Of a DNA stretch of 61,217 bases, positions 1-61,217 are shown one piece after another. The stretch is from Verrucomicrobiota bacterium. GTDB lineage: Bacteria > Verrucomicrobiota > Verrucomicrobiia > Limisphaerales > UBA11358. Under the pieces are notes generated by a model that saw only the letters and a program-made list of their open reading frames with translations, was not told where the DNA came from and ran no database searches. How positions within the stretch are numbered: position 1 is the first letter of the stretch; every line of letters begins with the position of its first letter. Both the position numbers and the translations under genes were made by a program. The stretch is from the NCBI GenBank assembly GCA_028872915.1, contig JAGWNY010000017.1:1-61217 (forward strand), written 5' to 3'.

Positions 1-141
1 GTCGAAGTGCGCCGCCGCATCCGGACGATGTGCGCCTTCACCACCCGCAACAGTTGTGAACGCATCCTTTTCAGCGTCTTTGACCGTATGAACATTTACT
101 GGGATCAACACCCTCTCAAACCTTTTACACAATTGTCGTGA
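1..141 (+). CDS. 3' end of a probable transposase (IS256/Mutator-like), partial
   Basis: Frame 1 is open from the first base to a TGA at 139-141, giving 46 residues of a protein whose start lies outside the window. The peptide begins EVRRRIRTMCAF and continues with a serine, an SCERIL segment and a WDQHPL stretch. Arg-rich ERRxR followed by F-x5-S-x2-R resembles the C-terminus of Mutator/IS256-type transposases, but this rests on recall of a short segment only. No inverted repeat can be paired because the other end is not visible. It could instead be the tail of an unrelated protein. Confidence 0.4.
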   Translation, partial: VEVRRRIRTMCAFTTRNSCERILFSVFDRMNIYWDQHPLKPFTQLS

Positions 142-155
142 CACTACCACGTCCG

Positions 156-1373
156 TCAGCCAATAAACGCCGCATGAACGGCTTTCATGGCCGCCTCGCC
201 CCTGGCCACGTCCATCACCACCGAAATTTTGATCTCGCTCGTCGAAATCATGTCTATGTTCACGCCTTCCGCGGCGAGCGTCTCAAACAATTTTCCCGCC
301 ACGCCGCTGTGCGATTTCATCCCCACGCCAACGATGGACAATTTCCCGATCTTCTCCGAAGTGATGCACTCCTTGAATCCGGCTTCCTGTTTCAAGCCGT
401 CAATCACCTTTTTTGCCTTCAGCAGGTCCGCCTTTTCCACTGTAAAAGAAATGTCCGTCTGCCGTTCGCCGGCCCCGTGGCTGATGTTTTGCACAATCAT
501 ATCCACGTTCACCGCCGCCCCGCCCAGCGCTGTAAACACTTTGGCCGCCACGCCCGGCCGGTCCGGCACGCCCACCAGCGTCACTTTCGCCTGGTTCTTG
601 TCGAACGCCACGCCGCGCACAACCACTCCTTCCATGTTTTTGGTTTCTTCTTTCACAATCGTTCCTGGATTCTCGTTAAGGCTCGAACGCACTTCAAACA
701 CAACTCCAAATTTTTTTGCGAATTCCACCGAACGGCTCTGCATCACCTTTGCCCCCAGGCTCGCCAGTTCCAGCATCTCGTCGTATGAAATCTCCGGCAG
801 CTTTTTTGCCCCCGAAACGATTCGCGGGTCCGCCGTATAAACGCCGTCCACGTCCGTGTAAATCTGGCAAAGGTCGGCCTTGAGCGCCGCAGCCAGCGCA
901 ATCGCCGTCAAATCCGATCCGCCGCGGCCCAGCGTCGTGATCTGCCCTTCGCTGGTCTCTCCCTGAAAGCCCGCCACGATCACCACGTTTCCTCCGTCGA
1001 GCTTTTTGTGGACTTCCCGGGGGGTAATGTTATTGATTTTCGCCTTCGTATGGACGCCATCCGTCACAATTCCCGCCTGTGCGCCGGTCATCGAAACCGC
1101 CTGCACGCCCAGTGTATGCAGCGCAATGGCCGTCAGCGCGATGGTTTGCTGCTCGCCCGTGGCCAGCAACATATCCATTTCCCGCTCACTGGGAAGCGGG
1201 GCGATCTGCCGCGCCAGGGCAATCAACCCGTCGGTTACGCCGCTCATTGCCGACACCACCACCACCACCTGATCGCCGCGGGAATGATATTCCTTCACCC
1301 GTTGCGCGACATTTTTGATGCGGTCCGTGTTGCCCACGGATGTCCCGCCGTATTTTTGAACAATCAACGACAT
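156..1373 (-). CDS. lysC: Aspartate kinase
   Basis: Phosphorylates L-aspartate with ATP, the first step towards lysine, threonine and methionine. The 405-residue protein opens with the kinase motif KYGGTSVGN (residues 7-15), has GRGGSDLTA in the amino-acid kinase core and TDVDGVYTADPR near residue 175, and ends in two tandem ACT domains (about 265-405), the usual allosteric sites. Length fits a monofunctional LysC-type enzyme. The frame is open further upstream, but ATG at 1373 matches family N-termini and the upstream extension has no family resemblance. It is separated from hom and thrC, which lie 6 kb away on the other strand. Feedback inhibition by lysine and/or threonine is expected from the family; which one cannot be read from the sequence. 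Confidence 0.95.
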   Translation of the reverse strand: MSLIVQKYGGTSVGNTDRIKNVAQRVKEYHSRGDQVVVVVSAMSGVTDGLIALARQIAPLPSEREMDMLLATGEQQTIALTAIALHTLGVQAVSMTGAQAGIVTDGVHTKAKINNITPREVHKKLDGGNVVIVAGFQGETSEGQITTLGRGGSDLTAIALAAALKADLCQIYTDVDGVYTADPRIVSGAKKLPEISYDEMLELASLGAKVMQSRSVEFAKKFGVVFEVRSSLNENPGTIVKEETKNMEGVVVRGVAFDKNQAKVTLVGVPDRPGVAAKVFTALGGAAVNVDMIVQNISHGAGERQTDISFTVEKADLLKAKKVIDGLKQEAGFKECITSEKIGKLSIVGVGMKSHSGVAGKLFETLAAEGVNIDMISTSEIKISVVMDVARGEAAMKAVHAAFIG

Positions 1374-1567
1374 GGCGCCATGATTAACGTTACCGGCATC
1401 CACCGCCGGCGACCATTCAAGAAGGCAAAGCATAACGGAATGAAACACCTTTGAAAAGAGGCGAAAACCGACGCCTTGACAGCGGTTTAAACGGCAGGAG
1501 CGGACGTAAGTCCGCTTGGAAATCCGCAGGGAGGCAGCCTATGGCGCCATGCGCCTTCTTCCTCCAC

Positions 1568-2950
1568 CTATTTCGCACCGGCGCGGATCATGTCCTCGCC
1601 CATGGCGCGTTCCAGCCTCGCGCGGGCGGTGTCATAATCGTGCAATGCCTGAATTTGTGTGGTGCGCGCCTGGGTCAAGGACGTCTGCGCGTCCAGCACG
1701 TCCAATTGCGTGCCGGTGCCGGCCGTCGCGCGCGCTTCCGCTTCACGCAGGGCTTCTTCCGCCTCTTCCTGGACTTTTTTCTGGGAATCCAGGACTTCCC
1801 CTGCTTCGACAAACTGTGAATAGGCCGTCCGCACTTGCAGTTCGATCTGCCGCGCTTCATCCGCCAGACTGATTTGCGATTTTTTGTAAAGCGCCTGCGC
1901 TTGAACGACCTTGCCACGAGTCAACCAGCCGTCAAAAATGTCCCAACTGACCTGCGCTCCCGCGTTCCAGCCGTGGAGGGTATAGGCCAGATCGCCGGGG
2001 TCCACAAACTGCGAATTCTTCCAGCCGTACCCCGCAAAAACCGATACATCGGGCTTGTAACCCGACCGCGCGTTCACCACGTTCAATTGCCGCAGCCGTT
2101 CGGTTTCGCGCAACGCCGTCAATTCAGTACGATGGGCGAGCGCCTGCCGGATGGCGTCGGGGAGGTTCACCGGACAGGGCCGATCATCCAGTGATCCGCT
2201 CAAATTCAGCGGAACATCCTCCCAAATATCGCGGGGCAGATTATAACCGAGGAGATTGGCCAGATTGTTTTTGGCGATGCGGAAGTTGTTTCGGGCCTGG
2301 ATGAGCGCGGGCTGTTCGTTGGCCAGGGCCACTTCGGCGCGGAGCACGTTGAAGTGCGGCACCGTACCGGCCTGATAACGATTCTGCTGGTCCTCCAATT
2401 CCTTTTGCAACAACGTGACAGAGGCTTCCTGCACGGTGATCTGTTGGTTGGCCAGCAGCACGTCGTAATAGGCAAGCCGGGTGTCGAGCAGGGCGCCGGC
2501 CACGGCCGTATCGTATTGCGCCGCCGCCTGTTTTCGCGTCACGCCTGCCGCCTGCCAGGCGGCGGCGAGCCTTCCGCCGCTGTAAATCGCCTGAACGAGT
2601 TGAACGTCGCCGTTCCAATTTTGGACCGGAGGCGAAATACTGAAGGCCGGCCCGCCTGACGAAGCGGGCGGGCCGAAGCTTTCAATGGCGGTCCGCTCCG
2701 TGTCCTTGTATTGGCCGTTCACGCTCAGTTGCGGCAGCGCAACCGCGCGCGTCTGAATCACGATTCCCTGGGACGCTTTTAAATCGCGCTGAGCCTCCAA
2801 AATGGACGCGTTATGCCGTAGCGCGATATTGAGGCAGTCCAGCAGCGACAGGGGCCGCGAGATAAAATTGGTATTGTCAGCCTGTGCGACGGCGCCGGGA
2901 ACGGCGGCCAGACACGCCGCCGCAATTGGCGCTATTATTTTCAGTTTCAT
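1568..2950 (-). CDS. TolC-family outer membrane efflux protein
   Basis: Outer-membrane channel of a tripartite exporter. The 460-residue protein starts with a signal peptide (MKLKIIAPIAAACLAAVPGA) and has two long alpha-helical OEP repeats rich in Ala, Gln and Arg, with the typical ALANEQPALIQARNNFRIAKN and LDAQTSLTQAR heptads. Its ATG overlaps the TAA of the upstream TetR gene (TAATG), so the two are translationally coupled. The matching periplasmic adaptor, ATPase and permease are transcribed divergently from the other side of the regulator, so all parts of one pump are within 5 kb. Substrate is unknown. Confidence 0.9.
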   Translation of the reverse strand: MKLKIIAPIAAACLAAVPGAVAQADNTNFISRPLSLLDCLNIALRHNASILEAQRDLKASQGIVIQTRAVALPQLSVNGQYKDTERTAIESFGPPASSGGPAFSISPPVQNWNGDVQLVQAIYSGGRLAAAWQAAGVTRKQAAAQYDTAVAGALLDTRLAYYDVLLANQQITVQEASVTLLQKELEDQQNRYQAGTVPHFNVLRAEVALANEQPALIQARNNFRIAKNNLANLLGYNLPRDIWEDVPLNLSGSLDDRPCPVNLPDAIRQALAHRTELTALRETERLRQLNVVNARSGYKPDVSVFAGYGWKNSQFVDPGDLAYTLHGWNAGAQVSWDIFDGWLTRGKVVQAQALYKKSQISLADEARQIELQVRTAYSQFVEAGEVLDSQKKVQEEAEEALREAEARATAGTGTQLDVLDAQTSLTQARTTQIQALHDYDTARARLERAMGEDMIRAGAK

Positions 2951-3624
2951 TATTTCCGTGGTTTCGAAGATTTCGAACGGGACAAATGGGCCATTGCTGC
3001 CAATGAAAAATCCGTAATGTGCGCGGCCAGCCGCCCCACCGAGGCCGCGTTTGCCGGCAGCGTGTTGGGAAAAAGCCGGGATACAATCGGACGGCAATGA
3101 TGATAAAAAACGCACTGGCTGATGACGCTCAATCCGCACAGTCGCACGCGTTCATCGCCGGCGGGACGGCCGAGAATTGCCGCAACGATTTCCAGGAGTT
3201 GGTTCGCCATGGGCCGCAGGCGCTCCTCCACCAGGGGGCCGAGCGCCGTTGTCGGTTCGATCATCTCCCGGGACATCAATTTCCCCTGCCACGCCCCCGG
3301 CCCCGTGTCAAAAATCCGCAACAACAGCGAATGGATGAACGCCCGGAGTTTTTGTTCGGGCGGCGCCTCCCCGCCCAAGCCCGGAAGGAGCGGATATTTT
3401 TGCAGGGCTTTGCGATGCGCGTGGACCAGCACCTGGCTGTAGAGCGTCTTCTTGCCTCCAAAATGATAATTGACGGCCGCCACGTTGGCGCCGGCGCGCC
3501 GGCAGATTTCACGAACGGTCGCGCGCCGGAACCCCGTTTGGGCGAACACCGCGCCGGCCGCCTCCAACAACTGGCGGCGCGTTTCATCACAGCCCTTGAC
3601 CGCGGGATCAACCGGCGTTTTCAT
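2950..3624 (-). CDS. TetR-family regulator, CecR (YbiH)-like
   Basis: A 224-residue transcription factor. The N-terminal helix-turn-helix runs from DETRRQLLEAAGAVFAQTGF through VREICRRAGANVAAVNYHFGGKK (about 12-60), a classic TetR domain. The C-terminal half, with CVFYHHCRPIVSRLF near residue 180, resembles the ligand domain of CecR/YbiH (DUF1956). In E. coli CecR controls an HlyD-ABC-permease exporter (ybhGFSR), and here the neighbours are the same kinds of genes, which supports the assignment. It probably represses both its own tolC transcript and the divergent exporter genes through the palindrome at 3642-3653. ATG at 3624 was chosen because the domain begins shortly after it. Confidence 0.88.
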   Translation of the reverse strand: MKTPVDPAVKGCDETRRQLLEAAGAVFAQTGFRRATVREICRRAGANVAAVNYHFGGKKTLYSQVLVHAHRKALQKYPLLPGLGGEAPPEQKLRAFIHSLLLRIFDTGPGAWQGKLMSREMIEPTTALGPLVEERLRPMANQLLEIVAAILGRPAGDERVRLCGLSVISQCVFYHHCRPIVSRLFPNTLPANAASVGRLAAHITDFSLAAMAHLSRSKSSKPRK

Positions 3625-3634
3625 CTTCAAATGA

Positions 3635-3663
3635 ATGATTAAAACAATTGTTTGACACGTCAA
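3635..3663 (-). promoter_or_regulatory. Sigma-70-type promoter of the TetR-tolC operon
   Basis: Reading the minus strand, TTGACG (3663-3658) and AATCAT (3640-3635) are separated by exactly 17 bases. The -35 matches consensus at 5 of 6 positions and the -10 at 4 of 6. The 12-bp palindrome at 3642-3653 fills the spacer, the arrangement expected of a self-repressing TetR gene. Confidence 0.5.
3642..3653. promoter_or_regulatory. Candidate TetR operator palindrome
   Basis: AAACAATTGTTT is a perfect 12-bp palindrome in the 66-bp gap between the divergent TetR and HlyD genes. It lies inside the spacer of the predicted TetR promoter and touches a TTGACA (3652-3657) that could serve as the -35 of the HlyD side. 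Binding by the neighbouring TetR protein is inferred from position only. Confidence 0.5.
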
Positions 3664-3690
3664 CGTCTTTCTTGCAACGTTTCGCCGAGG

Positions 3691-4554
3691 ATGAAGCCGC
3701 GACGGAAATTTCCCTGGATCGTTCTGATTTTGGCCGTAGTCGCGGCCGGAACGTTTTATGCCGTCACGCGTCCGCCGCCCCGGCTTGTTTTGACGGGCGT
3801 TGTGACCACGGACGAGGTCATTGTCGGTTCCCAAATTCAAGGGCGCGTGCAGCGCCTCATGGCGCAGGTTGGAGACACCGTCACCAATGGCCAATTGCTG
3901 GCGTTGCTTCAATCCGACACGGAACGGGCGGATGCGGCGTTTTATGAAGCCACCGTACGCCAGGCCGAGGCGTCCGTTGCCGCCGCCCGGGCCGATCTTG
4001 AAAACGACCGCCTTGCCTTTGAACGGGCCACAAATCTGTTCGCCGCCCATTCGGAATCGGCGCAGGGTTATGACGCGGCGCGGACGGTATACGAAGCGGG
4101 CCAGGCCCGGCTGGCGTCGCTGAAACAGGAGGTTCGGGCGGCGGCGGCGCAGGAAGACAAGGCCCAAGTCCTGCTGGGATACACAAAAATCGTGTCTCCG
4201 ACCAACGGCATCGTGGACACGCGGGTGACACTGGCCGGGGAAGAGGTGGTTCCGGGCCAGGCGATTGTCACCCTCATCAATCCAAATGATCTTTGGGTGC
4301 GGGCGGACGTTCCGGAAACCTATATTGACAAACTCCGTCCGGGCGAAACGCTTCGGATCGCCCTGCCATCCGGAGCCGTGCGCGAAGGAACGATTTTTTA
4401 CCGCGGCGTGGACGCCGGTTATGCAACCCAGCGCGACGTCAGCCGCACCAAACGGGACATCAAGACTTTTGAAATCCGTCTCCGCTGCAATAACCGCGAT
4501 CGCAGCCTTGCCGTCGGAATGACGGCCTACGTGACGCTGCCGTTCCCGCCGTGA
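3691..4554 (+). CDS. HlyD-family periplasmic adaptor (membrane fusion protein)
   Basis: Links the inner-membrane ABC transporter to the TolC channel. The 287-residue protein has one N-terminal membrane anchor (WIVLILAVVAAGTFYAV), a split lipoyl domain (GSQIQGRVQRLMAQVGDTV ... IVSPTNGIVDTRVTLAGEEV), a coiled-coil hairpin between them and a beta-barrel segment (DLWVRADVPETYIDKL). It resembles YbhG. An in-frame start at 3652 would add 13 residues without family resemblance. ATG 3691 has GAGG directly before it, too close to be a good ribosome site, so the start is moderately certain. The TGA overlaps the GTG of the next gene. Confidence 0.88.
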   Translation: MKPRRKFPWIVLILAVVAAGTFYAVTRPPPRLVLTGVVTTDEVIVGSQIQGRVQRLMAQVGDTVTNGQLLALLQSDTERADAAFYEATVRQAEASVAAARADLENDRLAFERATNLFAAHSESAQGYDAARTVYEAGQARLASLKQEVRAAAAQEDKAQVLLGYTKIVSPTNGIVDTRVTLAGEEVVPGQAIVTLINPNDLWVRADVPETYIDKLRPGETLRIALPSGAVREGTIFYRGVDAGYATQRDVSRTKRDIKTFEIRLRCNNRDRSLAVGMTAYVTLPFPP

Positions 4555-5582
4555 CGGGAAATTCCCAAGAGCCGAATGCTCTGGAAAAAAACATGTTTGA
4601 CGTGGAAGTTGACAATTTAACCAAGCGATTCGGCGATTTTACGGCCGTGGACGCGCTGAATTTTTCCGTTCAACACGGCGAAATTTTCGGATTGCTTGGA
4701 CCGAACGGGGCGGGGAAGTCCACGCTCATCCGCATGTTGACGACACTGCTGCCGCCCACTTCAGGGACGGCGCGGGTGAACGGCCACGACGTTTCGCGCG
4801 ACCCGAACGGCGTTCGCCAGTCCATCGGCGTGATTCCCCAGGCTATGACCAGCGATCTGGAGCTGAGCGCCCTGGAAAATCTGACGATCTTCGCAAAACT
4901 GTATGGAATTCCGCGCGAAAGGCGTATGCAGACCATTCCGCGCCTGCTTCAGGAGGTGGATTTGATCCAATGGGCCGACAAGCCTGTAAAGATGTTTTCG
5001 GGCGGAATGCGGCGGCGCCTTGAAATCGCCCGCGGATTGGTCCATGAACCCAAAATCTTCTTTCTGGACGAACCCACAACCGGCCTCGACCCGGTATCGC
5101 GCGTGGCCGTGTGGGAAATGCTTGCGCGCCTGAAGCGCGAACGCGACCTGACCATCCTGGTCACCACCCATTACATGGATGAGGCGGACAAACTATGCGA
5201 CCGGATCGCCATCGTGGATCATGGCAAGCTGGCCGCCTTGGATTCGCCGCTGAAATTGAAGGCATCGGTCCCCGGCAAAAACGTTTTGGAGGCGGCGTTT
5301 GTGGGCGCGCCGCCCCATTGGACGGAGATTTTGAAGGCGCTGCCGGACGTGGCGGAGGTCCGGAGGGAGGAGAACATTTGCCGGCTCTCCACGCAAAACG
5401 GCCCGCGCACGACGGTTGCGCTGCTGGAAACGGCGCGGCAGGCAAATGTAACGGTGGCTTCGCTTTCAGTACAAAGCACGACTCTGGATGATGTCTTTGT
5501 TCACTACACGGGCCATCAATTGCGGGACGCATTGCAGACGCCCACCGCCGCCGACAGTCCCTTTCTCTTAAGACGCGGATGA
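4551..5582 (+). CDS. ABC transporter ATP-binding protein (DrrA/YbhF-like)
   Basis: Nucleotide-binding subunit of the exporter. It has Walker A GPNGAGKST (about residues 53-61 from this start), the signature FSGGMRRRLEIARG, Walker B IFFLDEPTTGLDP and the switch histidine in TTHYMDEAD. The C-terminal extension of about 100 residues is usual for DrrA-type ATPases. Only one nucleotide-binding domain is present, unlike the double-domain YbhF. The GTG start overlaps the TGA of the adaptor gene by four bases (GTGA); an ATG at 4593 (MFDVEVDNL) is the alternative and would remove 14 weakly conserved residues. Confidence 0.92.
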   Translation: MTGNSQEPNALEKNMFDVEVDNLTKRFGDFTAVDALNFSVQHGEIFGLLGPNGAGKSTLIRMLTTLLPPTSGTARVNGHDVSRDPNGVRQSIGVIPQAMTSDLELSALENLTIFAKLYGIPRERRMQTIPRLLQEVDLIQWADKPVKMFSGGMRRRLEIARGLVHEPKIFFLDEPTTGLDPVSRVAVWEMLARLKRERDLTILVTTHYMDEADKLCDRIAIVDHGKLAALDSPLKLKASVPGKNVLEAAFVGAPPHWTEILKALPDVAEVRREENICRLSTQNGPRTTVALLETARQANVTVASLSVQSTTLDDVFVHYTGHQLRDALQTPTAADSPFLLRRG

Positions 5583-5611
5583 GATCGGGCGTTCCACATC
5601 GTTGAGATGAT

Positions 5612-6724
5612 ATGAACCGCGTATGGGCGATGATTGAGCGTGATCTGCGCCGCTTCCGGCGCAGTCCCGTGTTGATCTTCATATCGGTGCTCATGCCGCT
5701 CGTGCAATTGGTGGTGCTGGGCTACGCCTTTGGCGGGAAAATCAAAAACCTGCAACTCGGCGTGGTGGACCAGGACCATGGCGTTCCAGCGGTCAAACTT
5801 GAGGAAATGTTTCAGGCGATTGCCGCCAATGCGCGAACGTTTACGCCGGTTTATTACGATGACCGCGACGCCGCCCTGCGCGATCTGCGCAACGGAAAGA
5901 TCGGCGGCCTGGTGGAAATTCCGCCGCGGTTTTCACGCAAGCTTCTCGCGGGGGCAAATCCGCGCATTGCCCTGATGGAAGACAACTCGGATCAATTCGC
6001 TTCGTCGGCGCTCAAGGGCGCCCTGGACGGGCTTTTGTCGGCCTATAATGCCCCGGCTGTGGCGCCGCGCATGACGGCGGCCGCCCGGCTCGACATCGTC
6101 GAAATTTATCCGTATGTCCCCTACATTCAATTTCTCCTGCCCGGCGTGATTGTGCTGGCGATCTTTGTTTCGGCAATGATTGGCGGGGGGATTATTTTTA
6201 TTGACGACAAGGCGCGCGGCCTGCATGAGGGCTATCTGGTCACGCCCATTCGCAAGCTGGAATTGATTCTGGGCTTCACCTTTGCCGGCGCCATCAAGGC
6301 CATCATCGCGGGCGCGGTGCTTATCACCGCGGGGTCCGTGATTGCCGGGATTCCGGACCCGTTGAATCCATTGCGCCTGGCGCGGATGTCGCTCCTGGTC
6401 GTCGCCACCGCGCTGGCCCTCATCAGCATGATGTTTTTGATCATGGTGCGGGTGAGCGATCCGCTGGTGCCGCGCGCCATCTTCGGAATGCTCAACACGG
6501 TGTTGTATTTTCCGAGCGGCGCCGTTTATCCCACACAGTCGTTTCCCGCCTGGATGAAAGCGATTTCCATAGTGGACCCATTCACCTATGCGGTGCATGG
6601 ATTCAAGCAATTGGTGCTCAAAAACACCTCCTTGGCCGCCGTTGCCGGCGACCTGGCCTTTCTGACGCTTTTCACCGCGCTGGCGATGACAGCCGCGACA
6701 TTCTTGTTTCGCCGAACGCTGTGA
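5612..6724 (+). CDS. ABC-2 type permease (YbhR/YbhS-like)
   Basis: Membrane subunit of the exporter, 370 residues. One N-terminal membrane segment (VLIFISVLMPLVQLVVLGYAF) is followed by a large periplasmic domain (about 45-165) and five further membrane segments, the fold of ABC-2 membrane proteins. It retains the permease motif region around VDPFTYAVHGFKQLVL near the C-terminus. Only one permease gene is present, so a homodimer is likely, whereas E. coli ybhGFSR has two. It follows the ATPase gene by 29 bases and closes the operon; the next gene is convergent. Confidence 0.9.
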   Translation: MNRVWAMIERDLRRFRRSPVLIFISVLMPLVQLVVLGYAFGGKIKNLQLGVVDQDHGVPAVKLEEMFQAIAANARTFTPVYYDDRDAALRDLRNGKIGGLVEIPPRFSRKLLAGANPRIALMEDNSDQFASSALKGALDGLLSAYNAPAVAPRMTAAARLDIVEIYPYVPYIQFLLPGVIVLAIFVSAMIGGGIIFIDDKARGLHEGYLVTPIRKLELILGFTFAGAIKAIIAGAVLITAGSVIAGIPDPLNPLRLARMSLLVVATALALISMMFLIMVRVSDPLVPRAIFGMLNTVLYFPSGAVYPTQSFPAWMKAISIVDPFTYAVHGFKQLVLKNTSLAAVAGDLAFLTLFTALAMTAATFLFRRTL

Positions 6725-6755
6725 GGTTGGACGCGGAAGCCGCCAAAGGGCCGAC

Positions 6756-7538
6756 TCACCCTCCGTGCGCAAAGTCAGGGTAATCCGTCATGCCGCCGTC
6801 CACGTAGATGGTGCGGCCCGTCACATAGGACGCAACGTCTGAAGCCAGAACCACCGCCATGCGCCCGATTTCATCGGCTTCCCCCATCCGATTCATCGGA
6901 ATCTTTTCGATCAAATCCCTGAGACCCCGCGGGTCACTCCAGACGGAGCGATTGATGGCCGTCTTGATGGCGCCGGGCGCCAGGGAAAGCACGCGCACAT
7001 TGTAAGGGGCGGCTTCCTGGGCGAACGTTTTGGCCATCATTCCGATGGCCGCCTTGCTCGCCGTATAGGCGCTGTAGCCGGACCAGGCAATGATTTCATG
7101 AACCGAACTGATGTTGAGCACCACTCCGCCCTTTTGCGCAACCATGCGTTTCAAGGCTTCGCGCGAACAATTGAAGGCGCCGAAGAGATTGATTTCAATG
7201 ACTCGTTTCCACGCCGCCGGGTCCGCCGCCCAACCCTCCGCGCGCGAACCATCCACGCCGGCGTTGTTGACGAGAATGTCAACGCCGCCCCACGCCTGGT
7301 CCATTTGCGTGAACATGGCCGCCACGGTGTCCGCCTTGGAAATATCGCCTTCAATGGCCAGGGCATCCGAGCCGGCAGCCTTGATGCGTTGAACCACGGC
7401 GTTGGCATCCGCGGGATTGGCCAGATAATTGACCACGACTTTTGCGCCCGCCTGGCCGAGGGCCAGCGCAATGGCTTCGCCGATGCCCGAATTGGCGCCG
7501 GTAACCAGCGCGCGCTTTCCACTCAATTTGATCTCCAT
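6756..7538 (-). CDS. Short-chain dehydrogenase/reductase (SDR)
   Basis: NAD(P)-dependent oxidoreductase of 260 residues and classical SDR fold. Visible motifs are TGANSGIG (cofactor-binding, residues 12-19), NNAG near residue 90, and the catalytic Ser-Tyr-Lys in ISSVHEII...YSAYTASKAA. The C-terminal VTGRTIYVDGG is standard. Overall pattern is closest to glucose-1-dehydrogenase-like SDRs, but the substrate cannot be told from sequence. ATG 7538 was chosen because the beta-alpha-beta fold begins a few residues later. It is divergent from hom with 138 bases between starts, and convergent with the exporter operon. Confidence 0.85.
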   Translation of the reverse strand: MEIKLSGKRALVTGANSGIGEAIALALGQAGAKVVVNYLANPADANAVVQRIKAAGSDALAIEGDISKADTVAAMFTQMDQAWGGVDILVNNAGVDGSRAEGWAADPAAWKRVIEINLFGAFNCSREALKRMVAQKGGVVLNISSVHEIIAWSGYSAYTASKAAIGMMAKTFAQEAAPYNVRVLSLAPGAIKTAINRSVWSDPRGLRDLIEKIPMNRMGEADEIGRMAVVLASDVASYVTGRTIYVDGGMTDYPDFAHGG

Positions 7539-7676
7539 GCCCGGAAGCTGCCACGGCGCCGACCGGCCCGGCAAGCGTAAACTCCTCCTCCACGCCCATT
7601 GAATAACATTTTCGTGTTCATTTGCGCGCAAAATTGAATTGTCCGTTTCCGCCTTTGGCCGCAAACTGCCTGCTTC

Positions 7677-9020
7677 ATGCAACAGGTCAACGCGGGCATT
7701 ATCGGACTGGGAACGGTGGGCAGCGGCGTGTTTAACGCCCTTCAGCTCAATGGCGGCCTGCTGTCCTCGCGCATCGGCATTCGCGTCGCCGTAAAAAAGA
7801 TCGCCGTGCGTTCATTAGCCGCCTGCGCCTCAAAAATTTCCCGAACGTTGTTGGTGGAGGATTGGCGATCCGTCGTGGACGACCCCGATATTCATATCGT
7901 GGCCGAGTTGGTCGGCGGCGCCACCGTCGCCCGCGACATCGTCCTGGCCGCCCTCAAGCGCGGCAAAAGCGTCGTGACAGCCAACAAGGCCCTGATTTCC
8001 GCGCATGGAGAAGAATTATTCGCCGCCGCCAGCCGTCACGGCGCAAATTTTTACTACGAAGCCAGCGTTTGCGGCGGCATTCCCATCATCAAATCACTTC
8101 GGGAAGGCTTTGTTGGCAATCGCATCGTTGCCCTTTACGGTATCGTCAACGGCACCTGCAACTACATCCTCACCCGCATGAAGCTCGAGCGCGCCGCGTT
8201 CGCCGATGTATTGGCGGACGCCCAGCGGCTTGGCTACGCCGAAACCCCGCCGGACCTGGATATTGACGGCCACGATGCGGCGCACAAAATCGGCATCCTC
8301 GCCTCGTTGGCGCATGGCTTCTGGGTGAATCCGAAAAGCATTTATATGGAAGGTATCCGGGACATCACCGCGCTGGACATCCAGTTTGCGGAGAAACTCG
8401 GCTACACGATAAAACTGTTGGCCATCGTGAAAAAAACCGCCGGACCGGCAACGAAACAGTCGCCCCGCGCGCGCGGTTCAGACTGTCCGCGGGGGATTCA
8501 GGTTTCGGTTTACCCCACGGCGATACCCAGTTCGCATGTTTTGGCCAGTGTCAATGACGCCTTCAACGCCGTGTTTGTGCGCGGTGACATTGTGGGCGAC
8601 TCGCTCTTCTACGGGCGCGGGGCGGGCAAATCGCCCACGGCCAGCGCGGTCTTGAGCGATTTGGCCGATGCCGCCCTCGACCTGAAATTTGGCAATAAAC
8701 ATCGCGTGCCGCCTTTCGTTCCGCACGAATGCGCCGGGGCCGTGCTGCCGATGGAACAAATTGTTTCGGCCTATTTCGTCCGGCTCAACGTCGTGGACCG
8801 TCCCGGAACACTGGCGAAAATAGCGGCGATCTTTGGCGGGTTGAACATCGGCATTTCATCGGTCATTCAACCCGAAGGCCACGAGGGCCGAAGCGTGCCG
8901 CTGATTTTCATGCTTCATTACGCCGCCAACGGCGCCGTCATGGCGGCGCTGAAAAAAATCAGCCGCCTGCCGGTCGTCAAGGGCAGGCCGATGATGATTC
9001 GCGTCGAAAATTTTGAGTGA
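7677..9020 (+). CDS. hom: Homoserine dehydrogenase
   Basis: Reduces aspartate semialdehyde to homoserine. The 447-residue protein has the nucleotide-binding motif GLGTVGSG (10-17), TANKALISAHG, the family signature NGTCNYILT and GYAETPPDLDIDGHDAAHK with the catalytic Asp and Lys. A C-terminal ACT domain (VVDRPGTLAKIAAIFG onward, about 370-447) should carry threonine feedback control. A polar insertion of about 20 residues (near 252-275, containing KKTAGPATKQSPRARG) splits the region before the ACT domain and is unusual. The gene overlaps thrC by four bases, so homoserine and threonine synthesis are coupled here; the homoserine kinase is not in the window. Confidence 0.95.
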   Translation: MQQVNAGIIGLGTVGSGVFNALQLNGGLLSSRIGIRVAVKKIAVRSLAACASKISRTLLVEDWRSVVDDPDIHIVAELVGGATVARDIVLAALKRGKSVVTANKALISAHGEELFAAASRHGANFYYEASVCGGIPIIKSLREGFVGNRIVALYGIVNGTCNYILTRMKLERAAFADVLADAQRLGYAETPPDLDIDGHDAAHKIGILASLAHGFWVNPKSIYMEGIRDITALDIQFAEKLGYTIKLLAIVKKTAGPATKQSPRARGSDCPRGIQVSVYPTAIPSSHVLASVNDAFNAVFVRGDIVGDSLFYGRGAGKSPTASAVLSDLADAALDLKFGNKHRVPPFVPHECAGAVLPMEQIVSAYFVRLNVVDRPGTLAKIAAIFGGLNIGISSVIQPEGHEGRSVPLIFMLHYAANGAVMAALKKISRLPVVKGRPMMIRVENFE

Positions 9021-10399
9021 TTCCGGGAATGGCTGCGCTTCTTTTTTACAGCACAAACGGCCAGTCGCCGCCCGTGACCCTGCGCGAGGCCTTTCTCCAG
9101 GGACAGGCGCCCGACCGCGGACTGTACCTGCCGGAAAAATTCCCCGCGCTCACGCCCGCCGAAATCGCCGAATTTCCGGGCCTGCCGTATTCGGAACTCG
9201 CGTTTCGCGTGCTGTCAAAATTCACGGCGGACGTCGTGCCGGACGACGAACTCGCGGCCATCTGCCGCGAGGCCTATACCTTTGCCGTGCCGCTGGAAAA
9301 AGTCCATGATCGTGTTCACTTGATGCGGCTGGACCAGGGGCCGACGGCGTCGTTCAAGGATTTTGCCGCGCTGCTCATGGCGCGACTCATGGGCAGATTC
9401 ATCGGGCAGGACGGACGGCAACTGACCATCCTGACCGCCACCAGCGGAGACACCGGCGCGGCGGTGGCGCACGCCTTTCATAACGTGCCGGGCATTCGCG
9501 TGATTGTGCTTTTCCCGTTTGCGGAAGTGGCGGCCAGCCAGCGCAAATTGATGACCACATTGCGCGGCAACGTGCGCACCGTGGCCATTGACGGCAAATT
9601 CGACGATTGCCAGGCCATGGTCAAACGGGCCTTCGCCGACGACGCCCTCCGCTCAATTCCGCTTTCCTCGGCCAATTCCATCAACATCGGACGGCTGCTG
9701 CCCCAAAGCGTTTATTATTTCCATGCCGCCTCGCGCGTGGCGCAAGCCGGCGAGCCAATTGTCTTTTCGGCGCCCAGCGGAAATTTTGGCGACATGATGG
9801 GCGCCATCGTGGCCGCCCGAATGGGTTTGCCGGTGAAAAAAATCATCGCACCCGTCAACGACAATGATGCCTTTCCCCGTTTTCTTCAAACCGGCGCCTA
9901 TAAAAAAATCGTGCCCTCGCGCAATTCCCTGTCCAACGCGATGAACGTCGGCCACCCGAGCAATCTGGCCCGCCTGATGGCCCTTTACGGCGGCTGGATG
10001 GATGAAACCGGCGTGATTCATCGGATGCCCGATCTGGCGGCGTTGCGGCGCGACGTGTTTTCCAGTTCTGTTTCCGATGAGCGGACCCGGGAGACATTCA
10101 TCCGCGTCTGGAACACGCATCGTCTGCTCCTGGAACCGCACGGGGCGGTCGCGTGGCGCGGCTTTGAAGACTGGTTGGAAACGGAGACGCTCGACGGGCT
10201 GCCGGCTGTCATTCTGGAAACGGCCAATCCGGCCAAATTTCCCGAGGAAATTGAAAAGTGCTTCGGATGGTCGCCGGACGTGCCGCCGGCTATGGCCGCG
10301 ATGATTGAGCTTCCGGAAGATTATGACCGCATGAAACCGGATTATGAGGCCTTTCGCGCTTATTTGCTGGAAAATCACCGGTCAGGCCGGCGCGAGTGA
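9017..10399 (+). CDS. thrC: Threonine synthase
   Basis: PLP enzyme converting O-phosphohomoserine to threonine. The 460-residue protein has the N-terminal FYSTNGQSPPVTLREAF, the PLP lysine in GPTASFKDFAA, the phosphate-binding TATSGDTGAAVA and SAPSGNFGDMMGA, and HPSNLARL, all typical of the ThrC family with long C-terminus. GTG 9017 overlaps the stop of hom by four bases; ATG 9029 four codons later is an equally possible start. Its 3' end overlaps the convergent ispG by 18 bases, so the last six codons of both genes share DNA. Confidence 0.95.
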   Translation: MIPGMAALLFYSTNGQSPPVTLREAFLQGQAPDRGLYLPEKFPALTPAEIAEFPGLPYSELAFRVLSKFTADVVPDDELAAICREAYTFAVPLEKVHDRVHLMRLDQGPTASFKDFAALLMARLMGRFIGQDGRQLTILTATSGDTGAAVAHAFHNVPGIRVIVLFPFAEVAASQRKLMTTLRGNVRTVAIDGKFDDCQAMVKRAFADDALRSIPLSSANSINIGRLLPQSVYYFHAASRVAQAGEPIVFSAPSGNFGDMMGAIVAARMGLPVKKIIAPVNDNDAFPRFLQTGAYKKIVPSRNSLSNAMNVGHPSNLARLMALYGGWMDETGVIHRMPDLAALRRDVFSSSVSDERTRETFIRVWNTHRLLLEPHGAVAWRGFEDWLETETLDGLPAVILETANPAKFPEEIEKCFGWSPDVPPAMAAMIELPEDYDRMKPDYEAFRAYLLENHRSGRRE

Positions 10400-12187
10400 C
10401 GGCTTGTCCGCCGCCGCCGGTTCCACCCATTTGCCGTGTTCGCGGATCAAATCCACCAGGCGATCCACCGCTTCGGCTTCGGGGATGTTGAACTTGATGG
10501 GCGTCTTGCCCACGTAAAGGTTGATCTTCCCCGGCGCGCCGCCCACGTAGCCGAAGTCGGCGTCCGCCATTTCACCCGGCCCGTTTACGATGCAGCCCAT
10601 GATGGCAATTTTCACGCCCTTGAGATGTTCCGTCCGCGCCTTGATTCGCGCGGTGACGGTCTGCAAATTGAAGAGCGTCCGCCCGCAGCTTGGGCAGGCG
10701 ACATAATCGGTTTTGAAGGAGCGGCAACCGGCGGCCTGCAAAATGTTGTAAGCCAGCCGCAGACCCTGCCCCGCTCCGGGTTCGCTCCGCGCCAAAATCG
10801 CATCCCCAATGCCATCAGCCAGCAGCGAACCGATAACCACCGCCGCGCACAGCAGGGCGATTTTGGGCTCCAATGGCGTTGGGTCGAGGACAAGGCAATC
10901 CTTCAGGAGGATCGGATTGCTGCGACCGATCCGTTTCAGTTGGGCGGCCAGCAACCGAAAGGCGGCAATGGCAGGCAGAGGGACGCCATCCCTCACGGTG
11001 ACCAACTGCGTATCGCAATTGACTGAAAAATCCTCCCGCGGGTCCACTTCCGCGATATTGAGGTCTTCATAGACGGCTTCCGGCCTTACGTCGTCTCCGG
11101 GCCGGATTTTCGGGGCGACTTTGTCCCACGTCGCGCACGTCACCACGACACGAATCAATTGTTCGCCGCCGCACCGGATGTCTTCGGTCAAATGGATTTC
11201 CGGCGTTTTGCGCCGTTCAAATTCAAAGGGATCAAACGGCCATTTCGCGTCATCAAAAGCGCCATCCGTGTCTCGAACGGTGAGTGCCGGTATCTGGGCC
11301 AGCAAATCGCGGCATACCTCAATCTCCCGCGGCGAGTCCTCGGTCAGGGAAACGCGGATGGTGTCGCCCAGGCCGTCGCACAGAAGGGACCCAATGCCAA
11401 TGGCGCTTTTGATGCGGCCATCCTCGCCTTCGCCCGCCTCGGTCACGCCCAGGTGAATGGGATAATTCCAATCCGGCCCTTCCTGTTCCAGGCGGGCCAC
11501 CAGGAGGCGATAACATTCGATCATCACCTTCGGGTTGGATGATTTCATCGAAAATTTGAAGTTGTGGAAATTGTGCTTGCGACAGATGCGCGCAAATTCC
11601 AGGGCGCTTTCCACCATGCCCAGCGGCGTGTCCCCGTAGCGGTTCATGATGCGGTCGCTCAAGGAGCCGTGATTGGTGCCGATGCGCAGGGCGCGCTTCA
11701 AGGCCGCCGCCTCCAAAACGAGCGGCGTAAAGGCCGCCTCAATTCGGCCCAATTCCGCGGCGTATTCGGCGTCCGTGTACTCCTTTACCGCAAACTTCTT
11801 CTTGTCAGCATAATTGCCTGGATTCACGCGCACCACTTCCACCCATTTGACGGCTTCCATGGCCGCCTCCGGTTTGAAGTGAATGTCGGCCACGATGGGG
11901 ACGTGGCAGCCGCGGCGATGCAATTCGGCGACGATATTTTTCAGGTTTGCGGCGTCCTTTACAGTGGGGGCCGTGATGCGGACAATCTGGCAGCCTGCGG
12001 CAACCAGTTCGAGCGTTTGCCGCACGCATTCGGCGGTGTCCATGGTGTCACACGTCAGCATGGACTGCAAAACCACGGGATGATCGCCCCCAATCACCAC
12101 GCCGCCGTTGCCGGGGTCGCCGATTACAATTTCACGCGATTTCCGGCGCTGATAAAAAAACGGAGATTCGCAATAGCGCACCCTCAC
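10382..12187 (-). CDS. ispG: 4-hydroxy-3-methylbut-2-enyl diphosphate synthase (long form)
   Basis: Penultimate enzyme of the MEP isoprenoid pathway, a 4Fe-4S reductase. At 601 residues it is the long, three-domain form known from Chlamydia, Bacteroidetes and plants: N-terminal TIM barrel (GGDHPVVLQSML... NPGNYADKKKF ... GTNHGSLSDR), a central inserted domain (about 290-440) and the iron-sulfur domain with CPSCGRTLF and GCIVNGPGE carrying the cluster cysteines. The start codon is GTG. It is last in a minus-strand series cdsA-dxr-rseP-ispG, a neighbourhood conserved in many bacteria. Confidence 0.95.
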   Translation of the reverse strand: MRVRYCESPFFYQRRKSREIVIGDPGNGGVVIGGDHPVVLQSMLTCDTMDTAECVRQTLELVAAGCQIVRITAPTVKDAANLKNIVAELHRRGCHVPIVADIHFKPEAAMEAVKWVEVVRVNPGNYADKKKFAVKEYTDAEYAAELGRIEAAFTPLVLEAAALKRALRIGTNHGSLSDRIMNRYGDTPLGMVESALEFARICRKHNFHNFKFSMKSSNPKVMIECYRLLVARLEQEGPDWNYPIHLGVTEAGEGEDGRIKSAIGIGSLLCDGLGDTIRVSLTEDSPREIEVCRDLLAQIPALTVRDTDGAFDDAKWPFDPFEFERRKTPEIHLTEDIRCGGEQLIRVVVTCATWDKVAPKIRPGDDVRPEAVYEDLNIAEVDPREDFSVNCDTQLVTVRDGVPLPAIAAFRLLAAQLKRIGRSNPILLKDCLVLDPTPLEPKIALLCAAVVIGSLLADGIGDAILARSEPGAGQGLRLAYNILQAAGCRSFKTDYVACPSCGRTLFNLQTVTARIKARTEHLKGVKIAIMGCIVNGPGEMADADFGYVGGAPGKINLYVGKTPIKFNIPEAEAVDRLVDLIREHGKWVEPAAADKPSLAPA

Positions 12188-12230
12188 AGTTTCCAGCGTT
12201 AAGTTGAAAGTTTCAAGCTTGATTTGGCGG

Positions 12231-13658
12231 TCAGCTTCGCGGCGGGGCGAAAACCAGGGGCTGTTCGCGATTGGCGCTGGCGCTCCGCAGCCAGTCGCCA
12301 GTGTCGAAGAAGGCGATGTAGAGCATGAAACCGATGATCAGCATGGCAAAGCCGGTTTGGATCGTGTTAAGGAGCTTTGCGCTCATGGGCCGGCGGCGGA
12401 CGGCCTCAATGAGCGACAACAGGATATGACCGCCATCGAGCACCGGCAGGGGAAGCATGTTGATCAAGGCCAGGTTGACGTTCAGCACGACACTGAACCA
12501 AAGCACCTGGCGCCAGGCATAATCGCTTTGGAGCAAATAATAATACACACGGGCGATCATGACCGCGCCTCCAAGCTGCTGAACGCCGATGTCGCTTTTG
12601 GGGGCGGTAATCGCCCGCAGGGTTGCCGTAATTTGATGGAGGCTGGTCCAGATTTGTTCCTGCGGCGTGGGATGCGAAAGGAGCATGTTCGTGTCACCCA
12701 TCCAGTCCCGGATGCCCATGGAAGGAGGGTTGCCCGCCGGTTCAACCGGTCTTTCCGGTGTGATGGAGCGCACGAATTCCCTGTGGTCGCGGACCACGGT
12801 CAGCGCAATGGGCCGGACGGGGCCGTTGCTCATGGATTCCTCCGCCGCGCCGACGGCGAGCGGACTGTAAATTTTTTCTCCGTCCAGCGCGATGATCCGG
12901 TCGCCGTTGGTCAATCCGGCCAGCGCGGCCGGGCTGTTGCTGGCGACGTCGCCAACAATGGCCTTGGCGGCGGGGGCCACCAGGATTTGGCGCAGCGCTT
13001 TGCGTTCCCACGGTTTGGTCGGAGCATGATAGGCAATCGGGTAGGCCGTATGGAGCCGTCCATCGCGCACACTGGTGTATTGGATGGGAATGTTCGTTCC
13101 TTCACTGGTAATGATGCGCCATTTGACGCTGTCCAGCGGCGGCGGTTCGAAATAGCTCACCGGATGGCCGTTGACTTTCCGGATCACGTCGCCGGGCCGC
13201 AAGCCGGCCTTCCACGCCGGCCCGCCGGGAAACACCCAACCGATTTCAGTGGAACGGTTTGAGGCGTCGCCCGGTTTGCCAACGCCCCAGACAATAAAGG
13301 CGAAGCAAACCGCCAGCCCGAAGCTGAACAACGGTCCTGCGAAGGCAACGATGATTTTATCCAGGGCGGAAACCGGTGGAAGCGCTTCGGCCTTCGCCCC
13401 GCTTTTGCCTTCGATGGCTTCCATCGAGGCCATTTGCGGGAGGGCCACGTAGCCGCCGGCAGGTATCCAGCCCAAGGCGTATTCGATGCCGCCGATTCGG
13501 GCTTTCCAGACAGGTTTGCCGAACCAGATCGCGAACCGGTCAATTTTGAGGCCGCGCCATTTCGCAGCCAGAAAATGGCCCAATTCATGCACCCCAATCA
13601 GCAGGTTGAACACCAGCACAACTTCGAGCGCAACCAAAAAATAATGAAAAGCAGTCAT
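12231..13658 (-). CDS. rseP: Site-2 intramembrane metalloprotease
   Basis: Zinc protease of the RseP/M50 family that cleaves membrane-embedded anti-sigma factors and remnant signal peptides. The 475-residue protein has HELGH at 24-28 within the first membrane helix, a GGYV element (IPAGGYVALP), PDZ-like domains in the periplasmic part (GGPAWKAGLRPGDVI and NSPAALAGLTNGDRI, so two), and the second zinc-site LDGG motif near residue 407. Between dxr and ispG as in many genomes. A good promoter lies just upstream (13687-13714), so it can be transcribed separately from dxr. Confidence 0.93.
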   Translation of the reverse strand: MTAFHYFLVALEVVLVFNLLIGVHELGHFLAAKWRGLKIDRFAIWFGKPVWKARIGGIEYALGWIPAGGYVALPQMASMEAIEGKSGAKAEALPPVSALDKIIVAFAGPLFSFGLAVCFAFIVWGVGKPGDASNRSTEIGWVFPGGPAWKAGLRPGDVIRKVNGHPVSYFEPPPLDSVKWRIITSEGTNIPIQYTSVRDGRLHTAYPIAYHAPTKPWERKALRQILVAPAAKAIVGDVASNSPAALAGLTNGDRIIALDGEKIYSPLAVGAAEESMSNGPVRPIALTVVRDHREFVRSITPERPVEPAGNPPSMGIRDWMGDTNMLLSHPTPQEQIWTSLHQITATLRAITAPKSDIGVQQLGGAVMIARVYYYLLQSDYAWRQVLWFSVVLNVNLALINMLPLPVLDGGHILLSLIEAVRRRPMSAKLLNTIQTGFAMLIIGFMLYIAFFDTGDWLRSASANREQPLVFAPPRS

Positions 13659-13686
13659 CGCAATGCGTCCGGCAAAGGAACGAAAG

Positions 13687-13714
13687 ATTATATCAGAACA
13701 TCCTTATTTCACAA
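13687..13714 (-). promoter_or_regulatory. Sigma-70-type promoter of rseP
   Basis: On the minus strand TTGTGA (13714-13709) and a perfect TATAAT (13692-13687) are 16 bases apart, about 29 bases before the rseP ATG. This gives rseP-ispG their own start inside the cdsA-dxr-rseP-ispG series. Confidence 0.6.
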
Positions 13715-13762
13715 TTTTTGAAAATGCCGGCGTATGGGACAGGATGCCGGTCTTTCGAATAT

Positions 13763-14911
13763 TCAACATTTTGCAGCTTCGCGTCGCGCCCATGCGTCGG
13801 CCTTCAAAATCTGTTCCAGCCCTGGCCGCTGGATGACGGCGTGGGCATCCATGGTGCGGCGAACCGTTTCGGTAATTTGCGGAAACGTAATCCTTCTGTT
13901 CACGAACCGTTCGACCGCAATTTCGTTTGCCGCGTTCAAGACTGCCGGAAGGGTGCCGCCGATTTGGCCCGCGCGGCGGGCAAGGTCAATGGCCGGAAAA
14001 CGTTCCGCGTCCGGCTCCTCAAAGGTCAGTTGGCCTAATTTCGCAAAATCCGTGCGCACACGATCATTGGCCGCCCGATCCGGGCACGTCAGGGCGTACT
14101 GAATGGGCAGGCACATATCGGGCGCGGACAATTGCGCCAGGATCGAGCCATCCACAAATTCAACCATGGAATGGACCACACTTTGGGGATGAACCAGCAC
14201 GCCCACCCGGGCGATTTCAATATCAAACAACCAGCGTGCTTCGATCATTTCCAATCCCTTGTTGAATAAAGTGGCTGAATCAATCGTGATTTTTCGTCCC
14301 ATGACCCACGACGGATGTCTGAGAGCATGCTCAAGCGTAATTTCCGAAAATCGTTCCCGAGGCCAGACCGTCTTGTCACGAAACGGGCCGCCGCTGGCCG
14401 TGAGCCAGAGTTTGCGGACGGCCGAAGACGGTTTGCCATCCAGGCATTGAAAAATGGCCGAATGTTCGCTGTCCACTGCCAGCACGCGCACGCCGTATTT
14501 GCGGGCCTCGGCCATGACAATTTCACCGGCCATCACGAGAATTTCCTTGGAAGCGATCGCGATATCCTTGCCGGCCCGAATGGCCGCCAAGGCGGGTTTC
14601 AAGCCGGCCGTGCCGACGATGGCGATCAACACAATGTCGGCGCCGGGCAACGTTGCCAGTTCGATCAGGCCTTCCTCACCCGAAAGGACACGAATGGAAC
14701 CGCCCAACGTTTTTCGCAGTTCCGCGGCCTTTTCCCGGTCGGAGACCGATACGGCCGACGGCTGATGCCGGCGCGCCTGCTCCAGCAGCAGTTCACAATT
14801 ATTGCCGGCCCCCAGGGCGAGTAAACGAACGCGATCGGGCAGATCTTCCGCCACTTTCACCGTGCTGGCGCCGATGGAACCGGTGCTGCCTAAAAGAACG
14901 ACGTTTTTCAT
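13763..14911 (-). CDS. dxr: 1-deoxy-D-xylulose 5-phosphate reductoisomerase
   Basis: NADPH-dependent second step of the MEP pathway, making 2-C-methyl-D-erythritol 4-phosphate. The 382-residue protein shows LGSTGSIG (7-14), ASKEILVMAGE with the metal/NADPH region, DSEHSAIFQC, the SGGPFRD loop and the GRKITIDSATLFNKGLE signature. Normal length. It lies 19 bases after cdsA in the same direction and shares a pathway with ispG two genes on. Confidence 0.96.
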   Translation of the reverse strand: MKNVVLLGSTGSIGASTVKVAEDLPDRVRLLALGAGNNCELLLEQARRHQPSAVSVSDREKAAELRKTLGGSIRVLSGEEGLIELATLPGADIVLIAIVGTAGLKPALAAIRAGKDIAIASKEILVMAGEIVMAEARKYGVRVLAVDSEHSAIFQCLDGKPSSAVRKLWLTASGGPFRDKTVWPRERFSEITLEHALRHPSWVMGRKITIDSATLFNKGLEMIEARWLFDIEIARVGVLVHPQSVVHSMVEFVDGSILAQLSAPDMCLPIQYALTCPDRAANDRVRTDFAKLGQLTFEEPDAERFPAIDLARRAGQIGGTLPAVLNAANEIAVERFVNRRITFPQITETVRRTMDAHAVIQRPGLEQILKADAWARREAAKC

Positions 14912-14930
14912 GGGCGATTCCGGTCGGGGA

Positions 14931-15839
14931 TCAATCGGTCAGGACGTGGCGCAAATAGAGATACATGATGGGAGCATTAAACAACAAGCTGTCCAGCAAG
15001 TCGAGAATGCCCCCGATGCCCGGGAACAACCCGCCCGAATCCTTGGCGCCGGCCTCGCGTTTGAACAGCGACTCCACCAAGTCTCCCACCACGGCGGTTC
15101 CTCCCAACACAACCCCCAGAATGACTGCGTGAAAGGCATTCATGCCATCCATATGGGCGCCGAAGAGTCGGACGAACGCAAGGCTCGCGCCCGTTGCCAC
15201 GAGAATGGAACCGGCGAATCCTTCCCACGTCTTGTGCGGACTGATGCGCGGAACCATCTTGTGCCGGCCAATGACCGAGCCGATGGCGTAGGCGCCCATG
15301 TCGCTGAATTTGGTTAGAAGGACGAAATAAAGGAGGAAATATTTCCCGTCCACGCGCGGAAAAAAATAGATTTTCTGAAAAAAATTCAGGAGCCACGGCA
15401 CGTACATGAGGCCGAAGAGAGTGATGGCAATGGCGCTCATGCGATGATTGCTTTTGGAAACGAACATGCGCACGCACAGCCCCAGGACAAAGAGGATGAT
15501 GAAACCCGTTTCGAAATCATTCACACGGGCGGGGGAATCGGAAAGCCCAAGCCGCCCGGTCAAATTCAGGTAGGTGCCCACGGTCAGCAAAACGGCGCCC
15601 AAAAGGCCGCTCCATTTGAAACAAGCCAGCCCGCGCATTTCGGCCAGCTCATAAAATTCGATGAGGCCGGCGAGGGCGAGAAAGAGGATAAGGAAGATGA
15701 ACGCGCCGCGCGAAACGGTCGGGTTCTCAAAAAACAGGACCCCGATCACGACCGTCCAGAGGACCAGTGAGGTGGTGACGCGGCGGAAAAAGGCAGTGGC
15801 CTTCGAGGACGAAGGCTGCGCATCGCTGGCGTCGGGCAT
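14931..15839 (-). CDS. cdsA: Phosphatidate cytidylyltransferase
   Basis: Makes CDP-diacylglycerol from phosphatidic acid and CTP in the inner membrane. The 302-residue protein has about eight membrane segments and the CTP_transf_1 signature near its C-terminus: KFSDMGAYAIGSVIGRHK, ISPHKTWEGFAGS and GDLVESLFKREAGAKDSG. ATG 15839 gives a short polar leader before the first membrane segment; the frame is open 19 codons further without family similarity. The usual partner uppS is absent upstream; instead, a DUF190 gene lies 144 bases away. Confidence 0.93.
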   Translation of the reverse strand: MPDASDAQPSSSKATAFFRRVTTSLVLWTVVIGVLFFENPTVSRGAFIFLILFLALAGLIEFYELAEMRGLACFKWSGLLGAVLLTVGTYLNLTGRLGLSDSPARVNDFETGFIILFVLGLCVRMFVSKSNHRMSAIAITLFGLMYVPWLLNFFQKIYFFPRVDGKYFLLYFVLLTKFSDMGAYAIGSVIGRHKMVPRISPHKTWEGFAGSILVATGASLAFVRLFGAHMDGMNAFHAVILGVVLGGTAVVGDLVESLFKREAGAKDSGGLFPGIGGILDLLDSLLFNAPIMYLYLRHVLTD

Positions 15840-15982
15840 GGCGCGCGAAAGTATCAGGCAAACCGCCCGATTTCCAATGGAAAGTTCGCCGCCCATTTCG
15901 GGCGGCTATCCGGAAATCGAGGTTCCAAAAAATGAGTTCCGAATCCGAAAACAAAAAATGATTGGCCGACCAGCCCTTGAGC

Positions 15983-16354
15983 CTATTCAACCGCGGGCGG
16001 TTGCGCGACAGCGGCGTTTTCCTGATTCGAGCGGTAATCAATGACGCGGACTTTTTCCAGCGTCGCCAAACCGCCCTTCATCATTTCATCCAGCTCGGGC
16101 AGAAAGGCGCTGATTTTTTCCTCCGTGTCCACAATTTCGATCACCAAAGGCAGGTCAAACGACAGCCGGAGAATTTTTGACGTGTGCATCAGGCTCGATT
16201 TGCCGAAACCCATTGGTCCGCGCAACACCGTGGCGCCGGCCAGATGCATTTCGCGCGCTTTAAGCACAATCGCTTCGTAAAGCGGCTTATGGCGCCAGCG
16301 ATCTTTCTCGCCAACGAAAATTCGCAATAACGTCGCGTCATGAGGCGGCTGCAT
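15983..16354 (-). CDS. DUF190-family protein
   Basis: Small cytosolic protein (123 residues) of the DUF190 family: LLRIFVGEKDRW at the start, ATVLRGPMGFGKSS in the middle and DLPLVIEIVDTEEKI with FLPELDEMM later. The fold is ferredoxin-like and related to PII signalling proteins according to family knowledge. DUF190 genes commonly accompany crcB, and here the gene starts three bases after the crcB stop, under the same fluoride riboswitch. A role in fluoride resistance is therefore inferred; its biochemical activity is not established. Confidence 0.85.
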   Translation of the reverse strand: MQPPHDATLLRIFVGEKDRWRHKPLYEAIVLKAREMHLAGATVLRGPMGFGKSSLMHTSKILRLSFDLPLVIEIVDTEEKISAFLPELDEMMKGGLATLEKVRVIDYRSNQENAAVAQPPAVE

Positions 16355-16357
16355 GAT

Positions 16358-16756
16358 TTAGATTCCTTTCATCGGTTTGAGGATTTCAGCCAGGACGTGT
16401 CCCAGCCAGACGGCCATCAGACACAACACCACGTTCAAAACCGCGTTGCCGCCCGCCTGGAGCCATTCATCATCCTGCGCCAGATTCAATGTTTGCAGGC
16501 TAAGCGAGGAAAACGTCGTGTAGCCGCCGCAAAAACCGCTCATAAAAAAATTTCGTCCAGCCGGGCCAACCAGCCACCGGCCGTCGGGCGCCGTCATGGT
16601 CGCAAAGAACCCGATAATGAAGGAACCCGTGACGTTGACAAACAACGTGCCAAATGGAAATGAATGGCCGAAACGGTTGGCAACCAGGCCGGACGCCCAA
16701 TAGCGCGAGATTCCGCCCATGGCGCTGCCCAGCCCGACAAGTATGTAATTGAGCAT
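16358..16756 (-). CDS. crcB: Fluoride channel CrcB (Fluc)
   Basis: Dual-topology inner-membrane fluoride exporter, 132 residues with four membrane helices. It contains GGISRYWASG, GTLFVNVTGSFIIGF (the conserved Asn of the pore) and GFCGGYTTFSSLS with the TTFSS motif and the central sodium-site region. ATG 16756 follows directly on the T-tract of the riboswitch terminator; the 3' terminator arm supplies a TAGG seven bases upstream as possible ribosome site. An upstream in-frame ATG at 16774 lies inside the terminator hairpin and is unlikely. Confidence 0.95.
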   Translation of the reverse strand: MLNYILVGLGSAMGGISRYWASGLVANRFGHSFPFGTLFVNVTGSFIIGFFATMTAPDGRWLVGPAGRNFFMSGFCGGYTTFSSLSLQTLNLAQDDEWLQAGGNAVLNVVLCLMAVWLGHVLAEILKPMKGI

Positions 16757-16790
16757 AAAAAAACCTACCAACAATTTTTATCTTGGTAGG
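16757..16790 (-). terminator. Intrinsic terminator of the fluoride riboswitch
   Basis: On the minus strand CCTACCAA (16790-16783) pairs perfectly with TTGGTAGG (16771-16764) across an 11-base loop and is followed by seven T (16763-16757). The 5' arm overlaps the last bases of the fluoride aptamer (CUCCUAC), so ligand binding and terminator formation exclude each other. The T-tract abuts the crcB ATG. Confidence 0.88.
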
Positions 16791-16851
16791 AGTCATTAGC
16801 CCGGAAATTGTCGGGCAGTTTTCCCTTTCGGGATGGGCAAACCCCATTGCC
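16786..16851 (-). promoter_or_regulatory. Fluoride riboswitch (crcB motif)
   Basis: Minus-strand RNA begins GGCAAUGGGGUUUGCC, contains AAACUGCCC, and ends GGGCUAAUGACUCCUAC, matching the crcB-motif consensus (GGnGAUGG... AAACUGCC ... GGGCUGAUGgCuCCUAC) nearly base for base. P1 (GGC/GCC), the GGGC/GCCC helix and the distal pseudoknot element are all present. A hairpin UCCCGAAAGGGA is inserted between. It precedes crcB and DUF190 and is predicted to switch transcription on with fluoride. Confidence 0.92.
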
Positions 16852-16856
16852 ATTTC

Positions 16857-17211
16857 CTTTTTACCATATCGTGAGCATTGGCGCAAGTCTGATGCCAGGT
16901 TGCTTTCAAAGCGCGCCACGGTGTTCAAAACATGGTCAAGCTTCTTGCCCACGTCTTCCGCAAGGAATCGCAATGCAAAATAACCGACCGGCCGCAATAG
17001 CCGGGTTCTTTCGCTGTGTCCTTTGGCTTCCGTGGCAATTTTTTTGCTAATTCCCGTTTAATCCGGGCTTCAATGAATCAGAGCTGATTGGCGTCCGGCG
17101 AGCCATTGGCGGGCTGCTGTTGAAAAGCCCATGTCATAAAGATTTCTAAACCATTATATCAATAAAAATCGTCTTGCTTTTATGGGCCGCTTGTGAAAAA
17201 TTTCACGAACT
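16857..17211. other. Intergenic region between crcB leader and aminotransferase
   Basis: No convincing gene. A minus-strand frame runs through here and across the riboswitch, so it is not believed. The crcB promoter must lie near 16860-16890; a weak pair TTGCGC and TAAAAA (17-base spacer) is the best seen. The right end has the dyad described at 17193-17206. Confidence 0.5.
17193..17206. promoter_or_regulatory. Inverted repeat just before the aminotransferase start
   Basis: GTGAAA-AA-TTTCAC forms a dyad ending five bases before the ATG at 17212. It could be an operator or occlude the ribosome site; no Shine-Dalgarno is otherwise visible. Confidence 0.3.
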
Positions 17212-18300
17212 ATGGCACACGTCAAATTGCACATTCCCGGCCCGGTTGAAGTCAGCGAAAAAACCTTCAAGGCCTTTTGCTCGCCGATGATTGGCCATCG
17301 CGGACAGGGTTTCAAAGACCTCTACGCGAAGGTTCAACCGCAACTCCAGCAACTCCTTTCCACAAAACAGCTCGTTTATCTCTCCACTTCCAGCGCCTGG
17401 GGCATCATGGAAGGCGCCATCCGCAATCTGGTCTCCAAAAAAGTCCTCAACTGCATGAACGGCGCATTTTCGGACAAATGGTTTGACGTCTCCAAGCGAT
17501 GCGGCAAGGCCGCCGAGCCGTTGCAGGTGGAATGGGGCCGGCCCATCCGCGCGGAAGAAATTGACAAACGCCTTGCCACCGGCGCTTTCGACGCACTCAC
17601 CGTCATTCACAATGAAACCTCCACCGGCACGATGAGCCCGATTGCCGAAATCGCCGCGCTCAAGAAAAAATATCCGGATGTGATGTTCATTGTGGATTCG
17701 GTGAGTTCCATGAGCGCCGTGCCGTTGAAGTTCGACGAATTGGGAATTGACGTGCTGCTTGCCGGTTCGCAAAAGGCCTTTGCGCTGCCGCCGGGCCTGG
17801 CAATCTGCGTTGTTTCACCGGCGGCATTGGCCAAGGCGGCCAAAGCCGCGGACCGGGGTTATTATTTTGATTTCACCGAGTTTCAGAAAAACGCGGAGCA
17901 AAGCATGACTCCCAGCACGCCCAGCATCGGCCACGTCTATGCCTTGAGTTCCAAGCTGGACGAATTTTTTGCCGAAGGCCTCGAGAACCGTTACGCGCGC
18001 CATCGCAAAACCAATCAGATGACGCGCGATTGGGCGGCACGGCACGGTTTTACGTTGTTCCCCGAATCCGGAGCCGAATCCCTCACGTTGACGTGCATAA
18101 ACAATGGCGCGAAAGCCGGCGGGCGAGCGGTGGACGTCCCGAAACTTCAAAAACTGGCGAAGGATGGGGGCTTTCTGATTGACGGCGGCTACGGGAAAAT
18201 CAAGGGCAAGACGTTCCGCGTTTCCAATATGGGCGATGAAACCGAGTCCAGCATGGCGCCATTGTTTGCAGTGTTGGATACGGCCATTGCGCAACTTTAA
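17212..18300 (+). CDS. Class-V PLP aminotransferase (serine/alanine-glyoxylate or phosphoserine type)
   Basis: PLP-dependent transaminase, 362 residues. The N-terminal IPGPVEVSEKTFKAF and MIGHRGQGF are characteristic of the alanine/serine-glyoxylate branch. The PLP lysine is in LLAGSQKAFALPPG, the Asp that contacts the pyridine nitrogen is in FIVDSVSSMSAVPL, and the substrate loop is TSTGTMSPI. The C-terminal FRVSNMGD resembles phosphoserine aminotransferases of this branch. With the PGDH-like gene at 21063-22037 it could serve serine synthesis, but serC-type function is only an inference. Its TAA stop has been duplicated by the element that follows immediately. Confidence 0.85.
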   Translation: MAHVKLHIPGPVEVSEKTFKAFCSPMIGHRGQGFKDLYAKVQPQLQQLLSTKQLVYLSTSSAWGIMEGAIRNLVSKKVLNCMNGAFSDKWFDVSKRCGKAAEPLQVEWGRPIRAEEIDKRLATGAFDALTVIHNETSTGTMSPIAEIAALKKKYPDVMFIVDSVSSMSAVPLKFDELGIDVLLAGSQKAFALPPGLAICVVSPAALAKAAKAADRGYYFDFTEFQKNAEQSMTPSTPSIGHVYALSSKLDEFFAEGLENRYARHRKTNQMTRDWAARHGFTLFPESGAESLTLTCINNGAKAGGRAVDVPKLQKLAKDGGFLIDGGYGKIKGKTFRVSNMGDETESSMAPLFAVLDTAIAQL

Positions 18301-18461
18301 GAGCGTGTCTGAAAAATATTCCTGGCGGTCTTGCGGCGGGGCTGGCTGCCTGGCCAGGCGCGACAAGGGGGCATATTCGGGAGAAATCTGTGGCCGGGGA
18401 GCAACAAAGCCAGCCAGCCGCGCTCGCCATCCCATTGCCGGCCTGTTTTTCAGACACACTC
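18301..18461. mobile_element. MITE-like element with 16-bp terminal inverted repeats
   Basis: GAGCGTGTCTGAAAAA (18301-18316) is matched by the inverted copy TTTTTCAGACACACTC (18446-18461), with one mismatch. The element is 161 bp and has no coding capacity. It is flanked by TAA on the left (18298-18300) and TAA on the right (18462-18464), a 3-bp direct repeat consistent with the TNA target duplication of some IS5-family transposons, whose ends also look like GAG-x-GTGTCTGA. A second inner inverted repeat (GCGGGGCTGGCTG against CAGCCAGCCGCGC) lets it fold into a long hairpin. The left TAA is the aminotransferase stop codon. Confidence 0.75.
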
Positions 18462-18523
18462 TAACGGGTTGGCCGGACCATTTTTGACTTTAATGCCGTC
18501 CCGGTTTTTTTCATAGTCCCGGC

Positions 18524-19495
18524 ATGAACGTTCTTGTCACCGGCGGAGCGGGGTATATCGGCTCAAGTTGCACGGAGGAACTGCTCAACGCCGGTCACCA
18601 GGTGACGGTTTATGATAATCTGGCCGGGGGCCATCGTTCCGCCGTGGACCCGCGGGCCTGTTTTATCCTTGGCCGGCCCGAACTCGACGGCGACATCTTC
18701 AAAGCCGTCCAGTCCGCAAAACCCGACGCCATCATGCATTTCGCCGCGGACGCGCTGGTCGGCGAGTCCATGGCCAATCCCAAAAAATATTTCCACAATA
18801 ATTTCGTCAACGCGCTCAAACTGGCCGACGCCGCGGTCGAATGCGGTGTTAAAAAATTCGTGTTCAGTTCCACCTGCGCCACCTACGGCCCGCCCGACAA
18901 GGTCCCCATGACCGAGGAAACGGCCCAGCGGCCCATCAATCCCTATGGCGAATCGAAGCTGATGTTTGAAAAGGCGCTGACGTGGTATCAGCGGATTTAC
19001 CAGCTCGAATTTATCGCTTTTCGTTATTTTAACGCAGCCGGCGCCAGCGAATGCTTTGGCGAGCATCATCGCATCGAAACCCATCTCATCCCAAACGTCC
19101 TGTTCGTTGCCCTGGGGCAAAAACCATCTGTCGAAATTTTTGGGACCGATTACCCCACGCCCGATGGCACCTGCATCCGCGATTACATCCACATCCGGGA
19201 CCTTGCGCAGGCGCATATACTGGGATTGACCCCAGGTAAAGGCGGTTTTTACAACCTCGGCAACGGCGACGGCTACTCCGTGCGCGAAGTGATCGCCACC
19301 TGTGAGGAGGTGGCTGGAAAAAAAATTTCCGCGGTGGAAAGGCCGCGCCGGGCCGGCGATCCGCCGCGCCTGGTTGCATCCGCCCAAAAGGCGATGCGCG
19401 AGCTGGGCTGGAAGCCCCAATATCCCAAACTAAAAGATATTGTCAAAACGGCCTGGGCATGGCATAAAAAACATCCGCATGGCTACCCCGACTGA
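18524..19495 (+). CDS. galE: UDP-glucose 4-epimerase
   Basis: Interconverts UDP-glucose and UDP-galactose for polysaccharide synthesis. The 323-residue extended SDR has GGAGYIGSS (7-15), VYDNLAGGH, FSSTCATYG with the catalytic Ser/Thr, and the YxxxK pair in NPYGESKLMFE. RYFNAAGA and GTCIRDYIHIRDLAQAH are GalE signatures. Length is a little short of the usual 335-340 but nothing is missing. The 3' end overlaps the start of the receiver gene by 17 bases. Confidence 0.93.
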   Translation: MNVLVTGGAGYIGSSCTEELLNAGHQVTVYDNLAGGHRSAVDPRACFILGRPELDGDIFKAVQSAKPDAIMHFAADALVGESMANPKKYFHNNFVNALKLADAAVECGVKKFVFSSTCATYGPPDKVPMTEETAQRPINPYGESKLMFEKALTWYQRIYQLEFIAFRYFNAAGASECFGEHHRIETHLIPNVLFVALGQKPSVEIFGTDYPTPDGTCIRDYIHIRDLAQAHILGLTPGKGGFYNLGNGDGYSVREVIATCEEVAGKKISAVERPRRAGDPPRLVASAQKAMRELGWKPQYPKLKDIVKTAWAWHKKHPHGYPD

Positions 19496-19886
19496 AGCCA
19501 CGAAGACCATTTTGCTGGCGGACGACAACCTCGTGATTGTCACGGCCTATCGGACCATTTTGGCGCGGGAAGGTTTCAAGGTGGTGGTTGCGGAAGATGG
19601 CGTGGCCGCTGCAAAAATGCTTGCCGCGGAAAAGCCAGACCTTGTGGTGATGGACCTGATGATGCCGCGGTTGACCGGGACCGATGTCATCAAATTCATT
19701 CGCAACACGCCCGCCACGTCCACGCTGCCCATTGTCGTTCTTTCCGACGCCAGCATCGCGGACATTGGCCAGGAGGCGATCAAGCTCGGTGTCGAAAAGG
19801 TTTTCCTAAAGGCCCAATGCACGCCTGCAGCGCTGGTGGCCGCCATCAAGGAATTACTCGGCGGGCCGTCTCAAGCTGCGGCGTAA
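19479..19886 (+). CDS. Single-domain response regulator (CheY-like receiver)
   Basis: A 135-residue receiver domain with no output domain. The acidic pair is in LLADDNLVI, the phospho-acceptor Asp in VVMDLMMPR, the switch Ser in VVLSDASIAD and the conserved Lys in VFLKAQC. ATG 19479 lies inside the last codons of galE, so it is probably translated by coupling. A partner kinase is not in the immediate vicinity. It may act as a phosphate sink or protein-protein switch; function is open. Confidence 0.85.
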   Translation: MATPTEATKTILLADDNLVIVTAYRTILAREGFKVVVAEDGVAAAKMLAAEKPDLVVMDLMMPRLTGTDVIKFIRNTPATSTLPIVVLSDASIADIGQEAIKLGVEKVFLKAQCTPAALVAAIKELLGGPSQAAA

Positions 19887-19906
19887 TTCTCCTCCCCGGC
19901 GGCCTG

Positions 19907-21004
19907 CTACACCTCGGCCGTCTTGAATTCAGCGGGATTCCAGGCCGTTTGGCCGCATTCGGCGGCCAAATGATTGAATTCCTCGATTTCCGCCTTCGTA
20001 AAGAGCAATCCGCCATATTTCTTTGAAAGCGCGCCTGAATTGGCTTCAGGCTGGCCCGGCAAAAGGCATTTCTCATTGCCATGGCCCAGGATGTCCGCGA
20101 TGACCGCTTTGACGTTTTGCGTCTGGGTACGGTTGTTGGCAAAGCCATTGCCATTCACGGCATCGGGATGGATGACCTGGAAGAAGAAAATCGAAGCGCG
20201 CTTTTCCTTGGGGTCGCCCAGGGCCGTGCCGCGAATTTGCGGCAGGCCGCCGCCGATGTACGCGGCGTAAAGTTCGTCAATCAAACCCAGGCCATAACCC
20301 TTGTGCGCGCCAAATGGCAGCAGCGCGGCGGCCTTGTTTGGATCCGTCGTCGGGTTGCCTTCAGCGTCCACGGCCCAGCCCGGCGCCAGCGGCCTGCCTT
20401 CGCGTTTAAGTTGTTGGACCCGGCCCATGGCCACGGTGGAAGTGGCCCAATCAATGACGATGGGAAATCCTATGGCATCCTGTGTCGGGAACGCCCAGGA
20501 ATGGGGGTTGGTGCCCATCGTGGGCGTTCTGCCCCCAAAAGGCACCACCTCCGACGTCGCTGAAGTACAATTGGTGTAGGCGATGTAACCCTTGAGCGCC
20601 GCCTCCATCACGTAGCCGCCGCCCCAGAGATAATGCGTCGCATTGTCCACGCTCACGATGCCCACGCCGAACTTATCCGCCAACTTCATGCACGTGTCCA
20701 TTGCCTCGTAGGCCACCGCCTGGCCGAGCTTGAAACGCCCGTTCCAGATTTCGGCGGCGGCGAAGCGCGACGGCAGCTTTTCGATTTCTGCGCCCGGCTT
20801 CCAGCGTCCCACCTTGCTGCCGAACAATTCATCCAGATGCAGGGCCTTGATGCCGTTGTGCGTGCGGATGCCGTAATAGGAGGCGCTGGAGCAGAAACGC
20901 GCTCCTGCGGCGGCCTCTTCAGGCGCATATCCGCGAGCCAAATACGCCTTCGTGACGAGCGCGTCGTGTTTTTCCCGTGGAACAATATGATACGTTTCAG
21001 GCAT
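19907..21004 (-). CDS. Malate/L-lactate dehydrogenase family (Ldh_2) oxidoreductase
   Basis: NAD(P)-dependent 2-hydroxyacid oxidoreductase of 365 residues, not of the Rossmann type. Family hallmarks: an N-terminal helical part with GIRTHNGIKAL (substrate His), NATHYLWGGGYV, FGGRTPTMGTNPHSWAFP and the nucleotide-binding PFGAHKGYGLGLIDELYAAYIGG. Members include ureidoglycolate, sulfolactate and 2,3-diketogulonate dehydrogenases, so the substrate is undetermined. It follows the D-2-hydroxyacid dehydrogenase gene by 58 bases on the same strand; the two may form a unit. Confidence 0.87.
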   Translation of the reverse strand: MPETYHIVPREKHDALVTKAYLARGYAPEEAAAGARFCSSASYYGIRTHNGIKALHLDELFGSKVGRWKPGAEIEKLPSRFAAAEIWNGRFKLGQAVAYEAMDTCMKLADKFGVGIVSVDNATHYLWGGGYVMEAALKGYIAYTNCTSATSEVVPFGGRTPTMGTNPHSWAFPTQDAIGFPIVIDWATSTVAMGRVQQLKREGRPLAPGWAVDAEGNPTTDPNKAAALLPFGAHKGYGLGLIDELYAAYIGGGLPQIRGTALGDPKEKRASIFFFQVIHPDAVNGNGFANNRTQTQNVKAVIADILGHGNEKCLLPGQPEANSGALSKKYGGLLFTKAEIEEFNHLAAECGQTAWNPAEFKTAEV

Positions 21005-21062
21005 AAAATGACATTTGAGGTTTCCCCGGTAAATGACGCCGGCTGCGCATTTGTGGGATGAT

Positions 21063-22037
21063 TCAAATCTTCGTGCAATCCACTTCAGGATTTACCTGAG
21101 CGATCGGTTTTTCGCCCTTCATGGCCAGGATCAGATTCTTCACGGCCGTTGTCGCCTGGCGCGTCACGCTCTCGCAGGTGCGGGACGCCACGTGCGGCGT
21201 GCAAACGACGTTCGGCAGTTTCAACAGTGGATGATCGGCTGCCGGCGGTTCATGGTCCAGCACGTCCGTGCCGTAGCCGGCCACCCGCCCCGACTTGAGC
21301 GCCTCCACCATGTCGGCTGTCCGAACGATTTCCCCACGCGCGCAATTGAGGATGATGACGCCCTTCTTCATCCGGCCAATCGCGGCGGCATTAATCATCT
21401 CACGGGTTTGGGGAGTCAAATTCGTGTGCAGCGAAATGTAATCGGCTTCCTTGAAAATCTCATCGAGGGATGCGGCGCGCCGCACGGCATGTTCGGCGGC
21501 GAATTTTTCATCCCAGTACACGTCAAACGCGATGATCTTCATCCCGAAAGCCCTGGCGCGAACCGCCACTTCCTTGCCGATGCGGCCCAAGCCGACGATG
21601 CCGATGGTTTTGTCCAGCAACTCGTGGCCCGTCTTGCGCTTCCATCCGCCGCTCCGGGTGGAGTCGGTGTGAAAGAGCAGGTTTTTTTCCAGCGCCAGCA
21701 GCAACAGAAACGTATGTTCGGACACGGTAGTGTGGTTGACACCCGGGGTGAAGAGGACCGGGATGCCGAATTCCGTGGCCGATTTCACATCAATCTTGTC
21801 CACTCCAATGCCGTATTTGCTGAGCACTTTGAGTTTGGGCCGCGCTTTCTCGAGCACGGCTCGCGTGATGGCGTCATCGCCGCAAATGTAGCCGTCCACG
21901 TCGCCAACCAGCCTCAAGGTCTCGGCTTCGTTTAGGGGACCGCGGGCGCGCACAATTTCCCACCCGGTTCCGGCCAGGAGATCGTGATGTTCGCCGGGGG
22001 TATCTTGAAAGGAGGTCGTTGTCAGCAGGATTTTCAT
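21063..22037 (-). CDS. D-2-hydroxyacid dehydrogenase (phosphoglycerate dehydrogenase-like)
   Basis: NAD-dependent oxidation of a D-2-hydroxyacid, 324 residues. The Rossmann motif is GIVGLGRIGKEVA. The catalytic triad is visible as Arg in LNCARGE, Glu in DVLDHEPP and His in TPHVASRT. There is no C-terminal ACT domain, so it is the short type. It resembles SerA-like enzymes (GIGVDKIDVKSATEFGIPV). With the class-V aminotransferase 3 kb away it could provide serine, but glyoxylate or hydroxypyruvate reduction is equally possible. Confidence 0.87.
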   Translation of the reverse strand: MKILLTTTSFQDTPGEHHDLLAGTGWEIVRARGPLNEAETLRLVGDVDGYICGDDAITRAVLEKARPKLKVLSKYGIGVDKIDVKSATEFGIPVLFTPGVNHTTVSEHTFLLLLALEKNLLFHTDSTRSGGWKRKTGHELLDKTIGIVGLGRIGKEVAVRARAFGMKIIAFDVYWDEKFAAEHAVRRAASLDEIFKEADYISLHTNLTPQTREMINAAAIGRMKKGVIILNCARGEIVRTADMVEALKSGRVAGYGTDVLDHEPPAADHPLLKLPNVVCTPHVASRTCESVTRQATTAVKNLILAMKGEKPIAQVNPEVDCTKI

Positions 22038-22132
22038 CAGGCCGGATTATAGGACTTTTTGCGTGGGAATCAAAAAATTAATCCCGCGCAGGCGGGTGGG
22101 AATGAATTTCCACACTCCTGATTGGCGCAAAT

Positions 22133-22174
22133 GAGCTAAAATAGCTCAAAATTGGTCAAAATTGCTCAAAATGG
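22133..22174. repeat. Short AT-rich tandem repeat, four units
   Basis: Four consecutive 10-11-bp units of the form (A)GCTCAAAATT: GAGCTAAAAT, AGCTCAAAATT, GGTCAAAATT, GCTCAAAATGG. It lies in the gap after the PilZ-like gene and upstream of the hydroxyacid dehydrogenase start, 95-135 bases from it, so it might be a protein-binding array. Confidence 0.5.
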
Positions 22175-22186
22175 CGCTCGCCCGGA

Positions 22187-22522
22187 TCAGCCGGCGCCCA
22201 GGTCGGAATGGGCCATGGTGTTCAACTGGGCTTGGGCCTGCTTGGAGAGGCTTGTAAAAATCATCGAAACATTATAGCCGGTGTGCTTGTTGCCGGAGCA
22301 AGCCACGATGATTCCCGCGCAGTGCAGCTTGCGCCCGTTGCCCGGAGATTGCAGCGAGACGGTCATTTCCGTCCAGACGCGAAACGGGCCGGGACTGCGA
22401 AACTCGATGCCGTTTTTGTGGATGACAACCGTATCCACGGACAAAGCCAGTTGGGCCTGGCGTCCTTCAATCGTCAAGGGCTGGTCAAATGCACTGGGGC
22501 CGACAAATCGCTTTGCGCTCAT
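22187..22522 (-). CDS. Small PilZ-like protein
   Basis: Protein of 111 residues. The central beta-rich part (TVVIHKNGIEFRSPGPFRVWTEMTVSL) and the closing GYNVSMIFTSLSKQAQAQL have the look of a PilZ domain, in which a strand-G-strand pattern is followed by a last helix. The RxxxR and D/NxSxxG c-di-GMP motifs are not clear, so cyclic-di-GMP binding is doubtful. It sits 81 bases after fabH on the same strand and may be the last gene of that operon. Confidence 0.5.
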   Translation of the reverse strand: MSAKRFVGPSAFDQPLTIEGRQAQLALSVDTVVIHKNGIEFRSPGPFRVWTEMTVSLQSPGNGRKLHCAGIIVACSGNKHTGYNVSMIFTSLSKQAQAQLNTMAHSDLGAG

Positions 22523-22603
22523 AGAACTAGTTTATATTAGCATGTTGCGGTCATCCGTCAAATCTGGAGGGGCGTTTTTTTCAATCATAATGGCGGTTGA
22601 TGG

Positions 22604-23629
22604 CTACCATTCGACAACCGCGGCTCCCCAGGTCAATCCGGCCCCAAAGACGATCAACAGCACCAAGTCGCCCTTGGAAATGCGGCCCGAGGCGACGGCT
22701 TCATCGAGCGCAATGGCCACGGAAGCGGCGGATGTGTTTCCGTACTTGTCCAGGTTGATAAAAAGCTGTTCGGGTCTGGCTCCGAGCCGTTGGCCCACTG
22801 CCTCTATGATTCGCTGATTTGCCTGATGAGGAATGATGCACTTGATTTTTCCGATGTCAATCTCACAGCGGCGCAGCACCTCATCGGCCGCCGAGAGCAT
22901 GGCTTGCACGGCGTTTTTGAAGGTTTCCTTGCCTTCCATGCGCAGGAAGTGGAGGCGGCCATCCACGGATTCCCGGGTGGCGGGGCGGCGGCTGCCGCCA
23001 CCGGGCATGAAGAGAAGGTCGGACTTTTCGCCGTCCGCGCCCATGGCCACCGTCAAGAGGCCGTGGGCGCGATCACGGTTTTGCAAAATGGCGGCGCCGG
23101 CGCCGTCGCCAAACAGGACACAGGTGTTGCGGTCGGTCCAATCGGTAATGGATGAGAGTTTTTCGGCGCCAATCACGAGCACGGTGTCGTAGGTGCGCGA
23201 CATGATGAATTGCTGGGCGATTTCGAGGGCGTAGATGAAACCGGAGCAGGCGGCTTCCAGGTCGAATGCGGCGGCGCGCCTGGCGCCAAGCTGCTTCTGG
23301 ATAAGGCAGGCGGTGGCGGGGAAGGGCATGTCAGGCGTGATGGTGGCGACAATGATCAAATCAATCTGGTCGGCCGTGACGCCGGCCATTTTCATGGCCC
23401 GCTGCGCCGCCCGCGCGCCCATGTCCGACGTCCATTCATCCTTTGCGGCGATGTGCCGTTCGCGGATGCCCGTGCGGCTGCGGATCCACTCATCCGACGT
23501 GTCCACCATTTTCTCAAGGTCATGGTTGGTGAGCACCTTTTGGGGCACGTAGGAACCGATGCCCGTGATGGAACAGGTGCGGCCGATGAAATTGTGCTTG
23601 GCGCGCGGATTCTTGAATTTTGGGTTCAT
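22604..23629 (-). CDS. fabH: 3-oxoacyl-[acyl-carrier-protein] synthase III
   Basis: Starts fatty-acid synthesis by condensing acetyl-CoA with malonyl-ACP. The 341-residue protein has the catalytic Cys128 in DLEAACSGFIYAL, the His in IPHQANQRII and the Asn in YGNTSAASV, plus TGIRERHIA and GAGLTWGA. ATG 23629 overlaps the TGA of plsX (ATGA), giving translational coupling; upstream extension of the frame lies inside plsX and is a shadow. About 14 polar residues precede the domain. Confidence 0.96.
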   Translation of the reverse strand: MNPKFKNPRAKHNFIGRTCSITGIGSYVPQKVLTNHDLEKMVDTSDEWIRSRTGIRERHIAAKDEWTSDMGARAAQRAMKMAGVTADQIDLIIVATITPDMPFPATACLIQKQLGARRAAAFDLEAACSGFIYALEIAQQFIMSRTYDTVLVIGAEKLSSITDWTDRNTCVLFGDGAGAAILQNRDRAHGLLTVAMGADGEKSDLLFMPGGGSRRPATRESVDGRLHFLRMEGKETFKNAVQAMLSAADEVLRRCEIDIGKIKCIIPHQANQRIIEAVGQRLGARPEQLFINLDKYGNTSAASVAIALDEAVASGRISKGDLVLLIVFGAGLTWGAAVVEW

Positions 23630-24657
23630 GGGGAAGGGGAGTTGAGAGGGGCGAGGTTTTTGTTGGCGCGCGCGATTTCCGTTGCGATGACGTGATTGAG
23701 GTGATGCTGGACGGCGTCGGCCGTCACGCGGATGGCGCTGGCAACGGCTCGTTCGCGGGCGCCGCCGTGGGCTTTGCAGACGAGGCCGTTGAAACCCAGG
23801 AGGGGCGCACCGCCATAGACTTCGGGGTCCATGCGCTTGCGGATGGCGTGAAAGGCGCCCTTGGCGAGAAAGGCGCCGATTTTGCGCTGCGCCGTGTGCA
23901 TCAATTCCCGTTTCAACATGGAAAACATGGCCACGGCCAGGCTTTCGGAGGTTTTGAGCACAATGTTGCCCGTGAAGCCGTCGCACACCACGACATCCAC
24001 GTGGTCCTTGAAGAGATCGTGGCCTTCCACGTTGCCAATGAAATTGATGTCGAGGCGCTTGCATTGCTTGAAAGCTTCGAGGGTCAATTCATTGCCTTTG
24101 CAATCCTCCCTGCCGATGTTCAGGATGCCCACGCGGGGATTGCGCCGCCCCAATACTTCGCGCGAATAGACACTGCCCATGACCGCAAACTGGGCCAGGT
24201 GAAACGGTTTGCATTCGATATTGGCGCCGGCGTCCAGCAGAACAAATTCATTCCCCTGCCGTGGAATGACCGTGGCAATGCAGCCGCGGTCCACGCCTTC
24301 GACGCGTCCTATGGCAAGGGTTGCGGCGGTAAAAATGCCGCCGGTATTGCCAAGGGAAACGAGGGCATCGGCCTTGCCCTCGGCGACGAGGGCGGCGGCG
24401 CGGGCGATGGAAGAATCTTTTTTGCGGCGGAGCGCGCTCGCGGGTTTGTCGCTCATTTCGACGACTTCGCTGGCATGGACGACGCGCACCCGATGATCTC
24501 GAAACCCGCGCTCCGGCAGGGCGGCGTGGACCGCAGCTTGATCGCCGACAAGGTAGAGGGCGGAAATTTTTTTATTGGCTTCGAGAGCGAGCTTGGCGCC
24601 GGCGATGACCACGCCGCAACCGTAGTCGCCGCCCATGACATCCACTGCAATTCGCAT
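23626..24657 (-). CDS. plsX: Phosphate acyltransferase PlsX
   Basis: Makes acyl-phosphate from acyl-ACP for phospholipid synthesis. The 343-residue protein begins MRIAVDVMGGDYG, and continues with DALVSLGNTGG, VGILNIGRED and VVCDGFTGNIVLKTSE, all PlsX signatures. Normal length. It stands between rpmF and fabH, the order found in most bacteria. Confidence 0.96.
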   Translation of the reverse strand: MRIAVDVMGGDYGCGVVIAGAKLALEANKKISALYLVGDQAAVHAALPERGFRDHRVRVVHASEVVEMSDKPASALRRKKDSSIARAAALVAEGKADALVSLGNTGGIFTAATLAIGRVEGVDRGCIATVIPRQGNEFVLLDAGANIECKPFHLAQFAVMGSVYSREVLGRRNPRVGILNIGREDCKGNELTLEAFKQCKRLDINFIGNVEGHDLFKDHVDVVVCDGFTGNIVLKTSESLAVAMFSMLKRELMHTAQRKIGAFLAKGAFHAIRKRMDPEVYGGAPLLGFNGLVCKAHGGARERAVASAIRVTADAVQHHLNHVIATEIARANKNLAPLNSPSP

Positions 24658-24745
24658 GCAAAAGCTCTACGTTTTCCTATGCCGCGCCTTCAGGCAAAAA
24701 GCGGCGCCGGGCTTTCTTTCGCCCGAAACCCAAACATTGAAAAAC

Positions 24746-24934
24746 TCACGCGCCCGCGGTGACGGTAACGATCTGGCGCCCCTTGTAAAAGCCGCAGGCC
24801 GGGCAGACGCGGTGCGGCAGGCACGGAGCGGCACATTGCGGGCAGATCGCCAGTTGCGGCAGTTTCAGCGCGCTGTTGTAGGCGCGGCGCATGCGCTGCC
24901 GGCTCCGGGACGGTTTGCGTTTGGGGACACCCAT
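24746..24934 (-). CDS. rpmF: Ribosomal protein L32
   Basis: Large-subunit ribosomal protein, 62 residues, starting MGVPKRKPSRSRQRMRRA. Four cysteines form two CxxC pairs (CPQC and CPAC), so this is the zinc-binding form. It follows yceD by 11 bases and precedes plsX. Confidence 0.95.
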   Translation of the reverse strand: MGVPKRKPSRSRQRMRRAYNSALKLPQLAICPQCAAPCLPHRVCPACGFYKGRQIVTVTAGA

Positions 24935-24945
24935 AAGTTTTTCAA

Positions 24946-25413
24946 TTACAATTTCAGCTTGTTCAGTTCAGCCCACGCGGATTTGTTTTCCTGTTTGCCG
25001 CGGGTTTTGGGACTGAATTTTTTTAATCCGGCGCAACCGGGTTCGCACACCGGATGCCGCGGCAATTCCAAAAGAATATCCTCCCGCACAAACGGCGTCA
25101 AGTCCACGCAATCGTTATCCACGGGCGCCTTGTCGTCGCCCTGGAGAGGCACGTGAACCGTCCAATCCTTCAGCACGAGCCGCTGCTGGAACGGTTTGAG
25201 GCATCGGACGCACTCGCAATCGAGGATCATCTCCATCTCTCCCTGGACCAGCAGCGCGTGATGCAATTCTTCCACGCGCAGATCGTATTTCAAGGGTCTT
25301 TCGGCCCGGATCATTTCGTCCCGGATTTCCAAATCCAGTTCGGCGGCGGGCATTTCGCCTTCCAGGCGGAGGTCCCGTGCTTCCAAATGACGCAGGTTGA
25401 CTCTCAGCGGCAT
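24946..25413 (-). CDS. YceD/DUF177-family protein
   Basis: A 155-residue DUF177 protein; family members affect 23S rRNA or ribosome accumulation and are encoded before rpmF. Four cysteines stand in CECVRCLKPF and CEPGCAG, spaced as in the family. The C-terminal FSPKTRGKQENKSAWAELNKL is a typical ending. Molecular function remains poorly defined. Confidence 0.88.
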   Translation of the reverse strand: MPLRVNLRHLEARDLRLEGEMPAAELDLEIRDEMIRAERPLKYDLRVEELHHALLVQGEMEMILDCECVRCLKPFQQRLVLKDWTVHVPLQGDDKAPVDNDCVDLTPFVREDILLELPRHPVCEPGCAGLKKFSPKTRGKQENKSAWAELNKLKL

Positions 25414-25507
25414 GTTTCAATCTACCCCAAAGCCCGGCCGCGGCGAATAAAAAGAGAATCGGGAAATTTTTTGCGCCGGGGGCAATGGGGGATTGAAAAA
25501 GCCGGGC

Positions 25508-25996
25508 CTACTTTTTCTGCCCGCCCAACTTTTTGATCAGCGCGGCCTCCACGTGTCCGGGCACGAAGGGCCGGATGTTGCCGCCCAGCCGGGCGATCTC
25601 CTTGACAATGCGCGAGCTGATGAAGGTGTAACTGTCCTTGGGCATCATGAAGATGGTTTCAATGTTTTCATCCAGGTTGCGGTTCATGAGCGCCATCTGA
25701 AATTCAAATTCAAAGTCCGATACCGCGCGCAGCCCGCGCACGATGGCCTGCGCGCCGTGCCGGCGCGCGTAATCCACGAGCAAGCCGTCGAAGGCGTCCA
25801 CCTCGACGCTCGGCCATTGCGAAACGGCCTCGCGCAAGAGGCCGACGCGCTCGGCGGCCGTAAACAGCGGATGTTTGCTTTCATTTTTGGCGATGGCGAC
25901 GATGACGCGGTGAAACAACTTTGTCGCGCGATGCAGAACGTCCAGGTGTCCGTTGGTCAGCGGATCGAAACTGCCGGGATAAATGGCGGTGCGCAT
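25508..25996 (-). CDS. coaD: Phosphopantetheine adenylyltransferase
   Basis: Fourth step of coenzyme A synthesis. The 162-residue nucleotidyltransferase has the HxGH-type motif as YPGSFDPLTNGHLDVLHRA, VRGLRAVSDFEFE and YTFISSRIVKEIA, all CoaD hallmarks. ATG 25996 was taken because MRTAIYPGSFDP is the normal N-terminus; an upstream ATG at 26023 adds nine unrelated residues. It is first in the coaD-yceD-rpmF-plsX-fabH series. Confidence 0.95.
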   Translation of the reverse strand: MRTAIYPGSFDPLTNGHLDVLHRATKLFHRVIVAIAKNESKHPLFTAAERVGLLREAVSQWPSVEVDAFDGLLVDYARRHGAQAIVRGLRAVSDFEFEFQMALMNRNLDENIETIFMMPKDSYTFISSRIVKEIARLGGNIRPFVPGHVEAALIKKLGGQKK

Positions 25997-26112
25997 TGGC
26001 CCATGTTCCGGGTCCAATTTCAAAGGTCAAGAGATTTTGGTGCATGGCAAGACGTAAAAATCCACTTGCAAATGAGCTTGTTTTTGCGATTTTGATTGGA
26101 CGGAATTGTGGC

Positions 26113-26346
26113 ATGGCTAAAGCTGCTCAATCGCGTATGAATTATTACGAACAACTGGTCAAAAGGATGAACCAGTCAATGAAAGCTCACCCGCGTTCCG
26201 CGATGGCCATGGACATGGGCAGCTTTGAAATTATTGCCAAAGCCCCAAACTTCAGGATATTGGCCGGGCGGCTGCAACGTTCTAAAAACGCTGGCAGGTC
26301 CGTTATATTCCAGAAGCCAGGCGAAAAGGTGACGTGGATTCTTTGA
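26113..26346 (+). CDS. Small protein of unknown function, partner of a retropepsin-like gene
   Basis: A 77-residue basic, methionine-rich protein: N-terminal helix-forming part (MNYYEQLVKRMNQSMK) and a C-terminal beta-like part ending KPGEKVTWIL. I recognise no family. It starts 117 bases from the divergent coaD and ends ten bases before the protease gene. An in-frame ATG at 26044 would add 23 residues. The stretch 26040-26800 is richer in A+T than the housekeeping genes around it, which suggests recent acquisition. Its position before an aspartic protease suggests it may be a substrate, inhibitor or antitoxin-like partner; this is inference. Confidence 0.55.
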   Translation: MAKAAQSRMNYYEQLVKRMNQSMKAHPRSAMAMDMGSFEIIAKAPNFRILAGRLQRSKNAGRSVIFQKPGEKVTWIL

Positions 26347-26356
26347 ATCCAAACGT

Positions 26357-26797
26357 GTGACAATCGTTTATCCGGGAATTGGCGGAAAGCCACTCATTGT
26401 GGCGTGCGCTAAATGTGTGCTGTCAGATTTGGCATGGCATGTTCCAATGCTCTTGGATACGGGGGCGGATTCAAGCTGCTTCCCGGCTCATATGGCGGGC
26501 AGTTTTGACCACGACAACCTCCATCCAGATGTTGTAAGGCTTAAGAACGAGGTTCACGGAATTGGAGGAACCTCGGATGCGTTTATCCATAGCGTATGTG
26601 TTGGATTGATCCATCCATCCAAATCAACCCGGCAAAAAACAGTTTTGGCATGGCAATCACCAATTGAAAAAACGCAGTTTGTTGAAAAAATGGACTGCAA
26701 ACATGGCTTGATTGGAATGGACATTATGCGGCAATGGAAACAGGTCAAGTTCGAGCGGTACAAGAAATCTGGCATCCTAATCAGTATTACCTTTTAG
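26357..26797 (+). CDS. Retropepsin-like aspartic protease
   Basis: A 146-residue protein with MLLDTGADSSCF near residue 30, the D-T-G-A active-site motif of single-domain (dimeric) aspartic proteases. A hydrophobic-hydrophobic-Gly element GLIGMDIM near residue 125 corresponds to the second psi-loop of the family, in front of the last strands. No signal peptide or membrane segment is visible, so it should act in the cytosol. The start is GTG, ten bases after the small upstream gene, implying co-transcription. Natural substrates of such bacterial clan AA proteases are mostly unknown. Confidence 0.75.
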   Translation: MTIVYPGIGGKPLIVACAKCVLSDLAWHVPMLLDTGADSSCFPAHMAGSFDHDNLHPDVVRLKNEVHGIGGTSDAFIHSVCVGLIHPSKSTRQKTVLAWQSPIEKTQFVEKMDCKHGLIGMDIMRQWKQVKFERYKKSGILISITF

Positions 26798-27001
26798 GTC
26801 CGATTCCAAACTATACCACCACCGGGATTTTTCGACCGTATTGCCGCGCCGGCGCAGGTTCGCCGAAGCGCCGATTGATATCGAGAACAGTCGCACAAAA
26901 ACGCGAAGGCGCCGGGAAATGCAAAATTTGAAGATCGCGGGACTTTTACCACGAATCAAACGGGCCGCTCGGACGTATCAACGCGACCGGGAAGTTGCCG
27001 C

Positions 27002-29338
27002 TCACGCTCCTTCGCGGCGGGCGATGCCGGTGAATGAGGTGCCTTCGGAGGGTTTTCCCGAAAAGAGTTCCTCGTCAAAGGGCGAACCTTCCGCCGGTCG
27101 CCACGGCACTTCATAAATGATCACTTCGGCGGCAATGCCCTTGACCTTGACGGGCGGCAGGGCAACGCACGCGCGCGCCAGGGCGGGATCGTGGCGAAGC
27201 AGATGGCGAAAGGTGGTGTCGCTGATGATGATGCGTCCATGTCCGGACACGGTTTCCAGGCGGCTGGCGAGGTTTACCTCGCGGCCGAAGACGGTGTAGT
27301 TGAACAAATGTTCATTGGAACCCATCAGGCCGACGGTGGCCATGCCCGTATTGATGCCGCTGCCGAGGGTGAGGATGGGCAGCTTGTGGCGGGGGACGCC
27401 GGCGCCGGCCACGATGTTCTGGAGTTCGCGCCGCTGGTTTTCAGCCACCCGGTCCAGGTTGAGGCGATAGATGGCGCGTTGGGCCTCGATGGCGGCCTCC
27501 ACGCAGTCCACAGCCTGCCGGTCGTTTGAGACGGGCGCGCCCCAAAACGCCATCACGCAATCGCCAATGTATTTGTCCAGGGTGCCGTTGTGGCGTTTGA
27601 TGACGCCGGCCACGGCGCCCAGGTAAAGATTGATGGTGCTGAGCGCCTCGCGCGCCTCCTCATTGACGGCCGCCTCAACGTCGGCGTCGGACAGTTGGCG
27701 GTCGGCGATGTATTCCAGCAGCCGGGCCTGGCTTTGATCGGTAAAGCTCGTAAAACCGCGAATGTCGGCGAAGTAAACCGTTACTTCACGGCGCGTTCCC
27801 CCCAACGCCAGTGTCTTGGCTTCCAGCAGTTCATTGACGATGTCCGGCGCGACGATTTTTGAAAAAACCGATTTGACGCGGCGTTTCTGTCCCTCCTCAA
27901 ACATGACGCGGTAAGTCACAAGCATCAAATGCTCCATGAGCATCGCGCCCACAATGGGAAAAACCAGCGGCAGACAGAACCGGAATCGAATGAAGGTCCA
28001 GAATGCGGCGGCCGTGTAGAAAAGCATAAAGAGGACGATTGCCCCTGATGCCGCCAAAGTGCGCAGTCGCCATGTCAAAAATGCCGTTATGAGACCGGCG
28101 ATGATAATGACGGCCAGTTCCAACGGCAAAGAGGCCCGGCGGATGAACCGGCCGGTCAGCACGGAATTGGCGATGTTCCAATACGCGCCGGCCAGCAGGG
28201 TGCTGCGGCTCAGGGGCGTGGCGCCGCGGTCGGCCAGATCGTTGCCCTGGGCGGCCGAGCCGATCACCACCAGCTTTCCCCGAAATGCATCCGGCAAGCC
28301 GTTGGTCCGGCCCTGCAGCCGCAAAAAATTCTCCGCCAGCAGCCCTTGAATGGGTTCACGCAAGAGATGGGGATCATTCGGCGTCATCCTCCAGTTGATG
28401 TAAAAACGGCCGGCGGCATCCACTGGAATGACACGTTGGACGCCGCCTCGACCGGATAAAACGATTTGCCCGCGTGCGAGGTCAACCCGGGCGTGAGCGA
28501 GGTCCAGGTGGAGCGCCTGGGCGGCCAGGACGATACCCATCTGCCAGACGCGCTGCATGGTGAAGGCCCTGGCGGTTGCCGCCATGCCCGGCGGAAGGTT
28601 CGTGCCGATGAAATTGGCAACGGCAAAATCGTCCTGCGCGTCCACCGGCACGACGACCACATTGGTTGTGCCAATCTGCGGCAGGATGATTTTGCCCGGT
28701 TCGATTTTTGCGCCGTCCAGGTCCAGGCCATATTCGGCGGCCGCGTGCTGGAAAAGCGGATTCCAGCGGCGATAATCCGTGAACGCCCTGGCGCGGCGGA
28801 GACGGCCGTCGGAATCATTGTCGGTGGAGGCGTCGCCCAGCGCGAGGGCGTTCGTTGTAAAAAGATCGGGAAGGGTGGCGTCGCCGGTGTCGGCGAGGAT
28901 GACGTTATGGGCGCGGCGCAACTGGAGGGCAAAATAACCGTCGGAGTGAATGAAGCTGCCGTCGGTCATTTCGACGAGGGGATGGTCGGGGCGGAGGTCT
29001 TTGAAGAGAACGTCGAACGCGGCGGCTTTGGCGCGTTGTTGGGCAAGTTCGGCGACCACCCTGCCATAAACTTCGCGCGGCCAGTAGAGGCCGAAATGGA
29101 AACCCACGCTGCCGTCCTGCACGGCGCGGATGCTGGATTCATCCATGAAAACAAAGGCGAGGTTGGTGGCCGTCTGCGCGGGAAAATGCAGGGCGGCGCG
29201 CATTCGCGCGTCGTAGGTGATGTTTTCGAGCTGGGTGAAGAAGTTCAGGCGCGCCAGCCGCAAGCCGCAGACGGCTGCAAGGACCAGCAGCGTCAGAAAC
29301 ACGGGAACGGGCTTGAACCGCTTGAGCTTCACGCCCAC
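27002..29338 (-). CDS. CHASE2-domain class III adenylate cyclase
   Basis: Membrane receptor cyclase of 778 residues. An N-terminal membrane helix (about 11-27) leads to a periplasmic CHASE2 domain (about 30-400; GVFVDESS-like FVFMDESSIRAVQDG, FDVLFKDLRPDHPLV, KLVVIGSAAQGNDL). Three membrane helices (about 420-490) precede the cyclase domain (about 520-740). Catalytic residues are visible: metal Asp in VYFADIRGF, Lys and metal Asp in DKYIGDCVMAFWG, and NLASRLE with the transition-state Asn and Arg. YTVFG has Thr where many cyclases have Asp, which is the class IIIb pattern. Thus cAMP production in response to an extracytoplasmic signal is expected. GTG start (a second GTG lies two codons on). 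Confidence 0.9.
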   Translation of the reverse strand: MGVKLKRFKPVPVFLTLLVLAAVCGLRLARLNFFTQLENITYDARMRAALHFPAQTATNLAFVFMDESSIRAVQDGSVGFHFGLYWPREVYGRVVAELAQQRAKAAAFDVLFKDLRPDHPLVEMTDGSFIHSDGYFALQLRRAHNVILADTGDATLPDLFTTNALALGDASTDNDSDGRLRRARAFTDYRRWNPLFQHAAAEYGLDLDGAKIEPGKIILPQIGTTNVVVVPVDAQDDFAVANFIGTNLPPGMAATARAFTMQRVWQMGIVLAAQALHLDLAHARVDLARGQIVLSGRGGVQRVIPVDAAGRFYINWRMTPNDPHLLREPIQGLLAENFLRLQGRTNGLPDAFRGKLVVIGSAAQGNDLADRGATPLSRSTLLAGAYWNIANSVLTGRFIRRASLPLELAVIIIAGLITAFLTWRLRTLAASGAIVLFMLFYTAAAFWTFIRFRFCLPLVFPIVGAMLMEHLMLVTYRVMFEEGQKRRVKSVFSKIVAPDIVNELLEAKTLALGGTRREVTVYFADIRGFTSFTDQSQARLLEYIADRQLSDADVEAAVNEEAREALSTINLYLGAVAGVIKRHNGTLDKYIGDCVMAFWGAPVSNDRQAVDCVEAAIEAQRAIYRLNLDRVAENQRRELQNIVAGAGVPRHKLPILTLGSGINTGMATVGLMGSNEHLFNYTVFGREVNLASRLETVSGHGRIIISDTTFRHLLRHDPALARACVALPPVKVKGIAAEVIIYEVPWRPAEGSPFDEELFSGKPSEGTSFTGIARREGA

Positions 29339-29346
29339 GGATTAAA

Positions 29347-29378
29347 CAAAAAACCAGAGCAACTCAAGGCTGCTCTGG
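29347..29378 (-). terminator. Intrinsic terminator after the FecR gene
   Basis: On the minus strand CCAGAGCA (29378-29371) pairs with TGCTCTGG (29361-29354) around a nine-base loop, followed by TTTTTTG. It lies between the fecR-like stop (29414) and the cyclase start, so read-through into the cyclase gene should be limited. Confidence 0.75.
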
Positions 29379-29413
29379 TTAAATCGGTTGGAGACGGCGA
29401 TTGAACCGTTTGA

Positions 29414-30238
29414 CTACTGATTGTTGTTGTTTTGACCCTGGCCGTTTTGGCCCGTGGGCGAAATGCGGATCAGCGTGCGGTCATCGGCAAAAGTGATAAT
29501 GCCTTGCCAGGAGGTCACATAGGCTTTGCCCATCTTTTCTACCGCGGAAAGCTGGAGCGGTGTCAGATGAGTGGTGCGGCGCGTTTCAGGATTGAAAGAA
29601 TCGCCCCGCCCCAGCACCACCGTCACCGTCTGCCCATTTGCCGTGGTGCAGGAAAGCACCATGGAGCCGGAAACCACAGTGATGGCTCCATTGGCGCTCA
29701 TCTTGAAGATCGTTCCGCGCACGCCGGCGATACCGGTCGGAAATTTAATGAGATACTGCGATTCGGCTGAAAGCTTTTTCACGCTGCCGAAGATCGTTCC
29801 CTGGCGGAGGTCCAGTTCGGTGTCGCTGACGGCATCCACGCCGGTATCGGCAATCGTCAGCTTGTCAATGGCCAACACAGTTCCGCTCTGCATGTGAATG
29901 ACGTTTTGGGAGGCAACCGCTTTGTAGGAAACGTAGCCCAGCACGTTGGGGTCCGGCGCAAGGCCGATGGGGCCGGGCGCGGCGGAAATGTGATGGCTAA
30001 TCTTATGGCCAAGCACCATGTCCACAGTCCCGTCCGCCGAAGTCTGGATCACGTCGCCAGGCGACAGCCGGGCGCCAATCACCAGCGCGTGCCAATGCTG
30101 GCCGTCGTTCGAGTAGCGGGCTTCGCCGGTGATGCGAACGATCGTTGCATAACCCGGAGTGGACTGGGCCATGGCGGCAACGGCTGAAAACAGAACGCCA
30201 CAAAGGACGGTAAACGCAAAGGTTTTGGTGAGTTTCAT
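29414..30238 (-). CDS. Secreted FecR-domain protein
   Basis: A 274-residue exported protein. It has a signal peptide (MKLTKTFAFTVLCGVLFSAVAAMA), a FecR-like beta domain (GARLSPGDVIQTSADGTVDMVLG and TGIAGVRGTIFKM) and a low-complexity Gln/Asn tail. FecR domains of this kind occur in Verrucomicrobia and Planctomycetes, often close to CHASE2 cyclases, and are thought to act as periplasmic or surface scaffold/sensor modules. No membrane anchor for an anti-sigma factor is present. It is monocistronic: own promoter (30278-30305) and terminator (29347-29378). Confidence 0.82.
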   Translation of the reverse strand: MKLTKTFAFTVLCGVLFSAVAAMAQSTPGYATIVRITGEARYSNDGQHWHALVIGARLSPGDVIQTSADGTVDMVLGHKISHHISAAPGPIGLAPDPNVLGYVSYKAVASQNVIHMQSGTVLAIDKLTIADTGVDAVSDTELDLRQGTIFGSVKKLSAESQYLIKFPTGIAGVRGTIFKMSANGAITVVSGSMVLSCTTANGQTVTVVLGRGDSFNPETRRTTHLTPLQLSAVEKMGKAYVTSWQGIITFADDRTLIRISPTGQNGQGQNNNNQ

Positions 30239-30277
30239 AGTATAGTTTTTTTCAGAGTTTTGGTAAAAACCAATAAA

Positions 30278-30305
30278 AGTATATGTTTTCCAGAAAAGAT
30301 GTCAA
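30278..30305 (-). promoter_or_regulatory. Strong sigma-70-type promoter of the FecR gene
   Basis: On the minus strand a perfect TTGACA (30305-30300) and TATACT (30283-30278; 5 of 6) are 16 bases apart. The start codon is about 33 bases from the expected transcription start. Confidence 0.65.
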
Positions 30306-30572
30306 CAGGGAAATGATGAAAATTTATTCGCAAGCACCTGTCCCATTTTTGGACACTCATTTTTGATCGGCGTTGGTCCCGCGCGAGGCTGGGCGAATCC
30401 ATTTTTCATGCCGTCTTCAACTCAAGGCGAGGGAGAATTCGTTTGAACGATTGGCGCTTTTTGCAATTGCTTCCCCGTCCGATTCGGGGTCAAAGCAGGC
30501 GCATTGGAGGAAGGGGCATTGGTTTGGCTTGCCCTCTTACGCTTCCACTTGCATGGGCCTGGGTTATGCCAC
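30306..30572. other. Intergenic region upstream of the FecR gene
   Basis: No gene recognised. It contains a small dyad TGTCC-N7-GGACA around 30346-30362 and is bounded by the FecR promoter and the stop of the O-antigen-ligase-like gene, which is transcribed towards it. Confidence 0.4.
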
Positions 30573-32474
30573 TTATTGGGCGAAGATGGCGGATACTTTG
30601 CCGGCGGCAATTCGCATCATTTTTTTCCTGGTGAGATCAAGATACGTTGAGGCGATCACGTTATCAGCGGTTTGAAGGCGCAGGGAACGTTTGAACCATT
30701 GGCACGCGGCGGCGTCATCGCCGATTTGCAGGTAATGCCAGCCGATATTGGCGACCATATAATAACCATTGGGGTCCAACAGCTCGGCTTGGCGGTAAAA
30801 GAGGCCGGATTGGTCCTGCTCTCCGAGCCAGTCCAAGCACATGCCGATGCGGAGGAAGGCATAACCGTCATAATGGTCCAGGGCAATTGCCTTTCGAAAC
30901 CAGCGCATGGCATTGGTGGCTTGGGCGGCATAATCCTGATCGCCGGCAAAGCTTTGCATCCGCAATGCCTCGCCAATGTCGTATGCCGTTTGACCGTTTT
31001 TTGGTTCCACGGCGAAGGCGTTCCGCAAAAGGGCGGCCCGTTCCAGCAGCATAAGCCGGGGCGAATCGGCAAGGCGCAGCCAATGCGCCTCGCGGTCCCG
31101 CCGCCAACCCTGCCAGCCCAAGTATAAAATTCCCGCGGCCGCCACAGCGGTCATGGCGGCTTTCAAAGCCGGGGGCGGCGCGGCCCAGTAACGGTCGGTG
31201 GCAAAGCGGAGGTTTGTGCCGACCAGGGCCAGGAGGGTGACGCCGAGGATGGCGTTGGCGGGGATGTGAAGATTGAAATCAATGAATGAATGGGCGGCCA
31301 AGGCCAGCAGGCCGCCGCAGGCGCCCGTGAAAAAGGCGAACCGATTGCTCATGCCCTTGCCCCCGGCGCTGCTTTCGCCGCGTTGGACGTGCTTCCAGGT
31401 TTGCGAAAAGCCCGCGGCAAAAAGCGTCATGCCGGCCAGAACAATCATTCCGCCGGTTGCGCCCCACTCGGCCAGCAGGTTCAAATAATCATTGTGCGCC
31501 CAACCGGGCTGGTTCTGCACGTGTTCGTCGCGATATTCACGGAACCGCCAATTGTAGTGGGCAGGCCCGACACCGAACCAAAAATGGTCCCGCCACATGT
31601 CAGCGGCGGCCATCCACATGTCCCAGCGTGTATTGAGGTCAACGCGGCCGTTTATAACGGTTGGCTCCTTGTGGACGATGTCATAGTTCGATTTCAGATA
31701 ATATTGGCCGGCAAATCCGCCCGCGCCGGTAATGAGCGCCAGAATGAGCAGCGCAGCCATGCGGTGCTGCCGGCGCGACGCGAGAGTCAAAAGGACAGCA
31801 AAAACACCAAGCGCGGCAGCGACCCAGCCGCCGCGGGAAAAGGTAACGGCCAGCCCCGCGCCGATGACCAGGGCGGCGTAACCGACGAAAACCCGCATTA
31901 ACGGATGCAGGCGCCCGGCCACAAGAAACGCCAGCGCCAGCGGCAGAAGCATTTCCAGAAATCCGGCCAGGTCATTGGGCGAGATATAGGTGCCGGAGGC
32001 CCGTCCGGAGTAAGGTGAAATGAACCACCAGACATGGCTTGAATGCGTAAAGAACTGAAACATGGCGTATCCGGCGATGCCCGTGGCCAGAAAAATCATC
32101 GTAAAACCGATGGAGTGGACGGATTCCTGCCGGTAAAGATTATTTACGACGGCGAGGAACAGGACGGCATAAACCAGGACCCGGATCATTTCCTGGCGCG
32201 CGACGTATTCAATGTCCGCGGTCAGGTAACGAATGACGGCATAGACGGCAAATGCCAGCACGACCCAGCATAGGGGTGGCCAGAGGAGGCGGGTTTTGGG
32301 AACAAGCCAGAGCCTCAGACCCCACAGGGCCATGACGCCCATCGCCAGCCCTTGAACCACGACAAATGCCCACGCGTTCACAGCCCCCAAGGCCAGCGGC
32401 GCAAAGACCAGAATGGCCAGGACGAGCGCCAGAATGCCGCGCTCAAATAATTTATCCAGGTTTTCGCGGCTCAT
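30573..32474 (-). CDS. O-antigen ligase/polymerase-like (Wzy) membrane protein with TPR tail
   Basis: A 633-residue membrane protein. It has around 11 membrane helices, the Wzy_C region with SPNDLAGFLEMLLPLALAF, VTFSRGGWVAAALG and a long periplasmic loop containing TRWDMWMAAADMWRDHFWFGVGPAHYNWRF, and PGWAHNDYLNLLAEWG. The last 150 residues are TPR-like helices (FRKAIALDHYDGYAFLRIG, LLDPNGYYMVANIGWHYLQIG). It would join or polymerise glycan chains at the periplasmic face of the inner membrane. ATG 32474 was chosen; a TTG at 32483 overlapping the preceding stop (TTGA) is an alternative. It is coupled to the secreted propeller gene upstream, an unusual pairing. Confidence 0.82.
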   Translation of the reverse strand: MSRENLDKLFERGILALVLAILVFAPLALGAVNAWAFVVVQGLAMGVMALWGLRLWLVPKTRLLWPPLCWVVLAFAVYAVIRYLTADIEYVARQEMIRVLVYAVLFLAVVNNLYRQESVHSIGFTMIFLATGIAGYAMFQFFTHSSHVWWFISPYSGRASGTYISPNDLAGFLEMLLPLALAFLVAGRLHPLMRVFVGYAALVIGAGLAVTFSRGGWVAAALGVFAVLLTLASRRQHRMAALLILALITGAGGFAGQYYLKSNYDIVHKEPTVINGRVDLNTRWDMWMAAADMWRDHFWFGVGPAHYNWRFREYRDEHVQNQPGWAHNDYLNLLAEWGATGGMIVLAGMTLFAAGFSQTWKHVQRGESSAGGKGMSNRFAFFTGACGGLLALAAHSFIDFNLHIPANAILGVTLLALVGTNLRFATDRYWAAPPPALKAAMTAVAAAGILYLGWQGWRRDREAHWLRLADSPRLMLLERAALLRNAFAVEPKNGQTAYDIGEALRMQSFAGDQDYAAQATNAMRWFRKAIALDHYDGYAFLRIGMCLDWLGEQDQSGLFYRQAELLDPNGYYMVANIGWHYLQIGDDAAACQWFKRSLRLQTADNVIASTYLDLTRKKMMRIAAGKVSAIFAQ

Positions 32475-32479
32475 CGGGT

Positions 32480-34471
32480 TCAATATGCCCGAATGGTTCC
32501 TTCATGACTTAAAGGAAGGAAGGTTCCACTGCCAATGTAGATCAGTTGAATGGCGCTGTGCTGCGGTCCGGCCAGATAGCCGGTTGTCCCCGTTGTGGTG
32601 CTTCTTTGAGAAGAGACATAAATGTTGCCGCCGTAAGGAACAGCCGCCAGCACGCTGCCGTCCGCGGAGGAAGCGGCGCCGGCCCAAGAAAGCTGCGGGG
32701 CGGCGGGCGCGGGCGTCCATAAGACGCCGGAATCGGAGGATGTGTAAAGAGAAGAGTTGACGCCCGAGGCGCCCGTCGCAGCCAATATCCTGGAGCCGTC
32801 GGCGGACATGGCCAGGCCGGTCACGCCGGCGCCCAGCGAGGCGACTTGAGACCAGTTGGCGCCGGAATCGGTGGAAAGATAAATTTGACCGGCGTTGCCG
32901 CCGGCAACCAGCCGCGTGCCGTCCGAGGATGAAGCAACAGCGGACCAGGAGACCGTTGGATTGGTGTTGGTGGCCACGCCCCAGTTTGCGCCTGAATTTG
33001 AGGAGGTAAAGATGCGACCGTTGTTTTCCGCGGCCACAACCCTGGAGCCGTCCGATGAGCAAGCCACGGCGGTCCAATTATAGCTCGCGGTTCCCGAACC
33101 GAGGCTCCAACTGCTGCCCCCGTTTGCGGAGTAACCAATTTGTCCGCCATCCAGCGCGGCGAACAGCTTGGAGCCGTCCGCGGAGGAGGCAACCGCAGTC
33201 CAGGAGTAGGCCGTGGGATAGCCCAAGCCGGCGATTCCCCAGGTGACGCCTGAATTGGACGAAAGGTAGATGTATCCGGATGAACTGGCGTTGTAGGGGG
33301 TGGGGCCAACGCAGGCAATGAGATGTGTGCCGTCCGCCGAAGAAGCGATGGAGGACCAGTATTGGCTGCCGGCCTGCGTTTGCTGCGTCCAGGTGGCGCC
33401 GGCATCGGTCGAGGTGTATATGTAGCCGACGGTGGTTGCGGCAAGTTTGGTTCCATCGGAAGACGAGGCGATGGCCGACCAGTTCAAGCTCGAACCCGCC
33501 GGCTTCCAGCTTTGACCCACGCCGGAGACAAGATTTCCAGCCAGAATGTTCTGATTTGCGTTTTGTCCGACGTGCCAGCCGGCGTCACCCACTCCCGCGA
33601 TTTTGACCACGTCGCCAACTGCGGGCGACGGCGGCAATAGGACCGTTACCGGAGTTGTGTCGTTTTCACAGAGATAGCCGACGTTGGGATAGGATTGGAT
33701 ACTGGAGGCGGAAGTGGTGACCCAAAAGAAAGCGCCGGGAACGTTGGTGAGGCCGTGGCCGGCGCCCACATAATTCGTGGCCGTGACCGTGCCTGCGAAG
33801 ACGATGTTTGGATTGCTTTGGAGGGCGACGTTTGCGGAGAGGCGGGCATCGGGCAAGGTGCCGGTGAGGCTGGTGGCCGGAACGTTCGTCAGGCCGCCGC
33901 CATTGCCGTTGAAGGCCCCGGAAAAGGAATTGGCGGAATTTGCGGCGGTGACGACACCATTGAAAGTGTTGGCGGCGGTGAAGGTCTGATTGCTGTCCAG
34001 AAACGCCACGTCGCGCGGCAGATTGGCGACTGGAATGACGCCGGAGACATTCGTGGCCTGGAGCGGCGCGGTCAGCACCATGGCGCTGGCGGCGGCCAGG
34101 GAGCGGATGCTGTAAGGCGTGGACGCGAGGCGCTGAAGGGGTGACAGCGCGACGAAGGCGTTGCCGGAGCCATTGGTGCGAACGGCCACTTGCAGCCAGC
34201 GATCGCTTCCATCAAATACGGAAGCGCCAAAATCCAACGAAACGGTGAACAAACCGTTGGTGACGGCGACGGCGGAATTGGTCACAGGCCCCGCGACGAT
34301 GGTTCCGGACACGTTGGTGTTATAGAGGGCGAAACGCAAATCGTAACCGCCATTGGCGGGGCTGCCGCCGTCGGAGAGCGAACCTTGATACGTGAAGGCA
34401 GTAGTCTGGGCGCCGGCGTGAACCATGCAAAAAAACAGGACGGCAAACAGGGTTCCGAGTCGAAATTTCAT
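32480..34471 (-). CDS. Secreted protein with Asp-box beta-propeller
   Basis: A 663-residue exported protein. After a signal peptide (MKFRLGTLFAVLFFCMVHAGA) comes an N-terminal region beginning TAFTYQGSLSDGGSPANGGYD, a module seen at the front of many large secreted proteins of Verrucomicrobia and Planctomycetes, then Gly/Asn-rich tail-fibre-like text (AGAFNGNGGGLTNVP). The C-terminal half has about nine repeats of the form S-x-D-x-G-x-x-W preceded by W-x-x-[IV]-A-[SC]-S-x-D-G (for example STDAGATWT, SSNSGVTWG, SANGGSSWS), the Asp-box/BNR pattern of sialidase-like propellers. No catalytic residues are visible. ATG 34471 or 34480 are both possible. Confidence 0.8.
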   Translation of the reverse strand: MKFRLGTLFAVLFFCMVHAGAQTTAFTYQGSLSDGGSPANGGYDLRFALYNTNVSGTIVAGPVTNSAVAVTNGLFTVSLDFGASVFDGSDRWLQVAVRTNGSGNAFVALSPLQRLASTPYSIRSLAAASAMVLTAPLQATNVSGVIPVANLPRDVAFLDSNQTFTAANTFNGVVTAANSANSFSGAFNGNGGGLTNVPATSLTGTLPDARLSANVALQSNPNIVFAGTVTATNYVGAGHGLTNVPGAFFWVTTSASSIQSYPNVGYLCENDTTPVTVLLPPSPAVGDVVKIAGVGDAGWHVGQNANQNILAGNLVSGVGQSWKPAGSSLNWSAIASSSDGTKLAATTVGYIYTSTDAGATWTQQTQAGSQYWSSIASSADGTHLIACVGPTPYNASSSGYIYLSSNSGVTWGIAGLGYPTAYSWTAVASSADGSKLFAALDGGQIGYSANGGSSWSLGSGTASYNWTAVACSSDGSRVVAAENNGRIFTSSNSGANWGVATNTNPTVSWSAVASSSDGTRLVAGGNAGQIYLSTDSGANWSQVASLGAGVTGLAMSADGSRILAATGASGVNSSLYTSSDSGVLWTPAPAAPQLSWAGAASSADGSVLAAVPYGGNIYVSSQRSTTTGTTGYLAGPQHSAIQLIYIGSGTFLPLSHEGTIRAY

Positions 34472-34703
34472 GCTTATCATTTTAGCAGGATTTGACGGCT
34501 GCTCAATCCCTATTTCCGGCGGCCGGCCCGACTATTGACGCGCCGCGTGCCTTTGCGTCCTTTGCCGCCGGCATCTCAATATTCGTTGCGAAAACCGGCA
34601 AGTTTTTCGTAGCGCGAAATGATTTTTTTGGCAGACTGGAGGGTCACGGAGCGATGCGCGCAGCCCCCGTGACGGACAAAAACAGCGATAACCGCAATTA
34701 ACT

Positions 34704-36518
34704 ATGACACGAGCACTTGGCGAAAAAAACACGACACATAAGAAACTGGTTTCCTGGATTGATGAAATGGCGAAGCTGTGCGAGCCGGCAAAGGTCTTCT
34801 GGTGCGACGGATCGGAAATGGAGAACAAACGCCTCTGCGATTTGATGATCGAGAGCGGCACGTTCACGCCCTTGAAAAAGCGGCCCGGATGCTATCTGGC
34901 GCGGTCGCATCCCAGCGACGTGGCGCGCGTGGAAGACCGGACGTTTATCTGCGCGCGGACCGCGGAGGAGGCCGGACCGACGAATCATTGGGCGGATCCG
35001 GGAGCCATGAAGGAGAAGCTGATGGGGCTTTTCAAGGGCTGCATGAAGGGCCGCACGATGTTCGTGATTCCATTTGCGATGGGGCCGCTGGATTCGCCGA
35101 TTTGCAAAATCGGGATCGAAGTGACGGATTCGCCGTACGTGGTGGCGAACATGCGGATCATGACGACCATGGGCCAAAAGGTGATGGACAAACTGGGCGC
35201 GGACGGAACGTTCGTTCCGTGCATGCACTCGGTGGGCGCGCCGCTGCATCCGGGACAAAAGGACGTTCCCTGGCCGTGCGAACCGGACCCGAAAAACAAA
35301 TACATTGTCCATTTTCCCGACGAGCCATCCATCTGGTCCTATGGCTCCGGCTATGGCGGAAACGCGTTGTTGGGGAAGAAATGCCTGGCGTTGCGGATCG
35401 CGTCGGCGGTTGCGCGGCGGGAAGGGTGGATGGCGGAGCACATGCTCATTTTGTGCCTGGCATCGCCGGAAGGCAAAAAGCATTATGTTGCGGCGGCGTT
35501 CCCCAGCGCCTGCGGAAAAACGAACCTGGCCATGATGCAGCCCACATTGCCGGGATGGAAAGTGACAACGCTAGGCGACGATATTGCGTGGATACGGGTT
35601 GGAAAAGACGGGCGGCTTTACGCCATGAATCCCGAAACCGGATTTTTCGGCGTGGCGCCGGGCACTTCGTTGAAATCGAATCCCAACGCCATGGCTTCGA
35701 TTTCAAAAAACACCATTTTTACAAACGTGGTGCTCACGCCCGATGGCGACGTGTGGTGGGAGGACATGGGCGTGCCCGCGCCGGAGAGGGGAATTGACTG
35801 GGAGGGCAACGAATGGACGCCGGGCAGCGGCAAAAAAGGAGCGCATCCCAATTCACGCTTTACAGCGCCGGCGTCCCAATGTCCGGTGATTGACCCGGAC
35901 TGGCAGAATCCCGAAGGCGTTCCGCTCTCGGCCATTTTGTTTGGCGGGCGGCGTCCCTCCACCATACCGCTGGTCAACGAAGCGTTCGACTGGGAGCATG
36001 GCGTGTTCATGGGTTCGGCCTGCGGTTCGGAGACAACGGCGGCGGCGCTGGGCAAGGCGGGCGTGCTGCGCCGCGATCCCTTTGCGATGCTGCCTTTCTG
36101 CGGCTACAACATGGGCGATTACTTTGCCCACTGGCTTTCCTTCCCCCAGCGGACGGACCGAAACAAATTGCCGAAGGTCTATTTCGTCAATTGGTTCCGC
36201 AAGGGGGCGGACGGAAAATTTCTGTGGCCCGGTTATGGCGAGAATTCGCGCGTGCTGAAGTGGATATGCGAGCGCATCGCGGGCGCCGGCAAGGCGCAAC
36301 GAACCCCCATTGGCTCTCTGCCCGCCGGCGATGCGCTGGATTTGTCCGGTTTGAACCTGTCCCCGCAGGACGCGCAGGCGCTCACATCGGTGGACAAGGA
36401 GGGCTGGAAGAAGGAAATCGAGGACGTCGAAGCCAATTACAAAAAGTTTGGCAGCCACCTGCCCGCGGCGTTGGGCGAACAGCTCCGGCAATTACGGCAG
36501 CGGCTGGAGCAGGAATAA
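34704..36518 (+). CDS. pckG: Phosphoenolpyruvate carboxykinase (GTP)
   Basis: Converts oxaloacetate and GTP to PEP, the entry to gluconeogenesis. The 604-residue protein has the kinase P-loop [13 protein letters not shown], the metal-site GDDIAW, the guanine-binding region FWVNW-like [10 protein letters not shown], and [10 protein letters not shown], typical of the GTP-dependent family; length is normal. No operon partners. Upstream (34643-34673) there is a dyad GTCACGG/CCGTGAC with a 17-base loop that could form a hairpin in the leader; no function is claimed. Confidence 0.95.
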
Positions 36519-37434
36519 CGGCTTCGCCACCCTCCCGGCTCAAGCAGTTGAATCCGTGGCTAAAATTTAGCCCGCGTTGGCCATTATTTCGCCAGTCATT
36601 GGGTCCATTATTTCCCTTTTCGCCCATGGCAATCTGATCAATTGATAATCTGAAAATTTGAGAATCAATCCTGAAAGGCTTCAATGCGCCCCATCATTGG
36701 ACAATGAACAACGAAAAAGCCAAAAAACGGGCAGTTTTGGCCGCCGGAACCGCCCTTTGCGCCCGCTTGGGGAAATTTTTTTCCATTCCGATGCTTCCAT
36801 CCGGTTCAGAACTACTAATTTTTTCCATTCAGTTTCTTTGTTCGGAACGATGGCATATAAATAGCTTTGTCTGTGTTGTTTAAAAGAATGAACAATTCCT
36901 ACGCATCGCAGGCCAAAAACGGCCTTAATGAACGCGAGCCGTTGCTGAAACGGGACATGGCAACCATCAGTCCCAATGGCGGCTATCCGCGTGGAACGGC
37001 GAAGCCGAAATCATTGAAGATTGTCGTGCGCGATGGGCCGGAGGAGACGCCGGAAATCCACTTTTTAATTTCGAAGCCAACCCGGACACCCAATCGCGCG
37101 GTTGCAGCTGCTGCGGCAGTTACCGCCGGCCGCCCGATGGGTTCCTGAAACCGCCGCGCGCCCGCCGCCAAAACGCGAACCTTCAGAAGGGTGCGGCGGC
37201 AGGCGCGGGCCGGAGATTGAATAAAACGACAAGCCGCCCCTCACTTGACGGCTCCTTATTACTGCTGCGAGCCTGCAAATGCTCGCTCGCTATTCTTCCG
37301 CATCGCTCAAGACAATCAATCACCATAATTTTGGGGATAAGCAAGATAGGAAGGAGGAGAGACAGCCCGCGCGGCCCCGAAGAAGGGCGGATGGGCTTGT
37401 TTCCTCCAGTTCACGCCGGTATCGTGGATGGGCC
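36519..37434. other. 916-bp region without a convincing gene
   Basis: Between pckG and PPK2. One plus-strand frame (36867-37148, TTG start, 93 codons) and an opposing minus-strand frame (36983-37171) overlap and neither resembles a known family. The A+T-rich stretch 36770-36890 could contain promoter elements. 37258-37300 has a small hairpin GCGAGC/GCTCGC. Possibly remnants of decayed genes. Confidence 0.4.
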
Positions 37435-38307
37435 ATGAAAATTGACACGGAAACCTTTCGGGTCAGGGAAGGTGACCCGGTAAAACTCAGGAAATGGCCG
37501 GCCAGAGTCAAGCCGTTTTACAAGTCCGATCACGACTGCCAAAAAATCCTGGCCCAACACGTCAAGGCATTGAGACGGCGGCAGGGATTGCTTTACGCGG
37601 ACGGCCGGTATGCCGTGCTGCTGATTTTCCAGGGCATGGACGCGGCCGGCAAGGACGGCGTCATCAAGCACGTTTTGTCCGGCGTGAATCCGCAGGGGTG
37701 CGAAGTGGTGAGCTTCAAATCGCCGGCAGCGGAGGAATTGTCGCATGATTTTCTGTGGCGGACAACGCGCCGGTTGCCGCAACGGGGCCGGATCGGCATT
37801 TTCAACCGTTCCTATTACGAGGAAACGCTCGTCGTGCGGGTGCATCCCGAACTTCTGCATGCGCAGCGCCTTCCCGGCGAATTGCTTGACCGCAAGACGA
37901 TATGGGAAAAGCGGTTCCGTTCCATCACCGATTTCGAGAAGCACCTGCACCGCAATGGAACGCGTGTGGTGAAATTTTTTCTGCACCTCTCCAAGGAAGA
38001 ACAGCGCCGGCGCATCCTGGAGCGCATGGAGAATCCGGATAAAAACTGGAAACTCAGCCGGGCCGACATCGCCGAACGCAAATTCTGGAAGGATTACACG
38101 AAGGCCTACCAGGAATGCCTGGGAGCCACGAGCACCGCCCACGCGCCCTGGTACGTTGTTCCCGCCGATGACAAACCCAACGCCCGCCTTGTCGTTTCAC
38201 AAATCATCCTCGAAACCCTGGACGGGCTGAAGTTGAGCTATCCCAAAACCGGCAAGGCGCGCCGTCGCGAACTCGAAGCCGTCCGCAAAATGCTCATGAA
38301 ATCGTAA
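37435..38307 (+). CDS. ppk2: Polyphosphate kinase 2 family phosphotransferase
   Basis: Transfers phosphate between polyphosphate and nucleotides. The 290-residue single-domain protein has Walker [29 protein letters not shown], the lid Arg-rich [22 protein letters not shown] with Walker B, and [23 protein letters not shown]. This is the pattern of the short PPK2 group (TIGR03709-like, class III/I) that phosphorylates AMP and/or ADP. ATG 37435 with a GGATGG ten bases upstream is preferred to the longer frame at 37279, whose extra residues have no family match. Confidence 0.92.
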
Positions 38308-38324
38308 GCCGGCCTCTTCCCGTT

Positions 38325-41300
38325 TTAACCGGCCTTCGGCAAAATCACGGTGACGCGGCCGATGCGGACCAGTTCGCTGCTCTTTTTCTTCTTATTTTCA
38401 AGGCCGTTGCCCAGGCCGCTGGAGGCCACTTGTTGCTTGGCCTGGCTGGCGGCCTGCTGCGCCGCGCTCTGGCTGGAAGCCATCGCCGACACGGACGTGC
38501 CCAACGTGGAATGAGCGCCGCTGCCGGTGTTGACGTTCTGCCCCAACAAAAGGGCGGCACCCAGGCCCTGTGCTGTGATACTCTGACCGCCGATGACCGT
38601 AATATCACGACCGCCGTTTTGGGCCGAAACGTCGGCGCGGCGTCCCGCCAGGACCGTGAGTTTGTCAACCGTCTGGCTCGTCACGTCGGCGTTCTGAGCC
38701 GCGATGATCCGGCCCGATATTTTGCCCGTGGCCCTGGCAATAATGGTTGCTCCAATGGCCCCCGCGTTGCCAAGTGATATATTGCCGATATAGGTTGGCG
38801 GAAGTTGTGATTTCCAATCGTCCGGGGGATTCGGCGTCCCGGCTTCCAACAAGATGAATGGCCCGGACGGAATGGGTCCTCCCAAGCTCAACTGAAGGAT
38901 GCCCCCTTTGTCAGCACTGATGTCGCCTTCAGGCGTCAACACGGTAATGTTGCCCGGCGCCGCGGCGGCTCCCGGAACAGCCTGGCCGGGCAACTGCAAC
39001 AAGGTTTGCGCGACAATTCCGTTGCCAAAGGAAAATTCGTAAGCATAGTTGTTTTGGGAAAGGGCCGGGTCGGAAATGGGGAAAGTCTCAATGGGAGCCC
39101 CAGTCCCACTGATGCTGCCGGCATTCACGTCGCCTTGATCGGATCGAACCAGGATGTCTCCGCCGTCGAACGTGCCGATGCGCGATGCATCAACATTAAT
39201 TGAACCGGAATCGGGGCCTGAAGCTGTTATGTTTACATTGCCGCCCGCGGAAGTGAAAATCCCCAATGCAACAGTGTCGTTATCGGCCAGAAGATTTGCC
39301 AGGGTTACGAAGTTTGGGTCTGAATTGCCCAAATCCATCGAAACACCGATGCCCCGGCCGTTCAGCGGGCTGCCTTGAATCGTGCCGGTGGTGGTCACGT
39401 TCACACCGCCGCCGCCCATCGAGGCAATGGTTGAGCCGGGCATTTCGATCGAATTGGCCACGACGTTAATGTCGGCGCCGGGGTGTTTCGCGGCCGACAT
39501 GTATGGGGCCAAAAAGGAATAATTCACGGCGGAAATCTGGCCCTCGCCCAAAGAAAGAATTCCACGGGATGTGCCCAGGTTGATGGAACAGCCCGCGGTG
39601 ACGTTAAACGTCCCCGGCCCGCCAACAATCAGGCCGCCGAACGCATCCAATCCATGCTGGTTGCCTTGGCTTTGTGCGGCAAGACTGGCCATGGCGGACT
39701 GGTCGTCCGCTGGCAGCCAGTTGACCTGATTGATTACGAAATTGCCGCTGCTGTCCAGCAAAGGAACGCCATCTTTATAAACCGGCAAATACAATGTTCC
39801 CGATTCGAGAAGGGTGGCAAAGGTGGTGGTCGTCGTGGCCGGCGAGTAGCTCGAATTCAAATCGCCCACCACGGTAAGCTCCCTGGTGGCCGGATTATAC
39901 AACAACTGGGAGCCGGATACCTGAAGTGAAGGAAATTCAAGGTGCTGACTGAGAACGTTTTTGAGTTCCGTGTATGTGGTGAAACCGTCGGCGCTGATGG
40001 GAGAACCGGGAGAATAGTTGACGGCTGACAGCAGCATCTCGTACCAATTATCAGCATCTTTCGGCCCCAGAAGGGAATAGCCGGCGCCCAGATTTTGCGA
40101 GAGTTGAAGGAGATCGGGAAGACCGTCAGGCAGCGTGACCGAAGTAAAGGCGCTGTCATAAGCAATGTTGCCATAGACGTGGATGGTCGTGGCATCCTGG
40201 GCATTCAAATTTTCCCCATAAAAACCACAATTTTCCCAGTTGCCATGCACTGTAATGTTCGCCGGTTTGTTGACCTGAAGATAAACATTATTCATATCTC
40301 CGGAAATATCGAGCGTGACAGGATTCGCGGTCATGGGAGGATTCGCGTCCGCCGGCACTGCCGCGTGGTCATTGGCACTGAATGAGTTGATGTCCGTCCA
40401 TTGCGTCGCGCTGCTGTCGGACATAAGCAGAGTGGAAGCCGGGCCGTGGCCGGTGAAGTTGCCGCCGGCCATCGTGGTGATTGACAGATTTCCATAAGGG
40501 GACGGAAATAACGCGATGTCATTGTCTGAGAAGACGCCCTGGCTAATCGCATTGCCTGTTTGATCCACGGCGTTCGCCCCGCTGAAATTGACGCCGCCCG
40601 GACCGGCGACGATAGTCAGAATGGGAGGCAAAATTACTGGAATCGGGGCTGGACTGGAAGTAGAGGATATCTTTCCCAACGCTGGAGCGGGACGCGGGAC
40701 ATCAAAAGGGACTAAATTTACCGCGTTACCTGCTTTCAAAGTCACGTATGCATTAGGGTCGTAGTCAAAGAAATGGTTTCCGGCGGTAGGCTGCTTATGA
40801 ATGAATCCAGTGTAGGTGCTGTTGAACAGACCGTTTGGGTTGCGGACTTCCTGCAAATAAATGCTGCCAACGCCGCTTTGCACTGCCTTGGTAACCGGGT
40901 TCCAGCCGGCATTCAACGTCCAGCCTCCCGTGATCAGGCTCAAAGCCACGTTTTTTGCAGGCGAGTCGGGCGAGCCGATGTCCCCAACCGCATTGATCGT
41001 TCCCACGCCATTGACCAGGACAAAATTCCCATAAACGCTCCCGCCGGCATTTATGGTGACGTTCCCTGCTTCCGAACCGAAGGCACCCGTGCCAGGATCC
41101 GCGGGTGAGACCGTTGTGTTGCCGCTGGAATCAACGAATTTGAGATCAGCCGGAAAACTAACCACATTGCCGCCGGCCGTGATGTTGACATTTCCGCCCG
41201 CAACCGTGCTGATGCCGCCAACGGTCGGGGAAGGCTCGAAATAGGGCGCGGTAGCCAAATACTGGAACCCGCTGGAGCCGCTGCCAGTATTCACGTCGCC

Positions 41301-42851
41301 ATAAGTCGCCGTCACGTCAATCTCGCCGCCATTGAGCGTATTGATATAGCCCGTCCCGGAATTGGCCGAACCGGTGGTGGCCGCCGTTCCCGACCAGCCG
41401 ACTTGGACCTCGTTGGCCGCCGTCAGGCTGATCTTGCCATCTTGAGCTTGAAGATAGGCGTTGCCATCCAGGTATATTCCATAGCTGCCGGAGGCTGGCT
41501 TCGGTTGCCCGGCGACAAAACTGGTTCCCGCATTCAGGCTCACGTTCCAATTCTTTCCGGCACGAATGCCTGAACCGGACTCAAAAATGATGTTTTTGCC
41601 GGCGGATAGGGTCAAACTGGCGGGTTTGGTCAGGGCGAATTCATCGGGCAAACTCCAGATTGTATTCAAAGCAATGTTGTCGTCCGCCTGAACATTGATT
41701 ATGGCCATCCCACTATAATTATTCACATTGAGGACCGTATAACCCGACTGCGCACCGGGATCGGTGTTGGCTGAAGCCAGCCAGACGTTCACCGGGTCAA
41801 TCGTAAGGTTTCCGCCGCTGAACCCGTCCGCTGCCTGTCCGCTGACGACCGAATTTATTGCTCCCATCTCCGGCGCGCAAATTTCCACCCGCCCGCCGTC
41901 GCCGCCCCGCGCGCCGCCCGCAACGCTGATCGCCGAGCCGGCCGTATCCGCGAAACTCTCGCCCGCCTTGATGGTCACCGAACCTCCGGCGCTTGGGCTT
42001 GTCGCCATCGAATCACCGTTCGCCGAAATATCTGAACTGGCGCCCAGGCTGACGGATTTGCTAGCTAGCAGTTCAATCGTCCCGTTCACGTCTTTGGCCG
42101 AGTCGGCCTGAATCACTCCGTCCTGATTGACCATTTGCGCCTGCAAAGCAATGCTGCCGCCGTCGGCGGCCAGGCGCCCTTCATTATCCACCGAGCCTTG
42201 CGGCAGCGTGACCTTCGCGCTCAATCCGCGGCCATCCGGCGCCATGGAAACGAGCACCTCCTCACCGGCGTAAAGGCCCACGTTCCCTCCGGGCGCGGAA
42301 ATGGTCCCGTGGTTTTCAATGTCATCGGCAATCACAAACGCCGACCCGCCGCCATCAATGTTGATTGTGCCATAATTAATGATTTTGGCGGTCGGCGGCG
42401 GGGCTGAGAACGCCCACGGCCCGCCGCTGCCCAGGTTGAGGGCCGGCGCGGAAGCCGTGGTCATGACCAACCCGTGCGCGCGGATGGCCGCCTGCCCGCC
42501 CACGTAAAAACCGGCGGAATTTTGCAAAATTACATAGCCATTGGCGTTCAGCGAACCCAGGATTTGCGAGGGGTTCGAGTCGTTGATCTGGTTCCAAATC
42601 ACCGATGCGGCCGTTGGCTGGTTGAACGTGGTCGTTTCGCCCAGATCAATATTGAAACTTTGCCAGTTAATAAAGGCTGTCGGCGATGTTTGATGAATCG
42701 TCAATTGCGATCCCGAAGTGGTGAACGTGGCTGCCCCCTGCGCGACCGTGCCGCCAGCCGGATTGGCGCGCGCCTCCAGGCCAATCCCGCACAAAATCAG
42801 CATTGGCAAAACGGCAGGCGCCAGCCGCCGAATAATTGAAAAAAACTTCAT
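38325..42851 (-). CDS. Large two-partner secretion exoprotein (TpsA, filamentous haemagglutinin-like)
   Basis: A 1508-residue exported protein. ATG 42851 is preceded by AGGA with a six-base gap, a good ribosome site, and begins a signal peptide (MKFFSIIRRLAPAVLPMLIL). The N-terminal TPS domain follows (about 30-280): NPAGGTVAQGAATF, TFNQPTAASVIWNQIND, GSLNANGYVILQN and GFYVGGQAAIRAHGLVM correspond to the conserved N-terminal haemagglutinin signature. The rest is Gly/Asn/Ser-rich parallel beta-helix (many repeats of the form GGNVNITAGG). A C-terminal region rich in Ala/Gln (SSQSAAQQAASQAKQQV) closes it. It is exported across the outer membrane by the adjacent TpsB and probably works as an adhesin. 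Confidence 0.87.
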   Translation of the reverse strand: MKFFSIIRRLAPAVLPMLILCGIGLEARANPAGGTVAQGAATFTTSGSQLTIHQTSPTAFINWQSFNIDLGETTTFNQPTAASVIWNQINDSNPSQILGSLNANGYVILQNSAGFYVGGQAAIRAHGLVMTTASAPALNLGSGGPWAFSAPPPTAKIINYGTINIDGGGSAFVIADDIENHGTISAPGGNVGLYAGEEVLVSMAPDGRGLSAKVTLPQGSVDNEGRLAADGGSIALQAQMVNQDGVIQADSAKDVNGTIELLASKSVSLGASSDISANGDSMATSPSAGGSVTIKAGESFADTAGSAISVAGGARGGDGGRVEICAPEMGAINSVVSGQAADGFSGGNLTIDPVNVWLASANTDPGAQSGYTVLNVNNYSGMAIINVQADDNIALNTIWSLPDEFALTKPASLTLSAGKNIIFESGSGIRAGKNWNVSLNAGTSFVAGQPKPASGSYGIYLDGNAYLQAQDGKISLTAANEVQVGWSGTAATTGSANSGTGYINTLNGGEIDVTATYGDVNTGSGSSGFQYLATAPYFEPSPTVGGISTVAGGNVNITAGGNVVSFPADLKFVDSSGNTTVSPADPGTGAFGSEAGNVTINAGGSVYGNFVLVNGVGTINAVGDIGSPDSPAKNVALSLITGGWTLNAGWNPVTKAVQSGVGSIYLQEVRNPNGLFNSTYTGFIHKQPTAGNHFFDYDPNAYVTLKAGNAVNLVPFDVPRPAPALGKISSTSSPAPIPVILPPILTIVAGPGGVNFSGANAVDQTGNAISQGVFSDNDIALFPSPYGNLSITTMAGGNFTGHGPASTLLMSDSSATQWTDINSFSANDHAAVPADANPPMTANPVTLDISGDMNNVYLQVNKPANITVHGNWENCGFYGENLNAQDATTIHVYGNIAYDSAFTSVTLPDGLPDLLQLSQNLGAGYSLLGPKDADNWYEMLLSAVNYSPGSPISADGFTTYTELKNVLSQHLEFPSLQVSGSQLLYNPATRELTVVGDLNSSYSPATTTTTFATLLESGTLYLPVYKDGVPLLDSSGNFVINQVNWLPADDQSAMASLAAQSQGNQHGLDAFGGLIVGGPGTFNVTAGCSINLGTSRGILSLGEGQISAVNYSFLAPYMSAAKHPGADINVVANSIEMPGSTIASMGGGGVNVTTTGTIQGSPLNGRGIGVSMDLGNSDPNFVTLANLLADNDTVALGIFTSAGGNVNITASGPDSGSINVDASRIGTFDGGDILVRSDQGDVNAGSISGTGAPIETFPISDPALSQNNYAYEFSFGNGIVAQTLLQLPGQAVPGAAAAPGNITVLTPEGDISADKGGILQLSLGGPIPSGPFILLEAGTPNPPDDWKSQLPPTYIGNISLGNAGAIGATIIARATGKISGRIIAAQNADVTSQTVDKLTVLAGRRADVSAQNGGRDITVIGGQSITAQGLGAALLLGQNVNTGSGAHSTLGTSVSAMASSQSAAQQAASQAKQQVASSGLGNGLENKKKKSSELVRIGRVTVILPKAG

Positions 42852-42928
42852 GAACTTTCCTGGCGGCATCATTTTAGCACCGGCGTCCGTTTCTTCATGT
42901 GACGTTTTGGTGACAAAGACGGTCCCGG

Positions 42929-45349
42929 TTAAAACTGTGCGCTGATGGAAAAATTGAAATAGGGAGCAAACGCGGCGGTGAACGGCGTGCCTTCCAGCGG
43001 CCAGGAAAAGAGAAATTGGCCCTGCCAATGCGGGCCGGCCGAAGCGGTAAATCCAAAGCCCGTGCCCCAAAGTCCGGTGCTCGCCTGCCGCCCCATGGGG
43101 TCCAGCAAATAAACGCGGGCATAATCCACATAAATATCCCCCTGTACCGTCAGCGGCATTCCGGCGCGGATGGCGCCCACAATGTACGGCGGCGTGAATT
43201 GATCGAGTGAAACATGCCAGCCGGTGTCCCCGAAAACCTCGCCTTCATTATAGCCGCGGACGCTGGCGACGCCGCCGGCGCCAAATTGTTCCGGACTGAT
43301 CAATGGCTCGGTCGCCCATTGGCCGTCGGCGCGGAACGTCGTCGTCCAGTTCGGATAAAAGTCAAGGTTCTGCGTGTAACTGGGCCGCAGGGCGACCCAG
43401 TAGCCTGAAGACTTCGTGGAACCGGTGATCTGCTGGATGGACGCCGCGCCGCTCAAGGGGGCATTGGTGCCAATCGAGGTGTGGCTGTTGAACCAAAGGT
43501 CGGCGCTGATTGCCAGGCCGAACGTTGCCGGTCCCATAAAGTTATTCACGCTGCCGTTGTAATTCAAGTTCAACGGCAGGTAATCAATGGTCGGGAGGGT
43601 TGCCGGCGTTGGATCATAAACGCTGCTTGTGACCGGGACGGCCGTACCGGTTCCATTGGTTTCAATTTCCAGAAAAATGAAGGCGTTTGTCTGAAAGTTC
43701 GCCAAAGAATAGACTTTGAAATCCAGCCCGCCGGAAATCGTGGAATTCAAACCGTCAATCGGTGGCAACGGTTTGCTCAACTGAAATCCCAAATCATCAT
43801 TGATGCTCGTGTCGTGTTGGAGGGTCTGTTGGGAAACGTTGCCGCCGTTCGAAAAAGTCACCAAGGCCTGGCTCAACAGGGTTTGCGGGCCGGTGTCAAT
43901 GGCGGCCCGGCTGCCATACACCGTCAACTCCGGCTGGCCCGTGGGCGGAGGCAGGCGGAATCTGCCGGTGGCTTCGCTGTAGCCGAAACTGCGCGGTTTG
44001 CCTTCCACAATCGTCCCAATGGATTCCGGCGTCCCCAGTGGCAGCCGGTAAAAGGCGCTGTAATTGGCGACCGCCGGCTCGTCGTAAAGATCCCATTGGC
44101 CTTCCGGCTTGTAAAGCTCCGGCGAGAAGCTGTATTGCACGCCCAGCGAATTCTCGAGTTGCCACAGATTGTCGTATTCCGCCGAGGCGTTCAGGCGCAT
44201 TGCCGGCGTTCCCGGCGAGGCCTGGTTGTTCAGTTCCAGTTTTCCGTGCAGCGGCAATTGATCCTTGACAGTCAGGGACAGTTCGCCCGTCCCGGGCAGG
44301 GGGCCTGGACCGAGCAGCGGATAAATCTGGCGGTCCCGGTTGGCGTTCGCCAGGTTCAATTCCTCGTTGAAGACGGGGCCGTTGAGCACGATGCCCGGGC
44401 GCAGGTCGGGAAGCGCGCGCATCACGTTGTTCGAGCTGAAATAGCGGTTCCCAATCACTTTGATGTCCGCCAGCCGCCCTTCGAGCACGTCCAGCTTCAC
44501 CGTTGCGTTCGTGAGTTTCTGCTGCGGCACGTCCACGTTCACCGTCACGTAACCGCGATCATGGTAGGCCTTGCCCAATTGGCTGACGATTGTCGAGACA
44601 CCCTCAAAGCTGACGTTCGTGCCAAAGGCATCCACGTTTGTCAGCGCCCCGGCAATTTCCGCCGGAGTCAGGACGGTGTTGCCGCTCACCACGTAATGCT
44701 GCACGTCAAATCGCGGCCCGGCATTGGTGGAGACCACGTGGATGCGCCTGTCCTTTTCCATGGCCGCCAGTTCAACCATCTTTCGGCGCAACGCGCGGGT
44801 CGCCAATTCCATTTCCCGCGGCGTGTCCGGCATTGTCCGGGGTTGAAAAGCGGCAATTGCATTGGTCCTGGCCGCCGCGATGCCATGGGCTGTCGCCTTG
44901 CCTGATGGAATGGCCATCGTTGCCATGCCGTTGCTGAAACTCAAATAGCGTTGGCCCGATACGACAATCTGCGGCAATGGCGCCTGAAATACGCTCAATA
45001 TGACCACGCCGTTGCTGATTTCGTCCGGCGCAACCGCCACGCTCACGTCCGGGTAGCCGTGCTTTCGATACGCCGCCTGCACGTCCGTTGCCGCCTGCAC
45101 AATTTCCGCCGCGCTAATATCAGGCCCGATGTGCTTCGAGAGGACCGGTTTGAACGCGCTGGAGGGCAGAATCGGGTTGCCCTCCACCACATAAGCCTGA
45201 ACATTGAAATGCCGCTCGGAATCCGCGGTCGCTCCGGCTGCGCTCCTTGCCGGCGTAATGGCCGCCAGCCAACAACAAATGGCCGGCAAAATCCGGCGAA
45301 GCGCGCGTGCGCCAATCCGGAAGGCGGGAAAAGGATGCCGTTCGGTCAT
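42929..45349 (-). CDS. Two-partner secretion transporter (TpsB, ShlB/FhaC-like)
   Basis: Outer-membrane beta-barrel of the Omp85 superfamily, 806 residues. Signal peptide (about 1-37), then POTRA-type domains: one beginning FNVQAYVVEGNPILP (about 48) and another at FDVQHYVVSGNTVLTPAEI (about 212), each with the beta-alpha-alpha-beta-beta layout, followed by a third unit at ADIKVIGNRYFSSNNV. The barrel has the VRGYNEGE motif of loop L6 and ends in a terminal Phe (FNFSISAQF). It is longer than usual for TpsB (about 550-600) because of an extra N-terminal POTRA. Its stop is 78 bases before the TpsA start, so both are one operon. Confidence 0.92.
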   Translation of the reverse strand: MTERHPFPAFRIGARALRRILPAICCWLAAITPARSAAGATADSERHFNVQAYVVEGNPILPSSAFKPVLSKHIGPDISAAEIVQAATDVQAAYRKHGYPDVSVAVAPDEISNGVVILSVFQAPLPQIVVSGQRYLSFSNGMATMAIPSGKATAHGIAAARTNAIAAFQPRTMPDTPREMELATRALRRKMVELAAMEKDRRIHVVSTNAGPRFDVQHYVVSGNTVLTPAEIAGALTNVDAFGTNVSFEGVSTIVSQLGKAYHDRGYVTVNVDVPQQKLTNATVKLDVLEGRLADIKVIGNRYFSSNNVMRALPDLRPGIVLNGPVFNEELNLANANRDRQIYPLLGPGPLPGTGELSLTVKDQLPLHGKLELNNQASPGTPAMRLNASAEYDNLWQLENSLGVQYSFSPELYKPEGQWDLYDEPAVANYSAFYRLPLGTPESIGTIVEGKPRSFGYSEATGRFRLPPPTGQPELTVYGSRAAIDTGPQTLLSQALVTFSNGGNVSQQTLQHDTSINDDLGFQLSKPLPPIDGLNSTISGGLDFKVYSLANFQTNAFIFLEIETNGTGTAVPVTSSVYDPTPATLPTIDYLPLNLNYNGSVNNFMGPATFGLAISADLWFNSHTSIGTNAPLSGAASIQQITGSTKSSGYWVALRPSYTQNLDFYPNWTTTFRADGQWATEPLISPEQFGAGGVASVRGYNEGEVFGDTGWHVSLDQFTPPYIVGAIRAGMPLTVQGDIYVDYARVYLLDPMGRQASTGLWGTGFGFTASAGPHWQGQFLFSWPLEGTPFTAAFAPYFNFSISAQF

Positions 45350-45738
45350 GGCTGCCGGACGAAATGATCGGGCTGCCGGGGCGCTGCAGGCGCATCAATG
45401 GCCGCGGCGAACAGGTTTGCTAAGATGGTCAAATTCATTGGATTGCAGCAGCGCAGGGCTGCTTCAGCCACTGGCGCCGGCATCGGCGTCATCAAACCCG
45501 CTCGATCAAACAGCCATGGCACGGACAACCGCGTGGTCCTGAACGGCGGCTGAAAGTTACGCCCGAAGAAACTGAATGGTATTTATTACAGATTTTTGTC
45601 GGAATTGTGACAATCCTGAAACAATAACCCGCCGACCCTTTTCGTCCCGTTTGAAGAATTTTGTCGCGCGCTTCCCATTCAGGAAAGCTTTTGCGTTGCC
45701 ATGCGGCGGCGCGCGCGGTAGGCTTTTGGTTTCATCGA
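45350..45738. other. Divergent intergenic region between tpsB and the PpiD-like gene
   Basis: No gene recognised. It contains the tpsB promoter (45585-45613) and next to it a small dyad ATTGT-G-ACAAT (45604-45614) overlapping the -35. Possible 5' leader of tpsB of more than 200 bases. Confidence 0.5.
45585..45613 (-). promoter_or_regulatory. Sigma-70-type promoter of tpsB-tpsA
   Basis: On the minus strand TTGTCA (45613-45608) and TGTAAT (45590-45585), each 5 of 6 to consensus, are 17 bases apart. The transcript would have a leader of about 230 bases before tpsB. Confidence 0.5.
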
Positions 45739-47418
45739 ATGATCGGAACAATTCGCAAACATTCAGCATGGCTGTGGTGGTTCATCGCGGTGGCCACCGT
45801 CGTTTCCTTCATTTTCTGGGGGCTTGGCCCGTCCGCGCGGGTGGGCGGGGGCATGGCGCCGGGCGACCGCGGCTCGCTCTATGGCCAAAAAATCACCGAC
45901 GAGGACTACGAAAACTGCAAGCGCGAGTTTTATATTTTTTACTGGTTTCAAAGCCATAATTGGCCCGACAAAAATCCCTCTTTCACGGCGGCGGAGATGG
46001 ACCAGCAGATTTACCTGCGCCTGATGCTGAGCCGCAAGGCCAAAAGCCTGGGCATCCATGTTTCCGATGATTCGGCGGCCGGCGCCGCCATGACCATGTT
46101 GAACCGGGTCAACGACAACGGCCAGCCGCTGTCCGTGCGGACGTTCGAGCAACAAATCTTGGAGCAGGAATACGTTGACGGCCGGCCGCTGGACGATTCG
46201 GATTTTGAACGATTTATCCGCGATGACCTGGGCATCGAACAATTGATGGAGATCATGGGCATGGCGGGCAACTTCATCACACCCGGCCAGGCGGCGGACA
46301 TGTACCGGCTCGAACACCAGGAATTCCGGACGCATGCCGTGTTCTTTTCAGCCTCAAACTATCTGGCCAAAGTCCCCGTCACGCCTGCCATCATCGGACG
46401 CTATTACACCAATTACATGGCTCAATACCGGTTGCCGGACCGCGTGCAGGTGCGATACGTGGAATTCAGCGCGACCAATTTCATGGCCCAGGCCCGGCGG
46501 GAGTTGACCAACATCAACGATCTGGTGGAGTCCGCTTATCTGCGCGTCGGTCCTGATTATTTCGCGGACGCCAAAACGCCGGCCGCGGCCAAGGCAAAAA
46601 TTCGCGGCATTTTGCTTCAGAAGCAGGCCCTGGCCGATGCCGCCGCCGTGGCGAACGGCCTCGCAACCGAAGTTTACAACATGCAGCCCCAGCGGGCGGC
46701 GAACCTGGCGACTCTGGCAAAAAAGAAAGGCCTGGCGGTTCGCACAACGCAACCCTTTGACCGCGAATATGGGCCGTCGGAATTTCCCGCGCCGGCCGAA
46801 TTCGTCAAGGACGCCTTTGATCTCACGCCGGACAGTCCCTTTGCCGGACCCGTTGCCGGCGACGACGCCGTTTATGACATTGCCCTGTATCAAACGCTGC
46901 CCGAGGAAATCCCGCCGCTCGATTCCATCCGGGACCGTGTCACCCTGGATTACCAGACCATGCAAGCCACGTTGCTGGCCCGGCGGATGGGGGCAGATTT
47001 TTACAAGGAGTTGACCAATCAGCTTTCGTCGGGAAAGACTTATTCCGCGGCCTGTGCCGCCGCCGGCCTGCGCGCGACCGCCCTCCCGCCCTTTTCCTTA
47101 AGCAGCCAGGACGTGCCCGGCGCGGCGGAGCGGACGGGATTGTGGCAACTGAAGCGCACCGCCCTCGCCACGCCGCCGGGAAAAGCGGCCGATTTTCAAG
47201 AAACCCAGGACGGCGGCTTCATCCTCTTCGTGGACAAAATTTCGCCAGTCAATCAGGCCACGATGGCTGCCGACATGCCCGAATTCATCGCCCAGGCCCG
47301 GCATGAACGCGTCAATGACATCTTCAACGAATGGCTTCACCTTGAGGTCAACCGGCAATTTGTCACCACTCCCATCTACAAGAGCCAGGCCAACGCCCGC
47401 CCGCCGGCGGCGCCTTGA
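45739..47418 (+). CDS. PpiD/SurA-like membrane-anchored periplasmic chaperone
   Basis: A 559-residue protein. MIGTIRKHSAWLWWFIAVATVVSFIFWGLGP is a short cytosolic stub with one membrane anchor, as in PpiD. A SurA_N-type helical domain follows (LYGQKITDEDYENCKREFYIF, about 50-230). The parvulin region of PpiD is represented only by RVQVRYVEFSATNF and by FAGPVAGDDAVYDIALYQ; the catalytic parvulin motifs cannot be recognised, so isomerase activity is doubtful. Likely a folding helper for envelope proteins; the neighbouring TpsB barrel would be a suitable client, but the genes are divergent. ATG 45739 gives the family-like N-terminus. Confidence 0.75.
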   Translation: MIGTIRKHSAWLWWFIAVATVVSFIFWGLGPSARVGGGMAPGDRGSLYGQKITDEDYENCKREFYIFYWFQSHNWPDKNPSFTAAEMDQQIYLRLMLSRKAKSLGIHVSDDSAAGAAMTMLNRVNDNGQPLSVRTFEQQILEQEYVDGRPLDDSDFERFIRDDLGIEQLMEIMGMAGNFITPGQAADMYRLEHQEFRTHAVFFSASNYLAKVPVTPAIIGRYYTNYMAQYRLPDRVQVRYVEFSATNFMAQARRELTNINDLVESAYLRVGPDYFADAKTPAAAKAKIRGILLQKQALADAAAVANGLATEVYNMQPQRAANLATLAKKKGLAVRTTQPFDREYGPSEFPAPAEFVKDAFDLTPDSPFAGPVAGDDAVYDIALYQTLPEEIPPLDSIRDRVTLDYQTMQATLLARRMGADFYKELTNQLSSGKTYSAACAAAGLRATALPPFSLSSQDVPGAAERTGLWQLKRTALATPPGKAADFQETQDGGFILFVDKISPVNQATMAADMPEFIAQARHERVNDIFNEWLHLEVNRQFVTTPIYKSQANARPPAAP

Positions 47419-47428
47419 CGCCTTCCCA

Positions 47429-48328
47429 TCATTGCGCCACCGCCCAATTTAAAATCGCCTTTTGGACGTGCAGCCGGTTTTCGGCTTGCGTGAAAATCGT
47501 GTCCGCATTGGCCTCGAAGGTTTCCTCGTCAATTTCCTTGCCGCGATAGGCCGGCAGACAATGCATCATCAGCGCGCCCGGATTCGCCAGCTTTTTCAGC
47601 GACGCGTTGATCTGATAGCCTTGAAATGCCTTCAGGCGCGCCGCGCTTTCGCTCTCCTTGCCCATGGAAATCCATACGTCCGTGTAGAGCAAATCCGCGC
47701 CGCGGGCCGCCTTTTCCACGTCGTCTGAACAGGAAATTTTTCCGCCCGCGCGTTTCAAAAGGTCGGCGGGCGGCTGGTATTTCCGGGGCGCCGCGATGTG
47801 CAATTCAAATCCCAGCTTGCCGGCCGCCCACGCCCATGACCGGGCAACGTTGGACGCGCCGTCGCCGATGAACGCCACCGTCTTGCCCACAATGGGGCCG
47901 TGTTTTTCCTTGAACGTAAAAATGTCAGCCAGAATCTGGCATGGATGCTCCCCGTCGGTCAGCGCGTTGATCGTCGGAATTTTTGCAAACGCGGCGAATT
48001 CCTCCACGTCGCTTTGCGCAAAGGTGCGGATGACCGCCCCGTGCAACATGCGGCCCAGGACACGGGCCGTGTCCTTGACCGGTTCGCCGCGGCCCAACTG
48101 AATGTCGTTCGTGTTCAGGAACATCACCTGGCCGCCCAGTTCCCGGATGCCAACTTCAAAGGAAACCCGCGTGCGCGTGGAAGGCTTCGAGAAAATCAAC
48201 GCCCAGGTCTGGCCGGCCAGCGGTTTGCGGTCCACCCGCGCCCGTTCGCGTTTGTAAATGATGGCGTCGCGCAGGATTTTTTCGATGTCCGCGTTGGCGA
48301 GCTTTTCCAGTGACAGCAAATGTTTCAT
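47429..48328 (-). CDS. argF: Ornithine carbamoyltransferase
   Basis: Makes citrulline from ornithine and carbamoyl phosphate. The 299-residue enzyme has the carbamoyl-phosphate loop SKPSTRTR (about 49-56), HPCQILADI, the ornithine-binding region DVWISMG and the MHCLPAYRG motif. TTG 48334 is two codons earlier but ATG 48328 is preferred. It follows argD by 93 bases in the same direction, making an arginine-synthesis pair. No ARG box was recognised. Confidence 0.95.
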   Translation of the reverse strand: MKHLLSLEKLANADIEKILRDAIIYKRERARVDRKPLAGQTWALIFSKPSTRTRVSFEVGIRELGGQVMFLNTNDIQLGRGEPVKDTARVLGRMLHGAVIRTFAQSDVEEFAAFAKIPTINALTDGEHPCQILADIFTFKEKHGPIVGKTVAFIGDGASNVARSWAWAAGKLGFELHIAAPRKYQPPADLLKRAGGKISCSDDVEKAARGADLLYTDVWISMGKESESAARLKAFQGYQINASLKKLANPGALMMHCLPAYRGKEIDEETFEANADTIFTQAENRLHVQKAILNWAVAQ

Positions 48329-48421
48329 GTTCAAAATGAATTTTCGACCAAAGAAAGGTGTTTAAACCAAATCGCGTCCTCCGTCACTCCAAATTCTCCA
48401 TCTCCTCGTTTTTTGTGCGCC

Positions 48422-49720
<1,299 letters not shown>

Positions 49721-50002
49721 CCGTTTTTTTACCGAAACTAGCCGCAAAGGGAGGCGATGAACATAAAATTTTTGGGCCAATGAACGTTGCCGCTTGCTTT
49801 TATATGTCATTCAACCCCAGGAAAATCAGCCGGTTTCACAAGCCTTTTGCGAATTTTTTTCTTGCTTTCTCATCCCAACTGTCGGAGATTCCATCAAGTT
49901 TCTCACGTTGTGATACCTCGCATGACAGCGGCGGGGACGGCAGCAGGCTTGGCGCCCGTTCCAGTCGGGTGGTATGGGCAGGTCCGACTTGCCCCGCTGC
50001 CA

Positions 50003-50680
50003 ATGATTTCTTCGATGCCGGTCATCCAAACCAAGATCCAACCTTCACGCCGCATCCGCGTCGCCCTCGTGGATGATGACGCGAGCATCCATGCCGCTGT
50101 GCGTCTGATTTTCGAAAAACAGGCCGCCAATTGGACATTGGAGGATTATCTTGACGGTCGGGCGGCCGTTCGCGGCATTCCGCAGACGCGGCCGGACGCC
50201 GTCTTGATGGACATTTCCATGCCGGAAGTCACGGGCATAGAATGCACCCGCCAGATCAAGGCATTGCTGCCACGGTTGCCCATCATCATGTTTACCGGAC
50301 GTTCGGACAACGAAAGTTTTGTGGCGTCCATGATTGCCGGCGCCACGGGTTATTTGATCAAGCCGGCCGCGTCGTTTGACATCGTTTCTGCCGTTTCCAG
50401 AACGTTGGATGGACTGCCCGCCCTTTCAGTGGAAACGCAGACGGGCATTCTGGAGTGGCTGCGTGGCCTGGGAGAAAACATGGCCTCCTGGGACCTGACT
50501 CCGCGAGAGCAGCAAATCATGCTGCACGTCTGCGCCAATCGCGACGAAGATGAAATCGCCCGCCTTTTGGGCATCAGCCCTGGAACCGTGCATGGACACA
50601 TGATGAAGGCGTTCCAAAAGCTGGGCGTCCATTCGCGGGAGGAAGCCCTCCGAAAATTCGTCGGCTTGGCCGGCGACTGA
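50003..50680 (+). CDS. LuxR/NarL-type response regulator
   Basis: A 225-residue two-domain regulator. Receiver domain (about 16-140): VALVDDDASIHAA acidic pair, VLMDISMPEVTG with the phospho-Asp, Thr in IIMFTGRSD and Lys in YLIKPAA. Output domain (about 160-225): LTPREQQIMLHVCANR and IARLLGISPGTVHGHMMKAFQKLGV, a GerE-type helix-turn-helix. No sensor kinase is adjacent. ATG 50003 or 50015 are both possible; the longer open frame upstream is not domain-like. It is convergent with the cytochrome genes. Confidence 0.88.
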   Translation: MISSMPVIQTKIQPSRRIRVALVDDDASIHAAVRLIFEKQAANWTLEDYLDGRAAVRGIPQTRPDAVLMDISMPEVTGIECTRQIKALLPRLPIIMFTGRSDNESFVASMIAGATGYLIKPAASFDIVSAVSRTLDGLPALSVETQTGILEWLRGLGENMASWDLTPREQQIMLHVCANRDEDEIARLLGISPGTVHGHMMKAFQKLGVHSREEALRKFVGLAGD

Positions 50681-50709
50681 CGCCGGGGCGACTCCGCACC
50701 GGCCGAAAT

Positions 50710-51630
50710 TCAAAAGCCCAAGTCCTGTTCCTTCGGCTTGAGACTGAAGAGATAATCCACCAGATCGTTCAGGTCGCTGTCACGGATGATGCCGCCCCAC
50801 GCAGGCATGAACCGCGGCGGCGCCGGACCGTTTGGATTCAACCGCGGCACATCCCGCTCGCCCTTCATGATAAACGCCTTCAGCTCCGCCTTGGTGTAGC
50901 CATCGGCCACGTGGATCAGCGACGGTACCTGTTCCGCCGTTTTCGCGTTGGGATTGGCCACGCCGCCCTGGCCGTCGGAACCGTGGCATTGAGCGCAATT
51001 ATATTGCACAAAAACGTACCGGCCGCGCTCAATGGTCGTCATTTTTGCCCAGCCAGCCGGCACGGGTGCATTGCCGCCGATCCGCGCGCGAGCCTGGCTC
51101 ACCTCTGCCGCGGAAATCGCACTGCTCCGGTTCCCCCAGGAACTCCGAATGTAGGTCAGCACCGCCGCCAGCCTGGCGTCGGAAAGCGCGGCGCCCATCG
51201 GCGGCATGGAAAGGTTCCATTGAACACCCTTGACCTCCACCGGCCCGCTTAAACCCGCCAACGGAATATGCGCCAGCACGCCGGCGTCCTTGGCCACCCA
51301 ATCAGACCCCGCCAATGGCGGCGTCTGATTGGGTCTGCCCAGCCCATCATTCCCGTGGCAGACGCCGCAGACGTTTTGGTAAACGTTCCGGCCTTCCGCC
51401 AGCAGCATGGCCTGGCCGCTTCGCGGCTGGTAGAGTGCCAATTCACCTGTATTTTGGTAGGGCGCATAGACCTGCGCGTTGAACCAACCTCCGTGCCGGT
51501 CAAAATAAACCGCTCCCAGGTAGAACAGCGCCAGCAGCAGGACCACGGGCCACACCGGCGTCAGAGGACGCGGCGCCACCACTACGGCGTCGCGCCCTCT
51601 TGAAGCAGCCGGTTTCAATTCGCCATTCAT
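50710..51630 (-). CDS. Membrane-anchored dihaem cytochrome c
   Basis: A 306-residue electron-transfer protein with an N-terminal membrane helix (PVWPVVLLLALFYLGAVYF) and two cytochrome c domains, each with one haem site: CGVCHG near residue 88 and CAQCHG near residue 215. Methionine ligands are likely in LSMPPMG and RFMPAWGG. It is anchored on the periplasmic side and could hand electrons between the inner-membrane chain and the soluble monohaem proteins of the same cluster. Last gene of the cluster; 21 bases after the preceding cytochrome gene. Confidence 0.9.
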   Translation of the reverse strand: MNGELKPAASRGRDAVVVAPRPLTPVWPVVLLLALFYLGAVYFDRHGGWFNAQVYAPYQNTGELALYQPRSGQAMLLAEGRNVYQNVCGVCHGNDGLGRPNQTPPLAGSDWVAKDAGVLAHIPLAGLSGPVEVKGVQWNLSMPPMGAALSDARLAAVLTYIRSSWGNRSSAISAAEVSQARARIGGNAPVPAGWAKMTTIERGRYVFVQYNCAQCHGSDGQGGVANPNAKTAEQVPSLIHVADGYTKAELKAFIMKGERDVPRLNPNGPAPPRFMPAWGGIIRDSDLNDLVDYLFSLKPKEQDLGF

Positions 51631-51651
51631 TGCCGCGGGCGCCGCTCGGCG

Positions 51652-52143
51652 TCAATTTCCGCTGGACGCAAAATTTGCCGGCGTCGGAGCGCCGTATTTG
51701 CCGCGGATGGCGTCAATCTTGGCGATTTCGGCCGACTTTTGTTTCGGGTCCAGCGTGGCCAGCTTCTGGTCGAGCAACGCTTTCTTGCGGACGCTCGAAT
51801 CATAGACCAGGAATTCGTAGATGTCCTTCGCCTCCGAACCGCTGATATTCGAGCCGGGTTTATACATCATCCGTTTGACATACCGGGCCCACTCGTCCGG
51901 GAGCACAAAATCCGAGTTGATCGGACGGCTCAACTTGTGGCATTGCGAACATTTCTCGCTGAACACCTGGTAGGCGTCCTGGATGTGCTGTGGATATTGC
52001 GACACGTCCACCGTCGAGGGACCGCTGTCGAACTGCGCGATGCGTGCCTTGGTGGCCGCGTCGAGATCGCCGGCGCGCGCCACGCCCGCCATGAACAGGA
52101 CGAGCGCGGCGGCGCCGGGGAGGAACAGACATTTTTTATTCAT
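51652..52143 (-). CDS. Secreted monohaem cytochrome c
   Basis: A 163-residue protein with a signal peptide (MNKKCLFLPGAAALVLFMAGVARA) and one haem site CSQCHKLS near residue 65. EWARYVKRMMYKPGSNIS and AKDIYEFLVY resemble the RM-x-NISxxEAxxIxxYL pattern of small c-type cytochromes and give a methionine ligand. A soluble periplasmic carrier is likely. The gene follows the porin gene by 30 bases. Confidence 0.88.
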   Translation of the reverse strand: MNKKCLFLPGAAALVLFMAGVARAGDLDAATKARIAQFDSGPSTVDVSQYPQHIQDAYQVFSEKCSQCHKLSRPINSDFVLPDEWARYVKRMMYKPGSNISGSEAKDIYEFLVYDSSVRKKALLDQKLATLDPKQKSAEIAKIDAIRGKYGAPTPANFASSGN

Positions 52144-52173
52144 AACTTTAATTGGGTTGGTTCGTTTGTTGGT

Positions 52174-53442
52174 TTAGAATCCATATTGGATTTGCAGTAA
52201 AAAGTCGTTGGGTGCCAGCGCCGCCGGCCCGTGGCTTGAGCAGTATTCGTAATCACCCTCGAACAACAACGTGTCCGTGAAGTAATACACGAAGCCCGCC
52301 GTGTAACGGTCGGTTTTGGTGCCCTGCCCGTCGTTGAGCCGGTCATAACGGCTCACCAATTCCACGTCGTTGACGACTGGCAGTTCCAGGTTCAGACCGG
52401 CCAGCTTGTAGGCGGCTTCCACCCACCAGCCATGTTGATGCACCATGCCCGCATCATCCGAGCCGAACCACGTATTCGCATATTCGCCTTTAACCTCGAT
52501 ATTCGGACCAAAATGCGCCGCAGCGTCCAGTACCGCCGCCGACCACAGGTGATTGCCAATGATCCCCCATTGGCCGGATTGGCCCGACAATCCCAACTCG
52601 ATGTCGTGATGGAGCTCCCATGGATAGAACCATCCGATGCGACCGCCGCCACTGGGATCGGTATGTTGATTTGCCTGGCCCACATTCGCGCCGGTATCAA
52701 GGTCGCCGACGTTATCCACCGGATCGGTTTTGTTCGAACCCGGCCCGTTCACCCCGAATACCGAATATGTGACCATCGCGCCGTTGTCATTGATGGGGAG
52801 GGAGCCGCGCAACTGCGCGCCGATCTCCGCGCCTGGCAGAATCTGATCATCAATCAAGGGCGCGTTGATCAGCTTGGTCAGCCAGCCGGCGCTGCGCATG
52901 TTGTAAGTTCCCAAGGGAACCAGCATGTCGCCGGCCACAAACGTCATGTAGTCGTTCAAAACATAATCCAACTGCCCGAAGCTCATGCTGAAGGTCGTCG
53001 AATCGTTGCTGTTGAGCGACGTGTCAAAGCCGGCTTCAAACAGTATATTGTCATTGGCCCGATACAGAAAAATCGGCGCAAAATCAGCCAGGGCGAATCC
53101 ACTGTGCTGGCCGGCGTATTTGCCGAATTGGACTTCGGCGTCACCCACAAGCATGAAATTGTGCGTGGCGCTGCGGCCGGAAGCGGCCGACGATGCCGCC
53201 GTTTGCGCCTCTTGCGCCTTTTGCGCCGCGCTCGCGGCGATGTGGCGTGTTTGACCCAGTTGCCGCTGGAGTTCCTGGATCGTCTGCTGGTCCTGCGTTT
53301 CCTGCTGTTGCAATTGCTGAATCGCATTGGTCAGGGAGCTGAAGTCCGCGTCGCTGATTTCGGCCGATGCGGTCGAAGGGAGTGCCATGCCCACGGCGCA
53401 TCCAGCCGCTGCTGCTCCGAGAAAAATCGTTTTCTTTTTCAT
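52174..53442 (-). CDS. Outer-membrane porin with N-terminal coiled coil
   Basis: A 422-residue protein. A signal peptide (MKKKTIFLGAAAAGCAVGMAL) leads to a Gln-rich coiled coil (FSSLTNAIQQLQQQ... about 35-75) which may anchor to peptidoglycan or trimerise the barrel. The rest is alternating beta strands with aromatic girdles, ending in QIQYGF with C-terminal Phe, as in phosphate-selective or general porins. Located between genes for three cytochromes c, it may form a porin-cytochrome conduit or admit the substrate oxidised or reduced by them. No haem motif of its own. Confidence 0.85.
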   Translation of the reverse strand: MKKKTIFLGAAAAGCAVGMALPSTASAEISDADFSSLTNAIQQLQQQETQDQQTIQELQRQLGQTRHIAASAAQKAQEAQTAASSAASGRSATHNFMLVGDAEVQFGKYAGQHSGFALADFAPIFLYRANDNILFEAGFDTSLNSNDSTTFSMSFGQLDYVLNDYMTFVAGDMLVPLGTYNMRSAGWLTKLINAPLIDDQILPGAEIGAQLRGSLPINDNGAMVTYSVFGVNGPGSNKTDPVDNVGDLDTGANVGQANQHTDPSGGGRIGWFYPWELHHDIELGLSGQSGQWGIIGNHLWSAAVLDAAAHFGPNIEVKGEYANTWFGSDDAGMVHQHGWWVEAAYKLAGLNLELPVVNDVELVSRYDRLNDGQGTKTDRYTAGFVYYFTDTLLFEGDYEYCSSHGPAALAPNDFLLQIQYGF

Positions 53443-53479
53443 TGTCGTTTCTTTTTGGTTTTTTTTGGGGGTTCCTCTG

Positions 53480-53857
53480 TTATTTGCCGCTGTCTTCCTG
53501 GAGATATTTCAGAATCTTTTTGGCCTGGGGCGGCGGAAGGTTCGCCCGCACCTGCATGTGCAGCATGATGGTTTGCCATTGGCCGGCCGTGAATTCGGTG
53601 GGATACCGCTCCGGATGGCAGCGGTTGCAGTGGATTTGATACAGTTCGGCCCCCGTCAGCGGCGGCGGGTCCGACTTCTTGACGCCGCTTTTTTTGCACG
53701 CGCCCTGCCCGGAGGCGGCCGTTTTGCATTGATCCTGTTTGACGGGTGCCTTGGCGGCCGTCGGCTGGGCCTGGGCCAATGTCAGCCCCAACCCAAGCGC
53801 GCACGCGCACGCCGCCACCGGCGCCGCCCATCCACTGTTCCTCGTTTTCATTGTCAT
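53480..53857 (-). CDS. Small secreted monohaem cytochrome c
   Basis: A 125-residue protein with a signal peptide (MTMKTRNSGWAAPVAACACAL), a Lys/Cys-containing linker with non-haem cysteines (QDQCKTAAS and GACKKSG) and a C-terminal haem site CNRCHPERYP followed by WQTIMLHMQVRANLP, where the Met is the probable sixth ligand. The start could be at 53869, 53857 or 53851; 53857 has GAG at a workable distance. It is the first gene of the cluster and about 195 bases from the predicted sigma-54 start site. Confidence 0.85.
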   Translation of the reverse strand: MTMKTRNSGWAAPVAACACALGLGLTLAQAQPTAAKAPVKQDQCKTAASGQGACKKSGVKKSDPPPLTGAELYQIHCNRCHPERYPTEFTAGQWQTIMLHMQVRANLPPPQAKKILKYLQEDSGK

Positions 53858-54063
53858 TGTATTTCTCATACTGCTGGTTTGGTTGTTGTCTCTCACTGCA
53901 AGCCAAGAATCGCCCAGGCGACGTTTTCCGGCTTCACATGTATTGCTCTTTGCGCAACAAATGTTGTTTCATTATTATTGCTAACCCAATGTCCATATTG
54001 GATAAGCGTTGTCCGACTCTGATTTGGTTCGGCGCTTCTGATTCGTGTCATGCCCTTGTTTAC

Positions 54064-54079
54064 GCAGACGCGGTGCCAA
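54064..54079 (-). promoter_or_regulatory. Sigma-54 (-24/-12) promoter of the porin-cytochrome cluster
   Basis: Minus strand reads TTGGCACCGCGTCTGC. GG and GC are separated by exactly ten bases and TTGGCAC matches the -24 element completely; the -12 element CTGC differs at one position from TTGC. It points towards the cytochrome genes. The next genes upstream encode a sigma-54-activator with GAFTGA, which supports the reading. Confidence 0.68.
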
Positions 54080-54221
54080 TGTTTCGAATCGTATCGTCGA
54101 AAGAAAATCGCGTGGATGCCCAATCGCGGTAAGAGCCTTATATTCAATCACCTGCGATGTCAAAAATAGCCCAATCTTTTCCCCGACGCCCATGCTGCGT
54201 GGTTTTATGCAATCACTTTTT

Positions 54222-54237
54222 GTCACGTCGCTGTGAC
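54222..54237. promoter_or_regulatory. Enhancer-type dyad 1 (GTCAC-N6-GTGAC)
   Basis: GTCACgtcgctGTGAC, perfect arms, centre about 150 bp upstream of the -24 element. Candidate binding site for the NtrC-type regulator encoded next door. Confidence 0.6.
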
Positions 54238-54331
54238 GGCGGAAGCGGATGGGGAATCGGAAATCGGAAGCAAGAGGCGGAAAAACCCGCGGACCCACAA
54301 ATAACTGGCATCGCCACGCGTTGCGGCGCCA

Positions 54332-54347
54332 GTCACATTTTTGTGAC
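54332..54347. promoter_or_regulatory. Enhancer-type dyad 2 (GTCAC-N6-GTGAC)
   Basis: GTCACatttttGTGAC, perfect arms identical to dyad 1 and with the same six-base spacer. Confidence 0.6.
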
Positions 54348-54363
54348 AGTGTGAGCCTTTGGA

Positions 54364-54379
54364 TTCACGCGCGCGTGAC
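54364..54379. promoter_or_regulatory. Enhancer-type dyad 3 (TTCAC-N6-GTGAC)
   Basis: TTCACgcgcgcGTGAC, one mismatch to the other dyads, same spacer. Centre 32 bp (about three helical turns) from dyad 2, so both face the same side of the DNA. Confidence 0.55.
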
Positions 54380-54396
54380 AGTATTTTTCAACCGTT

Positions 54397-55794
54397 TCAC
54401 GCCGCAGGGTCGGCGCGGCGGTAATCGGCTGGATTCAGCCCGTATTTCTTGAAGAGGCGGTACAGGGTGCCGCGGGGCAGTTGCGCTTCGGCTGCCGCCG
54501 CGGAAACATCGCCGCGGCAGCTTTCGAGCAATCCGCCAAGATACTCCTTTTCAAAGGACGCCAGGCGGCGGTGACGCTGTTGAAAGAAGCCCCCGGATTG
54601 GCCGGCGGAATCGCCGGCGCGGGCGACGATCTCATCGGGCAAATCTTCAGGCGAAATGACCGGTTCGCGGGCCAGCGCCAGGACGCGCTTCAACGTATTT
54701 TGCAACTCGCGCACGTTTCCGGGCCAGGCGTAGCCGGACAACACTTCCATCGCCTCGGGGCTGAGTCGCGCCGGACGGCCCAGTTCGCGCGCGTAAAGAT
54801 CCACGAAGAAATTGGCGAGGATGGGAATGTCGCCGGCGCGCGAGCGCAACGGCGGCAGTTCGAGGCGGACCACGTTGATGCGGTGATACAGGTCCTGCCG
54901 GAATCGGTCCTTGCGCACTTCCTCTTCCAAGTCCATGGACGATGCGGCGATCACGCGGACATTGAGATCAATTTCCTTGTTGCCGCCCACCCGCCGGATT
55001 TTGCGCTCCTGGAGCACGCGCAGCAGCTTGGCCTGAAGGCGCAGCGGAAGCTGGCTGAGCTCGTCCAGAAAAAACGTGCCGTGATTGGCGTACTCAAGAA
55101 GGCCGAGACTGCGCCCGGACGCCCCCGTAAACGCGCCGCGTTCATGGCCGAAAAATTCGCTTTCCATCAATTGATCGGGAATGGCGCCGCAATCCACCGG
55201 CACAAACGGCCCGGCCTGGCGCGGGCTTTGCCGGTGAATGGCGCGCGCGGCGAGTTCCTTGCCCGTGCCGGTTTCGCCCAGAATCAAAACGTCAAAATCG
55301 GTTTGGGCGACCCGAACCAGGTTGTCCAGGACACGGTTCATGGCCGTGCTCTGGCCCAGGATTTCTGCTCCCGCGTAGGAACGCTCAACCTGGCGTCGAA
55401 GGAGGCGGTTTTCGTCGCGCAGCCGGCGGGCTTCCAGAAGCGAGCGGACATTGGCCAGCAGGTCTTCCGGGAGGAAGGGTTTGACAATATAATCGGCGGC
55501 GCCAAGTTTCATGCTGTCCACCGCGGTTTCGACGGTGGGAAAGGCCGTGAGCATGAGCGCGGCGAGGTCGGGATCGTGCTGCCGGGCGGCCCGAAGCAAT
55601 TCGATGCCGTTGAGTTCAGGCATGCAGATGTCGGCGATGAGCAGGTCAAAGCTTTCCTCCTTCAATCGCTGGGCGGCGCTTGGGCTGCGCCCCTCAACGA
55701 CGATCTCCGTGTCGGGTAGTCTTTGGAGCGTGTCGGCGCACACTTCCAACATTCCCGGCTCGTCGTCCACAATCAATATGCGGGTCTTAACCAT
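54397..55794 (-). CDS. NtrC-family sigma-54-dependent response regulator
   Basis: A 465-residue activator. Receiver domain with phospho-Asp55 in LLIADICMPE; AAA+ domain with Walker A GETGTGKE (173-180), the sigma-54-contacting GAFTGA (220-225), Walker B GTFFLDELSQLP and an arginine-finger region; C-terminal Fis-type helix-turn-helix (GDVSAAAAEAQLPRGTLYRLFKKYGL). All three functions needed for enhancer-dependent activation are intact. ATG 55794 overlaps the 3' end of the kinase gene by eight bases, so they are cotranslated. Predicted target: the cytochrome cluster directly downstream, through the dyads between. Confidence 0.94.
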   Translation of the reverse strand: MVKTRILIVDDEPGMLEVCADTLQRLPDTEIVVEGRSPSAAQRLKEESFDLLIADICMPELNGIELLRAARQHDPDLAALMLTAFPTVETAVDSMKLGAADYIVKPFLPEDLLANVRSLLEARRLRDENRLLRRQVERSYAGAEILGQSTAMNRVLDNLVRVAQTDFDVLILGETGTGKELAARAIHRQSPRQAGPFVPVDCGAIPDQLMESEFFGHERGAFTGASGRSLGLLEYANHGTFFLDELSQLPLRLQAKLLRVLQERKIRRVGGNKEIDLNVRVIAASSMDLEEEVRKDRFRQDLYHRINVVRLELPPLRSRAGDIPILANFFVDLYARELGRPARLSPEAMEVLSGYAWPGNVRELQNTLKRVLALAREPVISPEDLPDEIVARAGDSAGQSGGFFQQRHRRLASFEKEYLGGLLESCRGDVSAAAAEAQLPRGTLYRLFKKYGLNPADYRRADPAA

Positions 55795-57841
55795 CTGTGT
55801 TCTTCGGTCGCCCCGCCTCATCCGCCGGAAATTGGACGATGAAGCGCGACCCTTTCCCCGGTTCGCTTTCCACCCGTATTTCCCCCCCGTGGCCGCGCAC
55901 CACGCCCAGGCAGATGGAAAGTCCCAGGCCGGTGCCGCGGCCCTCCTGTTTTGTCGTAAAAAACGGTTCGAAAATCCTGTCGCGGACAGACGGCGGGATC
56001 CCGACCCCGCTATCCTCCACCGTCACCGCCACCGCGCGCGGGCGACCAGCCGTCCCCTCCAAAACCACCGCCGACACCCTCAGTCGGCCGCCGCCGGACA
56101 TGGCGTCCAGGGCGTTGAGAAACAGGTTCAGAAAAACCTGTTCCAATTCGTTGGAGTTCGCGCTCACTGGCGGCAGCGCGGCCGGCAGTTCATCAAGCAC
56201 GGCAACACCCGCGTTGCGCGCGTTTTGTTCCACCATGGCAAGGGATTTGCGGATCGGTTGGCGCACGTCCAGGGGTGCGCGCGTGCCCGGCGAGGGACGG
56301 CAATAGGAAAGCAACCCCTGCGCAATCCGGGCGACGCGGTCCGAGTAATCGGTGATCTTGGCCAATTCTTGCGCGATTTTCGGCGACATTTCCGACCGGT
56401 GATCGGCCAGCAGCAGCCGGCTTTTCGTGCTAATGATGGCGATGGGGTTATTCACCTCGTGTGCGACGCGCCCGGCCAGTTCGCCCACGGCGGCGAGTTG
56501 GCCGGCGCGCGCCATTTGTTCCTGCGCCCGTTTTTGCCGCGTCACGTCCTGCGCCAGTTCGACAATCCGTTGAACGCGCCCTTGCGCGTTCGCCAATGGC
56601 GCCGTCGTTACCTGCAATATCCTTCCCGGGCATTGCTCCGGCGCCGCTCCGGGCGGGCAGCCGCCCCCCGGTTCCATCACCACTTCCGTCACTCGAATTT
56701 TTCCGTCTTCCAGCGTTTGCCGGGCCGGCGAGCCGGAGCCGTTCAATAATTCGAAGCTGGCGCAATCAGGACCGGTTGGACAGGCGCACCATTGCCGCCA
56801 CCGCGCGTTGTCCCAATAACCTCTAAGCTCGCCGTCCAGCACCCGCAACCCGGCCCCCGTGGTTTCAAGCGATTGTTCAAGCAACTGCTGCCCGGCGGTC
56901 GCCCGTTCGGCCAGCGTTTCGAGCCGCCGCTCATTTTGCCGCAGACGTTCCGCCAATGTCGTCACAAAATAAGCCGTCAGAAACATGACCACCCCCTGCA
57001 GAACGCTCCGGCTCATCACATACAGCGATTGTTCCGCCGGGTGAAACAGCTCGCCGTTGGCCTGGCGGACGTGGGGATATAGCTGCAGCGTATAATGAGT
57101 CAGCAAATCCGACCATTCCCCCCACGCAAGCGCGGCGAATAGAAAACTGGCAAACGCCGCAATCCAATAACACTCCCGCCGCGAGAGCAAAATACCCCCA
57201 ATGATCACGTGAAAAATCATCATCATTGAAAGAGGGTTTTCAATTCCGCCGGAAAACTGAAGCAGCACTGTCAGGATCACCAAATCCACGTACACCTGCG
57301 CGGACAACAGCCGCGGCCCGACGCCATGCCGCCGTGCGAGGATCGTGTAAAAAACGTTCAAAACCGCTAAAACGGCCACGGTGGCCATCAACGGCCGCCA
57401 GACCGTCCCCGGGAGCCAGGCGAACACCTGGACACTGATAAATACAAGCACCGCCGCCAGCAGAACCGCGATCCAACGCATGGCAATGAACCATTGCGCA
57501 TACATCTTCGACCGCTCCAGCGGCGTCACGCCCGGCCGGCACAGATCCGCGTCGTCCATCGCAGGCTGCGTCAGAAACGCCGGCGACGACCGGATAATCA
57601 TCCAACTGACCGTTCCCGCCACGACAATCGAGCTTAAAATACCCTCGATTTGAAAAAGCAGGTGCAAGACCGGCATCGGCACGTTGCCGAGCCACAGTCG
57701 TTGGATGATGTCGCCGCACCCAAAAATAAAGAGCGTCATTCCCAGCGCCAGCAACAGGGGCCGAATCAGGCGACGCCAGGGCGGCGGGCCGGTCTTTCCC
57801 TGTTGTGACCCGCCATCGTTATGGGGTTGGGCATCCGTCAT
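55787..57841 (-). CDS. Membrane histidine kinase with Cys-containing PAS domain
   Basis: A 684-residue sensor. It has about seven membrane helices (about 26-295), a linker coiled coil, a PAS-like domain (about 320-430) containing five cysteines (352, 354, 360, 395, 404; WCACPTGPDC and CPPG...QCPG), and a HisKA/HATPase core: phospho-His461 in GRVAHEVNNPI, N-box NLFLNALDAM, G1 EDSGVGIP, F-box FEPFFTTK, G2 GTGLGLSI. The cysteines could hold a metal, haem or redox disulfide, which would fit regulation of cytochrome genes; that is inference. ATG 57841 was chosen as the polar N-terminus before the first helix. Confidence 0.92.
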   Translation of the reverse strand: MTDAQPHNDGGSQQGKTGPPPWRRLIRPLLLALGMTLFIFGCGDIIQRLWLGNVPMPVLHLLFQIEGILSSIVVAGTVSWMIIRSSPAFLTQPAMDDADLCRPGVTPLERSKMYAQWFIAMRWIAVLLAAVLVFISVQVFAWLPGTVWRPLMATVAVLAVLNVFYTILARRHGVGPRLLSAQVYVDLVILTVLLQFSGGIENPLSMMMIFHVIIGGILLSRRECYWIAAFASFLFAALAWGEWSDLLTHYTLQLYPHVRQANGELFHPAEQSLYVMSRSVLQGVVMFLTAYFVTTLAERLRQNERRLETLAERATAGQQLLEQSLETTGAGLRVLDGELRGYWDNARWRQWCACPTGPDCASFELLNGSGSPARQTLEDGKIRVTEVVMEPGGGCPPGAAPEQCPGRILQVTTAPLANAQGRVQRIVELAQDVTRQKRAQEQMARAGQLAAVGELAGRVAHEVNNPIAIISTKSRLLLADHRSEMSPKIAQELAKITDYSDRVARIAQGLLSYCRPSPGTRAPLDVRQPIRKSLAMVEQNARNAGVAVLDELPAALPPVSANSNELEQVFLNLFLNALDAMSGGGRLRVSAVVLEGTAGRPRAVAVTVEDSGVGIPPSVRDRIFEPFFTTKQEGRGTGLGLSICLGVVRGHGGEIRVESEPGKGSRFIVQFPADEAGRPKNTDG

Positions 57842-58280
57842 CGTAGCGTGGTTTGGCCGCAGATTACCCCGGCCGCAAAGATTCAAAAGCAAAAACTCGC
57901 CCTTGCGGCGATGGCCGCCGCGGCTGATTCATCTGGTTTTGGGAAGCGGAATGAACGCTGAAGTTGGCGCTGAAAAGTGAAGAACCATCTTTCGTGAATG
58001 AACCACTCGCTGCGCGGATCACACAGCCGATTGACCACCAGCAGTTCCACTGGCTCTCCACGAACCCAAAAACCCAATGAATCACGCCGACCGAACCGCA
58101 AAAAAATCAAAAACAATCGAAATCTGCGAAAGTCAGGCTAGGCTCCTCTGATTTCTGCAACTCGTTTTCAGTTGGAGGCGGGGGAATCCTTTTGGCGTCC
58201 GTTGCTTCAATACGATGTTCTACAAAAGGGTTCGCAGTGCCACAGCTGTTCAATATAGCGTCAGATAAAAAAGACGGCTA
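57842..58280. other. Intergenic region between the kinase and hipB
   Basis: 439 bases without a convincing gene. Overlapping short frames on the minus strand (57864-58116) have no recognisable similarity. It should contain the promoter of the kinase-regulator operon, not identified. Confidence 0.45.
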
Positions 58281-58311
58281 TTGACTTAACGTTTGAAATA
58301 CCTGACATTAT
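58281..58311 (+). promoter_or_regulatory. Promoter of hipBA
   Basis: TTGACT (58281-58286) and CATTAT (58306-58311) with a 19-base spacer, longer than ideal. If real, transcription would start almost at the ATG at 58317, giving a leaderless message. Confidence 0.35.
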
Positions 58312-58322
58312 CGCCAATGTCA
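58303..58322. promoter_or_regulatory. HipB operator candidate
   Basis: TGACATTatcgccAATGTCA: perfect 7-bp arms around a six-base spacer, overlapping the -10 and the first codon of hipB. Typical location for autorepression by a HipB-type antitoxin. Confidence 0.6.
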
Positions 58323-58631
58323 AAATCAAGTTCCATGCCGTTGCCTGCCGCCCATGCGCTCCGCAAATTGGGCCGTGACCTTGCGCTCGCGCGGCGCAAG
58401 CGCGGCATCTCCACCAGCGACATGGCTACTCGCCTTTTTGTCAGTCGTGACACGCTTTGGCGGCTGGAGCGTGGCGATCCAACGGTTGCCCTTGGCACGC
58501 TCGTAACCGCAACCTTTGTTCTGGGATTACACGACCGCCTGGCGAATCTCGCCTCCCCCGCCAGCGATGAACTCGCGCTTGGTCTGGATGAACGCCGCCT
58601 GCCGCAACGTATCCGTCGCTCACGCTCATGA
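58317..58631 (+). CDS. hipB: HipB-like antitoxin, XRE family
   Basis: A 104-residue DNA-binding protein with a helix-turn-helix of Cro/C1 type: LGRDLALARRKRGISTSDMATRLFVSRDTLWRLERGDP (about 17-55). It is followed directly by hipA with ATGA overlap, the standard layout of this toxin-antitoxin type. ATG 58317 or 58335 are possible starts; a TTG at 58293 is less likely. Confidence 0.85.
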   Translation: MSKSSSMPLPAAHALRKLGRDLALARRKRGISTSDMATRLFVSRDTLWRLERGDPTVALGTLVTATFVLGLHDRLANLASPASDELALGLDERRLPQRIRRSRS

Positions 58632-59857
58632 GTATTGAAGTCCATATTGATTGGCGGGGGCAAACCCATCTTGTGGGGCGGCTCCATCCAGCGGAGCGTG
58701 GCTCGTTCGTTTCGTTTGAGTATGCGCCCGAATGGCTTCAGCGCGAGGATGCCTTTGCCATTGACCCGACGTCGTTGCCACTGCAACGCGGTGCTCATCA
58801 TGGCAAAGCACTCTTTGGGGCGATTCAAGATTGCGGGCCGGATCGCTGGGGACGAATGCTCATCGAGCGTGCTGTGCGCAAGAAAGTCCTGGCGCAAAAA
58901 CCCTACCGTGACGTTGATTATGTCTTGGCGCTGGATGACGTGGCGCGCGTCGGCGCCCTCCGTTTTCGCCTCAACGCCGAAAGTCCTTTTCTTGCCGCCG
59001 CTACAGGCAAGTTGCCGCCTTTGGTGCGTTTGAACGCGCTGCTTCGCGCCACGGACGCCATTCACAGCGAAACAGAAACCGCCCAGGATTTGCGTTTTCT
59101 CCTTGGCGCCGGTTCGCCGCTGGGCGGCGCCCGCCCGAAGGCGGCGGTCGGTTTGGCGGATGAACGGCTCGCCATTGCAAAATTTCCCAAACCTGATGAT
59201 ACGCGGGATATTGCGGCGGGTGAAATGCTTGCGCTGGCGCTGGCGGCACAGGCGGGTATTCAGGTTGCCGAACATCGTCTCGTGCCGGCAGGTGGGAACA
59301 GCGTGGCGGTCATCACACGATTTGACCGGGTGGGCGCAAATCGCATTCCTTTTATCTCCGCGGTGACCTTGCTGGGCTTGCCTCAAGGTGAACCGGGCGC
59401 TTACACCTTGTTGGCCGACGGCATCCGTCAATTCGGCAATGATGTCCCTGGAGACCTGCGCGAATTGTGGCGACGCCTTGTTTTCTCGCTGCTCGCCAGC
59501 AACTACGACGACCACCTCCGTAATCACGGTTTTTTGATGCACGAACCCGACCGGTGGTCGCTCTCGCCGGCCTACGACATCAATCCCGTGCCAGAAGTAG
59601 ATCGCGTCCGCATGAACCAGACCGCCATCACTGAAGATCATGACGAGCCAAGCGTTGCCAATGCGCTGGCCGCCGCGCCGCGCTTTGGCCTCAAAGCAGC
59701 CGAGTCAAAGAAAATTCTCCGCGAAGTTTTTGCGGCGGTTTCCGGCTGGCGAAAAATCGGACTACGACTCCGCCTCAAGGCATCCGTCTTGGACACTTAT
59801 GCCAGCGCTTTTGAGCATCCACTCATGGATGAAGCCAGGCGTCTCATACGCAAATAG
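58628..59857 (+). CDS. hipA: HipA-like serine/threonine kinase toxin
   Basis: A 409-residue kinase of the HipA family; E. coli HipA phosphorylates glutamyl-tRNA synthetase and causes dormancy. Seen here: the N-terminal subdomain (VGRLHPAERGSFVSFEYAPEWL), the Gly-rich GAGSPLGGARPKA loop with ATP-binding residues, LAIAKFPKP with the ATP lysine, the catalytic loop NYDDHLRNHGF and metal motif SPAYDINP. All key residues are present, so it should be active. Overlap with hipB is four bases. Confidence 0.9.
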   Translation: MSIEVHIDWRGQTHLVGRLHPAERGSFVSFEYAPEWLQREDAFAIDPTSLPLQRGAHHGKALFGAIQDCGPDRWGRMLIERAVRKKVLAQKPYRDVDYVLALDDVARVGALRFRLNAESPFLAAATGKLPPLVRLNALLRATDAIHSETETAQDLRFLLGAGSPLGGARPKAAVGLADERLAIAKFPKPDDTRDIAAGEMLALALAAQAGIQVAEHRLVPAGGNSVAVITRFDRVGANRIPFISAVTLLGLPQGEPGAYTLLADGIRQFGNDVPGDLRELWRRLVFSLLASNYDDHLRNHGFLMHEPDRWSLSPAYDINPVPEVDRVRMNQTAITEDHDEPSVANALAAAPRFGLKAAESKKILREVFAAVSGWRKIGLRLRLKASVLDTYASAFEHPLMDEARRLIRK

Positions 59858-60000
59858 TCTCTTTGCAGCAGGGTTGTTTGCCGCTTCTTGATTAAATTCG
59901 GAAAGGCAGTTCAAGCCATGCCTGAACAATTGCGACTGGACCAAGCGGATGGCGCGACGCCGCGACGGATTTTGGCGAAAAGTTCATTCCGGAGACGGCA

Positions 60001-60273
60001 TCAAGGACTGATCAACCTGAAGAACCTGGTTCCAGCCGTATTGGTGATGGTAACGGTGTCGAGGATTCCATTATTTATCGGCGCGTCCGGCACATCCACC
60101 CATTGGATCGGCGGCGACAAGCTGAATGTGTAAAGGGAGCGGACTTCAAGTTCGCCCGCGCGAGTCAATACCTCGCGCTGGTTGACGGGGAGATTCAGCT
60201 CATCGCCATTCTCCAGATCGGTATCCATTTGCAGTTCGTTTTCCGGATTGGGATTGTTCTCTAGTGTTGGCAT
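60001..60273 (-). CDS. Small protein with verrucomicrobial C-terminal tail
   Basis: A 90-residue product. The acidic N-terminal half (LENNPNPENEL, DLENGDELNL) is unlike anything I recognise; the C-terminal part WVDVPDAPINNGILDTVTI and FFRLISP looks like the closing beta domain found on many secreted verrucomicrobial proteins. No signal peptide. It follows the restriction-like gene by three bases. It may be a fragment of a larger gene fused to new sequence, or a decayed gene. Confidence 0.4.
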   Translation of the reverse strand: MPTLENNPNPENELQMDTDLENGDELNLPVNQREVLTRAGELEVRSLYTFSLSPPIQWVDVPDAPINNGILDTVTITNTAGTRFFRLISP

Positions 60274-60276
60274 AAT

Positions 60277-60990
60277 TTAAGTCGTGTGTATTTGACTCGT
60301 TCCGCTCTCATTGGATACTACTTTTGCCACCACCGCTTCGCGTTTAATTAGCCCCCACAGTTCTTTGAACAGGAAATGATCAAATGTTTTGATGTGGTCC
60401 TTCAAAATATTTTCGGTGATCATGTTTGGTCGGATGTCGAAATAATAGACGCCGTCCAGTGGGTTTAATTTGACTGTATAGCCTTTGAAATGACCTGGTA
60501 GGAACGTTGCACTAACGCCATACTGTTTCGGAGTTTTCCCTTTCCGTTGCACGTCATTGAGGAAAATTGCGACATGGGGAATATCCCTGCCCGTAAGTTT
60601 TGCGAGCAGAAACTTATCAACGAAAATTTTATCCAGCCTGTCTTTGCTGCTTGTTTTTACAGACCCAATTATTTTTACAAGCTCTCCGGAATTGATAATC
60701 AGGTCGTGCTGGTAGCTCATTGTAAATTCTTCTTCGCCGTCCACCTTTACAGGCACTTTCACAACGCCCGACGTGCATTCGATACCAACACGAGTCAACA
60801 GCAATCGGATGAACCTTTCGAATAAATCTCCATTGATTTTGCGTGCCGTGTTGGATTGCCCCGCAGGCAAGGCATCCAGAGCCGCGCCGATTGATTGCTG
60901 TATCGTGTAAACTGACCGATTGACAATCTCGCGATTGGCGGATGTGTCGCTCGTTTTAACGGCATCCAAAATTTTCAAGAATTGCCGCAA
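60277..60990 (-). CDS. Restriction-endonuclease-like protein (PD-(D/E)xK type)
   Basis: A 237-residue protein. GDLFERFIRLLLTRVG near residue 55, then YQHDLIINSGE with an Asp, and IIGSVKTSSKDRLDKIF form a D-x(n)-[SE]-V-K arrangement like the PD-(D/E)xK nuclease core; DVQRKGKTPKQ and ATFLPGHF follow. It is compatible with a type II restriction enzyme, but the usual acidic residue before VK is Ser. No methylase gene is visible. The start is TTG at 60990; the frame is open upstream to a TAG at 61089-61087 with protein-like sequence but no ATG, so the N-terminus may be truncated or annotated too short. Confidence 0.5.
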   Translation of the reverse strand: MRQFLKILDAVKTSDTSANREIVNRSVYTIQQSIGAALDALPAGQSNTARKINGDLFERFIRLLLTRVGIECTSGVVKVPVKVDGEEEFTMSYQHDLIINSGELVKIIGSVKTSSKDRLDKIFVDKFLLAKLTGRDIPHVAIFLNDVQRKGKTPKQYGVSATFLPGHFKGYTVKLNPLDGVYYFDIRPNMITENILKDHIKTFDHFLFKELWGLIKREAVVAKVVSNESGTSQIHTT

Positions 60991-61127
60991 ATTGACCCTG
61001 GCAACCTTGCTGGAGTAAAGCAGGTTTGAGTTTAGGGGCCTTGAAATGCTAAAATTCGCGTTCTTAAACTGGGTTCCTCGACGTTTCTAGTGGGTAGCCA
61101 TGAAAGCATCTGAACAGAAGGGCATTT

Positions 61128-61217
61128 ATGGAAAAGCGATGCATTGAAGGGGATGTTGGCATGATTCGTTCCGCTGCCGGTGGCCTGCGGGCTTTCAGTG
61201 CATCTATGAATGGCATT
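61128..61217 (+). CDS. Possible start of a gene running off the window
   Basis: ATG 61128 has AGAAGG about seven bases upstream, one of the better ribosome sites in the window, and the frame stays open for 30 codons to the edge (MEKRCIEGDVGMIRSAAGG). Too short to classify. Confidence 0.3.
   Translation, partial: MEKRCIEGDVGMIRSAAGGLRAFSASMNGI

Follow-up and report, generated by a model that had tools for sequence, protein, structure and literature searches.

A six-gene cluster in a 61,217-nucleotide stretch of DNA from an uncultured Verrucomicrobiota bacterium (contig JAGWNY010000017.1; the window) raises the question of how a set of porin and c-type cytochrome genes is controlled, and what such control might serve. 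The genes lie on the minus strand in the order kinase, activator, cytA, porin, cytB and diheme cytochrome. The first-pass annotation had read them as a self-contained sigma-54 two-component system that brings along dyads and a promoter directed toward the cytochromes, and this reading is strongly supported by comparison with relatives. The features are as follows.

55787..57841, minus strand: PilS-like membrane histidine kinase (6TM_PilS and HATPase_c), with an alternative TTG start at 57892
54397..55821, minus strand: NtrC-type sigma-54 activator, with receiver, AAA+ domain containing GAFTGA, and Fis-type HTH
54364..54379: dyad I, imperfect, GTCACGCGCGCGTGAA on the minus strand, one mismatch, 17 nt past the activator stop
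54332..54347: dyad II, perfect GTCAC-N6-GTGAC, offset by 32 bp from dyad I
54222..54237: dyad III, perfect GTCAC-N6-GTGAC, offset by 110 bp from dyad II, with the -24/-12 element 159 bp further on
54063..54078, minus strand: -24/-12 (sigma-54) promoter-like site TGGCACCGCGTCTGCG, GG-N10-GC intact, score 9/11
53480..53896, minus strand: cytA, small monoheme cytochrome, secreted, with CNRCH and of TorC-C-terminal/DHC-like type
52174..53442, minus strand: porin, coiled coil (31-85) and 16-strand OprP/OprO-like barrel
51652..52143, minus strand: cytB, secreted monoheme cytochrome, CSQCH, assigned from the open reading frame and motif
50710..51630, minus strand: membrane-anchored diheme cytochrome c, CGVCH and CAQCH (Cytochrom_C, 1.7e-25)

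The components proposed from the first reading are all found. Genes and heme motifs for three c-type cytochromes (CNRCH, CSQCH and CGVCH/CAQCH) and a porin are in place, and the coiled coil of the porin is a helix at residues 31-85 in its structure model. The cytA start, GTG 53896, ATG 53869 or ATG 53857, is uncertain. Intactness of the activator is borne out by GAFTGA in its sequence and by Pfam matches above cut-off (Response_reg 5e-24, Sigma54_activat 6.8e-68, HTH_8 2.3e-5), its receiver, AAA+ sigma-54 interaction domain and Fis-type HTH placing it in the NtrC family; its more likely start is ATG 55794, which would overlap the kinase stop by 8 nt. The kinase, rightly called a membrane protein, scores 48.3 bits against 6TM_PilS (Pfam cut-off 27) in addition to its HATPase_c match. 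It combines two N-terminal helices and six of PilS type with a PAS-like domain, a DHp domain and an ATPase. AlphaFold (pLDDT 77.8, pTM 0.51) places helices at residues 21-49, 56-85, 107-139, 145-170, 176-196, 203-218, 221-243 and 272-328. The host genome also encodes rpoN (Sigma54_DBD, 201 bits, at G000:C9), as the proposal presupposes.

The DNA between activator and cytochromes likewise holds what had been described there: two perfect dyads (54222 and 54332), a third with one mismatch (54364), and a -24/-12 site with intact GG-N10-GC at 54078-54063, from which a transcript start near 54052 is predicted. With up to two mismatches allowed, the window has no excess of either motif (dyads number 14 where 16.8 are expected, promoter-like sites 33 where 40.5 are), so the promoter site alone would prove nothing. 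The window's two are the only perfect dyads in the host genome (3.19 Mb searched, genome 93% complete), and a perfect-dyad search of those 3.19 Mb gave no further regulator targets.

Relatives supply the stronger test. Among 13 testable regulator copies, ten have perfect dyads by their presumed targets, one has an altered dyad and two have none. Loci with the regulator (the ten found by then) hold 13 perfect dyads in 139.5 kb, against none in 570.7 kb from 41 porin loci lacking it; dyads with one mismatch add four and one, respectively. In three further loci, which belong to other classes of the phylum and were picked solely for carrying the kinase, each activator stop is followed by a perfect dyad and at least one one-mismatch dyad. 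The common layout across the phylum is an imperfect dyad, a second dyad 30-32 bp on, and a third usually about 90-120 bp further; L067, L104 and L154 have an imperfect form similar to dyad I that ends in TGAATC. Of the 32 half-sites in 16 perfect regulator dyads, 30 read GTCACR; in ten other perfect dyads of the same genomes, 9 of 20 do. Of the eight genomes that have the regulator, two carry many perfect dyads elsewhere (25 in all in G164, nine in G190). Departures from the layout include L105, with one dyad only, L153 and L155, whose third and last dyads respectively have one mismatch, and L107, whose dyads precede an MtrC-like gene instead of following the activator. No dyad follows the activator in the first copy of L101, where the frames are broken.

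A -24/-12 site scoring at least 8/11, against a background rate of 0.64 per kb and strand, is present 159-175 bp beyond the last dyad in eight of ten copies with dyads after the activator, the window included; the exceptions, L105 and L106, have promoter-like sites at 245 and 230 bp. In L107 a promoter-like site lies at 171 bp but falls below that threshold, with a score of 7. The spacers between dyad and promoter are nearly shuffle-like among copies (median identity 0.51 versus 0.49). Dyad spacing and promoter position are thus kept while the intervening DNA differs, which sets the motifs of the window above chance. In porin loci lacking the regulator, promoter scores upstream of cytA are at background level (37 loci).

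It had been argued that homologous clusters without dyads or promoter would count against the system. Such clusters do exist among porin loci without the regulator (no perfect dyad in 41), but loci with the regulator mostly keep the dyads; we read this as regulator and sites going together and not as a refutation of regulation in the window. One genome, G040, has both kinds, L033 with the pair and dyads and L059 with neither. By these sequence comparisons, porin genes often do without both regulator and dyads, and the arrangement of kinase-activator pair, dyads and promoter is strongly supported as common family-wide. Loci with the pair do not cluster significantly on the porin tree; a value as low came up in 65 of 500 shuffles.

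The genes beside the regulator differ: porin-cytochrome sets, MtrC/F-like cytochromes (L107, PF22113 1e-24; L153, 8.7e-12), a 9-heme cytochrome (L104) and a NiFe hydrogenase (L106). Since the same switch and DNA sites adjoin different electron-transfer genes in distant relatives, the switch gives the impression of a control module that can be reused for genes of this kind. For the window we consider it likely that the adjoining cytA-porin-cytB-diheme genes have a dedicated switch, made up of the kinase and the NtrC-type activator. Binding of the activator to the upstream enhancer, with activation of the -24/-12 promoter, is predicted from the comparative evidence.

What the switch may sense is suggested by a short motif in the kinase membrane domain. 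GGIENPL, residues 198-204, lies between the third and fourth PilS-type helices; G198, G199, N202 and L204 are invariant in all 32 aligned relatives, and the family mostly reads GG[IV]ENPL (G073 has GGVENAL). Compared with GGXXNPF of RegB, four of five fixed positions are kept and F is replaced by L in 32/32 aligned relatives. The motif also aligns onto GGPHNPF of many more distant kinases from the same searches. Relatives of the kinase occur in Planctomycetota and Gemmatimonadetes genomes as well. Cysteine-based redox sensing by the PAS-like region was considered and rejected, the cysteines around residues 352-405 not being conserved in the 32-row alignment. The partner of RegB is a RegA-type regulator, not a sigma-54 AAA+ activator. 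The window kinase resembles RegB/RegA (PrrB/PrrA, ActS/ActR) in being a membrane kinase with GG-x-x-N-P, and differs in its sigma-54 partner and in ending the motif with L instead of F. The RegB heptapeptide GGXXNPF is reported to bind coenzyme Q (PMC10525716).

The porin model has 16 strands in an OprP/OprO-like fold with a strong fold match. Porin_O_P scores 17.8 bits (Pfam cut-off 20.9), and a profile search of solved structures yielded four matches, each of them weak and confined to the coiled-coil region. CytA matches the C-terminal part of TorC at 4.4e-7, far under the cut-off, and Pfam DHC at 0.0013, below its cut-off; in 42 of 43 loci it adjoins the porin, the one exception being a locus truncated at a contig end. 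A clear cytB relative (at least 55% identity) lies 3' of the porin in 15 of the 43. The C-terminal third of the diheme cytochrome matches the C-terminal part of 6-heme cytochromes encoded farther along the porin operons of L038, L040 and L065. In L155 the gene run continues into an FAD/FeS oxidoreductase, Rieske, cytochrome b and multiheme cytochrome; a search of the host genome for a relative of this cytochrome b, run without a positive control, gave no match. By gene size and order, L038, L040 and L065 resemble the L155 run.

The idea of a porin-cytochrome conduit is weakened by these features. The genes for porin and cytochromes stand, but an MtrAB-type conduit was rejected on barrel size and heme count, with 16 strands where at least 20 would be expected and neighbours of only one, one and two hemes; a 16-strand OprP/OprO-like barrel with one- or two-heme neighbours makes an MtrAB-type wire unlikely. 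Porin-multiheme cytochrome clusters proposed for extracellular electron transfer in Verrucomicrobia (mSphere 2017) share the phylum and the porin gene adjoining c-type cytochrome genes, but their porins are predicted to have 20 or more transmembrane motifs and are paired with 8-heme cytochromes, against 16 strands and one-heme partners here; section 12 of that source describes no regulator for them (PMC5615132). Cyc2 has a predicted 16-strand OprO/OprP-like barrel and one small heme domain on the periplasmic side (PMC8406198). The window porin model has the same barrel type. Unlike in Cyc2, with its fused N-terminal monoheme domain, heme protein and barrel are separate genes, the porin has no CxxCH but an N-terminal coiled coil, and the cytochrome is TorC-C-terminal/DHC-like. 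On the model, the barrel appears too small for an MtrAB conduit and nearer to a split Cyc2.

For the control system, a further close comparison is with Geobacter sulfurreducens, where PilR was reportedly tied by Juarez in 2009 to genes for Fe(III) reduction. The RpoN regulon there includes Fe(III)-reduction cytochromes, and NtrC-type activator genes adjoin RpoN-dependent targets (PMC2725144). The window system is similar in its NtrC-type activator by the targets and its PilS-like kinase membrane part. It differs from PilS-PilR in phylum, in adjoining cytochromes, porins or hydrogenase rather than pilA, and in its conserved GTCAC-N6-GTGAC layout and kinase GG-x-x-N-P-L. Among the literature matches listed (titles and abstract openings, subscription papers being little covered), none describes the kinase-activator pair or the dyads.

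Adjacency by itself is no proof that the activator binds the dyads, which could belong to another regulator, for instance a CRP/FNR-like one, with the pair a mere neighbour. Their size is CRP-like; in G184 a protein with cNMP-binding and sigma-54 interaction domains is encoded next to the same dyads (L107:3960-6533), and L102, an intact pair in G190, has no dyad at up to two mismatches in the 800 bp past its activator despite a recognition helix of AQLPRGT. Yet perfect dyads track the activator across families and classes and beside varied neighbours, and are absent from the 41 porin loci without it. Moreover, operator and recognition helix change together in L103 (G190), a single case whose activator is partial: each of its three dyads reads GTCGC-N6-GCGAC/GAA and the helix reads LTRGS, where ten of ten activators by perfect dyads have LPRGT or IPRGT. 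We therefore regard a foreign regulator as very unlikely and retain the activator as the probable dyad-binding protein.

The signal and the purpose are less secure. The kinase may instead sense membrane state or pilus-type signals, as its 6TM_PilS assignment would suggest; its motif ends in L, not F, and a quinone cofactor is a prediction. The alignment of GG-x-x-N-P with GGPHNPF of more distant kinases, and the redox character of most identified neighbour genes, argue for quinone, and we give a non-quinone signal somewhat less than an even chance. The porin, in turn, might be an ordinary nutrient porin for phosphate or another anion, the cytochromes serving a periplasmic respiratory chain with no electrons at or through the outer membrane. 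This we find less likely than not, given cytA beside the porin in nearly all loci, the L155 run and the similar gene sizes and order in L038, L040 and L065, and the prediction of the same barrel type and one heme in the iron oxidase Cyc2 (PMC8406198).

Under the preferred reading, that of a dedicated switch for the four genes, the phosphorylated activator would bind the dyads as an enhancer and contact sigma-54 polymerase at 54078-54063, starting one transcript through all four genes. The kinase might sense how oxidised or reduced the quinone pool is by means of its membrane GG[IV]ENPL, as reported for RegB GGXXNPF, so that electron-export genes may be turned on when electrons pile up; these two steps are less certain. 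Electrons would probably pass between the inner membrane, with the diheme cytochrome or in some relatives a Rieske/cytochrome b complex at that end, and a cytochrome on the periplasmic side of the OprP-like porin, which would probably meet a soluble donor or acceptor there. As a whole we propose, tentatively, a portable Verrucomicrobiota cassette in which a kinase that reads quinone, a sigma-54 activator and an enhancer of three dyads with its promoter stand as one unit before unrelated electron-export modules (a split Cyc2-like cytochrome and porin, MtrC-like surface cytochromes, hydrogenase), operator change being matched by recognition-helix change in one lineage, and an outer-membrane electron outlet being opened when the quinone pool is over-reduced.

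Because the operator is conserved with fixed spacing, it offers a direct handle for finding electron-transfer genes in genomes, and a dyad-based search could reach genes with no recognisable domain, such as L154:6523-7770. GG-x-x-N-P-L is a single short motif open to test as a sensor, and L103 and the standard copies form a natural pair for activator-DNA specificity. More broadly, the regulator system bears on how uncultured Verrucomicrobiota choose their cytochrome-based electron outlets.

The first-pass annotation had placed a sigma-54 activator and a membrane kinase beside cytochrome and porin genes, and domain searches confirm the domains of both.

57841–55787, minus strand: sensor kinase, with a PilS-like membrane part and a kinase core
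55821–54397, minus strand: NtrC-type activator, with receiver, sigma-54 interaction and Fis-type HTH domains
53896–50710, minus strand: cytA, porin, cytB and diheme cytochrome genes, in that order, in the same direction as the kinase and activator

Because the gaps within the four-gene set are just 37, 30 and 21 bp, a single transcript is predicted as likely. The gene rpoN, whose absence was to count against the sigma-54 assignment, is encoded in the host genome, a Verrucomicrobiota metagenome-assembled genome. Beyond the window, the top-scoring porin match (P0002, 66% identity) belongs to a record named Verrucomicrobiota bacterium.

The cluster has other neighbours in the window. A HipBA-like pair at 58293–59857, comprising an HTH protein (112 aa) and a HipA-like kinase (409 aa; HipA_C 158.7 bits), is divergent from the sensor kinase gene; a LuxR-type response regulator gene (49787–50680) is convergent with the diheme cytochrome gene across a gap of about 30 bp. 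A 1581-aa haemagglutinin-like exoprotein and an 806-aa ShlB-like transporter (38325–45349), assigned by eye, are a probable two-partner secretion pair.

GTCAC-N6-GTGAC dyads had been claimed between the activator and the cytochromes, and under exact matching the genome's only two perfect copies (dyads II and III) do lie in the activator–cytA gap, 110 bp apart. Loose matching gives the window no excess of dyad-like or of −24/−12-like sites. The same search finds 0 to 8 perfect dyads per genome in 97 related genomes including the window's own, so that a chance occurrence of two in this single gap is very unlikely. Two regulator-bearing genomes have more, G164 (25) and G190 (9), and many of those in G164 look like one dispersed repeat. 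Several copies of dyad-like GTCACTGAATGGTGAC occur on separate G164 contigs (e.g. C266, C341, C671) and also in genome G085, resembling a dispersed repeat, and their inner bases differ from those of the operator dyads. GTCACR is present in 30 of the 32 half-sites of 16 perfect dyads of the operator set, and in 9 of 20 half-sites of ten other perfect dyads from the same genomes.

Counting the window's own genome, the porin is present in 42 of 97 relatives and a strong kinase match in four, with a fifth weak. Ten regulator-bearing loci were compared: the window, L033 and L067, both first retrieved through their porins, and seven retrieved through the kinase. Across their 139.5 kb there are 13 perfect dyads, or 17 allowing one mismatch; 41 porin loci without the regulator hold no perfect and five one-mismatch dyads in 570.7 kb, regulator absence being judged by whole-genome kinase search where contigs are short. 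Porin clusters without perfect dyads, which would have told against the first-pass claim, thus exist, but they are without the regulator too. Genome G040 has two porin loci, of which L033 has the pair and L059 does not; in G094 kinase and porin are on different contigs. Among 320 genomes of the order the kinase search gives any match in 30 and a strong one in eight. A phylum-wide sample of 387 genomes yielded three new kinase loci from other classes (G437, G334 and G378; the contig ends within the G378 kinase). The kinase was the sole ground for choosing them, and their dyads were looked at only later: past the activator stop, all three carry a perfect dyad plus one or more with a single mismatch. 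The 13 loci contain 14 activator copies, of which 13 are testable, the second L101 copy being cut by a contig end. Perfect dyads lie near ten, bearing out the proposed co-occurrence with the pair in relatives; an altered form accompanies one (L103), and no dyads were found near two, the L102 activator and, in L101, the broken first copy. At L101:7727–12945 (G190) the pair occurs twice in tandem, the first copy with broken frames.

The dyads also share a layout. Dyads I and II, some with one or two mismatches, are 30–32 bp apart in the window, L033, L067, L104, L106, L153, L155, L107 and L103; dyads II and III are 89–121 bp apart in the window, L033, L067, L103, L104, L106 and L153, and 255 bp apart in L107. 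A third dyad was not found in L155, none was recognised between the first and last in L154, and L105 has one; distances in these three were counted from the last dyad found. Among the ten copies whose dyads follow the activator, eight have a −24/−12 site scoring at least 8 out of 11 beyond the last dyad, at 159, 160, 161, 161, 166, 169, 169 and 175 bp, the nearer being used where two qualify (window, L106, L153); the exceptions are L105 (245 bp) and L106 (230 bp). Given a density of 0.64 such sites per kb and strand in comparison DNA, about 0.01 per locus would be expected by chance in this 17-bp stretch, which was picked post hoc. Median spacer identity across the eight copies, 0.51, is barely above the 0.49 of shuffled sequence, which argues that the layout has been conserved while the remaining spacer DNA drifted. 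Upstream of cytA in 37 pair-less loci the best promoter-like scores are close to background, reaching 9 in two and 10 in none.

Locus L103 (G190; gene order activator, porin, cytA, kinase) bears on direct binding. Its dyad-like sites read GTCGC-N6-GCGAA, GTCGC-N6-GCGAC and GTCGC-N6-GCGAC, and its activator, of which the contig holds the C-terminal part only, has the recognition helix ARLTRGSLYR. The ten activators beside perfect dyads have LPRGT there (IPRGT once), and the residue before this is Q in eight of them, the others being L105 (R) and L107 (K); L103 is distinguished by T in place of P and S in place of T. This joint change of operator and helix, a single case, agrees with what direct binding of the activator to the dyads predicts, whereas L102, with the usual helix yet no dyads, is at odds with it.

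Genes near the regulator and dyads
Window, L033, L067, L103, L155: porin-cytochrome sets
L104: 9-heme cytochrome
L107: MtrC/F-like cytochrome (PF22113, 1e-24)
L153: MtrC/F-like cytochrome (8.7e-12); two genes further lies an 18-heme protein
L105: diheme cytochrome
L106: NiFe hydrogenase large subunit (415 bits), about 1.3 kb beyond the last dyad
L154: 415-residue protein without known domain, and two YceI proteins

An 857-aa protein (L107:3960–6533) adjoining the regulator-type dyads has an unusual mix of cNMP-binding and sigma-54 interaction domains, with a weak 4Fe-4S match below cut-off. On a porin tree of 45 loci, in which the long branches L032 and L155 may be misplaced, the label 'with the pair' takes four changes, forced by well-supported branches; shuffled labels take a mean of 4.9, and in 65 out of 500 shuffles the number is equally low, so the tree shows neither one origin of the pair nor its recruitment on several occasions. 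In an Omnitrophota genome, relatives of cytA, porin (41%) and cytB keep their order (L032:9618–11710), so the output module extends into another phylum.

In Geobacter, sigma-54 activators adjoining their targets and an influence of RpoN on electron-transfer cytochromes are already known (PMC2725144). A 2025 sigma-54 regulon survey mentions Verrucomicrobiota twice, and 'cytochrome' is absent from its main text (PMC12316311). A description of this kinase-activator pair and operator was not found in the literature searched, among the matches listed.

The kinases carry a family motif, mostly F-S-G-G-[IV]-E-N-P-L, between PilS-type helices three and four; G198, G199, N202 and L204 are kept in all 32 aligned rows, and E201 and P203 in 90% or more of them. 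The G073 kinase reads GGVENAL. In tblastn alignments many more distant kinases have GGPHNPF at this position and others lack NP; kinase relatives also appear, by record name, in Planctomycetota and Gemmatimonadetes. Because the family motif aligns with GGPHNPF, and GGXXNPF is reported as the coenzyme Q site in RegB (PMC10525716), our reasoned guess is that the kinase may sense quinone.
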